Source of the DNA: an uncultured Eubacterium sp.
GTDB taxonomy: Bacteria > Bacillota > Clostridia > Lachnospirales > Lachnospiraceae
Reading direction: 5' to 3'
DNA: 42,746 bases
Assembly: GCA_947384955.1 (NCBI GenBank)
Contig: CANDJC010000028.1
Coordinates: 1-42,746, forward strand
Part shown: one piece after another, positions 1 to 42,746 of the stretch
Position numbering within the stretch: the first letter of the stretch is position 1
Layout: each line of letters starts with the position of its first letter
Position numbers and translations under genes: made by a program
Notes under the pieces: model-generated
Databases searched by the model: none
What the model saw: only the letters and a program-made list of their open reading frames with translations
Told to the model about the DNA's origin: nothing

Positions 1-1
1 A

Positions 2-169
2 ATTGAATTTATGAGATTTTTGAAATATGCATCGAAAAAGGAACAGACAGAGCATCCTATAAGTAATAACATTGCGTTTCAAAGGTCAGTAAATCCATTA
101 GCAGATGAATTTATTTCTATTGCAGAGGATTTTGACGAAACACCAGAATGTTTTAAGGAGTATATATAA
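2..169 (+). CDS. C-terminal part of antitoxin (VapB role), cut by window edge
   Basis: The reading frame is open from the left edge and ends with TAA directly abutting the ATG of the PIN toxin (TAAATG). An internal ATG at 11 would give only 52 residues. The stretch EFMRFLK just after the edge looks like the interior of a DUF2281-type antitoxin, and the acidic tail (DFDETPECFKEYI) suits a toxin-binding region. The antitoxin role is inferred mainly from position and translational coupling with vapC. Base composition is AT-rich, unlike most of the window. Confidence 0.6.
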   Translation: MEFMRFLKYASKKEQTEHPISNNIAFQRSVNPLADEFISIAEDFDETPECFKEYI

Positions 170-550
170 ATGTATCTATTGGACACAAACGCTTTGCTAT
201 TCTTTTTATATGATAGTCAAAAATTTTCAAAAAAAGCATCAGACATAATTTACCATAATGATGAAAAAATCTGTGTAAGCATTGTTTCCCTGTGGGAAAT
301 TGCAATTAAGTCAGGTATTGGAAAACTGGAAATTAAAAGTTCAATTACTAAGATTGCAGAAACATGTGAAAAAGAGCAATTCTACATTCTTTCTATAAAA
401 CCGTTTCACCTTGACGAAATCGGACGGCTTCCCATGATTCATGGAGACCCATTTGACCGATTGATTATTTCACAGGCTATTGCAGAAAATCTGATAATTA
501 TTACAAAAGACGGAACTATACCGTTGTATAATGTTAAGGTTCTGTGGTAA
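170..550 (+). CDS. vapC: VapC-type PIN-domain ribonuclease toxin
   Basis: A 126-residue PIN domain spanning the whole protein. It opens with MYLLDTNALLFFL (Asp5), has SLWEIAIKSGIGKLEI (Glu43), then DPFDRLIISQA (Asp93/Asp96) and ITKDG (Asp114), the acidic residues that hold Mg2+ in PIN nucleases. Family members are toxins of type II toxin-antitoxin modules that cleave tRNA or other RNA. The start abuts the stop of the upstream antitoxin frame, so the two are translated together. The pair is AT-rich and isolated from the minus-strand genes that follow, which suggests acquisition by transfer. The RNA target cannot be told from sequence. Confidence 0.9.
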   Translation: MYLLDTNALLFFLYDSQKFSKKASDIIYHNDEKICVSIVSLWEIAIKSGIGKLEIKSSITKIAETCEKEQFYILSIKPFHLDEIGRLPMIHGDPFDRLIISQAIAENLIIITKDGTIPLYNVKVLW

Positions 551-592
551 ACTGAAACGGTGCAATGAAAAACAAAGGCAAACCTGACAAAA

Positions 593-642
593 TCCGCCGG
601 AAAAAAGAAAGCAAGACTATCTGCTCTCTTTTTTCCGGCGGA
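593..642. terminator. bidirectional intrinsic terminator between vapC and the lytic transglycosylase gene
   Basis: A 21-bp inverted repeat with one mismatch (593-613 against 622-642, GC-rich TCCGCCGG end) and an 8-nt loop. A T-rich stretch follows on the plus strand, and the A-run within the stem gives Us on the minus strand. It sits 42 bases after the vapC stop and about 65 bases after the minus-strand transglycosylase stop, so it can serve both converging transcripts. Confidence 0.75.
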
Positions 643-706
643 ATCTTTTTCCGTTCATCCAGACAAGCTGTAAACCGCACAAAATCTGATAAACCAAAAC
701 CTATTG

Positions 707-1663
707 CTATACCGTTTTATTTAAAAATACAGACATACGGCTCTGTCCCCCTGCCGTCATATACTGAAACGCTTTATAAGCATCCCCGGACGACTCCGGC
801 TGCTGAAACATTTTCACGCCGTTCCCGTTTTTTACCTTCATCGTCAGTATTCTAGCCGGTTCCTGCGGCTGTTCTGCGGCTGGCTGCTGCACAGCTGCTG
901 CGTTCTGTCCGCTCTGTTCTGTGAAGGAATCCTGGCTTTTCTCTTCATTTTTTGTATCCATTTCGCTGCCTGTCAGCTTTTCATAAATCACTTTTGTAAA
1001 AAGCTGCAAAAATTCCAGATAATCATCGTAATCAAAATACCGGTCCAGAATCTCCTGCAGTTTATTTACACTGTCAGACAAACCGCTCTGCTGCCCCGTT
1101 CCATAAGAAGCATAAGAAGGTGCCGTACCGGCTGTCTGGCTGGCAGAGCTGTCCGGAATCGTCACGCCTTCTTCCAGATATCCAAAAATCTTTGCTACAT
1201 AATTCTGTGTTTCTTTAAACGGCGGAATGCCGCCATATTTATCTACATTTCCGCTCCCGGCATTATAAGCTGCCAGCGCATACGCTGTATTTCCGTTATA
1301 TTTTTCCAAAAGACGGCTGATATACTGCGCTCCGCCCATAATATTCTGCTCCGGGTTATAAGCATCCGTTACGCCTAAGGAAGCCGCCGTTGCAGGCATC
1401 AGCTGCATAATGCCCATGGCACCGCAGTGAGAAGTCGCATCTGCGCGAAAATTTGACTCTGCCTTTGCCATCGCTTTCAGCAGGTCCTTAGATACCTGAT
1501 ACGTGTTCGAAGCCTTTTGAAAAACCTGCTCTAAGTAATCCCCGTAAGGAAGGGATGCCTGATCCATATAATTCGAAAAGTATGTACCAGGGGTACTGAT
1601 ACTGTTATCTGCCGCAGTCTGCGCAAGTACGCCGTTGATATCTGTAACTGAATTGATATTCAT
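707..1663 (-). CDS. lytic transglycosylase (SLT domain), no signal peptide
   Basis: A 318-residue protein with an SLT/lysozyme-like domain at about residues 45-165. Motifs seen are AKAESNFRADA (Glu69 is the likely catalytic acid), GAMGIMQLMPATA and ALAAYNAGSGNV. Such enzymes cleave peptidoglycan between MurNAc and GlcNAc, forming 1,6-anhydro ends. No signal peptide or membrane segment is visible, as in several Clostridia relatives linked to flagella or secretion machines. The C-terminal half (about 190-318) is Gln/Ala/Glu-rich and probably disordered. The ATG at 1663 follows an AAGGGGG ribosome site that overlaps the upstream gene's stop, so it is coupled to the C39-like gene. Confidence 0.88.
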   Translation of the reverse strand: MNINSVTDINGVLAQTAADNSISTPGTYFSNYMDQASLPYGDYLEQVFQKASNTYQVSKDLLKAMAKAESNFRADATSHCGAMGIMQLMPATAASLGVTDAYNPEQNIMGGAQYISRLLEKYNGNTAYALAAYNAGSGNVDKYGGIPPFKETQNYVAKIFGYLEEGVTIPDSSASQTAGTAPSYASYGTGQQSGLSDSVNKLQEILDRYFDYDDYLEFLQLFTKVIYEKLTGSEMDTKNEEKSQDSFTEQSGQNAAAVQQPAAEQPQEPARILTMKVKNGNGVKMFQQPESSGDAYKAFQYMTAGGQSRMSVFLNKTV

Positions 1664-1672
1664 AATGCCCCC

Positions 1673-3052
1673 TTATCTGCCTTCCTGATTCTTTTCCAAA
1701 GCCTGCACCGGACCTGTCCTGACAGTAACTGTCTGCGGAACGGATGTTCCTGAAAGCAGTGCCGCAAATGTCTCCATCCGAATGCCTTCTATCAGTATCT
1801 GCGCCTTTTTATGTATCTTTGCAAAAGCATCCGCGCCGATTTCTTTCAGCCTTCGCGCATTGATTCTGACGGTTTTCAGCTTTTTACACTGATAAAACGC
1901 TTTTTTATCAATCCCGGTGATATTTGCGCCAATCACAATCTCTTTTAATTTTCCATCCCGTGCAAATGCATTTTCTGCAATTTTTATTACCTTATATTCC
2001 TCACCGTTTATCCTGACGGTGTCCGGTACGGTAACGGATGCGCTTTCCTTCAAAATCCCGGTGCATGCAGCTGTTTTTTCTTCTTTATTTAATATCTGAT
2101 ATACCATGCCGCCAGCTTTATGCTCAATGCTGGCGATATCTTCTATAGACGCATCTTCGCTTACGGTATCTTTTTCATCTGTATCCGGTGTATCCGTATC
2201 ATTTCCAGCCGAACCATCCATAACGGTATCGTTTCCGGCCGAAGTATCCATAATGGTATCATTTCCGGCTGAAATATCCGTATCATTTCCAGCCGCATCA
2301 TCCAAAACAGCATCTCCTGAAGCCGAACCTCCTCCGATAACTGTCAGTCCCAGCGGCTGTTTTACATACCAGCAGCGGGTGGCAGATTCTATTGTAATAG
2401 ATGCCTGTGAAACCGGATATCTGCCGTATGGCTTATCATTTGCCGGGTCAGAGCAGTAAAAAATGCCGTCTGTATAATCTGTAATCAAAATGGCATGCGG
2501 TTTGCGGGAATTGTAAATCACAACTCCTTCCGGGTGGCTGTTAAGCAGCGTAATGAGCGCCCCTGCGGAAGCAAGCTGTTTATGTGTTACTGAAATGCCG
2601 GATGTCTTAAAATTCCACTTTAATCCGGTGCCCTGCGACCATGCATCCTTACGTACAGACTGTTCTGTAATCTGCTTCCAGTCTGCATTTCCCATAAGCA
2701 TTGCCGCCCTTCGCACCATCATCGCGCTTGCCGTTAACGTGCATACACGAGCCTGAGACTGCTTTAGAAATACTTCTTTATTATTTAACTGCTCAAAGGT
2801 AACTCCCTGCCTGCTGTCCGGAACTTTTTCCTGCCACACTGCAGCTGTTTCTGATACCGCTGCGCCGAATAGACAAAGCTGTCCTGACAGGCTCAGGCAG
2901 ACTGCAAAGCATGCCATGCATGTTATGATATTTTTTACTGCCGGGCTGTGCTTTTTATTATGTAAACCGGCGGTCTGCAAATCCGTATTTTGAAAGATTT
3001 CCGCGGACAGCCCTTTTCGCGCGGCTTCTCTTTCTATCTGTTTCGTTTCCAT
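1673..3052 (-). CDS. membrane-anchored or secreted C39-like cysteine protease with LRR_5 domain
   Basis: A 459-residue protein. I take the ATG at 3052 because AGGGAGA precedes it; an ATG at 3100 lacks a site. Residues 38-65 are hydrophobic (signal anchor). A papain-like/C39-like domain covers about 83-232, with Cys104 (ARVCTLTASA), His186 (KPHAILITDY) and Asp202 as the probable triad. Four AGND-containing repeats lie at about 254-285, forming an acidic linker. A BspA-like leucine-rich repeat (LRR_5) region covers about 335-430. This suggests an extracytoplasmic peptidase with a binding module. It precedes the lytic transglycosylase by 9 bases, so both may act at the cell wall. The substrate is unknown. 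Confidence 0.72.
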   Translation of the reverse strand: METKQIEREAARKGLSAEIFQNTDLQTAGLHNKKHSPAVKNIITCMACFAVCLSLSGQLCLFGAAVSETAAVWQEKVPDSRQGVTFEQLNNKEVFLKQSQARVCTLTASAMMVRRAAMLMGNADWKQITEQSVRKDAWSQGTGLKWNFKTSGISVTHKQLASAGALITLLNSHPEGVVIYNSRKPHAILITDYTDGIFYCSDPANDKPYGRYPVSQASITIESATRCWYVKQPLGLTVIGGGSASGDAVLDDAAGNDTDISAGNDTIMDTSAGNDTVMDGSAGNDTDTPDTDEKDTVSEDASIEDIASIEHKAGGMVYQILNKEEKTAACTGILKESASVTVPDTVRINGEEYKVIKIAENAFARDGKLKEIVIGANITGIDKKAFYQCKKLKTVRINARRLKEIGADAFAKIHKKAQILIEGIRMETFAALLSGTSVPQTVTVRTGPVQALEKNQEGR

Positions 3053-3098
3053 ATTGTCTCCCTGCAAATATTTTTCATAATTTCCAGCTTTACAGAAC

Positions 3099-3127
3099 AT
3101 AGTATTAGTTTACCGTACTTTGGACAA
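3099..3127 (-). promoter_or_regulatory. predicted sigma-A promoter of the C39-like/transglycosylase pair
   Basis: Reading the minus strand: -35 TTGTCC (3122-3127), 17-base spacer, -10 TACTAT (3099-3104), about 50 bases before the ATG at 3052. Predicted from sequence only. Confidence 0.45.
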
Positions 3128-3158
3128 TATGGCAAGCAGATAATTTTAGAAAATTTCT

Positions 3159-3788
3159 TCACCCTGCATCCGGCTCATCCCGGGTCTGTCCTTCTGTCTT
3201 TCCGACATCGTCCCCCATCGCTTCCACTTCCTCCTGCACCTCCCGTATTTTGGCATCGAGCTGCAGCGCCCGCAGAATCAGATTCTGTTCTTCCAGAGAA
3301 AACATAGAAATCGCGCGTCCTAACTCGGTAATGTTATTCCTGTTAACCATCAGGCCTCTGCCTTTGCCGAACGGAATGCGGATGACGTTTTTCATATTGC
3401 TGACATCGCCTAAGCACAGCCAGCTGCCGCTTGTTTTAAATCTCACGCCCCGGTAACAAATCTCACCGTTTTTATCTGCATAAGAAGCATATGGCGCCGC
3501 CGTCTCCTTATGTATCAGCCCGAACGGGTCTTCAATTTTTCGTTCTTCTATGCAGGCGCCGCCTTTGTGCTGCATCTGTTCAAACACTTCCATCAGCCTG
3601 TTTTGCTTTGTGCTGGCATCCGCTGTCTGTTTTGCCGTTTCCTGTTTATCTGAAAATCCGGCAGGTCTGCTGTTTTCCGCCTTTTTTTCGCTGTCTTTAT
3701 TACACTGATTCCTATATCCAGGGACCGGACTGCCTGCATGGCTGTACGAATCATAATCCTGTGTGAAGCCCGCTGTATTTAACGTCAT
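3159..3788 (-). CDS. uncharacterised protein, 209 aa
   Basis: I do not recognise this protein. The start at 3788 is chosen because AAGGAGG lies 6 bases upstream and the ATG overlaps the preceding gene's stop (ATGA); the longer frame to 3902 would run well into that gene. Residues 1-65 are polar and low-complexity. A conserved-looking C-terminal region (about 105-195) contains GVRFKTSGSWLCLGD, RIPFGKGRGLMVNRNNI and a Glu-rich helix with coiled-coil character near the end. There is no signal peptide or membrane segment, so it is probably cytoplasmic. It is coupled to another unknown gene and follows an ECF sigma factor. Confidence 0.7.
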   Translation of the reverse strand: MTLNTAGFTQDYDSYSHAGSPVPGYRNQCNKDSEKKAENSRPAGFSDKQETAKQTADASTKQNRLMEVFEQMQHKGGACIEERKIEDPFGLIHKETAAPYASYADKNGEICYRGVRFKTSGSWLCLGDVSNMKNVIRIPFGKGRGLMVNRNNITELGRAISMFSLEEQNLILRALQLDAKIREVQEEVEAMGDDVGKTEGQTRDEPDAG

Positions 3789-4261
3789 AGTATGCCTCCT
3801 TCTGACTCCTTTTTTACTCCGTCTGCCCGTCCGTTTTGAAAGCTTTCCACTGTTTGATACGCAATCTGTTCCATAACATTCCTGCTGTTTTTCTGCAGAC
3901 ATCCGGCATCAAATAAGCATGCTTTCATTCTGCCGTTTTCCTCTTTCATTTCTACATAAACACGGCACGTATCTGTCTGTCCGTCCGCTTTTTCCAGTCT
4001 GGCTTTGAGTGTATATCCTTCCAGTATATTGATTTTAGTCTGGTCGCATGCGCTGTAAGGAATCCGGCGGACAGGTACCTGCTGTGCGGCATGCAGCGGT
4101 TCACAGCGGTTCACCTGAACTTTGAAATCCATGCTTTTATGCAGCCTGTCTTCAAAGCTGTCTCCCTGCACAAAATTTCCGCTCTTTCTGCCCGTCCGGT
4201 CTTTCACTTCCTGCATCCTGCCTGCTGGCGCGCCGTTTCTTCCTGATTTGTCAATCTGCAT
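3785..4261 (-). CDS. uncharacterised protein, 158 aa
   Basis: Unrecognised. The first 45 residues are basic and polar. The middle (about 50-120) alternates hydrophobic and charged residues (INILEGYTLKARLEKA, CRVYVEMKEENGRMKACLF), which suggests a small beta-rich domain, and the end is helical (VMEQIAYQTVESFQ). There is no secretion signal. It starts 28 bases after the ECF sigma gene ends and overlaps the next gene by 4 bases (ATGA), so sigma factor, this gene and its neighbour probably form one transcript. Whether either partner controls the sigma factor is unknown; neither looks like a classical anti-sigma factor. Confidence 0.68.
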   Translation of the reverse strand: MQIDKSGRNGAPAGRMQEVKDRTGRKSGNFVQGDSFEDRLHKSMDFKVQVNRCEPLHAAQQVPVRRIPYSACDQTKINILEGYTLKARLEKADGQTDTCRVYVEMKEENGRMKACLFDAGCLQKNSRNVMEQIAYQTVESFQNGRADGVKKESEGGIL

Positions 4262-4289
4262 CCTGCCACCTTCCTCCTTTTCCTATTTC

Positions 4290-4793
4290 CTATTGGAAGC
4301 CGAGCCTTTCTTTCAGCTTCTGCCTGCCGCGCCTGAGCCTTGTTTTTACGGTTTCTTCTTTCAGCTCCATAATAGCTGCAATTTCCCGGATGGAATAGTC
4401 TTCATAATAAAACAGATACAGCGGATTGCGATAGTCTGAGGGCAGCTCCATAACCTGCCAGAGCATGTCGTCTTCATATGCAAACGGAAGGCTGAAGTGC
4501 TTCATCTCATACTCCGGCACCTCATCGAATCCCACCGTCCGCGAAAACCACACACTCTTTTGAACATCATAACAGATACGCAGGACTACGCGCACAAACC
4601 AGTTTTTTTCATGATTTTCATCTGCAAATACCGGCTTTGTTTTCAGATAACGGCAGAATGCTTCCTGTACAGCGTCTTCTGCATCTGCTTTGTTTTTCAT
4701 ATTTGAAAATGCAACCCGGTATAATAATTCCTTGTACTTTTCAAACGGCTGCTCCGCTTTCCTGTCCTCGTTTATCAGCATATTTAAAACCAT
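4290..4793 (-). CDS. ECF-type RNA polymerase sigma factor
   Basis: About 167 residues with the two parts of sigma-70 family ECF factors: region 2 at the N-terminal side (KADAEDAVQEAFCRYL) and region 4 helix-turn-helix at the C-terminus (YSIREIAAIMELKEETVKTR, then LRRGRQKL). It recruits RNA polymerase to a dedicated promoter set. GGGAG lies 5 bases before the ATG at 4793; an in-frame ATG at 4823 lacks a clear site and would add ten residues. No anti-sigma gene with a membrane segment follows directly; the next two genes are unknowns. The BlaR1-like gene lies just upstream, but about 115 bases separate them. Confidence 0.88.
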   Translation of the reverse strand: MVLNMLINEDRKAEQPFEKYKELLYRVAFSNMKNKADAEDAVQEAFCRYLKTKPVFADENHEKNWFVRVVLRICYDVQKSVWFSRTVGFDEVPEYEMKHFSLPFAYEDDMLWQVMELPSDYRNPLYLFYYEDYSIREIAAIMELKEETVKTRLRRGRQKLKERLGFQ

Positions 4794-4908
4794 GCCCTCT
4801 CCCGCCTGTCCTGCTTTATCCATAAATGCAGCTTTTCATACTGTATGAATACCCTTTCATAGTTATTACGAATGAGGAAGCATAAAAGTTTCAAAAACTT
4901 TCTTATTT

Positions 4909-7158
4909 CTAAACAACAGCTTTCTGATAAGAAATCTTTCTTCCGCGGTAATGAACTGCCAGCGTCATATTCTGCTTTACCGCAAGCAGCACATCAAAGG
5001 TACCAGCCCTTCCCATATCCACAATTTCAATATCTGCCTTCTGGTTCGAAAGCTCCGGCTGAAATGCGTAATTATTCGGCAGCCCATGATAATAAAGATA
5101 CTGGTATCCGTTATATGCAATCACATACCACGTCCTGTCCTTACATCTTCCAAGTGCTTTTAAGACTTTATCCGGGAGTTCCTTTTTGCTCAGCCGTTTT
5201 ATGGATGCCTCCGGCTTTACCTCCTTCGCATCTGTATCGGCATCCGTTTCTTCCATGTCTTTTAAAATCTCTTCTGTCTCCGCCTCTGTCAGATATTCCA
5301 CGCCTTTGACAGACAAATCTGCTTTCCGTCTCAGCTTAATATCTATGCTTCCTTTTTTATCATAGCCGAAGTTTAAAAACGAATTATCAGACCTGATATC
5401 CATAAAAATACGGATGCGCCTGCCCTTATAAAAATATGCCCCGTTTTTTTCTGTAATGCCAAGCTGCCGATATGTTTTTTCTGCCGCTGCTGCTTCTTCT
5501 GCCTTATTCTGGCTGCCTCCTGCTGAACCATCCTTTATCTTTTCCCCGTCAGCTGCGGTTTCTGTTACTTTTATTCTGCAGACAAATGTCTTCCCGTTTA
5601 ATTCTGCCCTGACTTTTGTGCTTCCGGCTTTTTTTGCAGTTACTTTTCCATTCTGACTGACGGATGCTATATTCTGATTGTCACAGGACCATACTGCCTG
5701 CTTTTTTGTTCCTGTCAGCTTTAAAGTCACGCGTTTCCCTTTTTTAAGCGATACAGAAGTCCTGCTGATATTTACGCCCAGCGCATTTTCCTGGATTTTT
5801 CCGGCGGCTTCTATCAACAGCTGCGCTTCCTCCTGTGTCAGATTTTGTTTCAGCCCGGGATATGCCGTCAGTTCCGTAACATCCTCCGTCAGCCTGTCCA
5901 TATCGTCAAACGGGCCGATATCGGTATAGTCCTCCTTTTTTACAAGCGTAATTAAGACACATCCGTCTGTCACGCCTCCTGACGGCATATCCTGTTTATC
6001 TGCACCCGGATACAAAATATAAAACCTCCCTTCCTCCTGTATCATTTTGCAATCGGATAAATGCAACATGCCGTCACCTGTTTCTGCCGCAGCCGGACGC
6101 ATATACGCGCCTGTGACAGCTGCGCTGCATGCAAGCATCAGTGCCGCCGCTGCGGATATTACTGCTGTCAGTCCTGTTTTCTTTTTATCATTCATAATCG
6201 CACCAAGCCTTTCTTTTAACAGTTCACTGCTTTCATTCAATGTCACAGCCGCCAGACTGCTGCGAAAGCCCCCTCCTTCTTCCATCGCACGCAGCAGCGT
6301 ATCCCCGTATGCGCGCCGGCCATCCGCATCCAGATTTTTTAAAACCGCCTCGTCGCAGGACAGCTCACAGTTTCTGCTGATTTCCCGCTCCATCCAGTAT
6401 ACAAGCGGATTAAACCAGTGCAGGCATACGGTCAGCTGCACCAGCCATTTGTAAAACATATCCCGCCGTTTATAATGTGTCAGCTCGTGCAGGAGTATGT
6501 TCTGAAAATCTGTGTCGGATAACTGTGCATTTGTTAAAATAATACTGGGATGAAAAAAACCGGTTAAGAGCGGCGACGCGGTCAGACTGTTTGTATAAAG
6601 TCCCATCATACAGCGGATACGGCTGCGCTCCACTGCCTTTCCCAGTGCTTCCAGACGTCCGATATCCTCCACCGGCCTGCATCCGGCTTTAATAAATCTG
6701 ACAAAGCTCTGGTAAATCGTAATTTTACGGATGAAAAGAAGCGCCGCTGCTGACAGCCAGACAGCCCATAAATGCTGCAGCAAATCCTGCAGCTGTGCCT
6801 TTTGATACCATGCGGCGCCTTCAGACGTGGTTTTATTCTGACTGCTTTCATCCTGGCTATCCTTCCCCGCAAAGACCAAAGCCGCGCTTTCTTCCCCTGC
6901 TGATATCTGCTGACCGCTTTCCCGGATACTGCTGCTCTGCCGTGCCTCATAATGCTGAAACACTCTCCCTATAATCCCGTTTCCAGGATTCCACGGTATC
7001 ATAAGCCGTGCAATGACTGCCAGCCAGATATAATACTGCCAGCGTCTGCTGAACCGTTTCCGGTATTCCGGCCGAAACAGCATCAAAAGCAGAATCATCA
7101 CTGATGCAGAGAGGGAAACGGACAGATATGTTTTAAAAATTTCATTCATCTCCGTCAT
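4909..7158 (-). CDS. BlaR1-like M56 membrane metallopeptidase with bacterial Ig-like (Big_2) domain
   Basis: A 749-residue protein. Hydrophobic segments lie at about 11-28, 40-56, 126-146 and 329-350. The M56 peptidase motif HELTHYKRRD has zinc ligands His224 and His228 with catalytic Glu225, and SCDEAV (Glu270) is the likely third ligand. Classical BlaR1 carries a penicillin-binding sensor after the last membrane segment; here the extracytoplasmic part instead holds a Big_2 fold (about 461-531) and no SxxK/KTG set was seen. The ligand is therefore probably not a beta-lactam. Activation is expected to lead to removal of the repressor encoded just upstream, whose stop it overlaps. An alternative start at 7149 is possible. 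Confidence 0.85.
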   Translation of the reverse strand: MTEMNEIFKTYLSVSLSASVMILLLMLFRPEYRKRFSRRWQYYIWLAVIARLMIPWNPGNGIIGRVFQHYEARQSSSIRESGQQISAGEESAALVFAGKDSQDESSQNKTTSEGAAWYQKAQLQDLLQHLWAVWLSAAALLFIRKITIYQSFVRFIKAGCRPVEDIGRLEALGKAVERSRIRCMMGLYTNSLTASPLLTGFFHPSIILTNAQLSDTDFQNILLHELTHYKRRDMFYKWLVQLTVCLHWFNPLVYWMEREISRNCELSCDEAVLKNLDADGRRAYGDTLLRAMEEGGGFRSSLAAVTLNESSELLKERLGAIMNDKKKTGLTAVISAAAALMLACSAAVTGAYMRPAAAETGDGMLHLSDCKMIQEEGRFYILYPGADKQDMPSGGVTDGCVLITLVKKEDYTDIGPFDDMDRLTEDVTELTAYPGLKQNLTQEEAQLLIEAAGKIQENALGVNISRTSVSLKKGKRVTLKLTGTKKQAVWSCDNQNIASVSQNGKVTAKKAGSTKVRAELNGKTFVCRIKVTETAADGEKIKDGSAGGSQNKAEEAAAAEKTYRQLGITEKNGAYFYKGRRIRIFMDIRSDNSFLNFGYDKKGSIDIKLRRKADLSVKGVEYLTEAETEEILKDMEETDADTDAKEVKPEASIKRLSKKELPDKVLKALGRCKDRTWYVIAYNGYQYLYYHGLPNNYAFQPELSNQKADIEIVDMGRAGTFDVLLAVKQNMTLAVHYRGRKISYQKAVV

Positions 7159-7522
7159 TTCCTCCCTGCCAGAATCTCCTTAGTTCCTCATAATCAGACT
7201 CAGACAAAAGTTCCTTTTGAATCAGCGCCGTTACAAGGCCTTTTGCATTTCCTTCGTAAATTTTCTCCAGAAAGCTCTCGGTCTGTACGCCCTGATATTC
7301 TCCGGCTGATACAAGCGCCGTATATCTGTTGCGGTGTCCGATTTTATTCGCTTTTAGCAGCTTTTTGTCGATAAGCCGCGAAAGCAGGGTAATAATCGTA
7401 TTCTTTGTCCAGGAAATTCCTTTTTCTGACAGCGATGCTGCAATTTCGGCATAAAGGGCTGTACCGCCATTTTCCCAGATGATTTTCATAAGTGTCAGTT
7501 CGTAATCGGATGCCTGCTGCAT
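7142..7522 (-). CDS. BlaI/MecI family transcriptional repressor
   Basis: 126 residues, the usual family length. The N-terminal winged helix is visible (YELTLMKIIWENGG, then SWTKNTIITLLSRLIDKKLL), followed by a dimerisation helix region with the segment around residues 85-100 where family members are cleaved. It binds palindromic operators as a dimer and represses its own operon. AAAAGGAGG precedes the ATG. It is translationally coupled to the BlaR1-like gene downstream, the standard sensor-repressor arrangement. A perfect palindrome lies in its promoter. Confidence 0.93.
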   Translation of the reverse strand: MQQASDYELTLMKIIWENGGTALYAEIAASLSEKGISWTKNTIITLLSRLIDKKLLKANKIGHRNRYTALVSAGEYQGVQTESFLEKIYEGNAKGLVTALIQKELLSESDYEELRRFWQGGNDGDE

Positions 7523-7567
7523 GGTAATTCCTCCTTTTCTATGTGTACAAGCTGTTATCTATTTTCT

Positions 7568-7596
7568 AAGATAACACAGTGTTATCTTTATGTCAA
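7568..7596 (-). promoter_or_regulatory. promoter with BlaI/MecI operator palindrome
   Basis: Minus strand: -35 TTGACA (7591-7596), 17-base spacer, -10 TATCTT (7568-7573). A perfect 10-bp inverted repeat, AAGATAACAC-N-GTGTTATCTT (7568-7588), fills the spacer and overlaps the -10. A further half-site GTTATCT is at 7554-7560. Repressor binding here would block polymerase, the known BlaI/MecI mode. The palindrome is directly seen; its link to the repressor is inferred from position. Confidence 0.8.
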
Positions 7597-7737
7597 TATA
7601 TTTTGATTTGTATCAGCCAAAAATACCCAGATAATTATTAGACTTTATACTCTGAAAATTGAGCACCAATTGAAAACAGACTGTCAGAAATTGCATTAAC
7701 TCTGGAAACCGAAATCAAACCACGGTTAAATTCAATT

Positions 7738-7779
7738 AAGGGAATGTCCATGCCGCAGCATAAAACATTCCCTTTTTTT
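7738..7779. terminator. hairpin after the galactan/chemotaxis operon
   Basis: Arms AAGGGAATG (7738-7746) and CATTCCCTT (7766-7774), with an inner ATGC/GCAT stem. A run of seven Ts follows on the plus strand; on the minus strand the following bases are only moderately T-rich. It lies about 60 bases after the last gene of the minus-strand operon, so a terminator for that operon is the likely role. The rest of 7597-7840 shows no convincing gene. Confidence 0.5.
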
Positions 7780-7840
7780 AACTGATTTTTCTGCCGTCTG
7801 TCAGCCTCTGGCACCTGTATCAGAAAAGCATGCCATCTTT

Positions 7841-8068
7841 TCACAAAATCAGATACCTTTTGAGCAGTACCGCATAATCTTCCTTCCAGTTTTCAATCTC
7901 CAGCCGCAGCGCTTTCGTTAAATCCAGCGTAAATACCGCCACAATGGATTTGGCATCCACATAGCTCATTCCAAAGCGAATCAGAGCACGCCCTTCCACG
8001 CCAGAGACATCCCGAACAAATCCTGTCACTTTTTCCATGGAATCCAGCAGTACAAATACGGTCTTCAT
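7841..8068 (-). CDS. HPr-like domain protein lacking the phosphorylatable histidine
   Basis: 75 residues if started at 8068, where AAGGAAG precedes the ATG; a start at 8101 overlaps the chemoreceptor stop and has no site. The core SYVDAKSIVAVFTLDLTKAL matches the helix-2/Ser46 region of the HPr family (VNAKSIMG-type motif). The N-terminal part has no HxRPA motif, so it cannot pass PEP-derived phosphate as HPr does; the Ser of AKSI is kept. Such HPr-fold proteins may act as binding or regulatory partners. It is the last gene of the operon, directly after the chemoreceptor. Confidence 0.75.
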   Translation of the reverse strand: MKTVFVLLDSMEKVTGFVRDVSGVEGRALIRFGMSYVDAKSIVAVFTLDLTKALRLEIENWKEDYAVLLKRYLIL

Positions 8069-8103
8069 ATTAAAACACTTCCTTATTATTTCCTGAATCA
8101 TGT

Positions 8104-9837
8104 TCAGAGCCTGGTAAATATCTCTGTCTCACGGCGCAGCCCGCAGGCAATTTCCTTATTTTTATCCATCTGCATCTGAATGTTATGCATATCCGCTTCC
8201 AGAACCTGCATATTGCCGGATGTGCCACTGAGTCCGGCTGCGCTTTCCTCAATGGCTCTGCTGATAGTATGAATCGCCTCTGCGATTTCGGATACAGCTG
8301 TTTTCAGAGTATCCGTTTTACCGGCAATTTCATGCATCACACATTCCACATATCCGGCATTCTGCTTATATTCTTCTCCGGCATTGACAAAGCCTTCAAA
8401 CTCCGGCAGAATCGTTTCCTTCATGTAACTCACCAGGCTTTGTGCATGCTCAGACAGATTCCGGACTGCCTGTGTCACTACCGCGTTAATCGACTGAATA
8501 TTGTTTGCAGACTCCCTGGCCGCCTCCGCCAGCTTGCTGATTTCCTGTGCGACAACCGCAAATCCCCGGCCCGTTTCCCCCGCTCTTGCCGCCTCAATCG
8601 AAGCGTTCAGCGCTAAAAGATTGGTCTGGTTTGCTACATTTAAGATATCGCTTGTAAGGTTATTGACCTGGTTCACGCTCCTGCTGTCTTCAATTGCCTG
8701 GCTGAGCACAGAAAGAATCTCGTTTAATTTTGCACCTGTTTCCTCCATATTTGTGCGTGCCCCGGCTGCTATGGTGTCCGCATGGTTTTTCATTTTTTTC
8801 GAATATCCGCTCATATCATTCGTGCGCTCTGCAATGCCTGCAGCCTCTTCACTGACGGATTCCGCGTTCCGGTGAATGCTCTGCGCGTGGGCTGATACGG
8901 ATTCCATTGTTTCCGACAGCTCTTCGACAAATGCAGACATTTCCGATACGCTGGCGTTCGAAGTTTTTACATTATCAAGCACCTTAGAAACAACACCGTC
9001 CATTCTTTGTGAATTATCCGCAATCATGCTGAGAATATTCTGCAGTTTTTCCAAAAATACATTGATTCCCTGTCCAAGCGCGGCAATTTCATCATTGGAC
9101 ACGATACGGATGCGTTTTGTCAAATCGCCTTCTTTACGGTCTATTCCCTGGATAATGCCCGACAGTTCACGCTCTGTCCCTGTAATCGGATTTATCATAT
9201 GCCGGTTTGCGCTCCATACCGCATAGATAACAGCCAGAATGCTGAGCAAAACCGTAGCAGTATTGACAAACAGGCCGGACCGGTACACGCTGTCCAGATG
9301 CTTTCTGGCTTCCTGTGCTTCTTCCTTAGCATGAGATTCGATACTGCCAGCCGCAGCCAGCATTTTATTTACGCAGGGAGCGATTTCCTCATTTGCAGCA
9401 GTATTTGCCTCTGCCTGCTTTCTGTCTGCGCTGAATGCACAGATACGCCGGACTCCGGTTAACAGAGCCTGGTACCCCTCTTTTATTTCCTGATAAGCTG
9501 CATCATCATCTGCGCTTAAATACTGCTCATAGGCTGTCAGTTTCTCTTCCAGTTCGTTTTCTTTTTGTTTCAGCCTGTCTGATGCCTGTATCATGCTGGC
9601 AGAATCAGATGCCGTCGCGTGAGACAGCCCCAGAATCTGTATTTCCTGTATCATCTGCTTTACGAGGCTTAATTCCGTAAGGCTTGTCATATCATGGTCT
9701 GCAATCCGGGCCGCATTTTCGTTAACCCTGCGTATATTGGACATCGTGGCTAAATTGGACAATACAGCAGCCATCCCCAGTATTACAACCGGCAGCATAA
9801 TACGCACTTTTATGCTCCTGCGTCTTTTTTGTCTCAT
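8104..9837 (-). CDS. methyl-accepting chemotaxis protein
   Basis: 577 residues. Transmembrane segments at about 12-31 and 189-210 flank an extracellular helical sensor of about 155 residues. HAMP lies at about 211-265. The conserved cytoplasmic hairpin tip is at about 396-440 ([33 protein letters not shown]), where CheA and CheW dock. GAGGAG lies 7 bases before the ATG. It sits between a binding lipoprotein and an HPr-like gene in a sugar-uptake operon, so I infer that it reports galactan-derived sugars, possibly through the lipoprotein. No flagellar or che genes are in the window. Confidence 0.95.
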
Positions 9838-9849
9838 CTGTACACTCCT

Positions 9850-11172
9850 CTAGATTTCCGTAATCCCATTTACCAGCTGGTCCATCAAATCCTGCAGCGG
9901 TATATGATTCGGATTGCCTTTGGCCATGGTTTCTCCAAATACCGACATCGGTGTCCAGTATTTCTGCCCGATTTTTTGCAATACCCCGTATTCGGACTGC
10001 TCTAACACCGCTGCAATGGCCGGAACCTTCAAAACGTCCTCAGAGGCGGCCGCATTCTTATCAGACGGGCCGTTCTGCCTGGACTGAAAATAAAAATTCT
10101 GGCTTTCTTCATTCGAAAGATAATCCGCCAGCATTTCCGCCAGCTCCCTGTGCTGTGAATAGGAATTCACGCCCAGCAGACGGTATCCTTTAAAAGACGA
10201 CATCTGTATCCTTTTACCCGCACAGGAATACTCCGGCAGACGGCATGCCCCGTAATCCCCGCCGAATGCTTTTTTTATGTCCGCAGCATCCCAGACGCCG
10301 CTGACAACTGCAATGGCGGTGCCGTCCAGTGCTTTTTTCGCAAAGTCAGAATCCGCCGTCTCCTCAAATCCGGGATGCTTTGCAATATCTAACAGCGACT
10401 GTGCAATATCGGTTCCCTTTATCTCTCCTTTTGCCGTATTCCAGTTACAGGAATTTGTCAGTCCGTCTTCGTTCAGCTCTAACTGAAGCCCCGTATTTCC
10501 AAAAAAAGAGTACAGATACCAGCCGCTTGTCCAGCTCATGATAAATTTCTTATGACTGAGGGCGCATAGTTCCAGTATGCGGTCCAGACTGCGCACATCC
10601 TCTTTTGTAAAGTACCTCTTATCATAATATAGAAAATATCCGTTATCTGCCGTGTACGGATAGGCGTACATTCTGCCGCTGACAGAAGCCGCCTGTACAG
10701 CTCCTTTTAGGCTGCGCTTTTTAACCTCATCCGCATATGCGATTTCTTCTATCACGCCGGATGCCGCCATTGTCAGCAGCTGGTCATCCGGGATACAGAA
10801 CAAATCTGCGCCATTTGCGGCATCTCCAAGAAATGTATCCTTGCATATGGATGCACCGACCGGCTCAAACTCCACTTCGGCTTCCATGTCCGGATGTTCT
10901 GCAAAAAACTGCTTTATGCGTTTTTGAAACATGTCTGTTTCATACTCGTCGCACCACATGGTCAGCCTGGCTGTACCGGTCTGCTTTGAATCAGCTGCTG
11001 TGCCGTCTTTCTTTGAGCCTCCTGCAGCGCCGTCTGCCTGTTTATTCTGCATCTGCGCATTCCTGCTGTCCGGGGTTTCCTGTTTCCTGCTGCATCCTGC
11101 AAAAACACCCGCTGCAAAGACGAAACATGCCAGGAGCAGCCATGCTGTCTTCTTTATGCTTTTTTCATACAT
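9850..11172 (-). CDS. extracellular solute-binding lipoprotein (sugar type), second in operon
   Basis: 440 residues with a lipoprotein signal ending VFAGC (Cys27), a Lys/Gln/Asp-rich spacer, then a family 1-type binding fold (LTMWCDEYETDMFQKRI, ADLFCIPDDQLLTMAASGVI). Membrane-tethered proteins of this type bind sugars outside the cell. The operon's ABC permeases already have a binding protein at the operon start, and this one sits 12 bases before the chemoreceptor gene. It could therefore be a sensor protein for chemotaxis or a second receptor for the same permeases. AAGGAG precedes the ATG, which overlaps the previous stop by 8 bases. Confidence 0.85.
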   Translation of the reverse strand: MYEKSIKKTAWLLLACFVFAAGVFAGCSRKQETPDSRNAQMQNKQADGAAGGSKKDGTAADSKQTGTARLTMWCDEYETDMFQKRIKQFFAEHPDMEAEVEFEPVGASICKDTFLGDAANGADLFCIPDDQLLTMAASGVIEEIAYADEVKKRSLKGAVQAASVSGRMYAYPYTADNGYFLYYDKRYFTKEDVRSLDRILELCALSHKKFIMSWTSGWYLYSFFGNTGLQLELNEDGLTNSCNWNTAKGEIKGTDIAQSLLDIAKHPGFEETADSDFAKKALDGTAIAVVSGVWDAADIKKAFGGDYGACRLPEYSCAGKRIQMSSFKGYRLLGVNSYSQHRELAEMLADYLSNEESQNFYFQSRQNGPSDKNAAASEDVLKVPAIAAVLEQSEYGVLQKIGQKYWTPMSVFGETMAKGNPNHIPLQDLMDQLVNGITEI

Positions 11173-11737
11173 TCACAGTCTCCTTCCCAGACATCTGTAT
11201 TCCGTTTTTATGCAGCTGCCCGGTTTCCTGTAGATATACCCTGTCCGGATATCTGTTTTTCATTGCCTGCAGCATCGAATCGCTTAAATCTAACAGAAGC
11301 TTGATTTTTTTATGGTTTTCCGTGATAATCATTGTATAGTAAGGCGTATTTTCATCATAAGAGGTATAATCATATTTGGAAAGCTTTATGCTCCCGCCGC
11401 GTCTGCGGTACGCTGCTACCGAATCATGCCAGCCCGGCGCGACTGCTTCCATGGCGTCCATATCCAGAACATGCGCGGGCCTGCGGTATCTTTTTCCCCA
11501 GATGACATCAATCACAAACGTATGATTCTCCAGTGTATATTCATATTCCCTGCGGCTGCAGATGCTGTATGCATAATACATTACCGTAAACAGATAACCT
11601 GAAAGCATAAATCCCCGTGATATCACAATTCCTGACAGCAGAAAAATTACCGCAAAAACTGCCATGCATATACGCAGAACGTTTGTCCAGGGCCCGGGCG
11701 TTCGGATTACCTGTTCTGTCATCTTATTCTGATACAT
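11165..11737 (-). CDS. membrane protein of unknown function (DUF6106-like), 190 aa
   Basis: Two hydrophobic segments close to the N-terminus (about 20-41 and 44-60) are followed by a soluble part of about 125 residues rich in beta-strand character (YEYTLENHTFVIDVIWG, PYYTMIITENHKKIKLLLD). The pattern resembles small two-helix membrane proteins with a PH-like cytoplasmic domain; the DUF6106 assignment is from memory and tentative. GAGGAA precedes the ATG. It lies between the GH53 gene and the second binding lipoprotein and overlaps the latter by 8 bases. No function can be assigned. Confidence 0.7.
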   Translation of the reverse strand: MYQNKMTEQVIRTPGPWTNVLRICMAVFAVIFLLSGIVISRGFMLSGYLFTVMYYAYSICSRREYEYTLENHTFVIDVIWGKRYRRPAHVLDMDAMEAVAPGWHDSVAAYRRRGGSIKLSKYDYTSYDENTPYYTMIITENHKKIKLLLDLSDSMLQAMKNRYPDRVYLQETGQLHKNGIQMSGKETVNV

Positions 11738-11779
11738 ATCAAATTCCTCCGTCTGTCACAGCGGACGCCGGGCTGACCT

Positions 11780-12781
11780 CTATCCCCGGCTGTCCCTGTA
11801 TGCCTGCAGTGCTTTATTATACCGCAGTGTTTTTCCGCCTGTCAGTTTCGCCGCGCATAACGGGTATTTATCCGGCAGAATCTGCGCTGCCGCCGCCGGC
11901 TCCCAGTAAAAGATGCCTGTCTGCTGCTGCCCGTCCATTTCCCGCATCACGCGGATACAGTCTGTCAGCATCTCGTAACTTCCCTGCTCGTCAGAATCCG
12001 GCCCTCCTGTCTCCACAATCATAACCGGCTTTTTATATGCCCGCGCATACGTGTGCAGCTGCTTTGACAGTCTTTCTTTGCTGCTTAATTCCGGTTCCCA
12101 GTACGGATAGTAAGAAAATCCCAGTATATCGGTCTTTCCGTCCTGTGCAAAAAAATTATCCAAAAAAGGCCTGCACTGCGCATCATCGCATACCGCCGCC
12201 AGATGCGTAATGACCTGGCAGTCCGGGCAGACCTGTTTTACGGCGTCATAACCGGCATTTAAAAAACGCACCAGCTGTTTTGGCGCTGTATCCAGCTTTC
12301 CGTTCGGCCACATCATGCCGTTGTTAATCTCGTTTCCGGCCTGAACCCACTGCGGATAAATGCCGTGCCGCACAAGAAGCTGCAGCACTTCTTGCGTATG
12401 CTCAAAAACCCTTTGTTCCAGCTGTGCGTCTGTATCGTGCTTCCATGCTTCTGGCATATCCTGATACTGCGGGTCTGCAAAATGGTCGCTGTAATGAAAA
12501 TCAATCATCAGCTTCATGCCGCAGTCACTGACCCGCTCTGCCATAGAAAGCACGCTGTCTGCATCGCAGAAGCCAAGCATGCAGACAGCGTCATCCTGTT
12601 TTCGCCAGAACGCGTCCTTCGGCGGATTGACAAACACGCGCAGACGGACTGCGTTTACGCCGAGTTCTTTAGATATTTCTAAAATGTCCCGCTCAGCTCC
12701 TGTCTCATCCAGCCACCGGTATCCCATTGCTTCTAACTGCGTAACCCATCCAAGGTCCGCGCCGTATATCATTTCTGCCAT
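11780..12781 (-). CDS. GH53 endo-beta-1,4-galactanase (arabinogalactan endo-galactosidase)
   Basis: 333 residues forming one GH53 TIM barrel. The family signature GADLGWVTQLE is at the N-terminus, followed by VNAVRLRVFVNP, LMIDFHYSDHFADP, QWVQAGNEINNGMMWP (Glu151, acid/base) and MIVETGG (Glu257, nucleophile). The enzyme hydrolyses beta-1,4-galactan from type I arabinogalactan. There is no signal peptide, so it probably acts inside the cell on imported galacto-oligosaccharides. AAAGGGG lies 6 bases before the ATG. Its presence is the main reason to assign the operon to galactan use. Confidence 0.93.
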   Translation of the reverse strand: MAEMIYGADLGWVTQLEAMGYRWLDETGAERDILEISKELGVNAVRLRVFVNPPKDAFWRKQDDAVCMLGFCDADSVLSMAERVSDCGMKLMIDFHYSDHFADPQYQDMPEAWKHDTDAQLEQRVFEHTQEVLQLLVRHGIYPQWVQAGNEINNGMMWPNGKLDTAPKQLVRFLNAGYDAVKQVCPDCQVITHLAAVCDDAQCRPFLDNFFAQDGKTDILGFSYYPYWEPELSSKERLSKQLHTYARAYKKPVMIVETGGPDSDEQGSYEMLTDCIRVMREMDGQQQTGIFYWEPAAAAQILPDKYPLCAAKLTGGKTLRYNKALQAYRDSRG

Positions 12782-12792
12782 AGTAATCCCCT

Positions 12793-13011
12793 TTAATCAA
12801 AATCAAATTTTGTAAATCTTTTGTACATTGCCCTGTATCTGGTCCTCACCTGCTCGTTTCCTTTTAGGACATCTGCCTCTTTGCCTGTATACTGGCAGCG
12901 GAGGCAGTAGTATTCCTCTTTTTCTTTATCATAAAACATATCGATATCCAAATCCCTTAAAAAGCAGGACGGGCACCTGTAATTTAATCTGCCTTTTCCA
13001 GCCTGAGCCAT
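12793..13011 (-). CDS. small zinc-ribbon protein, 72 aa
   Basis: Contains CPSC (Cys13, Cys16) and CLRC (Cys36, Cys39), a four-cysteine zinc ribbon, followed by a basic helical tail (VRTRYRAMYKRFTKF). GGAGG lies about 10 bases before the ATG at 13011, and the gene overlaps the end of the 614-aa gene. Zinc ribbons of this size often bind nucleic acid or proteins, but nothing here fixes the role. Confidence 0.72.
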   Translation of the reverse strand: MAQAGKGRLNYRCPSCFLRDLDIDMFYDKEKEEYYCLRCQYTGKEADVLKGNEQVRTRYRAMYKRFTKFDFD

Positions 13012-14828
13012 GTTTCAAAAACCTCCTTCTCTGACACCTGTTTCTTATATCCAAGTGTAAACATCGGTGAAAATGCATATCCCTCCCGGATATATCCTTC
13101 TGCACCGTCCGCTTCCTTTTGCAAAGCCCCCATGCTTACCTTTGTCTCTATTGCCGGAATCACCGCCGATACTGCTTTTGCATTTACAAGGCTTTCTTCC
13201 CTGCACTTATATGCATATATAATTTCCTTTGCAGATTCGCCCTCACACCGCAGTATGATTCCGTTCATATCCTCCGGGTATTCCGTGGTTCCATAGCAGG
13301 CTGACATATATTCATTGATTTCCACTTTTGCATCCGGCCTGCTCATTTTTAATATTTCACGCGCGATGCGGATACATCCCGAGCCTTCCTCAAAATATAA
13401 TTTTGTCTGAATTTTTACTGTTAACCCCTGAAATACCACTTCTACCGGGTCAAGCGTCAGTATTCTGGCAGTTCCTTCTTTTGAAAAATGCGCTTTGGTA
13501 CGACACAGGCATAAATCTGTCTCTTCACCTTCATAACTGATTTTCGCGCTGCGTATCGTTCCTTCTCCGGCATAATGCGTGAAATATCCGGCGCGGTATT
13601 TCTCCTGTATTAAAAACGGATAAGAAGCATCCTGGACATGCTTCGTCCCAATGCCGACCTCCCATTTCAGCTTTGCGGCATAAGGACGCAGGTCAAAAAC
13701 CGCGCCGCCCTGGTCCATATTGACCCCGGCTCTCATATACGGGTCTGTATACCAGAAAAGCTGTTTGTCCGAGCCGTACAGGATATCCCGCCAAAGCGCG
13801 CACTCCGGCTCGCTATACGTCTTTTTCCCACGGTAATAATCCGCAAATTCCGCCATGGTCATATCCGTCAGCTTTCCTTCTTTTTTCAGTTCTCCGTAAT
13901 ATTTGCAGCCGTCGGAATAGGACTTCAGCAGCAGTTCGTAAGGCGCTTCCCACCGTCCCATTTTATTCATCCATCCCGGTCCTACAAACATCATATTATA
14001 GGCATAGCCGTTATTGTATTTCTCCTGGTCCCGGTACTGGTCAATCAGATTATAAAGATATGGGAATTCCCATGTTTTGGAATCATATATCATCCCGCGC
14101 AGCACATTCTGCGGATGTGTGCCGAAGTTCGAGCCATTGCCGTCATAGCAGGCAATCAAATCCCTGGACAGATGCGGAATCGCTACAATCCCGCTGTCTT
14201 CGCTTTCGTCCGCTGCCGGAGCATGCGTATTCTGTTTCGACGGAATCCACGGCGCCCACGGGCCTCCGTCAAATAAAGTATACCAGGAATTATTGCAGGT
14301 ATGGTACGCCTTCGGCCCTTCCTCCCAGCAGGTAGCAATGGCGCATTTTACAGACGGGTATTTTTCTTTGATATAATTCGTCAGCTCCGCATCCATATAA
14401 TAAGAACCTGTTGACTGCGGATACACGCCGAAAATCTCATAAAATTTTTCAAATACGTCGTCTACAATGGCCTTCTTATCTTCCATTGAAAACATCCAGA
14501 TACAGAAATCTTTTGTTTTATATTTCTCCCGAAACTGTTCGCACGGAAGTCCCAGCAGCGATAGCGCGATTTCGTCGCCGTATGTTTCATGGTCTTCCTT
14601 TGCAATTTTGACTGCCTCTTCGTTAAAAAGAGAAGCATAGGTCATATGTATTGTCACTTTCAGCCCGTTTTCATGCGCAATCTGCTGCTGTGTCCTGAAA
14701 ATATCCAGCGACTCTGTTAAGAGCTTTTTATCTCCGATATCTTCCTCTTTTCCGTGACCGGCAACCGTAGCCGAATACTCCGGCACCATTTCCGGCCTGT
14801 GGATTACATTCAGAATAAATTCACTCAC
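12984..14828 (-). CDS. uncharacterised protein of a sugar-uptake operon, 614 aa
   Basis: I do not recognise a named family. It starts with GTG at 14828 after AAAGGAG. The N-terminal 200 residues (NVIHRPEM, VTIHMTYASLF, STGSYYMDAELTNYIKEKYP) resemble the beta/alpha barrel of the glycoside hydrolase/deacetylase superfamily, and the middle is rich in Trp, Tyr and Gly as in carbohydrate-active enzymes (WYTLFDGGPWAPWIPS, YAYNMMFVGPGWMN). The C-terminal 200 residues look beta-rich. No signal peptide is seen. Lying between the permease genes and GH53, it is probably a cytoplasmic enzyme acting on the imported saccharide; that is inference. Confidence 0.75.
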   Translation of the reverse strand: MSEFILNVIHRPEMVPEYSATVAGHGKEEDIGDKKLLTESLDIFRTQQQIAHENGLKVTIHMTYASLFNEEAVKIAKEDHETYGDEIALSLLGLPCEQFREKYKTKDFCIWMFSMEDKKAIVDDVFEKFYEIFGVYPQSTGSYYMDAELTNYIKEKYPSVKCAIATCWEEGPKAYHTCNNSWYTLFDGGPWAPWIPSKQNTHAPAADESEDSGIVAIPHLSRDLIACYDGNGSNFGTHPQNVLRGMIYDSKTWEFPYLYNLIDQYRDQEKYNNGYAYNMMFVGPGWMNKMGRWEAPYELLLKSYSDGCKYYGELKKEGKLTDMTMAEFADYYRGKKTYSEPECALWRDILYGSDKQLFWYTDPYMRAGVNMDQGGAVFDLRPYAAKLKWEVGIGTKHVQDASYPFLIQEKYRAGYFTHYAGEGTIRSAKISYEGEETDLCLCRTKAHFSKEGTARILTLDPVEVVFQGLTVKIQTKLYFEEGSGCIRIAREILKMSRPDAKVEINEYMSACYGTTEYPEDMNGIILRCEGESAKEIIYAYKCREESLVNAKAVSAVIPAIETKVSMGALQKEADGAEGYIREGYAFSPMFTLGYKKQVSEKEVFETWLRLEKAD

Positions 14829-14963
14829 GTTCCTGACTCCTTTCCCTATTCCTTAGTTCGATAAAACAGGCATACGGTACGCTCTGCGCCTTCAGATTTC
14901 CCGCATGCCCTGCTTTCTAAATCCTGCTAATTTCTATCCTGTCCTGATTCCTGACTCCTGATT

Positions 14964-15803
14964 TTATTTTACGGCACCTGTAATGCCTTCTGCAAACTGC
15001 TTCTGTAAAATGAAGAAGATTGCCATCGTAGGTACCGAGCAGAATAATACGCCTAACATCAGCATTCCGTAATCCGTTGTATATCCGGATGCCAGATTTG
15101 CAATCAGCATCGGCATCGTCTGTGCATTCGTATCGGTCATAATAACCTTCGGCCACAGATAAGAATTCCACGCATTCATAAAAGTAATAACCGCAGCCGC
15201 CGCATAGGTCGATTTCATCATCGGGATATACATCCGAAAGAAAATCTGATATTCCTTAAGTCCGTCAATACGTGCCGCTTCCATTACGTCAATCGGAAAG
15301 TTTCTGGAATTCTGGCGGAACATCATAATTAAAAACGGTGTTGAAATCGCCGGCAGGATAAATCCGCCTACCGAGTTTAAAAGTCCTAAATCAGAAACCA
15401 GCTTAAACAGCGGAATCATCGTTGCAACGCCGGGAATCATCATTGCGAGCAGCAGTATGGTAAATATCATATCCTTCTTTTTATCATGATACAGCTCAAA
15501 TCCAAAACCTGCCAGCGAGCAGATAAACATTGCAAGAATCGTCTGTACAACCGCGTAAAAAAAGGAATTTCCCATCGCGCCCCACAAATCCTGTCCGGCT
15601 GTCAGATTCCGAAAGTTCTCCATCAGATATCCGCCCGGCAGAATTCTGCCCTTCGCTACGTCAAACGAGGTATTCGTGGCTGCAGAAATCATCCAGTAAA
15701 ACGGGAATACCGACAGAAAGGATACAATTCCCAGAAAAATATAGGTCGGAATCAGCCGGCGCTGAATCATGCTTCGGTTCTTTTTCTCAGTCACGCGTAT
15801 CAC
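14964..15803 (-). CDS. sugar ABC transporter permease (MalG/GanQ type)
   Basis: 279 residues with six predicted membrane helices and the ATPase-docking EAA motif (EAARIDGLKEYQIFFRMYIP). As in the MalG branch, the N-terminus is short and helix 1 lies at about 15-35. It would form the channel together with the permease encoded just upstream, whose end it overlaps by 17 bases. The start is a GTG at 15803 with a weak site; another GTG three codons on is possible. About 135 bases separate it from the next gene. No ATPase gene is present in this operon, so a shared MsmX-like ATPase elsewhere is expected. Confidence 0.94.
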   Translation of the reverse strand: MIRVTEKKNRSMIQRRLIPTYIFLGIVSFLSVFPFYWMISAATNTSFDVAKGRILPGGYLMENFRNLTAGQDLWGAMGNSFFYAVVQTILAMFICSLAGFGFELYHDKKKDMIFTILLLAMMIPGVATMIPLFKLVSDLGLLNSVGGFILPAISTPFLIMMFRQNSRNFPIDVMEAARIDGLKEYQIFFRMYIPMMKSTYAAAAVITFMNAWNSYLWPKVIMTDTNAQTMPMLIANLASGYTTDYGMLMLGVLFCSVPTMAIFFILQKQFAEGITGAVK

Positions 15804-16686
15804 CCACTTTCATATTAATTAACGCTAAGACACCGACCATGATAAATACGCAGAATGCCATTGCGGTCGCATACCCGAAATTCGCAACGCCTGTGCCGAA
15901 TGTCATATTATAAATATAGTGCGACATCGTAATCGTAGAGTTTGCCGGCCCTCCGTTTGTCAGGTTTACAGACTCGTCAAAAAGCTGTAACGTGCCGTTG
16001 ATGGACATAATAAAGGTCATAATAATCGTCGGCTTTAACAGCGGAACCGTAATCCTCCAAAACGTCTGCCAGCCGTTTGCGCCGTCAATTTTGGCTGCCT
16101 CGTATACGGAATACTCAATATTCTGCAGCCCGGCAAGGTAAAATACCATATTGTAACCCGTCCATCTCCAAATCAGCGCAATAATAATGACTGCCTTCGC
16201 ACTTGCCGGATTGCCGAGAAAATTATAATTCTCAGACAGGATATGTAAATTGACAAGAATTGTGTTAATTAAGCCTTCCGTTGCAAACAGCGATTTAAAA
16301 ATCAGCGAATACGATACCAGCGCGGTCGCACATGGCAGAAACACACAGGTACGGAAAAATCCTTTCAGCTTCAGGTGCTTATTATTTAACAGCTGTGCCA
16401 GCAGAATCGCCAGCACGAGCATAACCGGCACCTGAACCGCCAGATACAGAAACGTATTTCCGACCGAACGGATAAACAGCTTATCGGAAAACATTCTCGT
16501 GTAATTATAAAAAAGCGGCTCCGACCAGACCATATTTGCACTGGAACCCGTTTTGAGCGAGGTAAGAAACGCATTGAGCATCGGCCAGAAGCTCATCACG
16601 GCAATCAGCACCGTCGCCGGCGTCAGAAACGTCCAGCCGGCTCTCGATTGTTTTTGAAGCAGACTCAGTCCTTTTTTCTTCTCCAC
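15787..16686 (-). CDS. sugar ABC transporter permease (MalF/GanP type)
   Basis: 299 residues, six predicted membrane helices and an EAA motif (YEAAKIDGANGWQTFWRITV) typical of the MalF branch. The GTG start at 16686 is supported by AAGGAGG 7 bases upstream. It lies 27 bases after the binding-protein gene and overlaps the second permease, the standard order binding protein-MalF-MalG. Galacto-oligosaccharides are the likely substrate, from the GH53 gene in the same operon; sequence alone does not fix this. Confidence 0.94.
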   Translation of the reverse strand: MEKKKGLSLLQKQSRAGWTFLTPATVLIAVMSFWPMLNAFLTSLKTGSSANMVWSEPLFYNYTRMFSDKLFIRSVGNTFLYLAVQVPVMLVLAILLAQLLNNKHLKLKGFFRTCVFLPCATALVSYSLIFKSLFATEGLINTILVNLHILSENYNFLGNPASAKAVIIIALIWRWTGYNMVFYLAGLQNIEYSVYEAAKIDGANGWQTFWRITVPLLKPTIIMTFIMSINGTLQLFDESVNLTNGGPANSTITMSHYIYNMTFGTGVANFGYATAMAFCVFIMVGVLALINMKVGDTRD

Positions 16687-16713
16687 TTCGAGTCCTCCTT
16701 TTTAAATGTATAC

Positions 16714-18072
16714 TTAATTACCCATCTCAAAGTTCAGCTGGTCCTCTGCATTCTTTAGTTCATCTTCCAGACTGCTGCCGTTAATAATATTTACAATCGC
16801 TGCCGCAATCTGCGTACGGCAGGTATAATGATACGGGCTCTGCTCAATCGTCTGTACATGGCTGCCCATTTCCGCAATCTTTGCATACACCGGCGTATCA
16901 TTAAAAAATGCAACACCCTCGTTATAAACCTCGGATTTGCCTGCCGGAATATAAGTAGATACCACGCCGCCGTTTTTCAGTGCATTATCATAAGTAACCG
17001 TGCTGCCGCCAAACGTATATTTCAGAAAATCTTTTGCAAGCTCCGCATTCTTACAGTTCGCAGTAATATACAAAGAAGAGCCTCCGTTCGATGCATAGCC
17101 TTCGCCTCCCGCAATCGTAGGCATCGATGTGATTTCCCATTTTCCGCTGTTTGCCTCTACTTTCTGAATGGTCGGAATAATCCAGTTGCCGTTCATAACG
17201 CCTGCCACCTGGTCGCCCTGGATTGCCTTGTCGGTATAGTCAGACCAGCTGTTGCAAAGCAGAAGCACCCCTTCATTCGCCATATCAGCAATCAGCTGAA
17301 CAATCTGTTTTAACGTTTCATTCTCTGTAATATACGGTCTGCCGTCTTTAAACTGCGATACACCCTCCGCCTGGCACATCAGATATACAAGGTCGTTTCC
17401 ATCGCCGTCCATGCAGAGCAGATATTTCCCGGTCTTTTCCTTTACCGCTTTTCCGACCTCCATAAATTTCTCCCATGAAATGCCAGTCATATCATCGATG
17501 CTGTATCCCGCTTCTTCTAAAAGGTCCACACGGTATGCCATAATCACTGTGCCGCCGTCTACCGGAACCCCGTAATGAACACCGTCAATCGTAGAATAAT
17601 CAATCTTTTCCGGGTAAAAATCATCCCATTTAATATCTGCATCATCGACATTCTGCCATGCATCCGGATAGTCGGCTACAAACTTCTGAATCCAGTGGTC
17701 CTGAAACAGCACCATATCCGGCAGTGTCTCATAATTCCCGGAAGAAGCCGCTGTGGTAATAAGTGTCTCGATATCCTGGGAGCCTGCCTGTTCTTTGATA
17801 TCTAAAACAAAATCAGGATTTACATTCTCTTTATAGTCCTCTGCAGCTGCCTGAATAGCCGGAATATTAAAAGAAGGATCCCATGCCGCAACTGTAAGTG
17901 TATTCCCTTCTGTGCCTTTCGCTTCTTCCCCGCCTGCATCGCCGCCTGTACTGCCGCTGTCTGTGCCGCTTCCGCTGTCATTTCCGCTATTGCCGCCTGT
18001 TCCGCCGCCGCAGGCAGTCATCGAAAATGCCATCACACCCGCAAGCAATACTGAGATTAATCTTTTTTTCAT
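16714..18072 (-). CDS. sugar ABC transporter substrate-binding lipoprotein
   Basis: 452 residues from the ATG at 18072, chosen because AAGGAGG lies 6 bases upstream (an upstream in-frame ATG at 18117 has none). The lipoprotein signal ends SMTACGG with Cys21 as the lipid site, followed by a Gly/Ser/Asp-rich flexible linker. The rest is a family 1 binding fold (NTLTVAAWDPSFN, DMVLFQDHWIQKF, VAGVMNGNWIIPTI). It captures oligosaccharide outside the cell and hands it to the two permeases. As first gene it lies behind the promoter that shares blocks with the araC promoter. Confidence 0.94.
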   Translation of the reverse strand: MKKRLISVLLAGVMAFSMTACGGGTGGNSGNDSGSGTDSGSTGGDAGGEEAKGTEGNTLTVAAWDPSFNIPAIQAAAEDYKENVNPDFVLDIKEQAGSQDIETLITTAASSGNYETLPDMVLFQDHWIQKFVADYPDAWQNVDDADIKWDDFYPEKIDYSTIDGVHYGVPVDGGTVIMAYRVDLLEEAGYSIDDMTGISWEKFMEVGKAVKEKTGKYLLCMDGDGNDLVYLMCQAEGVSQFKDGRPYITENETLKQIVQLIADMANEGVLLLCNSWSDYTDKAIQGDQVAGVMNGNWIIPTIQKVEANSGKWEITSMPTIAGGEGYASNGGSSLYITANCKNAELAKDFLKYTFGGSTVTYDNALKNGGVVSTYIPAGKSEVYNEGVAFFNDTPVYAKIAEMGSHVQTIEQSPYHYTCRTQIAAAIVNIINGSSLEDELKNAEDQLNFEMGN

Positions 18073-18100
18073 TTTTGTCCTCCTTTTTCGAAAAGATTTC

Positions 18101-18220
18101 TTGTGCAATTTGTACACTTTTCATCTTTCCTGTTTGTTTTTATGTGCATAATTATAACGAATCTTTTTGCCCCATTGCGTTCTTTTTCGACCAAAAAAAA
18201 AGGCATATTCTATCTTTTTT
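18101..18220 (-). promoter_or_regulatory. promoter of the galactan operon with blocks shared with the araC promoter
   Basis: Minus strand, in order: upstream block (18202-18220, AAAAAAGATAGAATATGCC followed by nine Ts), weak -35 CGCAAT (18174-18179), 17-base spacer, -10 TATAAT (18151-18156), and a downstream block TGTACAAATTGCACAA (18101-18116). The same blocks appear in the same order at 20493-20612 before araC. A poor -35 with a conserved upstream block suggests activator-dependent transcription. Confidence 0.72.
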
Positions 18221-18374
18221 TGTATTTTCTGAACACACAGACAGCTGCAGAATGGGAGTGGTCAGATTCCCGAATGCCGGGAGAGGCGGAGATATGCTGG
18301 ATTTCTGCGACAGCTTTCGAATGTCAGAAAGCCCTTGGAATCCGCTCATATGAATTTAAAGAAGTAAAAGAAAT

Positions 18375-18426
18375 AAAAAAACAGGCACACTGCTGCCCGC
18401 ATTCATTGTGAAAAGCAGCACGCCTG
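18375..18426 (-). terminator. intrinsic terminator after the Rpn-type gene
   Basis: Minus strand: CAGGC..GCTGC (18415-18426) pairs with GCAGCA..GCCTG (18382-18396), followed by seven Ts (18375-18381). It lies about 40 bases after the Rpn-type stop and separates that gene and araC from the sugar operon. Bases 18221-18374 show nothing further that I can name. Confidence 0.7.
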
Positions 18427-18468
18427 CCAAAAATCAGCCTTGCTATCCTGTATAAAACGCACCATATC

Positions 18469-19455
18469 TTATGGAGCACTTTCTTCAAGCCCGAGCCATC
18501 CTTTTACTGTTTCCACAGCATATCCAACCGCCTGTGCTATCTTTTCAATATCAAGACCCATCTTATACAAGTTTCCAGCAACTTCCCGAGCTTTTTTCTG
18601 CTCAGACTCTTTCCTTATTTCCTGAATTGCCTGGCACACATTCACCACCCCGTCTTTTTTATCATATTTTATTCCCGAATTTGTAACTGCTTCAATCACG
18701 TCCACCGCCCTGCGCTCCACTTCCCGGAAACGCTTTTCGTTGGCCGCCAATACTCTGCTTAAATTTTCCTTATCCTTCGAATATTTGATGAACAGCATGA
18801 CCTCCCGCAGGCTGGACTGAAATTTCATAATTTCCTCATCCGCCATCTGTGCCGGTGCAATGAGCCGCACATGATAATTGTCCATGCAGGCAAGCACATC
18901 CGGATCTGAAACATCCATCATATCAAACAGGCTTAACGGTCCATCCCACTCTTTTGAACCAAAGAATATAGTCACCGTGATGGATGGTATCAGCCTGTCT
19001 CCTGCCCAGAAACCGCTTAAGAATTCACCCGTGTTTGGTGTTTTCCCTCCTTCTTCAGCAGACGTTTCCCCCTGTTCCTTTTTCCGCTTCATTTCCTTCC
19101 GGTGTGACTTTGCCGCCTCTTCCACCTGCCCTGCGTATTCCAGCGCATCATAAAGATTGTTCTTCACAGGCATGGCATAATGAATTTCCGCCTGGTTTTC
19201 CACTCCATAAAGGATGTACCGCATCTTCCCATCCGTCATCGCAGCATACAGCTTCTGCACATCACGAAATTTCTGAACGGGAACCACCGCACCGTCCGCA
19301 CCATATGGCAGCGCAATTTTAGCAGAATCACGCTCTGTAAGCTGTTCTGGCAGGATCACCTGCCGCCCGCCGTAAATATAATAATTGAAAATATCAGCAA
19401 ACACGCCCGCATCTTTTACATAATCCTTAGTAACTGTATCTGCTTTCAACAGCAT
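18469..19455 (-). CDS. Rpn family nuclease / PD-(D/E)XK transposase-like protein
   Basis: 328 residues from the ATG at 19455 (an AAAGG-type site precedes it; the frame is open to 19524). The opening (KADTVTKDYVKDAGVFADIFN) and the centre (YILYGVENQAEIHYAMPV, with Glu-x-Gln of the nuclease core) are typical of the Rpn/PD-(D/E)XK group abundant in Clostridia. The C-terminal motif GLDIEKIAQAVGYAVETVKG is the usual family ending. Rpn proteins in Enterobacteria are DNA endonucleases that promote recA-independent recombination. It lies between araC and that regulator's presumed target operon and is closed by its own terminator. Confidence 0.82.
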   Translation of the reverse strand: MLLKADTVTKDYVKDAGVFADIFNYYIYGGRQVILPEQLTERDSAKIALPYGADGAVVPVQKFRDVQKLYAAMTDGKMRYILYGVENQAEIHYAMPVKNNLYDALEYAGQVEEAAKSHRKEMKRKKEQGETSAEEGGKTPNTGEFLSGFWAGDRLIPSITVTIFFGSKEWDGPLSLFDMMDVSDPDVLACMDNYHVRLIAPAQMADEEIMKFQSSLREVMLFIKYSKDKENLSRVLAANEKRFREVERRAVDVIEAVTNSGIKYDKKDGVVNVCQAIQEIRKESEQKKAREVAGNLYKMGLDIEKIAQAVGYAVETVKGWLGLEESAP

Positions 19456-19514
19456 CCACCGCCTTTCTGCATGAACATGTAAAAACGAAACTGTACTGGC
19501 TTTATTATAGCATT

Positions 19515-20450
19515 TCACTCCCACCCCCGCAATACACTGATTTTAAAATCCAGCAGCTGTCTGGAATGATTATCCGGCGAACGCTTCCACTGATAAGGCG
19601 TCATGCCGAACATCTTCTTGAAGTTCCTGGTAAACGTAGATACATCCCCATACCCGACCCGGAACGCAATCTCTTCCATCGTTGCAAAGCTTTTTAAAAG
19701 CAGCCTGCTCGCCTCCTGAATCCGGATAACGTTAATGTAGTCATTCGGCCCTATATTCATGCATTCCTGAAAAATTCTTCGAAAATGCGTCTCGCTGATG
19801 CCGCAGACCTGTGCAAGATTTTGAATTTTAATTTCCTCATGATAATGCTCTTTCACATAGCTAAGCGCCGGCGCTATCTGAAAGTTCCTGGTACTTTTGC
19901 GCGGCATATCTCCCTGAACATTATGGATGCGAAGAAGCTCTACAACAAAAGACTGCAGGATTCCTTTGAGCGTCTCTTTGTACATATATGCCTTTTTATC
20001 ACATTCATCGCGGATTTTTAATATCGTATCGCTGATATCCGGATACTCCTGTCTGTAAAAGAATAATGCGGATTCGTACATCACACCGCGCAGATAATCC
20101 GTATCTAATTTGCTCGAGGACAACTCTTTCATATCCTGCAGCACACTGTCAATATCCAGATACATCCACTCCCAGTACGCAGTCGTTCCTAAATCCGCGG
20201 TATTGCTGTGCGGATAATTGGGCGGTACAATGATGACACAGTCTTTTTCAAAAATTTTTACACTGTCGCACAGCGTGCTTTCTCCGTGCCCTTCATAACA
20301 GATTCCAACTTCCATGTAATTGTGAAAATGCAGATTATCAATATCCTTTCCATATGACCTCCTCCAGCTTTCCCCGAGAAGCGCACGTACCTGTTCATTC
20401 GGTTCAATCTCGTAATACCTGAATTCCATCTTTGGTTTCTTCTTTGCCAT
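19515..20450 (-). CDS. AraC family transcriptional regulator
   Basis: 311 residues. A cupin-like sensing domain fills the N-terminal half (HFHNYMEVGICYEGHGES, VIIVPPNYPHSNT). The C-terminal pair of helix-turn-helix motifs is at about 205-300 (IKIQNLAQVCGISETHFRRI, MEEIAFRVGYGDVSTFTRNF). Such proteins bind a sugar and activate uptake and catabolic genes. GAGGGG precedes the ATG. The promoter shares three sequence blocks with that of the galactan operon, so it probably activates both itself and the operon. Confidence 0.93.
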   Translation of the reverse strand: MAKKKPKMEFRYYEIEPNEQVRALLGESWRRSYGKDIDNLHFHNYMEVGICYEGHGESTLCDSVKIFEKDCVIIVPPNYPHSNTADLGTTAYWEWMYLDIDSVLQDMKELSSSKLDTDYLRGVMYESALFFYRQEYPDISDTILKIRDECDKKAYMYKETLKGILQSFVVELLRIHNVQGDMPRKSTRNFQIAPALSYVKEHYHEEIKIQNLAQVCGISETHFRRIFQECMNIGPNDYINVIRIQEASRLLLKSFATMEEIAFRVGYGDVSTFTRNFKKMFGMTPYQWKRSPDNHSRQLLDFKISVLRGWE

Positions 20451-20492
20451 ACCGTATCCCCTCTGTATCAGATTCTTTCTCTTATGGTTTTA

Positions 20493-20612
20493 TTGTGCAA
20501 TCTGTATAGCATTACCGTTTTCTGAAATGATTTTCTATCTATAATTATACTCATTTCCCTTATGCATTTGCGCTTTTATTCATTCAAAAAAAAGGCATTT
20601 TCTATCTTTTTT
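20493..20612 (-). promoter_or_regulatory. araC promoter with blocks shared with the galactan operon promoter
   Basis: Minus strand: upstream block (20594-20612, AAAAAAGATAGAAAATGCC then eight Ts), weak -35 CGCAAA (20567-20572), 17-base spacer, -10 TATAAT (20544-20549), downstream block TATACAGATTGCACAA (20493-20508). The spacings differ from those at 18101-18220 by at most one base. Confidence 0.72.
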
Positions 20613-20634
20613 CTGTACAGAGAGTATCCGAAAC

Positions 20635-20692
20635 AGACAAACCTAATGGAGGGATTTTTCTATATAGAAAAATCCCTCCATTAGGTTTGTCT
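20635..20692. repeat. 58-bp perfect palindrome after the STM4013-like gene
   Basis: Two 29-bp arms with no loop and no mismatch (20635-20663 against 20664-20692), centred on CTATATAG. It begins 9 bases after the STM4013-like stop on the minus strand. No T-run follows, so it is not a standard intrinsic terminator, though the RNA hairpin could still end or protect the transcript. It also separates that transcript from the araC promoter. Confidence 0.85.
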
Positions 20693-20701
20693 TATCTGAT
20701 T

Positions 20702-21640
20702 TTAAATTAAGAAAAAATGTTTATACGGAACCGTCTGCACCAAAGGATGATTGATTCCGTGAAACTGACATCCATCTTCTCCATAACAGGTTCCATGGTC
20801 TGAGCAGCAGATGACAAATGCATCCCCGCGGATTTTTTTCCAGCCGTCAAACAGGCGTCCCAGCTGGGTATCTGCATAGCGCAGTGCAGCGGCATGACTG
20901 AGGATACTGTCACAGGACGCGCCGTTTAAATAAAAATAATTCGGATAATGAATTGCATCTACATTTAAATAAAGGAAAATCCGCTTTGTTTTATCCGCAT
21001 CCGCAATTTTTTTTAAGATAAAATCTACCTGGTTTTTCGTACTTTCTTTTACGGTGCACCCAAAGGCAGGCATCCAGAAGCTTTTTAGAAAATATCCCGG
21101 AAACACTCTGCCAATATCCGAGCGGTTGTCAAAAAAAGAAACCCCTCCGACGCACCAGGTATCATAGCCGTCTTTTGCAAGGCCCTCCATAATCGTACTG
21201 CCTGAAAACTGATATGCCCCTTTCGAAACCTTTCTTCGAAGTCCGATTGCAGCCGGATAAAACAAAAGCTCCCGGTCTGCCATATTTTTCACATCATGCC
21301 TGCAAGGCAGAAATCCGGCAAACATCGCATGATGAGACGGATAAGTAAAACTGCCCGGAGCCTGGCATTTTTCCCACGGCCCGTAACGGTTCAGCACCGG
21401 GGTTGTGCCGGCGGCTTCTTCCTGTACAGCCGCATCATAGCGCAGTGCATCCAGACAGATAAACAGAATGTCTTTTTTTCCGACCACCTCATGCATATCA
21501 ATGGAAACAGCCTTGTCTGTTCCTTTTAAGACTGCCTGATATGGCAGACCTTCTTCTTTCTGTTTCTCATTTTTCTTTATCTGAATCTTTGCCTTTATCT
21601 GTATCTTTTTCTTTGTCTGCATCTTTCTCTTTATCTGCAT
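20702..21640 (-). CDS. STM4013/SEN3800-like hydrolase (alkaline phosphatase superfamily)
   Basis: 312 residues. The AlkP/sulfatase-like fold starts at about residue 55: DILFICLDALRYDAA (metal-binding Asp), SFTYPSHHAMFAGF (probable nucleophile region), NVDAIHYPNYFY and CSDHGTCYGEDG..FHG (metal ligands). The ending TVPYKHFFL matches the usual family end. The first 30 residues (MQIKRKMQTKKKIQI-type) come from a tandem repeat and have no good ribosome site, so the true start may lie further in, near residues 40-50. It is the last gene of a run with STM4014- and STM4015-like genes; family names are from memory and the substrate is unknown. Confidence 0.82.
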   Translation of the reverse strand: MQIKRKMQTKKKIQIKAKIQIKKNEKQKEEGLPYQAVLKGTDKAVSIDMHEVVGKKDILFICLDALRYDAAVQEEAAGTTPVLNRYGPWEKCQAPGSFTYPSHHAMFAGFLPCRHDVKNMADRELLFYPAAIGLRRKVSKGAYQFSGSTIMEGLAKDGYDTWCVGGVSFFDNRSDIGRVFPGYFLKSFWMPAFGCTVKESTKNQVDFILKKIADADKTKRIFLYLNVDAIHYPNYFYLNGASCDSILSHAAALRYADTQLGRLFDGWKKIRGDAFVICCSDHGTCYGEDGCQFHGINHPLVQTVPYKHFFLI

Positions 21641-21815
21641 CTTTCTCTTTATTTGTCTGCATCTTTCTCTCTATACTGTATCTTTTTTGTCTGCATCTTT
21701 CTCTTTATTTGTCTGTATCTTTCTCTCTATACTGTATCTTTTTTTGTCTGCATTCTTCTCTTATCTGCATCTTTCTCTTTATCTGTATCTTTTTTGTCTG
21801 TATCTTTCTCTTGGC
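21560..21815. repeat. low-complexity tandem repeat between the STM4014- and STM4013-like genes
   Basis: Plus strand units close to CTGCATCTTTCTCTTTAT (18 bases) recur with variation. Within it a longer 56-base unit, starting GTCTGCATCTTTCTCTCTAT, occurs at 21655 and 21711. Read on the minus strand it encodes Lys/Glu/Asp/Gln-rich repeats, and its end supplies the first residues of the STM4013-like frame. Stops break the frame further upstream. It is not a CRISPR array because there are no unique spacers. Confidence 0.8.
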
Positions 21816-21867
21816 ACACATAAAATTCGGCTTGCCTCTTCTGCGGCTTTACTGCCATCCGCTGCCT

Positions 21868-22902
21868 TTATATCTGCTTCATCCACTCCGCCATTATTTC
21901 TGCCTGGCGTCTGTAAATTCTGTTTTCATGAAAAATATCCTGATAAATCAAGTCTCCCTGAGCATTCATTTCAATAATCCTGGGTTTCAGGCTTCCCCGC
22001 TCTAACAGGATATCTATGCCGGCGCAGCGCAGACCCGGATAACAGCTGACTGCACGCGCACACAGCTCTTCTATCCCGTCACGGATACATGCCGGAATTT
22101 CAAGCGCATCCGCCTCCAGAGGATGATTATTTAAATGCAGATTTGTTATCGGCCCTTTCGAAAGCCTTCCCAGCAGAAACTCCACCCTGCCATCCAGCAC
22201 CACAGCGCGAAGGTCATAAGAATATCCCTGATGCTGCGCTTTGGCATACCAGCGTTCGATGACACAGTCCAGTCTCAAAATCCTATTTAATAAAGATATA
22301 ATTTCTTCTTTCTTCGTAAAACGGCGCAGCCTCTTTGTATTTACCAGACCTGACTGTGGATGTTCGAGTGCGCAGGTATAAAGAATCATCCTGTTTTTAG
22401 ACGGCTGCCAGCGCAGCGCAGAAACTCCGGCTGCGCCGGAACCATTAACAGGCTTGATAAATACCTGAAAGACGCCGCATTTTTCCATAAAATCCAGCAG
22501 ATTTTCTGCTTTCCAGGCCGCCACCGCTTCCTCTTCCAGCATCTGTGTCACTGCCAGTCCGGCTTTTTGCAGTTTTCTTTTACATTCCCGTTTATTCAGC
22601 AGCTGTTTAATTGTATCAGGATGATTTAAAAACTGGATTTTATGTTCCCGGGATACAGCTGCCAGTCCGTCCAGCTTTTTTAAATAACCGCCTGTCAGTC
22701 TGTCCAGTTCTTCCAGGCAGCAGCTGTGCCACAGTGGCGGGTCTATTTTTACAAACCATTCCCCCTGCCCGGACTGCTGCATCCATTCATCCATCCTGTT
22801 CCATTCCATAAAAAGAACAGGCAGCTTCGCTAAAGAGGCTGCCTGTCTGAAATAAACTGTCCGCTTTGTGCCTTCATTTCCTAAAAGTACCGCCTGTTTC
22901 AA
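21868..22902 (-). CDS. STM4014-like ATP-grasp protein
   Basis: 344 residues with an ATP-grasp fold: the nucleotide loop VFIKPVNGSGAAGVSALRW (about 148-166), YDLRAVVLDGRVEFLLGR, and the metal-binding end CAGIDILLERG with IIEMNAQGD. ATP-grasp enzymes join a carboxylate to an amine or thiol via an acyl-phosphate. The start is TTG at 22902, supported by AAAGGAAC 5 bases upstream. Flanked by STM4015- and STM4013-like genes, it fits the STM4014 family (name from memory). The product of the pathway is unknown. Confidence 0.85.
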   Translation of the reverse strand: MKQAVLLGNEGTKRTVYFRQAASLAKLPVLFMEWNRMDEWMQQSGQGEWFVKIDPPLWHSCCLEELDRLTGGYLKKLDGLAAVSREHKIQFLNHPDTIKQLLNKRECKRKLQKAGLAVTQMLEEEAVAAWKAENLLDFMEKCGVFQVFIKPVNGSGAAGVSALRWQPSKNRMILYTCALEHPQSGLVNTKRLRRFTKKEEIISLLNRILRLDCVIERWYAKAQHQGYSYDLRAVVLDGRVEFLLGRLSKGPITNLHLNNHPLEADALEIPACIRDGIEELCARAVSCYPGLRCAGIDILLERGSLKPRIIEMNAQGDLIYQDIFHENRIYRRQAEIMAEWMKQI

Positions 22903-22920
22903 TCTAAGTTCCTTTCTAAA

Positions 22921-22965
22921 TCAAAACCTTTTTATCAAAGCCTTTTTTATCAAAACCTTTTTCAT
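22921..22965 (-). CDS. possible 14-aa leader peptide in a tandem repeat before the ATP-grasp gene
   Basis: The gap 22903-22994 holds about four copies of a 14-15 base repeat (ATCAAARCCTTTTT on the plus strand). On the minus strand it contains AAAAGG, 5 bases, then ATG encoding MKKVLIKKALIKRF and a stop, ending 19 bases before the TTG of the ATP-grasp gene. It may be chance within AT-rich repeats, or a translated leader aiding the TTG start. Confidence 0.25.
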   Translation of the reverse strand: MKKVLIKKALIKRF

Positions 22966-22994
22966 TAAAGCCTTTTCCCGCCTGCAGATTCAGA

Positions 22995-23861
22995 CTATTC
23001 TGTCAGCATCGCATTCATATATACTTCTCCGTGATACACATCCGGCTCATTCTGTTCTGATACATCTGTCGAAATCGGAAGTTCCTGCAGCTTCTTTATC
23101 ATATCGTCAGACATATAATGATGATGCACATCCAGCGTTTTGATATTCGGATAATCCGGCAGCTTTTGCAGCAGAAGCTCCCCGCCTTTATCCGTCAGTG
23201 TGCCAAGCGATAAATCCAGTGTCTCTATCTGAGACATCCATTTTGATTCCAGCACCGTCTGCGTCAGTTCATCCTGAATCTCGCTGTCTGTGATTCCAAG
23301 ATAGGCAAGCTTCGGAAAATCTGCCTGTTCCAGAAGTTCCTTAATCGTATCTGCGTCTCCGTCAAATCCGTAATCTTCCACTCCGATGTACAAAAGCAGT
23401 TTTTTCAGATTCGGCAGCTTTGCACGGGCTATCGCCTGGATTTCCGACTTTCCGAGCCCGCCGCAGATAATTTCCAGTTCTTCAAGCCCTTCATGGCAGA
23501 TTTCGCCAAGCTCTAAGTCTGTGCTGCCTTTAATCGTAAGACTGCGCAGATTCGGCAGCGCCGCCCACAGCCCGCTGTAATTTCCCTGTATAATCCACGA
23601 TACCTCGCACTCTTCATAATCCATATCCCCGATAAACAGTTTTTGAATATGGGAAAACTTTTCAGATTCGGCAATGACCGCATCGATAATGTCCTGGCAG
23701 CTGTCCTCCCAGGAATTTCCCCAGTCTCCGATATGCAGCTCTGTGAGAGACGCAAGTTCAGGGTCCGCTAATATATCCGGTATCATGGTCTTTGCATTTT
23801 TCCCGTCTGATTCATAATCGGAATAGCTGTATGAATACGTTTTTACTTGTTTTATTTCCAT
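22995..23861 (-). CDS. STM4015-like leucine-rich repeat protein
   Basis: 288 residues of LRR-like repeats: LTELHIGDWGNSWEDS, FIGDMDYEECEVSWI, LKKLLLYIGVEDYGFDGDAD, AYLGITDSEIQDEL, IETLDLSLGTLTDKGGELLL and IKTLDVHHHYMSDDMI. These match the family as I recall it from other phyla. No signal peptide or membrane segment, so it should be a cytoplasmic scaffold or recognition protein. GAGGAGG lies 7 bases before the ATG. It is the first gene of the transcript leading to the ATP-grasp and hydrolase genes. Confidence 0.85.
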   Translation of the reverse strand: MEIKQVKTYSYSYSDYESDGKNAKTMIPDILADPELASLTELHIGDWGNSWEDSCQDIIDAVIAESEKFSHIQKLFIGDMDYEECEVSWIIQGNYSGLWAALPNLRSLTIKGSTDLELGEICHEGLEELEIICGGLGKSEIQAIARAKLPNLKKLLLYIGVEDYGFDGDADTIKELLEQADFPKLAYLGITDSEIQDELTQTVLESKWMSQIETLDLSLGTLTDKGGELLLQKLPDYPNIKTLDVHHHYMSDDMIKKLQELPISTDVSEQNEPDVYHGEVYMNAMLTE

Positions 23862-23947
23862 TTTTCATCCTCCTCGTGTTTGAAGCTTTTGCCTGCAGAC
23901 AGCTGTATGATGGCCAGACAGATATGTCACCGTTTTGTAATAATTTG

Positions 23948-23976
23948 ATTATAGCGGATGAACAGGGATTTGTAAA
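23948..23976 (-). promoter_or_regulatory. predicted promoter of the STM4015-4014-4013 operon
   Basis: Minus strand: -35 TTTACA (23971-23976), 17-base spacer, -10 TATAAT (23948-23953), about 85 bases before the ATG of the STM4015-like gene. A close sigma-A consensus match. Confidence 0.65.
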
Positions 23977-24047
23977 GCAGCGTATCATTCAGTTTTAAAA
24001 TCCAGACAGTAACATCATTCCGTTCAGAAATCTCACTGCTGCAGCCT

Positions 24048-25019
24048 TCATTTGATTTCCATAAAAATTCTTGTTTCCCCCTCCTTTACATTCCGGTCCA
24101 GGACTCCCGCCCCTCCTTTTTCGATTCCCGCGCCCCAGACGGAATCTTCTGCCATGCTGTAAGACATCCGCAGCCTGTCTCCGTTTTCCAGGTCAAACAG
24201 AAACAGCGCCGTGCCATGCGGGACCTGCCCTTGTGCATTCACCTTATACTGTACCTTCCCGCCTGTAATGACTGGCTCGCTTCCAAGCAGGCGCGCCGCC
24301 GTCTGTTTCGCCTGTTTTGCTCTCTTTTTTATCTGTCCTTCTTTTAATTCCATATTCTCCTGATAGTATACAAATCCGTCATCTTCCATCCCGGCAGAGC
24401 GAAACGCACCCGTATCAGCCATTATGCTAATCTGATAGCCGCAGCCATCCGTCATAAACTCTGCTTCATAAATGCCGTCTTCTTCGTGCAGGCTGCTTTC
24501 CATATTTTCTGCTGAAATACCATACATCGTTTCTGCATAAAAGGCCGCTTTGAAAAACGCATCTTCCTCTGATATCATTTCCGCCAGGCTGTCCTGATTT
24601 TTCTGCGCCAGACTGTTCCCTGCACTTCCTTCCTGCCCGGACTGCAGCTCCCGTTTTGCATCCTGAAACGGCTGCCCGGAATCCTGAAATGTTTCCTGTT
24701 CGAATAACTCATCCTGCTTATCCTCTTCATAAACCGCTGTCTGTGTCCTGTTCTTTTCCTGTTCCTGAATTTCTATGCCCGAAAAATGTCCTGATACATA
24801 CGGTGCCGCTGTTTTCACAAAAAGTGCCGTCAGTACAAAGACAGCTGCACCGGCCGCCAGATACTTTCGAAGCAGTGCTGCCTGCACCTTTCCAGATTTT
24901 TCCCATGACTGTTTTACCAGATTTTCCGCCATTCTGTTCTGCCTTTCCAGAAAAGCTGTATCTGCATTTAACTTTTCTTTTTTAGCCAGATTTCGGATTC
25001 TCTTGTCTATATTTTTCAT
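24048..25019 (-). CDS. putative anti-sigma factor, single-pass membrane protein
   Basis: 323 residues: a cytoplasmic, basic N-terminal region (about 1-48), one membrane helix (about 49-68, LAAGAAVFVLTALFV), then a Glu/Gln-rich stretch and an extracytoplasmic domain (about 150-323). There is no zinc-binding anti-sigma motif. It follows the ECF sigma gene after about 50 bases, the position of an anti-sigma factor in ECF operons, and the layout fits a membrane tether for the sigma factor. The outer domain (MYGISAENMESSLHEEDGIY onward) is not recognised. The role is inferred from context. Confidence 0.7.
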   Translation of the reverse strand: MKNIDKRIRNLAKKEKLNADTAFLERQNRMAENLVKQSWEKSGKVQAALLRKYLAAGAAVFVLTALFVKTAAPYVSGHFSGIEIQEQEKNRTQTAVYEEDKQDELFEQETFQDSGQPFQDAKRELQSGQEGSAGNSLAQKNQDSLAEMISEEDAFFKAAFYAETMYGISAENMESSLHEEDGIYEAEFMTDGCGYQISIMADTGAFRSAGMEDDGFVYYQENMELKEGQIKKRAKQAKQTAARLLGSEPVITGGKVQYKVNAQGQVPHGTALFLFDLENGDRLRMSYSMAEDSVWGAGIEKGGAGVLDRNVKEGETRIFMEIK

Positions 25020-25072
25020 ATTGAACCACCCTCCATATTTTTTCTCTCTTCTAATTTCCTTTTACCAATGCC

Positions 25073-25552
25073 TTATTCCAATAACAAATCTTCTTTTAAT
25101 TTATCCCTTGCCCGGGACAGTCTGGATTTTACCGTTCCTTCGCTGATATCGAGAATCTGCGCTATTTCTCTGGTTTTTAAGCACTCAAAATAATACAAAA
25201 TAACTACTTCCCGGAATTTTTCATCCATTTTCCGAATGCTTTCCCAAAGCTGTGTATAGTCTTTGTGACAGACCTCCGTTTGTACATTTTCATCAGACGC
25301 ATCAAAATACTTGCGTTTTGACAGCGCTGTTTTGCAGATGTTTGCCAGAATCTGAAACATCCAGCTTCGCATTTTGTGAATATGCCTTAAATCATCTAAA
25401 TGCTCAAATGCTTTTAAAATCATTTCGCTCACTGCATCTTCCGCATCCTGCCTGTTTAACAGAACCGAATATGCATATCTGTAAAATGCACCGGCATTTT
25501 CTCTGACAGCAGAAAGAAAGCATTCCTGCCTGAGTTTTTCTTTTACCCGCAT
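25073..25552 (-). CDS. ECF-type RNA polymerase sigma factor
   Basis: 159 residues. Region 2 is at the N-terminal part (NRQDAEDAVSEMILKAFEHL, MRSWMFQILANICKT) and region 4 at the end (LKTREIAQILDISEGTVKSR, LSRARDKLKEDLLLE). It directs polymerase to stress- or envelope-type promoters. AAAGGA lies 8 bases before the ATG. The downstream membrane protein is the likely anti-sigma partner. A GGAACC/GTCTAA pair upstream may be its own ECF promoter. Confidence 0.92.
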   Translation of the reverse strand: MRVKEKLRQECFLSAVRENAGAFYRYAYSVLLNRQDAEDAVSEMILKAFEHLDDLRHIHKMRSWMFQILANICKTALSKRKYFDASDENVQTEVCHKDYTQLWESIRKMDEKFREVVILYYFECLKTREIAQILDISEGTVKSRLSRARDKLKEDLLLE

Positions 25553-25629
25553 GTCCGTAATCCTTTTCTCATGTCTTCCTTCCTTTCGTTTTGTATGATG
25601 CTGAGCATAAAAATAACTGATTTTATATA

Positions 25630-25658
25630 TTAGACAGCAAAAACCGCATTTTGGTTCC
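25630..25658 (-). promoter_or_regulatory. possible ECF-type (autoregulatory) promoter
   Basis: Minus strand: GGAACC (25653-25658), 17-base spacer, GTCTAA (25630-25635), about 80 bases before the sigma gene. A GGAAC -35 is common to ECF promoters; the pairing with this sigma factor is inference. Confidence 0.4.
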
Positions 25659-25680
25659 CTTCTGCTATTTTTTCTTCACA

Positions 25681-25720
25681 AAAAATAAGGCCGCAAGCAT
25701 CCGCCTGTGGCCTTATTTTT
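25681..25720. terminator. bidirectional intrinsic terminator after the por-lysR operon
   Basis: Perfect 12-bp arms AAAAATAAGGCC (25681-25692) and GGCCTTATTTTT (25709-25720) with a 16-base loop region. T-rich sequence follows on both strands. It lies about 110 bases after the LysR stop on the minus strand, before the sigma gene's promoter. Confidence 0.8.
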
Positions 25721-25832
25721 CTATTTTTCTTATTTTTCCTCATTATAAGACTGACCTATGAAAAAATATAATCAAAATATTATAATAAATTCATTATAAC
25801 CTGCATCCCCTGATTTGTCATCCTCTGCCCCC

Positions 25833-26708
25833 TCATACCCATTTATAATTTTCCAGGATATGATTATAAAACATCCGCACCGCCGGTGCCATAGATTCCG
25901 GGTGGAGCGCTGCGATGCCGATAATCCGGCAGGTCTTTGGATAAACCGGATAGCACTCTACCTCATAAGGAATATCACGCATCACAAGCTCCGGCATCAG
26001 GCAGATTCCAAATCCTTTTTCGACAAGCGCGACCGTGGACAAATCATCTACCACATGATAATGAGACTGTATCTGCAGCTCATTTTCTTTTAAAAAATTC
26101 TGAATATCCGCATCGGTGCTCTCCCTCTGCGTTACAAACTGATGCCCGCGCATCTCTGCGATGTCCATATACGGCTTTGTGCGGTCTTTGCGGGCATTTT
26201 TTGCAAGCACGCATAAAAGCGGGTCTTTATACAGCGGCACAATCGGAATATCTTTCGCGCTGGACACGGATAAAAAGCCCAGGTCAGCCGTCCCGTTTTT
26301 AATCCAGTCGTATACATCATCGTATGTGCCCTGAAAGACTTCCATGGTAATCTCGGCGTACAGCTTTTCAAAGGAACGAAGGATATCCGGCAGCCAGTTG
26401 GTGCAGACGCTGGAAAAAACGGCAATCTTTACTTTGCCCCGTTTTAATCCGTTCAGCTCCGCAACCGCCTGCTGCAGGCTTTCCTCACTGTTTAATACGG
26501 CATTGACATAAGGCAGCAGATGCTCTCCGTAATTCGTCAGCGCAATGCCGGATTTACTGCGGGTCAGCACGGAAAAGCCGAGCTCTTTTTCCATCGATGA
26601 AATCGTATGGCTGATAGCAGACGGCGTAAGACCAAGAATATCGGCAGCTTTCTGAAAGCTGCCGATATTCGCTGCCGTCTGAAACACCTGATAGGTCAAA
26701 AGTGTCAT
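25833..26708 (-). CDS. LysR family transcriptional regulator
   Basis: 291 residues. The N-terminal winged HTH is clear (VFQTAANIGSFQKAADILGL, TPSAISHTISSMEKELGFSV), followed by a periplasmic-binding-like effector domain (KIAVFSSVCTNWLPDIL, DLGFLSVSS, VEKGFGICLMPELV). AGGAGA precedes the ATG, 17 bases after the PorB stop. It is co-transcribed as the last gene of the oxidoreductase operon rather than divergent, and is closed by the hairpin at 25681-25720. A palindrome upstream of the operon's -35 is a plausible binding site. Confidence 0.92.
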   Translation of the reverse strand: MTLLTYQVFQTAANIGSFQKAADILGLTPSAISHTISSMEKELGFSVLTRSKSGIALTNYGEHLLPYVNAVLNSEESLQQAVAELNGLKRGKVKIAVFSSVCTNWLPDILRSFEKLYAEITMEVFQGTYDDVYDWIKNGTADLGFLSVSSAKDIPIVPLYKDPLLCVLAKNARKDRTKPYMDIAEMRGHQFVTQRESTDADIQNFLKENELQIQSHYHVVDDLSTVALVEKGFGICLMPELVMRDIPYEVECYPVYPKTCRIIGIAALHPESMAPAVRMFYNHILENYKWV

Positions 26709-26725
26709 GCAGTTCTCCTATTCTG

Positions 26726-27721
26726 TTATCCTCTGCACCGAATCTGCAGCTCTTCCCAGCGTCTGTCGACTTCCGCCTGGAACTGCACAATCAGGTCTTC
26801 ATTTCCGGGTTTAAATAAATGACGGAATCTTCCCTGCGGTTTTAAGAAATCCTCAATCGGAAGCTTCTTTTTCGGTTCATAGGTCAGCTTCCATCTGCCA
26901 TGCTCTATTTCGTACAGCGGCCAGTAGCAGGTTTCCACTGCCAGCCTGCAGATTTTCATAATTTCCGCAGTTTCATAACGCCAGCCTCTCGGACACGGCG
27001 TCATAATATTTAAAAAGCAGGCACCCTCAGTATAAATCGCTTTTTCTGCTTTTAAATGCAAATCTTTAAAATCCCGGGTCAGCGTCGTCTGCGCAGCATA
27101 CGGCACATCATGGTCCGCGATAATCGCGGTCAAATCCTTGCGGTTTTGCATTTTACCGTCAGAGCATGTTCCGACAGGCGTTGTAGTCGTATCGGCATAC
27201 ATCGGCGTCGCGGAAGAGCGCTGGATTCCGGTGTTCATGTATGCACCGTTGTCATAACAGACATATACCATGTCATGCCCACGTTCCATCGCACCGGAGA
27301 GCGACTGGAATCCGATATCGTAAGTACCGCCGTCGCCGCCAAAAGTAATAAACTTAAAGGTTTCCTCCTGCGGCAGCCTTCCGCGTTTTTTCAATGCTTT
27401 ATATGCCGTTTCCACACCGCTCAGCGTCGCCCCGGCGTTTTCGAAAGCATTGTGGATATAGCTGTCCTCCCATGCCGTATACGGATACATATAAGACGAA
27501 ACCTCCAGGCATCCGGTCGCATTTCCGATAACCGCACGGTCGCCTTCATGCAGCGCACGCAGCACAGCACGCACGCCAATCGTAGCGCCACACCCCGCGC
27601 ACATACGGTGCCCCGGCGCCAGGCGTTCCGGTCTGTTCACCCAGTCCTTTAACCGGTATCCTTTCTCATTTAGAGATGACAAATCAACGGATGAATTTTT
27701 AGAAATTGACTGACTGTTCAC
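26726..27721 (-). CDS. porB: 2-oxoacid:ferredoxin oxidoreductase beta subunit (TPP-binding, PorB type)
   Basis: 331 residues. The N-terminal MCAGCGATIGVRAVLRAL with paired cysteines and the TPP/Mg motif (FGGDGGTYDIGFQSLSGA, then YDNGAYMNTG) identify the thiamine diphosphate and [4Fe-4S] subunit. It decarboxylates a 2-oxoacid, probably pyruvate, and passes electrons to ferredoxin, giving an acyl-CoA. The GTG start follows AGGAGG by 5 bases. Gene order gamma-delta-alpha-beta is that of porCDAB. Sequence does not distinguish pyruvate from branched-chain 2-oxoacids. Confidence 0.92.
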   Translation of the reverse strand: MNSQSISKNSSVDLSSLNEKGYRLKDWVNRPERLAPGHRMCAGCGATIGVRAVLRALHEGDRAVIGNATGCLEVSSYMYPYTAWEDSYIHNAFENAGATLSGVETAYKALKKRGRLPQEETFKFITFGGDGGTYDIGFQSLSGAMERGHDMVYVCYDNGAYMNTGIQRSSATPMYADTTTTPVGTCSDGKMQNRKDLTAIIADHDVPYAAQTTLTRDFKDLHLKAEKAIYTEGACFLNIMTPCPRGWRYETAEIMKICRLAVETCYWPLYEIEHGRWKLTYEPKKKLPIEDFLKPQGRFRHLFKPGNEDLIVQFQAEVDRRWEELQIRCRG

Positions 27722-27730
27722 AGTTTCCTC

Positions 27731-28912
27731 CTATTTGCGTAATCCTATATACTGATACTGGCTGATTTCGGTATGATTGTTATCTGCCTCTTCCATTTCC
27801 TGAAAAATATGATACACATCTTCCACCGTAAAATCGCGCCCGCCAAGCCCGTATATATAATTCACAGTTTTAATCATAACTTTATTTCGAAACAAAGCCG
27901 CATCTGTTTCGCATCCAAGCGGCCCTCCGTTTCCGTTATAGCTTTCGCAGCGGTCCATAATGGCTGCTGTTTTACAGTTTTTCAAAGCCTGAGCTAACTC
28001 TTTTGCCGGGAACGGACGGAATACCCTTAATTTAATCACGCCTGCTTTTTTTCCTTTTTCCCGCAAATCATCGACTGCCTGTTTTGCAGTCCCTGCCGCA
28101 GAGCCAATCAGCAGCATAATATAATCCGCATCCTCTGTCCGGTATTCCTCAAACAGGCCGTAGCTTCTGCCTGAAATTTTCTCATACGCCTGTGCTGTCT
28201 TTAGAATGACTTCTTTTGCATTCTCCATGGCAGTTTCCTGATTTTTCTTTGCTTCCATGACATAATTCGAAGCAGCATACGGCCCGACTGCCACTGGCTT
28301 TCCCGGATTCAGAAGATACTCGTCCGGTGTATATTCACCCACAAATTTTTTTACTTCCGCATCTTCTAGCAGTTCGATATTTTCCACCGCATGGCTTGTA
28401 ATAAAGCCGTCCTGGCAAATCATGACCGGAAGATGCACATCAGCGTGTTCTGCAATCGGATATGCCTGGATAAAATTGTCATATGCTTCCTGATTATTTT
28501 CTGCATAAATCTGTATCCAGCCTGTATCCCTTGCCCCCATGCCGTCCGAATGGTCGCAGTTAATATTAATCGGGCCGGATAACGTACGGTTTACCAGCGC
28601 AAGCACTAACGGCATCCGGTTCGAAGCCGCTAAAAGCAGCTCTTCCCACATCAGCGCAAGCCCGGCAGACGACGTAGCCGTCAGACTCCTTGCTCCTGCC
28701 GCCTCCGCCCCAATCGCAGCGCTCATCGATGAGTGCTCGCTCTCAACGGGAATAAACTCCGTATCCATTTCCCCGTTTGCAATATACGAAGATACCATCT
28801 GCGGAATTTCCGTGGACGGCGTAATCGGAAACGCCGGCATCACGTCCGGATTAATCTGGCGGATTGCATAAGACACCGCCTCATTGCCTGACATACGGTC
28901 TTTGCGTGCCAT
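27731..28912 (-). CDS. porA: 2-oxoacid:ferredoxin oxidoreductase alpha subunit (PorA type)
   Basis: 393 residues. The opening GNEAVSYAIRQINPDVMPAF with PITPSTEIPQ is the PorA pyrimidine-binding domain. The middle (GARSLTATSSAGLALMWEEL, NRTLSGPININCDHSD) forms the active-site part, and the C-terminal domain (VIKLRVFRPFPAKELAQAL) is the CoA-binding/transketolase-C part. It pairs with PorB to form the catalytic heterodimer. The ATG abuts the PorD stop (TAAATG) with AAGGGGG upstream, so translation is coupled. Confidence 0.93.
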   Translation of the reverse strand: MARKDRMSGNEAVSYAIRQINPDVMPAFPITPSTEIPQMVSSYIANGEMDTEFIPVESEHSSMSAAIGAEAAGARSLTATSSAGLALMWEELLLAASNRMPLVLALVNRTLSGPININCDHSDGMGARDTGWIQIYAENNQEAYDNFIQAYPIAEHADVHLPVMICQDGFITSHAVENIELLEDAEVKKFVGEYTPDEYLLNPGKPVAVGPYAASNYVMEAKKNQETAMENAKEVILKTAQAYEKISGRSYGLFEEYRTEDADYIMLLIGSAAGTAKQAVDDLREKGKKAGVIKLRVFRPFPAKELAQALKNCKTAAIMDRCESYNGNGGPLGCETDAALFRNKVMIKTVNYIYGLGGRDFTVEDVYHIFQEMEEADNNHTEISQYQYIGLRK

Positions 28913-29221
28913 TTATTCTGCCCCCTTTTCTTCCATTGTAATTGCGTCAAACGGGCAGACATCCGCACAAATCCCGCATCCTTTGCAATGGTCATAATCA
29001 AAATCCCCGCGCGCCCCATCGGTAACCGGAATGCTCGAGTCCGGGCAGACCGGCACGCAGAGCATGCACTGCCTGCATAAATCTGCATGAAATACCGGCG
29101 TGCATGTTCTCCACTCGCCAGTATAAAAATACTTCGACGTTCCCTGAGCAAACATCATCAGCCCTTCGGTCAGCTCCTGGTGCCTTGTCTGCTCATTGAT
29201 TTTATGTACATCTGTCCTCAT
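28913..29221 (-). CDS. porD: oxidoreductase delta subunit, 2x[4Fe-4S] ferredoxin (PorD type)
   Basis: 102 residues with two cluster motifs, CRQCMLCVPVCPDS and CKGCGICADVCPFDA (CxxCxxCxxxCP twice), flanking a short linker. It carries electrons from the TPP subunit to free ferredoxin. An N-terminal stretch of about 40 residues precedes the clusters. GGAGAA lies 9 bases before the ATG. It sits between the gamma and alpha genes as in porCDAB clusters. Confidence 0.93.
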   Translation of the reverse strand: MRTDVHKINEQTRHQELTEGLMMFAQGTSKYFYTGEWRTCTPVFHADLCRQCMLCVPVCPDSSIPVTDGARGDFDYDHCKGCGICADVCPFDAITMEEKGAE

Positions 29222-29252
29222 TTCTTATTTTCTCCAAATTTCGTTATCCCTG

Positions 29253-29858
29253 TTATGCGCTCTTTTTCATATCCATTTTTAATGCTTCTTCTAAAACCGC
29301 AAATGTCTGGTGCAGCGCCTGCATATTTCCTTCAATCACTTCCGGCTTTTTCGCAAATTTATGCTCAAACAGCCCGCGCATTTCCTTTAAAAACGCCTCT
29401 TTTTCCATTACGCCGCTGACAGCTACCGCAGCCGCGAGCATCGGGGAATTCGGGAAATTCTTTCCTAATGTATCTTCTGAAATTTTCCTGGCATCTATCG
29501 TATAAACACTGCCTTTATAACCGTTTAGCAGAGGCAGTATTTCTTTTCTCGTCTTCGGAGTATTGATAATCACTGCGCCGTCTCTTTTAAGACCTGCCGT
29601 TACATCTACTGAATGAAGCAGTGTCTCGTCCGCAACCATAACCAGATTCGGAGTATAAATATTCGAATGCACGCGAATCGGTTCGCTGCTGATTCTGTTA
29701 TACGCAGTAATCGGCGCCCCCATGCGCTCCGGGCCGTATTCCGGGAATCCCTGCACATAGCATCCTGTCTGAAACGCTGCGTCTGCTAACAGCAATGCCG
29801 CTGTCTTTGCTCCCTGGCCGCCTCTGCCGTGCCATCTGATTTCTAGTCTGCTGCTCAT
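29253..29858 (-). CDS. porC: 2-oxoacid:ferredoxin oxidoreductase gamma subunit (PorC/PorG type)
   Basis: 201 residues from the ATG at 29858, which AAGGAG precedes by 9 bases; an ATG two codons upstream (29864) is only 3 bases from the site. The signature RWHGRGGQGAKTAALLLADA and FPEYGPERMGAPITAYNRIS are those of the gamma family, which binds CoA and the other subunits. It is the first gene of the operon, behind a strong promoter. Confidence 0.92.
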   Translation of the reverse strand: MSSRLEIRWHGRGGQGAKTAALLLADAAFQTGCYVQGFPEYGPERMGAPITAYNRISSEPIRVHSNIYTPNLVMVADETLLHSVDVTAGLKRDGAVIINTPKTRKEILPLLNGYKGSVYTIDARKISEDTLGKNFPNSPMLAAAVAVSGVMEKEAFLKEMRGLFEHKFAKKPEVIEGNMQALHQTFAVLEEALKMDMKKSA

Positions 29859-29978
29859 TTTCATAATCTCCTTTTCCTGACTATTTTCACAGCAGTCCGA
29901 AGCATCATCTGATGTTTCATCCTTTGAACTGCTGTCTAATGTCTTCTGATGTTTTCTGATGTCTTCTCAACGAGATTT

Positions 29979-30045
29979 ATTATAATTTCATATGGAGCTG
30001 TTGTAAAGTGAAAATGTGAGAAATTTTCATTTTAAAAGTGAAAAT
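29979..30045 (-). promoter_or_regulatory. por operon promoter with upstream palindrome (possible LysR site)
   Basis: Minus strand: -35 TTTACA (30002-30007), 17-base spacer, -10 TATAAT (29979-29984). A palindrome ATTTTCA-N9-TGAAAAT (30023-30045) is centred near -62, the usual place of a LysR recognition site. The leader between -10 and the start (29865-29970) has several GTCTTCTGATG-like short repeats and no gene. Confidence 0.65.
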
Positions 30046-30095
30046 ATTTCATCTTAAAAACAGACAAAGGGTGGAATCTAAACCATTACAAATAG

Positions 30096-30124
30096 TTGAC
30101 ATACATTTATATCTAAGATAAAAT
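30096..30124 (+). promoter_or_regulatory. predicted promoter of the AAA ATPase gene
   Basis: -35 TTGACA (30096-30101), 17-base spacer, -10 TAAAAT (30119-30124), about 40 bases before the ATG at 30166. It diverges from the por promoter. Confidence 0.75.
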
Positions 30125-30165
30125 AAATTACAAAATATTTTATCATAAAAATCAGGAGAAATATC

Positions 30166-31392
30166 ATGAATTATATCAGCCGTACCCTTGAGCGCAAATT
30201 TATAAAAATGAGTTCTTTTTTTAAGGCAGTATTAGTTACCGGTGCCCGCCAGGTCGGAAAAACTACCATGTTAAAGCATCTGGCACGGAATCAGAAACGT
30301 ACTTATGTGACCATGGACAATACCATGGCACGCATTCTTGCGCAGTCAGACCCGGTATTATTTTTTCAGACTTATAAGCCTCCCATTATCATTGATGAAA
30401 TCCAAAAAGCGCCTCAGCTTTTTGAACAGATTAAGATTTTGTGCGATAACAGCGAAGAACGGGGCCTGTTCTGGCTCACAGGCTCTCAGCATTATAGCAT
30501 GATGAAACAGGTTCGTGAAACACTTTCCGGCAGAATCGGTATTCTGGAACTGTATAGTCTGTCCAAGAAGGAAACCGACGGCATATCTTTTCCAAACGAA
30601 CTGGATTTTTCCCTTCCCTGTCTGCTGCAAAGACAGCTGACGGCCAAAAAGAATGATATTATCGATGTCTTTGGATATATCTGGCGAGGAGGAATGCCGG
30701 ATGCCCAGGAAGCTGACAGCGAACAGCGCCAGGAATATTACAATTCTTATATCGAGACTTATCTAATGCGGGACGCTGCTGAAGAAGGAGGCATTACAGA
30801 TACTGTTCGTTTTCGGAAGTTTCTCAATGCCTGTGCGGCCCTGGTATCGGAACAGCTGAATTACAAAACGCTCGCAGAAGCCGCCGATATCTCCCAGCCT
30901 CTGGCAAAAGAATGGGTACGCCTGCTGCAGGGACTCGGCATACTCTGCCTGCTGCCTCCTTATGCAAACAATGCATTAAAAAGGCTCTCCAAAACGCCAA
31001 AACTTTATTTTTACGATACCGGGCTGTGCGCATATCTTTCCATGTGGCTTACAAGGGATACGCTGATGAATGGCGCGGCAAGCGGACATTTTTTTGAAAA
31101 TTATGCTGTGATTGAATTAATAAAAAATTTTTCCTGCGCTCCTTCAGCCGCATGCATAACATATTACCGGGATTCCAATGCAAAAGAAATTGATGTTTTT
31201 GTGGAAGAAAACGGTGTGATACATCCTCTGGAGATAAAAAAATCTGCGAATCCGGACAGACGGGAAGTAAAAAAGTATGAGCTGCTGGATAAAGCGGGGA
31301 TTGAACGGGGAGACGGGGGCATTTTGTGCATGTGTGAGGAAGTGATTCCGATTGATGAGAAGAACTGTTTTATTCCATGCAGTCTGATTTAG
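30166..31392 (+). CDS. AAA-type ATPase with C-terminal DUF4143
   Basis: 408 residues. Walker A GARQVGKT (26-33), Walker B PIIIDE (73-78), a sensor-like FWLTGSQHYSMM and the YLMRDAAEEGG region place it in the ATPase/DUF4143 family. The C-terminal DUF4143 domain ends with a nuclease-like fold (TYYRDSNAKEIDVFVEENG..HPLEIKKS; the Asp/Glu..Lys pattern resembles a PD-(D/E)XK core). These proteins are common accessory genes of unknown role. AGGAG precedes the ATG. It is the only plus-strand gene in the middle of the window and is followed by a structured repeat element, consistent with insertion. Confidence 0.88.
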   Translation: MNYISRTLERKFIKMSSFFKAVLVTGARQVGKTTMLKHLARNQKRTYVTMDNTMARILAQSDPVLFFQTYKPPIIIDEIQKAPQLFEQIKILCDNSEERGLFWLTGSQHYSMMKQVRETLSGRIGILELYSLSKKETDGISFPNELDFSLPCLLQRQLTAKKNDIIDVFGYIWRGGMPDAQEADSEQRQEYYNSYIETYLMRDAAEEGGITDTVRFRKFLNACAALVSEQLNYKTLAEAADISQPLAKEWVRLLQGLGILCLLPPYANNALKRLSKTPKLYFYDTGLCAYLSMWLTRDTLMNGAASGHFFENYAVIELIKNFSCAPSAACITYYRDSNAKEIDVFVEENGVIHPLEIKKSANPDRREVKKYELLDKAGIERGDGGILCMCEEVIPIDEKNCFIPCSLI

Positions 31393-31501
31393 GACAAAGG
31401 TTTGATGATAATTTAAGGCTGTGACTGCGCAGTTCTCTCAGCTTTGAGACAAATACACCACTTCCAGCCAGCCACAAACCACTGAAATTCAGCCAAAATC
31501 A

Positions 31502-31782
31502 GCCGGAGGGATGAGCTGTTTCCTTTCTGATGTGACTCTGGAGAAAAGCTGGAAGTTCTTAACTTTCTGCTGCACAGCCAGGATTTGGGGACACACTGAC
31601 CCACACTTTCAATCACGCCGAAGTCCCCAAAAGGCGCCTGCCTATGCCAAAGTTTAGAGCCTTTGAAAACGCCAGGGTATCAGGCGCCGGTCCGTCCGCA
31701 GCCAAAACCTTGAGCAGAAAGTTTAGAACTTCCTGCTTTTCGTAAGCGGAACATCAGAAAGGAAACAGCTCCTCCCTCCGGC
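31502..31782. repeat. 281-bp element with 70-bp inverted ends and two nested hairpins
   Basis: The left arm 31502-31571 and the reverse complement of the right arm 31713-31782 match at 61 of 70 positions with no gaps; six mismatches cluster in one 10-base stretch. The 141-base centre has two further inverted repeats: TTGGGGAC/GTCCCCAA (31585-31592 with 31623-31630) and GGCGCCTG/CAGGCGCC (31633-31640 with 31681-31688). No clear target duplication flanks it and no convincing ORF is inside. It may be a MITE-like element or a structured RNA. Bases 31393-31501 hold only a short ACTGCGCAGT palindrome. Confidence 0.85.
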
Positions 31783-31808
31783 GTCCCGCTTAATTCACCT
31801 TATAACAA

Positions 31809-31838
31809 CAGGCAGCAGGAATCCCTCCCCGCTGCCTG
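31809..31838 (-). terminator. hairpin after the Ig-like surface protein gene
   Basis: 8-bp arms CAGGCAGC (31809-31816) and GCTGCCTG (31831-31838) with a 14-base loop, just after the minus-strand stop at 31844. The following minus-strand bases (TTGTTATAA) are only weakly T-rich. Confidence 0.5.
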
Positions 31839-31843
31839 CCCCA

Positions 31844-34375
31844 TTATTTATTCGTAAAAGTCCTATTAATCGGAATCTCATGCGTCACATACACATTCCG
31901 GTTCCCCGCCATTTTCACAACCGAGCGCACACTTATCGCAGTAATATGAATCTGCTCCCCGCTGCGCACCGGAATTGCTGCTCCCTGGAGTCTGGTTCCT
32001 GCAGCTGTACAGTTCAAAATCGACCCTCCGTCCGGAATACTGATACAGTTAACTGCCACCTGCAGCGCATTCTGCACAGTAGTATCCGTCGTCAGCTTCA
32101 AAATCGAATAATCCGGCACCTGCTGTTCATCTTTAATGACAATATTAGTCGTCGTCTTTGCCCTGTAAGAGGAAGTTGTGTAATTATATCTCTGATTATA
32201 CTCCAGCGTTACCGTATAAGTGCCCGATTCCGCCTTTTCGCAGATATCCACACCGTTTGTCCCTCCCCGGATGGTCAGCGGTTTTAATGTCAGCAGTTTT
32301 CCGTTCAATGTAATCGCGCTTCCGCTGGATACAGTCATACTGTTGCCATAGCTGGTATTTCCCTTTTTCACCGAAGCGCTGACAATCGTCACATACTGAT
32401 TAAATACCCCGCCGCGGTATTCTGCAACGCGGATGTTAATGTCCTTATCCGTTTCTGTCGTCGTTTCATCGATGGTCAGGTCTCTTTCCGTGTCAGCTTC
32501 CACCTGATAAGTATACTGATTTCCTGCCGGCGCTGATACAATTACCGTAAATGCCTGATTTAAGGTTACACCGTCTGATGTCAGCACAAGCGTGCAGCTG
32601 TAAATGCCGGTAGCGGCGCGGGCTGCTTTGATAATCACACTGTTTTTCTGATTATCATAAGTAACGTCTAACGCTTTGCCGTATGCTTCCGTAATCACTC
32701 CGGTTTCATTTGTTAAAGCAAGATTTTCCCCATACTGGTCCTTAGCTGTCACCGGGATTACCTTCTGATAGCTCGGTTCATTGGATACATTTGACATTCC
32801 AATAGCTGTTTCTTTCATCTGAATGGATGCCATATAACGTGCCGCTTTGATGTTAATGGAATACGTATAGGTCACTGGCAGCGCGCCCTGGTATGCCGTC
32901 ACGATAACGGTAACGCTTCCGGCCTTAATCGGTGTCACTTTTCCTTCCGCACTGATAATCAGGCTGTCCGGGTCCTGAGACGAATAGGTGATTTTATCGT
33001 AAACGATTGCCGCGTCATCTGCATTGTAAGCCTTAAAATGCGCATACATCGTATCGCCTACCGCAACTTCCCGCACATCCTCTTCTTTAAACGCCGGCTC
33101 CTGGGAATGCTTTGTCAGGGTAAATCTGGTCTGTGCGGCTTCTTCTGCCTTCTGTGCCACGCAGACAATGGTTTTCATATCCTTCAGGCGTATCGTGCCG
33201 TCCGCGGAAGTATATTCGAGCGTGACATTGGCAATGCTTCCTACAGTTGTCATAAACAGCTGGTTTGTCTGCTGGTCTAACAGGCCGTTGGTCGCATTTG
33301 CCGTATAATGGAAAATGCCGTCTTTGACTGTATTCGTAACGTCTACATCTTTTGCATCTAATAAAACATACTCAATCGGGGTATATTTTCCTGCCTGGGC
33401 TGAAGTCGTGGTAATCGACAGCTTTACCGGTTTTCCGACGCTGGAAGTAAATTCCTTGGAATACCCGCCGCAGGAAATGGTATAATTTCTGGCGTCTGCA
33501 AAGTTCGAAGCCGTTGTCAGCGTCGCTGTTTTTCCGTCATCGGAATATTTGACTTTCTTTACGAGAATGGAAGATTCCCCGGATTTAATCGTAAAATCTG
33601 TTTCCTTATACTGCACAGGCAGCGCGGAATTAAACTGTACGACAAGGCCGTTCGAAGCTGTCTGCTTTACGCTTTCTAAGTAGCTGCCGACAACAGCCTG
33701 TACTTCTTTTGTGCACAGCGGCTGGCCTTTCTGCGAATTTTTTGCAGTTACTGTAATGGTATAAGTATCCGGCTTGTCCGGCGTCCATTTACCGTCCTCG
33801 GTAATCTGCGAAGAGCAGTCTGCACCTTTTGCGTCTTTCACTGACCAGTATACCTTGCTCGTAGAATTCGCCGGCGTCATAACCGCCTTTAACGGGTAGG
33901 TCTGTGCCGCGGTCACAAGCTTTAAGTCTTTGATGCTGGAAGTATCGATGTCAATGGCCTTTGCCTTGCTCAGCACCCTGCCTGCAAAGGTAATTTTATT
34001 GACCAGCTTCCACTTTGACGTATATACATTTACGGTAATGCGGATGCGCTCGCCGGATGCAAACGCTGCCGCGCCCTTACTGTCTATGGTCAGCGTATTC
34101 GCTGCAGTCTTTCCCTGGGCAATGACCTTTTTGGTATCAAAAGCTGCGTAAATCTTGCCCTTTCCTGTAATGTGCCATTTCAAAATATAGCCTTTCTGCA
34201 CATTTTTCACTTTGATATCATAAACACCATTATTTGCACGGTTTTCATAAAAACTGGTAAAAGTCTCCTGAAATGCCGGAGCGGATGCTGCTTTCACATG
34301 CACCGGCATGCATAGAAGCGTCATGATAACTGCAAACGCAAACACCGCAAGTCCTTTTTTAATCTGCCTGTACAT
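31844..34375 (-). CDS. large secreted surface protein with Ig-like (Big_2-type) domains
   Basis: 843 residues from the ATG at 34375, which AAGGAGG precedes by 5 bases (an in-frame TTG at 34390 is unlikely). Signal peptide residues 1-30 (KKGLAVFAFAVIMTLL..VKAASA). The rest is beta-rich repeat sequence with Big_2-like units, for example ITYSSQDPDSLIISAEGKVT and SVTVIVTAYQGALPV around 460-520. No LPXTG or other clear anchor is visible at the C-terminus (HEIPINRTFTNK). Probably an exported adhesin or matrix protein, or one retained through the surface glycan made by the neighbouring genes. It has its own promoter. Confidence 0.78.
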   Translation of the reverse strand: MYRQIKKGLAVFAFAVIMTLLCMPVHVKAASAPAFQETFTSFYENRANNGVYDIKVKNVQKGYILKWHITGKGKIYAAFDTKKVIAQGKTAANTLTIDSKGAAAFASGERIRITVNVYTSKWKLVNKITFAGRVLSKAKAIDIDTSSIKDLKLVTAAQTYPLKAVMTPANSTSKVYWSVKDAKGADCSSQITEDGKWTPDKPDTYTITVTAKNSQKGQPLCTKEVQAVVGSYLESVKQTASNGLVVQFNSALPVQYKETDFTIKSGESSILVKKVKYSDDGKTATLTTASNFADARNYTISCGGYSKEFTSSVGKPVKLSITTTSAQAGKYTPIEYVLLDAKDVDVTNTVKDGIFHYTANATNGLLDQQTNQLFMTTVGSIANVTLEYTSADGTIRLKDMKTIVCVAQKAEEAAQTRFTLTKHSQEPAFKEEDVREVAVGDTMYAHFKAYNADDAAIVYDKITYSSQDPDSLIISAEGKVTPIKAGSVTVIVTAYQGALPVTYTYSINIKAARYMASIQMKETAIGMSNVSNEPSYQKVIPVTAKDQYGENLALTNETGVITEAYGKALDVTYDNQKNSVIIKAARAATGIYSCTLVLTSDGVTLNQAFTVIVSAPAGNQYTYQVEADTERDLTIDETTTETDKDINIRVAEYRGGVFNQYVTIVSASVKKGNTSYGNSMTVSSGSAITLNGKLLTLKPLTIRGGTNGVDICEKAESGTYTVTLEYNQRYNYTTSSYRAKTTTNIVIKDEQQVPDYSILKLTTDTTVQNALQVAVNCISIPDGGSILNCTAAGTRLQGAAIPVRSGEQIHITAISVRSVVKMAGNRNVYVTHEIPINRTFTNK

Positions 34376-34409
34376 AATGCCCTCCTTCAAAATAAAATAG
34401 TTATGCTAT

Positions 34410-34438
34410 ATTTTACCATTTTTATTTTGAATTTACAA
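34410..34438 (-). promoter_or_regulatory. predicted promoter of the Ig-like surface protein gene
   Basis: Minus strand: -35 TTGTAA (34433-34438, overlapping the ABC transporter stop codon), 17-base AT-rich spacer, -10 TAAAAT (34410-34415), about 35 bases before the ATG. Confidence 0.5.
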
Positions 34439-36205
34439 CCGCTCCAGACGGATTATTTTGCCATTTTCCACTTTAAAAATAAAATCGCACTCCTCTATCG
34501 TCGTCAGGCGGTGTGCAATGATAACAAGCGTTTTCTTTCCGTGCAGCCGGTTAATGGATTCCATAATGGCTGCTTCTGTTTCGTTATCAAGCGCGGACGT
34601 CGCTTCGTCAAAAATAACCAGCTCCGGGTCTGTATACAGCGCTCTTGCGATTCCGATTCTCTGACGCTGCCCGCCGGAGAGACGCACGCCCCTTTCTCCG
34701 ATTTTCGTCTCGATGCCGTCCGGGAGGCTGTCGATAAATGTCTTTAACTGCGCCTCTTTTACGGCCTCCCATACCTTGTTATCGTCAGTTTCATCTTTTT
34801 TCAGGCCAAAGGCAATATTGGCGCGAATCGTGTCGTCTAACATATAAATCGTCTGCGGTATATAACTAAGATGCGATAGCCAGCCGCCGTAATCATCCCG
34901 GATATCCCGCCCGTCTGTCAGCACGCATCCGGCCTGGGGTCTCAGCAGTCCCAAAAGAATATCGACAGCCGTTGTTTTCCCGGACCCGGAGCTTCCGATA
35001 ATCCCGATGGATTTGCCCGCCGGAATGACCATGTCCGCATCGGCAAGCACATCCGCGGCCGCGTTCGGATAGCGGAAACGGATGCCGGATAATTCAAACT
35101 GTTTTTCGTACGTCAGCGTCCTTCCTTCCCTGCGGGCAGCTTCTTTTTTCGCTTCCTGCGCCTGCTGCTCTTTTTGCTTATGCTGTTCAAAATCTTTTGC
35201 CGCGTTCAGGTTCTGAATCAGATTGTCTAACATCGGTTCCTGGAAAGCCGCGGAGTTGACCGCCCCGCTGATACGCGTCGTGCTCGGCAAAAGCCGCACC
35301 GCCGCAAATGCAAAAGCCGTCAGCTGCGGCATCAGGTCATTAATGCTCTGGCCCATGGATAAAAATACCATAATAACGGCTAACACTGACGCCACGCTGA
35401 CTGCTTCGATTAAAAGGCGCGGCATCAGCGTGACAACACTGTTGATTTTTTCCGCATCAATTGCTTTTTTACCGTAAACGGCGTATTCTTCAATAAAATA
35501 TTCTTCCCTGTGGCTGACCTTTACATCCTTGATGCCGTTAATCGACTGCAGCATCCACTTATTGGCTAAGGACGTATTTTTCATAAACCTCTGGCTGGCC
35601 CTTCGAAGCACCGGCTTGACCGCCTTAAACATCAGCAGCATAATGAAGCCCAGCACAAGGCCGATTAAGGCTGCCATGCCAGGGTCGATTAAGAAAATAA
35701 TGATAATCAGCGAAGCGCTGACAATGACCTCTGTAAAAAAGTTCAGCACCGTTGTGAGCAGCCCGAATGCATTGATGACATCGGTATTGATAATGCGCAT
35801 AATCTCAGATGTCGTCGCGTTTAAATAAAACTCGTACGGGCGGTACATATAGACCCGCAGCAGCTGTTTCTGCACAAGAAAGCGCTGGTTGCACACAAAC
35901 CGGTACTGCAGGTAATATTCCATAAATAAAAAGGCGTTTTTGAAAATGTAAATAAACACAAGCGCGCCTAAAATCAGCATCATCGCCTCATAGTCCGTCT
36001 GAATCGGAAAGATGCGGCAGATAAGCTGCATATAGGGTTTTTGCATAAAATTTTTATCGGTAACCGCCGTCATCAGCGGCAGCACCAGCGAAACACCCGC
36101 CATTTCCAGTACCGCGCCGATTACCATCAAAACACCCAGCAGCAGAATCCGCGCCTGCTGCTCACGGGTCATGATGCTTTGGAACTTTTTTACAATTCGA
36201 ATCAT
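34433..36205 (-). CDS. ABC transporter, fused permease/ATPase (MsbA/PglK-like exporter or flippase)
   Basis: 590 residues. Six membrane helices lie in the first 320 residues. The ATPase domain has Walker A GSSGSGKTTAVD, signature LSGGQRQRIGIARAL, Walker B LVIFDEATSALD and the H-loop IIAHRL. It works as a homodimer. As the last gene of a glycan-synthesis run that also encodes a membrane sugar-phosphate transferase, it is probably a flippase for lipid-linked sugars, like PglK; this is context inference. AGGAGTAAGG lies before the ATG. It starts 12 bases after the dehydratase gene. Confidence 0.9.
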   Translation of the reverse strand: MIRIVKKFQSIMTREQQARILLLGVLMVIGAVLEMAGVSLVLPLMTAVTDKNFMQKPYMQLICRIFPIQTDYEAMMLILGALVFIYIFKNAFLFMEYYLQYRFVCNQRFLVQKQLLRVYMYRPYEFYLNATTSEIMRIINTDVINAFGLLTTVLNFFTEVIVSASLIIIIFLIDPGMAALIGLVLGFIMLLMFKAVKPVLRRASQRFMKNTSLANKWMLQSINGIKDVKVSHREEYFIEEYAVYGKKAIDAEKINSVVTLMPRLLIEAVSVASVLAVIMVFLSMGQSINDLMPQLTAFAFAAVRLLPSTTRISGAVNSAAFQEPMLDNLIQNLNAAKDFEQHKQKEQQAQEAKKEAARREGRTLTYEKQFELSGIRFRYPNAAADVLADADMVIPAGKSIGIIGSSGSGKTTAVDILLGLLRPQAGCVLTDGRDIRDDYGGWLSHLSYIPQTIYMLDDTIRANIAFGLKKDETDDNKVWEAVKEAQLKTFIDSLPDGIETKIGERGVRLSGGQRQRIGIARALYTDPELVIFDEATSALDNETEAAIMESINRLHGKKTLVIIAHRLTTIEECDFIFKVENGKIIRLERL

Positions 36206-36217
36206 GTTCCTTACTCC

Positions 36218-38080
36218 TTATTTATTCTGAATGGAATAGGTAGGCACTATCTGCTGCACCGCCTGGCGGATATCGTCCGGCTCCTCTACGACATAATCGC
36301 GCAGCTGCTCTAACCGTTTCATAAATTCCTCTTCGTCAAACTGAATCGGCTTTCCGATATGAATCAGCTTATTTGCCGTATCCTGGAGCCCCTCTTCTTC
36401 CATCAGCATCTCCTCATACAGCTTTTCTCCCGGCCGCAGCCCGGAAAATACGATGTGGATATCCTCGTCCGGCTTATGCCCGGATAATAAAATCAGGTTT
36501 CTTGCCAGGTCCGCGATTTTCACCGGCTCTCCCATATCCAGCACAAAAATCTCGCCGCCCTTTGCATAAGCCCCCGCCTGCAGCACTAATGACACAGCTT
36601 CCGGAATGGTCATAAAATAACGGATAATATCAGGATGCGTCACCGTAACCGGACCGCCCTGGGCAATCTGCTTTTTAAACAGCGGAATGACGCTGCCGTT
36701 GCTGCCGATGACATTTCCAAACCGCACGGCAACGTATTCGGTCTGAGAGTGATTATTGTATGTCTGGATAATCATTTCGCAGATTCGCTTCGTCGCCCCC
36801 ATAATATTGGTCGGATTCACGGCCTTATCTGTCGAAATCATAACAAACCGGCGCACATGATGCCTGTCCGCTGCCTGCACAACCTTCCAGGTCCCGAGCA
36901 CATTATTTTTTACCGCCTCATTCGGGCTTGTCTCCATCAAAGGCACATGCTTGTGGGCCGCAGCGTGGTAGACAATGTTCGGCTGATAAGCGGCAAAAAT
37001 ATCGTCCATCCGCTTCGTATTGCGCACGGATGCGATAAGCGTTACCAGATTCAGCTGCGGGAACCGGTGCAGCAGCTCCTGCTGAATATCATATGCGGAG
37101 TTTTCATAAATATCCACAATGATTAACTGTTTCGGATTATGGGACGCAATCTGCCTGCACAGCTCGCTGCCAATCGAGCCGCCGCCGCCCGTTACCATAA
37201 CAACCTGCCCGGATACATAGCCCATAATCGAGTCCAAATCGATTTCTACCGGGTCCCTGCCTAACAGGTCGTTCATATCCACGTCTTTTAGCTTCGTTAC
37301 GCTCACATCCCCGTTTACAAGCTGGTACATGCCCGGCAGACGCTTTAATTCGCAGCCGGTTTCCTTGCAGATTTCCACAATTTCTTTGATTTTTTTCGGC
37401 GGCGCTGACGGAATCGCAATCATAATTTCATGCACATGCAGGATATCCACCAGCTCCGGTATCATATGGCGGTCGCCGTAAACCCGCACGCCGTGCATAT
37501 AGCTGCCCTTTTTCATCAAATCGTCGTCTACGGCTCCCACAATGTTCAGGTTAATGTATTTACTGTCGATAATCTCTTTAATCAGCATATTCCCGGCGCT
37601 GCCCGCCCCTACAATCAGCACATTGCGCTGCTTTGTCTTCTGCCCGGACAGCTTCTGGCGCACGATGCGGATGACACGGTAAAAATACCGCCCGAAAATC
37701 GTAAATATCAAAAGAAACAGCCCGTAAAAGACATAAAAACTGCGCGGCATCGGATAAGACGAATTTCGTCCATGCAGGATATGTACATAAACAGTCAGTA
37801 TAATATCGTCCAGAAAGCATGCGCAGCAGATATACATAAGCTCCGTCGAGCCCGCATAAGACCACAGGCTCGAATACAGCCTGAAAAGCATAAAGATAAT
37901 GACGGTAATCACCGCCGCCGTCCACATAATCTGCACGCATTTATCCAGATAATTATCCGGTATCCATTCCAGATGAAGGTCAAATCTGGCCATCAGCGCT
38001 AACAGGCAGGAAAGGACTACCACACATATATCATAACATACGAGGAAAAACCTCCGTATCCACAGCTCCATATTTTTCAT
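36218..38080 (-). CDS. membrane nucleotide-sugar 4,6-dehydratase (CapD/PglF/WbpM-like)
   Basis: 620 residues. Four N-terminal membrane helices (about 10-140), a first Rossmann motif (LIVGAGSAGNMLIKE, 155-169), then the catalytic SDR domain with VTGGGGSIGSELCRQI, YHAAAHKHVPLME and STDKAVNPTNIMGATKR (Met..Lys catalytic pair of this subfamily). It converts a UDP-HexNAc, likely UDP-GlcNAc, to the 4-keto-6-deoxy sugar. It lies between the sugar-phosphate transferase fusion and the ABC transporter genes, so the glycan probably contains a deoxy-amino sugar. Confidence 0.92.
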   Translation of the reverse strand: MKNMELWIRRFFLVCYDICVVVLSCLLALMARFDLHLEWIPDNYLDKCVQIMWTAAVITVIIFMLFRLYSSLWSYAGSTELMYICCACFLDDIILTVYVHILHGRNSSYPMPRSFYVFYGLFLLIFTIFGRYFYRVIRIVRQKLSGQKTKQRNVLIVGAGSAGNMLIKEIIDSKYINLNIVGAVDDDLMKKGSYMHGVRVYGDRHMIPELVDILHVHEIMIAIPSAPPKKIKEIVEICKETGCELKRLPGMYQLVNGDVSVTKLKDVDMNDLLGRDPVEIDLDSIMGYVSGQVVMVTGGGGSIGSELCRQIASHNPKQLIIVDIYENSAYDIQQELLHRFPQLNLVTLIASVRNTKRMDDIFAAYQPNIVYHAAAHKHVPLMETSPNEAVKNNVLGTWKVVQAADRHHVRRFVMISTDKAVNPTNIMGATKRICEMIIQTYNNHSQTEYVAVRFGNVIGSNGSVIPLFKKQIAQGGPVTVTHPDIIRYFMTIPEAVSLVLQAGAYAKGGEIFVLDMGEPVKIADLARNLILLSGHKPDEDIHIVFSGLRPGEKLYEEMLMEEEGLQDTANKLIHIGKPIQFDEEEFMKRLEQLRDYVVEEPDDIRQAVQQIVPTYSIQNK

Positions 38081-38109
38081 TCGTTTCTTCTCCTTAATAA
38101 TCTCCCGCG

Positions 38110-39843
38110 TCAGCCCGTTTTTTGTTCTGTATCCGAACCAGAACCTGCCTGTGTTACATAAATGCTTTCCTCTAATCCATGCACACGGTAATTCCCTTTC
38201 GGATAAGCGCTCATAGAAAGGTCATAGCTGAAGCTGCCAAACGCCTTTTCCGCCATTTTCCCGGCCTTTCCAGGAACCGCGGCCGCAAGCCGGACAAACG
38301 GAGCCAGCGCTTTGATAAGACGGACCTTTCTGCCGCCCGCCTGCGCGATAAGGGCCACCAGGGCAGACGTATCCGCATAGGTATCATTCTGCGGGAAAAA
38401 TACGCCGCTGTCTTCGTTTTCGATTAAAAGGCGCACAAATTCACACAGATTGTCGATATGTAACAGGGAACGTTCATTTTTCACAAGCGGAAATACCGGC
38501 GTTACGGCTGCTATTTTCGCAAGCATCTGATAATTTCCTTTTCCGCCTTTTCCATAAATCATCGGCGGACGCAGCACGCAGACTTTAAAATCCTCAGTCG
38601 CCAGAGCCCGGACTCCTTTGTCCCCCTGCCATTTGCTGTTTCCGTAAACATTCGCAGGCGCCGGCCTTGTTTTTGCGGTAATCCGCCGCCGGCCTTCGTC
38701 CGGCCCCGCGCTTTCGCCGTAAATAATCATGCTGCTCATAGAAATAAACTGCTTTACACCGGCGCTTTTCGCCTTCTTCGCCGCTTCTACGGCAAGGTCG
38801 CGGTTTACTTCATAATATAGCTGCTTCTGTGCCTTCGATACTTTCTCCGTGTCCACATGCGCAATGCCTGCCACATGAAAAACCGTATCATATTTCGAAA
38901 AATCATGTTCCTTCCACTGCTCTCCGTGCACATCCAGCTCGGTCACCTCATAATGCCCGCCAAATGCAGACAGCCAGTCCTTTACGGCCATGCCGATAAA
39001 ACTCCCTGCCCCGGTAATCAGTATTTTTTTCTTCTCTTTTGCAAGGAGCTCCTTATCCCGTTCATAAATCAGCCTGGCAGCTTCCTTTCCGCCCGGCACA
39101 GCTGCTCTGTGCACATTCCGCCCTCCTGCTGTGCCCTGCCTGTTTTCCTTTTTTCGTACAGCTCTTTCGATTCCTCTGGCACTGTCTTTCCCGCTCATAG
39201 TTACATACTGTCTGGTACGCCTTATCGTCCCTGTGCCGCCTTCCACAACGCCTCTGTGTCCGGCTACGGCAAAAACAGTGCCGATGACGCAGCGGATATC
39301 CATCCAGAGCCCGTATTTTTTCACATATTCTCCGTCCAGCACTGCTTTCACCGGGATTTCCAGTTCATCCCTGCCGTTAATCTGCGCCCATCCCGTAAGG
39401 CCCGGCAGGATATCGTTCGCCCCGTATTTATCGCGCTCTTTTATCAAATCATACTGATTCCACAAAGCCGGCCTCGGCCCCACAATGCTCATATCTCCCC
39501 GCAGGATATTAAAAAGCTGCGGCAGCTCATCCAGGCTGTATTTACGCAGAAACGCGCCTGTTTTTGTCACCATGGCATCCGGGTTTTTCAAAAGATGCGT
39601 CGGCATATCCTTCGGCGTATCTGTATACATCGTGCGGAATTTATAGATTTCAAAATGCTTTTTATGGATACCGACCCGGGTCTGGCGGAAAATAACCGGG
39701 CCCCTGGAGTCTTTCTTTATCGCGATGCTGATGCCGATAAGAAGCGGCGACAAAAAAAATACGGCAGTGCCGGATAATGCAGCATCGGCAATGCGCTTAA
39801 ATCTGGTGTAGCGGGTATTTGTATGTACTGCTTTTTCGTTCAT
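38110..39843 (-). CDS. fusion of sugar-phosphate transferase (PglC/WcaJ type) and NAD-dependent epimerase
   Basis: 577 residues. Residues 1-205 are a bacterial sugar transferase: one hydrophobic segment (20-42), [33 protein letters not shown] and [16 protein letters not shown] basic linker (206-270) follows, then an extended SDR domain: [11 protein letters not shown] (274-284), [21 protein letters not shown] and [12 protein letters not shown] (Tyr..Lys pair). The first part would start glycan synthesis by moving a sugar phosphate to undecaprenyl phosphate; the second may make or modify that sugar. The two parts are usually separate genes. GGAGGAAGG lies before the ATG. Confidence 0.9.
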
Positions 39844-39900
39844 GACCTGATACCTTCCTCCGTATACAGCGGTGCTGTAAGTTCTTTTATCCGAAATGCC

Positions 39901-39931
39901 TGTAACAGTAAAGACGGGCTGTACTGTTACA
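39901..39931. promoter_or_regulatory. inverted repeat in the leader of the transferase-epimerase gene
   Basis: Perfect 10-bp arms TGTAACAGTA (39901-39910) and TACTGTTACA (39922-39931) around an 11-base centre, about 58 bases upstream of the ATG at 39843. It may be an operator or a leader hairpin. The rest of 39844-40054 shows no gene; a TATAAT lies further upstream without a good -35. Confidence 0.5.
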
Positions 39932-40054
39932 AGAGCTTTTCTTATTTTATCATATTATAGAACGGCTGAAAATATGAATCTTTCATCTTGGGCTGACACT
40001 TTATGCCATGTATCCTTCTGGCATAAATGCAGTTTTTTGGGAAACGTGACGGCC

Positions 40055-40324
40055 CTATTTCAGGCCGTTCAAATCAAAATACACCCGGCTTTTTACTGTA
40101 TCATCCAGCGCCTGAATCAGTGTCCCGGCCTCCTGGATGTGCTCGCGGTGCGTAATGATAACACACACTTGTCTCGCTCCCTCGTATTTTTTCCGCCGCA
40201 GCAGAGGGACCTTATGCCACTCCTCTGCATACGGAAGACTCTTTTGTATCATCGCATTCATTACTTTTGATCTGACTCCTGCATCTGCGATAGCGCATAA
40301 TGCAATATCACGTACTGCCCTCAT
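40055..40324 (-). CDS. small uncharacterised protein, 89 aa
   Basis: Not recognised. The frame fits the gap between the GT2 gene (17 bases away) and the transferase fusion, in the same direction. The C-terminal half (RQVCVIITHREHIQEAGTLI, then QALDDTVKSRVYFDLNG) has strand-helix character and the N-terminal half is helical; no membrane segment. The ribosome site (GGGGG, 13 bases before the ATG) is weak. A short GC hairpin (ACGGCC/GGCCGT, 40049-40068) spans its stop. It could be a small regulator or a gene remnant. Confidence 0.45.
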   Translation of the reverse strand: MRAVRDIALCAIADAGVRSKVMNAMIQKSLPYAEEWHKVPLLRRKKYEGARQVCVIITHREHIQEAGTLIQALDDTVKSRVYFDLNGLK

Positions 40325-40341
40325 ATTTTACAGTCTGCCCC

Positions 40342-41358
40342 CTAATTAAATCCTACCACTTTCTGCGCAATTTTATATGCCGCAATGGAAATGCGCCTTC
40401 CGCCTCTGCCCGGAAGATTCATCGTATTTCCCATAATCCCGTTTCGAAGCCGGTGAAACAGCCGGATGTCCTGCTGTTTGATATAACGCCACAGCTCCCG
40501 CTTTTTCTCCAGGTTTTCCTCCGTTCCTGAACGAATCAGCAGAACCGTGGAAATCACGGTGATAATTTCCAGGTAATTAAACATATACTTCCGCTGCTTT
40601 TTATTTGGGATTTTCCATAAATCATAAGCGTCAATCATCATTTTATTGACTTTAATCTGCTGGTCAATGCGCCTTATCATAATCTCTTCATTCACCGACT
40701 GGTCGCCTCTTCCGATATAGTACCGGTAAAAATCCACATTCAGGTAATACATCGTCTTTACATGCACCAGCGGGATATACACATACAGATTATCGACATA
40801 AAACGTATGCTTTGGAAGCTCCAGGCCGCAGTCCCTTAGAAGCTTCGTCCGGTAAATAACCGAATGCATCAAAAGGTACTGGCCCTTTCTCATATGGCGC
40901 ACATCGCTCCAGGTAAACATTTTATCCTGAACTAGCGCGGATGTATATTTCATTACCTTTTTATGCTTTGCTCCTTCTTTTTCATACACAAAATTCGAAA
41001 TCAGCATATCCAGCGTCTGGTCAGAGCCTGCAATTTCCCGCAGCGTATCCAGAATCTTTTGATATGCCTCTAAATCCACCCAGTCGTCGCTGTCTACCAC
41101 CTTGAAAAACAGTCCCTGCGCATTCTTAAGCCCTGTATTGACTGCTTCCCCGTGTCCGCCGTTTTCCTGATGTACCGCTTTTACAATCTCCGGATATTTT
41201 TTCTCATATGCCCTGGCAATCTCCGGTGTCATATCCTGGGAACCGTCATTTACGATAATAATTTCCACATCATCTCCTCCAGGCAGCAGGGATTTGATAC
41301 AGCGCTCCATATAATCCTGGGAATTGTAACACGGTATTGCAATCGATAATAGTTTCAT
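40342..41358 (-). CDS. glycosyltransferase family 2
   Basis: 338 residues with a GT-A fold at the N-terminus: SIAIPCYNSQDYMERCIKSL, VEIIIVNDGSQDMT (nucleotide-sugar binding Asp), GGHGEAVNTGLKNAQG and the metal-binding FKVVDSDDWVD. The C-terminal part (about 220-338) is basic and amphipathic, which fits peripheral membrane binding. It adds a sugar to a lipid-linked glycan. It starts about 35 bases after the UDP-galactopyranose mutase gene, so galactofuranose is one candidate donor sugar, though this is inference. Confidence 0.93.
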   Translation of the reverse strand: MKLLSIAIPCYNSQDYMERCIKSLLPGGDDVEIIIVNDGSQDMTPEIARAYEKKYPEIVKAVHQENGGHGEAVNTGLKNAQGLFFKVVDSDDWVDLEAYQKILDTLREIAGSDQTLDMLISNFVYEKEGAKHKKVMKYTSALVQDKMFTWSDVRHMRKGQYLLMHSVIYRTKLLRDCGLELPKHTFYVDNLYVYIPLVHVKTMYYLNVDFYRYYIGRGDQSVNEEIMIRRIDQQIKVNKMMIDAYDLWKIPNKKQRKYMFNYLEIITVISTVLLIRSGTEENLEKKRELWRYIKQQDIRLFHRLRNGIMGNTMNLPGRGGRRISIAAYKIAQKVVGFN

Positions 41359-41392
41359 TCTTTTCTCCTTTAACCGGCAAATAAGGCCCGCA

Positions 41393-42547
41393 TTACAGCA
41401 GCTTTTCAGCCAGCTCCAGCGCCTTTTTGGTCATCGCATCCATATTGTAATATCTGTACTCCGCCAGCCTGCCAAGCAGATGCAGATTCGGATAGCGCTC
41501 TGCCAGTTTTTTATATTTTTGATATAATTTTTCATTTTCGGGATTCATAATCGCATAATACGGGATTTCTCCTTCCGCGCCGCTGTAGGCAAACGGATAT
41601 TCCCTTACAATCGTTGTCCCGGATGTATCTTTCTGCCCGGTCAGATACTGAAATTCCGTAATCCTGGTAAAATCCTCACTGACCGTATAGTTTACCACAC
41701 TGTGCCCGTTCTGGAAATCCTCCTGTGCCAGATGCTCGAGTTCAAATCGCAGCGAGCGGTACGGCAGCCTTCCGTATTTTAATCCAAAAAGTCTGTCCAG
41801 CTCCCCTGTATAAATCACACAGCCTTCGAATACTTTCCCTTCATAACGGATTTGCGAATCTCCAAATTCCAAAAGCTTTCCGGCATCCGTACCTGTTAAA
41901 AGCGTAATATTTTCATGGTCCAGCATGCGTTCAAACATCCCTGTAAACCCGTGAAGCGGCACTCCCTGGTATTTATCCTGAAAATAGCGGTTATCATAAG
42001 AAATCAGCACCGGCACTCTGCCTGTTACCTGCGGGTCGATTTCTTCCGGCGTCTGCCCCCACTGTTTCATTGTATATTTCAAAAAAACATTCTCATAAAC
42101 GTACTGTGCAATTGCCTGTATCTGCGGGTCCTTATTCTGCCTTAATTCCATAATCCCGACCCTGCTGCCGCTTCCGTATGCCTGCACCAGCTTTTTTTCC
42201 AGCGTATCTGCCAGTTCCTTTTCATAAACCATATGCAGCGTATTTAAATTAAACGGGACCGGAATCAGCTTTCCGTTTACATCTGCCACAACCTGATGAC
42301 CGTTTTCATACAGATACCACTCCGTGAATTCAGACAGATACGAAAATACATCCTCCATATTCGTATGGAAAATGTGCGGGCCGTACTCATGTATCAGGAT
42401 GCCATAATCATCCAGCCTGTCATAGCAGTTGCCGCCGATGTGCTCCCTCTTTTCAATTACCAGCACTTTCTGGTTTCCTTTTTCTGCCAGCTGCCTCGCA
42501 GCTGTAATCCCGGCGATACCTGCTCCGATTACGATGCTGTCGTACAT
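41393..42547 (-). CDS. glf: UDP-galactopyranose mutase
   Basis: 384 residues from the ATG at 42547, preceded by GGGAGG with a 6-base gap; the frame is open to 42574. FAD-binding IVIGAGIAGITAARQLAEKG is at the N-terminus, followed by the family motif HIGGNCYDRLDDYGILIHEY with GPHIFHTN, and MKQWGQTPEEIDPQVTGRVP. It converts UDP-galactopyranose to UDP-galactofuranose using reduced FAD. Length and motifs are complete. It is the first gene of the glycan operon, so the glycan probably contains galactofuranose. Confidence 0.97.
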   Translation of the reverse strand: MYDSIVIGAGIAGITAARQLAEKGNQKVLVIEKREHIGGNCYDRLDDYGILIHEYGPHIFHTNMEDVFSYLSEFTEWYLYENGHQVVADVNGKLIPVPFNLNTLHMVYEKELADTLEKKLVQAYGSGSRVGIMELRQNKDPQIQAIAQYVYENVFLKYTMKQWGQTPEEIDPQVTGRVPVLISYDNRYFQDKYQGVPLHGFTGMFERMLDHENITLLTGTDAGKLLEFGDSQIRYEGKVFEGCVIYTGELDRLFGLKYGRLPYRSLRFELEHLAQEDFQNGHSVVNYTVSEDFTRITEFQYLTGQKDTSGTTIVREYPFAYSGAEGEIPYYAIMNPENEKLYQKYKKLAERYPNLHLLGRLAEYRYYNMDAMTKKALELAEKLL

Positions 42548-42595
42548 AGGTTCCCTCCCTGTCATTGCTATCATTCATTTTATCGTACAAAATTG

Positions 42596-42624
42596 ATTAT
42601 ACACAATTTTTCGCAAAATGCCAG
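42596..42624 (-). promoter_or_regulatory. predicted promoter of the glf glycan operon
   Basis: Minus strand: -35 CTGGCA (42619-42624), 17-base spacer, -10 TATAAT (42596-42601), about 50 bases before the glf ATG. Confidence 0.6.
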
Positions 42625-42675
42625 TGCTTTTTGCATATAATTACACGCTTCTGTTCTTTTGCGGAAGAGTTTTTG

Positions 42676-42704
42676 AAAAAAACCGCCAGCATCAGCCAGC
42701 GGTT
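42676..42704 (-). terminator. intrinsic terminator of a minus-strand gene beyond the right edge
   Basis: Minus strand: AACCGC (42699-42704) pairs with GCGGTT (42681-42686), followed by a run of seven Ts (42676-42682, two shared with the stem). It insulates the glf promoter from transcription entering from the right. Confidence 0.75.
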
Positions 42705-42746
42705 CCATCGTTACTATATTTTGTTTTATCCTTCGTTGTCATTCTG

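Follow-up and report, generated by a model that had tools for sequence, protein, structure and literature searches.

Two copies of a putative AraC-dependent promoter at a sugar transporter operon and its regulator gene in an uncultured Eubacterium sp., with a conserved leader element as a candidate third AraC contact

Escherichia coli AraC acts by looping between araO2, which lies far upstream, and araI. Another member of the AraC family, Rns of enterotoxigenic E. coli, activates its own gene and has sites both upstream and downstream of the transcription start; we know of no RNA hairpin in the Rns system. At the mtlE promoter of Pseudomonas fluorescens, the AraC/XylS-family regulator MtlR is described as using direct-repeat half-sites near the -35 position, a strong one upstream and a weak one downstream (PMC4514859). 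AraC regulators together with GH53 and ABC or other transporters are reported for polysaccharide-utilisation loci of Roseburia and E. rectale, in a paper whose main text has no occurrence of 'binding site' or 'operator' (PMC5320581). Our literature search yielded no paper that we recognised as concerning the operator or the leader described here, which is not proof of absence.

The window, that is, the whole stretch of DNA analysed, is the 42,746-nt contig CANDJC010000028.1 of assembly GCA_947384955.1 from an uncultured Eubacterium sp. (Lachnospiraceae). Its araC gene (19515..20450, minus strand; Pfam HTH_18, HTH_AraC, and AraC_binding) encodes a 311-amino-acid AraC-family regulator with a cupin-like N-terminal half and two helix-turn-helix (HTH) motifs. 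The protein showed the C-terminal HTH region of the AraC/XylS family, with matches to HTH_18 (E 1.8e-23) and to HTH_AraC (E 2e-18, two matched stretches). The first gene of the proposed regulated operon (16714..18072, minus strand; SBP_bac_8, SBP_bac_1) encodes the substrate-binding protein of a sugar ABC transporter (SBP) and has an ATG start preceded by AAGGAGG. The remainder (11780..16686, minus strand) encodes two permeases, a 614-amino-acid protein of no family, and a GH53 galactanase, and the gene order was identical in the genomes G003 and G004. The preliminary description of this locus spoke of a galactan operon; this name draws on the GH53 gene and on a second binding protein, whose match to the GanS model lies below the cut-off. 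Relatives of araC were found next to an SBP gene related to this one. Regulators of the AraC type recurred beside sugar ABC transporters across the Lachnospiraceae loci collected.

The preliminary description reported that two regions carry the same three blocks in the same order, and this was correct to the base, with all blocks on the minus strand. At the SBP gene, these are the upstream block AAAAAAGATAGAATATGCC (18202-18220), located by the core search and its relatives and followed by a T9 run (18193-18201), the -10 TATAAT (18151-18156), and the downstream block TGTACAAATTGCACAA (18101-18116), returned by the motif search over 49 leaders. The araC copy consists of the upstream block AAAAAAGATAGAAAATGCC (20594-20612), a T8 run (20586-20593), the -10 TATAAT (20544-20549), and the downstream block TATACAGATTGCACAA (20493-20508), whose conservation was judged from column invariance in araC leaders. 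The spacings given earlier (17 bases from CGCAAW to the -10, 44 or 45 from the upstream block to the -10, and 34 or 35 from the -10 to the downstream block) follow from these coordinates. The two regions are indeed 2.4 kb apart, the interval consisting of araC and a 1.06-kb gene; the two composites of the sister genome G003 are 1.1 kb apart. On balance, we favour the reading that the two regions each hold a copy of a single AraC-dependent promoter, in which the downstream block would most likely be a third AraC contact overlapping a leader hairpin.

In the 5.06-Mb genome, the full composite was found nowhere else. A mismatch-free upstream core occurred at these two places alone, with 3 more places at 3 mismatches, and the exact downstream pattern was likewise confined to them; one mismatch gave 5 further places, none of which had a comparable promoter setting. 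With up to 2 mismatches, the block pattern matched 73 + 58 places in this genome against 18 + 19 for the reversed pattern, a difference not used as evidence of enrichment because the reversed control differs in dinucleotide make-up. A whole-promoter profile, built from 16 sequences including both window copies and run with 150 of 3903 first-look candidates scored, placed the two copies at E values of 8.7e-22 and 9.6e-21, as compared to 0.04 for the next match in the genome, which thus has two strong operator sites by this search. In other genomes of the family, 10 of the best 14 profile matches adjoin an AraC relative; the other 4 are not beside any listed AraC relative, which counts against the favoured reading.

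By comparison with related promoters, the upstream block and the T-run are read as half-site 1 and the spacer within a tandem operator of the AraC type. The second half-site is GGTCGAAAAAGAACGCAAT in the SBP copy (18174..18192, minus strand), where it covers the place of the -35 and includes CGCAAT (18174-18179), and GAATGAATAAAAGCGCAAA in the araC copy (20567..20585, minus strand), where it includes CGCAAA (20567-20572); the half-site period is 22 bp in the former and 21 bp in the latter. The upstream block is conserved, as had been noted, but as one half-site of a pair with the T-run as its spacer. Likewise, CGCAAW stands where a weak -35 had been placed, but its role differs: since half-site 2, 21-22 bp on, takes the -35 place, CGCAAW is read as the end of that half-site. 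A -35 hexamer was rejected on the 49 aligned promoters, where the conserved bases at that position are a continuation of half-site 2 and nothing resembling TTGACA is seen.

A search of related genomes for the composite with fixed spacing had been suggested, and it bore the arrangement out. The core GAAWWTGC was present in the last 260 nt of 84/98 related SBP upstream regions (89 of the 98 are distinct), as compared to 7/98 on the other strand, and in 81/98 it was accompanied by a correctly spaced -10 (50-56 bp on). Half-site 1 and the -10 stood 52-54 bp apart in 70/89 distinct promoters, with no call in 19 (-10 sought at 44-66 bp), and also across 49 non-redundant promoters, which were drawn from 69 usable rows after the SBP rows had been pre-selected by an anchor search that dropped 19/89. 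Among these 49, the half-site period (sought at 19-23 bp) was 21 bp in 37 and 22 bp in 2. In many Lachnospiraceae, this AraC subfamily and the operator occur together. The direct repeats lie about two helical turns apart with the second at the -35, a tandem layout as in a characterised AraC-family activator, which supports the earlier view of an activator-type promoter. Of the claim that AraC activates both its own gene and the operon, what stands is that the association of operator and subfamily, together with the layout, makes AraC the likely regulator of both units; it is presumed to be the activator of both promoters. AraC would bind the two direct-repeat half-sites, GATAGAAWATGCC and then, 21-22 bp on, the weaker G(A/G)WYGAAWAARARCGC in the -35 place, and with inducer it would recruit RNA polymerase to the perfect -10, as the shared layout suggests.

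The downstream block had been taken as either a second binding site or an RNA signal, and both options gained evidence, the former from conservation at both promoters and the latter from a covarying hairpin in the SBP leader. If transcription starts 7 bases after the -10, the block would lie at about +27 to +43. An EM motif search over the 49 leaders returned it as TACAAATTGCACAA, with a score of at least 10 bits at 34-38 nt after the -10 in 24/49. In 10 of the 25 leaders without a clear block there, all of group 2, it lay at 86-89 nt, in 3 elsewhere, and in 12 nowhere; these 25 leaders count against the favoured reading. The groups were formed by eye from leader sequences: G003, G004, and the window itself form the window group together with eight close relatives for which the SBP gene was available (it was not for L082 and L085, and L077 is G003), while group 2 comprises 20 loci between L102 and L152, leaving out L127 (leader the same as that of L128) and L134 and L144 (undetermined bases). 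A match to TACAAAWTGAC, exact or close, stood 36-37 nt after the -10 in 20/20 group 2 leaders, a figure that describes position rather than frequency, group 2 having been picked partly for showing the motif. Many relatives thus share a conserved block whose distance from the -10 hardly varies, and the conservation extends to araC. In the araC leaders of the window, G003, L078, and L085, invariant columns made up 12/17 of the block as compared to 10/35 before it (p 0.005); with G004 included, the values were 10/17 and 2/35. Conservation at a fixed place was thus seen at both promoters, and it became borderline when only the three araC leaders without own-arm pairing (window, G003, and L085) were compared (13/17 vs 17/35, p 0.05), so that the DNA-level argument from conservation at araC is a modest one.

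Most likely, the block would be a third AraC half-site in the same direction as the others. With the half-site 1 matrix, the highest score fell on the block, at the offset and on the strand expected, with 10/300 shuffles as good, and 197/5000 were as good for the similarity between the half-site 1 and block matrices; the block may thus weakly resemble an AraC half-site, at about 3-4% by shuffles. The reverse strand was higher in matrix similarity (0.55 vs 0.41) and nearly equal in score (18.1 vs 20.8), and the half-site 2 matrix did not match the block (131/300 shuffles). The distance from half-site 1 to the block was 93-97 bp in 16 promoters; this corresponds to ca. 9.2 helical turns, not a whole number, and counts against a third site. 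Within a species, the two distances were equal in G000 (96/96), G003 (95/95), and G004 (94/94) but not in L078 (95/93), so that no coupling is claimed from them. In the least certain step of the scheme, AraC at the block could bridge to the upstream sites ca. 95 bp away, which would hold the promoter off without inducer or add activation with inducer.

At the SBP gene, and not at araC of the window, the block is, by predicted folding, the tip of a leader hairpin (18090..18130, minus strand; arms 18123-18130 and 18090-18097) with covarying arms. The fold z was -3.62 for the SBP leader of the window as compared to 0.07 for its araC leader, and neither the latter nor the araC leader of G003 has a hairpin at the block. 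The stem encloses the block in 10/11 close SBP leaders, and the eleventh, L083, which had been mis-anchored, folds likewise in further analysis. Covariation was assessed by arm swaps because the alignments misplace the arms: those of the window group (A2) were not lined up, and the inner stem was one column off in part of the rows of the group 2 MAFFT alignment, on which RNAalifold retained 6 outer pairs, 3 of them showing changes on both sides. Own arms paired at -11.19 kcal/mol in the window group (n = 11) and -15.91 kcal/mol in group 2 (n = 20) as compared to -6.91 and -10.45 kcal/mol when swapped, with 0/5000 swaps as good in either group; the group 2 arm pattern matched 5/20 loci in a narrow version and 20/20 when widened. 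Six controls gave 241 to 4155 of 5000, two of them low (241 and 443). The swap test failed for the five araC leaders as a set (393/5000), among which own-arm pairing ranked 1 of 5 in both L078 and G004, the arms of G004 differing in sequence yet still pairing. No Rfam family reached gathering in the window, and permissive scans of the window and L121 leader regions gave only matches far below gathering. An intrinsic terminator or attenuator was rejected, there being no T run (the right arm in the window is followed by GAAAAAGGAGG), as was a leader peptide: GTG/TTG codons within the block share the reading frame of the SBP gene in the window but not in G003. A DNA site needs no covarying hairpin, which counts against a third AraC site.

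The hairpin raises the possibility that the block acts as RNA, as a conserved hairpin tip to which a protein or small RNA binds or which shields the 5' end, with the araC copy a fading relic of duplication. The swap results in both groups, the fold and stem of the SBP leaders, and the pairing in L078 and G004 all favour this, but the block is conserved at araC even though the window and G003 leaders are hairpin-free (the borderline comparison above), and its near-fixed distance to the -10 is not needed by an RNA element. We therefore regard a purely RNA role as possible but unlikely. A third AraC contact that overlaps the hairpin is the preferred reading; in the SBP mRNA the block also constitutes the tip of the predicted hairpin directly before the ribosome-binding site, where the hairpin probably acts on mRNA stability or translation. 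More tentatively, the block may be read twice, as DNA by AraC at a set distance from the promoter and then as an exposed hairpin tip, the araC copy of the window having kept the DNA reading only.

That the block is instead the operator of a second, dimeric regulator acting as a roadblock repressor appears improbable. It is nearly symmetric in some relatives (L066, L067, L052, and L086), but the window copies are poorly symmetric, a fixed spacing is not required for a roadblock, and in the genome the exact block is restricted to the two promoters, its one-mismatch places lacking a comparable setting. Some relatives have the symmetric form TTGTGCA-N3-TGCACAA, which would fit a regulator of a different type, a point against the preferred reading.

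The operator and -10 were found at araC in only 3/80 (L077, which is G003, L078, and L085) and 3/38 (window, G003, and G004) araC upstream regions, with G003 counted in both sets, as compared to 81/98 SBP upstream regions; the arrangement is thus not common to the whole AraC subfamily. Because only the clade of the window has this promoter at araC, it is a copied promoter, which probably gave rise to autoregulation, and the regulator would probably control its own level. Between half-site 1 and the -10, the araC promoter of G004 hardly differs from the SBP promoter of that genome, whereas the likeness of the two window regions is confined to the blocks. Among the araC promoters of the window, G003, L078, and L085, mean pairwise identity reached 0.86 for half-site 1 and 0.82 for the block, as compared to 0.59 between the -35 and -10 and 0.56 for the part of the leader that precedes the block. 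The idea that the two regions are alike only because they descend from copied DNA, and that the likeness has no regulatory role at araC today, is very hard to sustain: G004 shows that copying happens, but the confinement to blocks in the window and the higher identity of half-site 1 and the block at araC argue against it.

These observations provide an operator code that lends itself to testing (GAAWWTGC, 21 bp, T-rich spacer, and -10 at 52-54 bp) and, in the leader, a conserved element with a covarying RNA hairpin to which the scans above assigned no Rfam family. The promoter before both the operon and the regulator gene in one clade offers a traceable case of how autoregulation may arise. 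If the block is read twice, it would represent an unnamed cis-RNA of Lachnospiraceae sugar-transporter operons that couples transcriptional induction to mRNA fate.

The locus resembles the E. coli AraC system in that a single regulator would act on a tandem pair of half-sites next to the promoter and, as proposed here, on one half-site at a distance, but araO2 lies far upstream, whereas the third element here is in the leader, 93-97 bp from half-site 1. It differs from Rns in that the Rns sites at the pilus promoter, as given in the part of the report consulted, lie upstream (PMC5192496). The MtlR system differs in its Gram-negative host and mannitol inducer, and no conserved leader element is mentioned for mtlE in the part of that report consulted (PMC4514859). 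The likeness to MtlR lies in the two direct-repeat half-sites, with an MtlR period of 22 bp and the second, weaker repeat near the -35, and in the poly-A tract noted at the first MtlR repeat (PMC4514859).

The araC gene (19515-20450, minus strand) and the gene for a sugar ABC transporter substrate-binding protein (SBP; 16714-18072, minus strand), the first gene of its operon, are each preceded by one composite region. When both regions were re-read on the minus strand, the blocks, coordinates and spacings of the preliminary description were all found to be correct. Across the genome to which the window belongs (5.06 Mb, 271 contigs), neither the mismatch-free upstream core nor the exact downstream pattern occurred anywhere but at these two places. 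A whole-promoter profile built from 16 promoters, including both window copies, gave E values of 8.7e-22 and 9.6e-21 for these copies and 0.04 for the next match (150 of 3903 candidates scored). Since the core, the downstream pattern and the profile single out the same two copies, the likeness between the araC and SBP promoters is real, and within this genome the composite seems to be confined to araC and the SBP operon. The two composites are 2.4 kb apart in the window and 1.1 kb apart in the sister genome G003, where the gap between araC and the SBP promoter is much shorter than in the window, which carries a 351-aa gene there (18469-19524, minus strand). This gene showed a sub-threshold match to a YhgA-like transposase (PF04754, E 0.0069), and two other contigs of this genome, C104 and C51, carry stretches of DNA resembling it (312 bp at 83% and 186 bp at 75%). 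A perfect 29-bp inverted repeat without a loop (20636-20693), seen by eye directly upstream of the araC promoter and downstream of a sulfatase-like gene, may be a terminator or a small mobile element.

AraC matches of some kind were present in 13/13 genomes of the genus, with orthologues at 94% in G003 and 83% in the related genome G004, and 53 of 299 genomes of the family had an AraC relative at E <= 1e-40. From at least 416 AraC relatives, 80 loci on named genome contigs were kept. The SBP upstream set comprised 98 regions (32 + 66 loci; 89 distinct), and a non-redundant set comprised 49 promoters (44 SBP, pre-selected by an anchor search, and 5 araC). In these relatives, the GAAWWTGC core occurred on the coding strand within the last 260 nt of 84/98 SBP upstream regions (7/98 on the other strand), and was followed 50-56 bp further on by a -10 with at least 5 of 6 matches in 81/98. 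Judging from these sequences, the upstream element is a tandem operator consisting of half-site 1 (GGTYGAAWWTGC), a T-rich spacer and half-site 2 (ATTGAATATGAAAACA). The half-site period, sought at 19-23 bp, was 21 bp in 37 of the 49 non-redundant promoters, the remaining 12 having 19, 20, 22 or 23 bp; half-site 1 lay 52-54 bp before the -10 in the 49 (sought at 47-58 bp). CGCAAW has the sequence and position first described, but in these 49 promoters it forms the end of half-site 2 and not a weak -35. Among six more distant AraC paralogues of the genus (L042-L047), the core was found in one SBP upstream region (L047) and the downstream block in none (0/6). A family-wide profile search gave 14 best matches beyond the genome of the window (E up to 0.00104): 10 directly adjoined an AraC relative from the survey of family genomes and 4 did not; the weaker matches may be due to chance.

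In an EM motif search whose seeds were random words from the 49 leaders, all six best runs recovered TACAAATTGCACAA as the downstream block. Its best place at 10 bits or more was 34-38 nt past the -10 in 24/49 leaders, 86-89 nt in 10/49 and elsewhere in 3/49 (37/49 at any position); 12/49 leaders had no such match. The ten leaders all belong to group 2, which consists of 20 loci between L102 and L152 picked by eye and mostly recorded as Lachnospiraceae. TACAAAWTGAC or a close variant was present 36-37 nt past the -10 in 20/20 of these loci. Their leaders also carry a second palindrome-like motif (e.g. GTGCACAATGTGCACAAAA), which begins the approach to the ribosome-binding site ca. 86-89 nt past the -10 and in which some loci differ from one another by paired changes. 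Half-site 1 and the block were 93-97 bp apart in 16 promoters of the window group (the window, G003, G004 and eight close relatives). In the araC leaders of the window, G003, L078 and L085, 12/17 columns were invariant in the block versus 10/35 before it (p 0.005); with G004 added, the values were 10/17 versus 2/35. When only the three araC leaders without own-arm pairing were used, the values were 13/17 versus 17/35 (p 0.05). These counts are modest evidence that the block acts at the DNA level in connection with the promoter. A matrix made solely from half-site 1 gave its top score for the block at the offset and on the strand expected, a score equalled by 10/300 column shuffles, and the similarity of the two matrices was attained by 197/5000 shuffles, the reverse strand being higher in that measure. 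The half-site 2 matrix did not match the block (equalled by 131/300 column shuffles). The half-site 1 results favour, short of proof, the block as a candidate third AraC half-site.

The block is also enclosed by a stem in 10 of 11 close SBP leaders in one fold set, with the eleventh, L083, in a separate fold. When seven SBP and three araC leaders were folded singly, six of the SBP leaders had z values of -3.30 to -6.10 (L087, -1.09), and the araC leaders had -2.05 (G004), 0.07 (window) and 0.33 (G003). The arms differ between species in the SBP leaders, and pairing is kept. Own arms gave -11.19 kcal/mol versus -6.91 with right arms permuted among leaders in the window group (n=11), and -15.91 versus -10.45 in group 2 (n=20), with 0/5000 permutations reaching the own-arm value in each; both results stood after similar loci were removed (n=10 and n=9). 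Counts in the six controls were 241, 443, 1187, 1897, 2996 and 4155 of 5000. Swaps did not demonstrate arm pairing in the araC leaders as a set (393/5000, n=5); the G004 and L078 leaders each ranked their own partner first. No Rfam family matched the scanned regions. The window hairpin is not a terminator, as no T run follows it, and in the predicted fold, where the ribosome-binding site stays free, it is not a start-site lock either.

Downstream (3') of the SBP gene are genes for two permeases, a 614-aa protein, a GH53 galactanase, a 190-aa protein, a second binding protein and a chemotaxis receptor; the second binding protein scores below cut-off against the GanS model. The order is the same in G003, where the receptor gene extends beyond the end of the stretch, and in G004, where the 190-aa gene had no match in the stretch examined. 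The 614-aa protein (12984-14828, minus strand; 94% identity in G003, 90% in G004) had no family match in Pfam or NCBIfam at the thresholds applied and is possibly an unnamed carbohydrate enzyme. The operon seems to extend into the second binding protein and the methyl-accepting chemotaxis protein (8104-11172, minus strand), which could link galactan uptake with chemotaxis. The window also encodes a BlaR1-like M56 peptidase with a bacterial Ig-like domain, adjoining a BlaI-like repressor (4909-7522, minus strand).

The operator and -10 preceded araC in 3 of the 80 contig loci (L077, which is G003, L078 and L085) and in 3/38 other loci (window, G003 and G004). In all eight of L079-L084, L086 and L087, a gene related to that of the 190-aa protein in the window (11165-11737) lies just downstream of araC and precedes the SBP gene wherever the latter is on the contig; in all of these except L083, araC is itself immediately preceded by a second AraC-like gene. 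The window, G003, L078 and L085 have araC promoters that resemble one another. In G004 (L041, 13359-13478 and 14515-14634), there is hardly any difference between the araC and SBP promoters over the stretch from half-site 1 to the -10, and a pairing hairpin with different arms is retained in the araC leader. The simplest account of these sequences would be that araC acquired a copy of the SBP promoter long ago in the window's clade, and that in G004 it was overwritten a second time.

The sequences establish the promoter layout and its conservation, the pairing of the leader arms and the small number of sites in this genome. The most likely mechanism, as hypothesised, is that AraC binds the operator half-sites, bridges the upstream and downstream sites, activates transcription in response to an oligosaccharide inducer and controls its own gene, and that the hairpin would exert an effect in the SBP leader. 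In the literature searched, no description was recognised of a leader element at a fixed position that an operon shares with its regulator and that lies, at one of the two, within a covarying RNA hairpin. AraC-family activators with tandem half-sites are already known. Rns reportedly has a site downstream of the transcription start, a precedent for the block described here. For MtlR of Pseudomonas, a strong and then a weak direct repeat close to the -35 was shown (PMC4514859), which is the same layout as in the present promoters.
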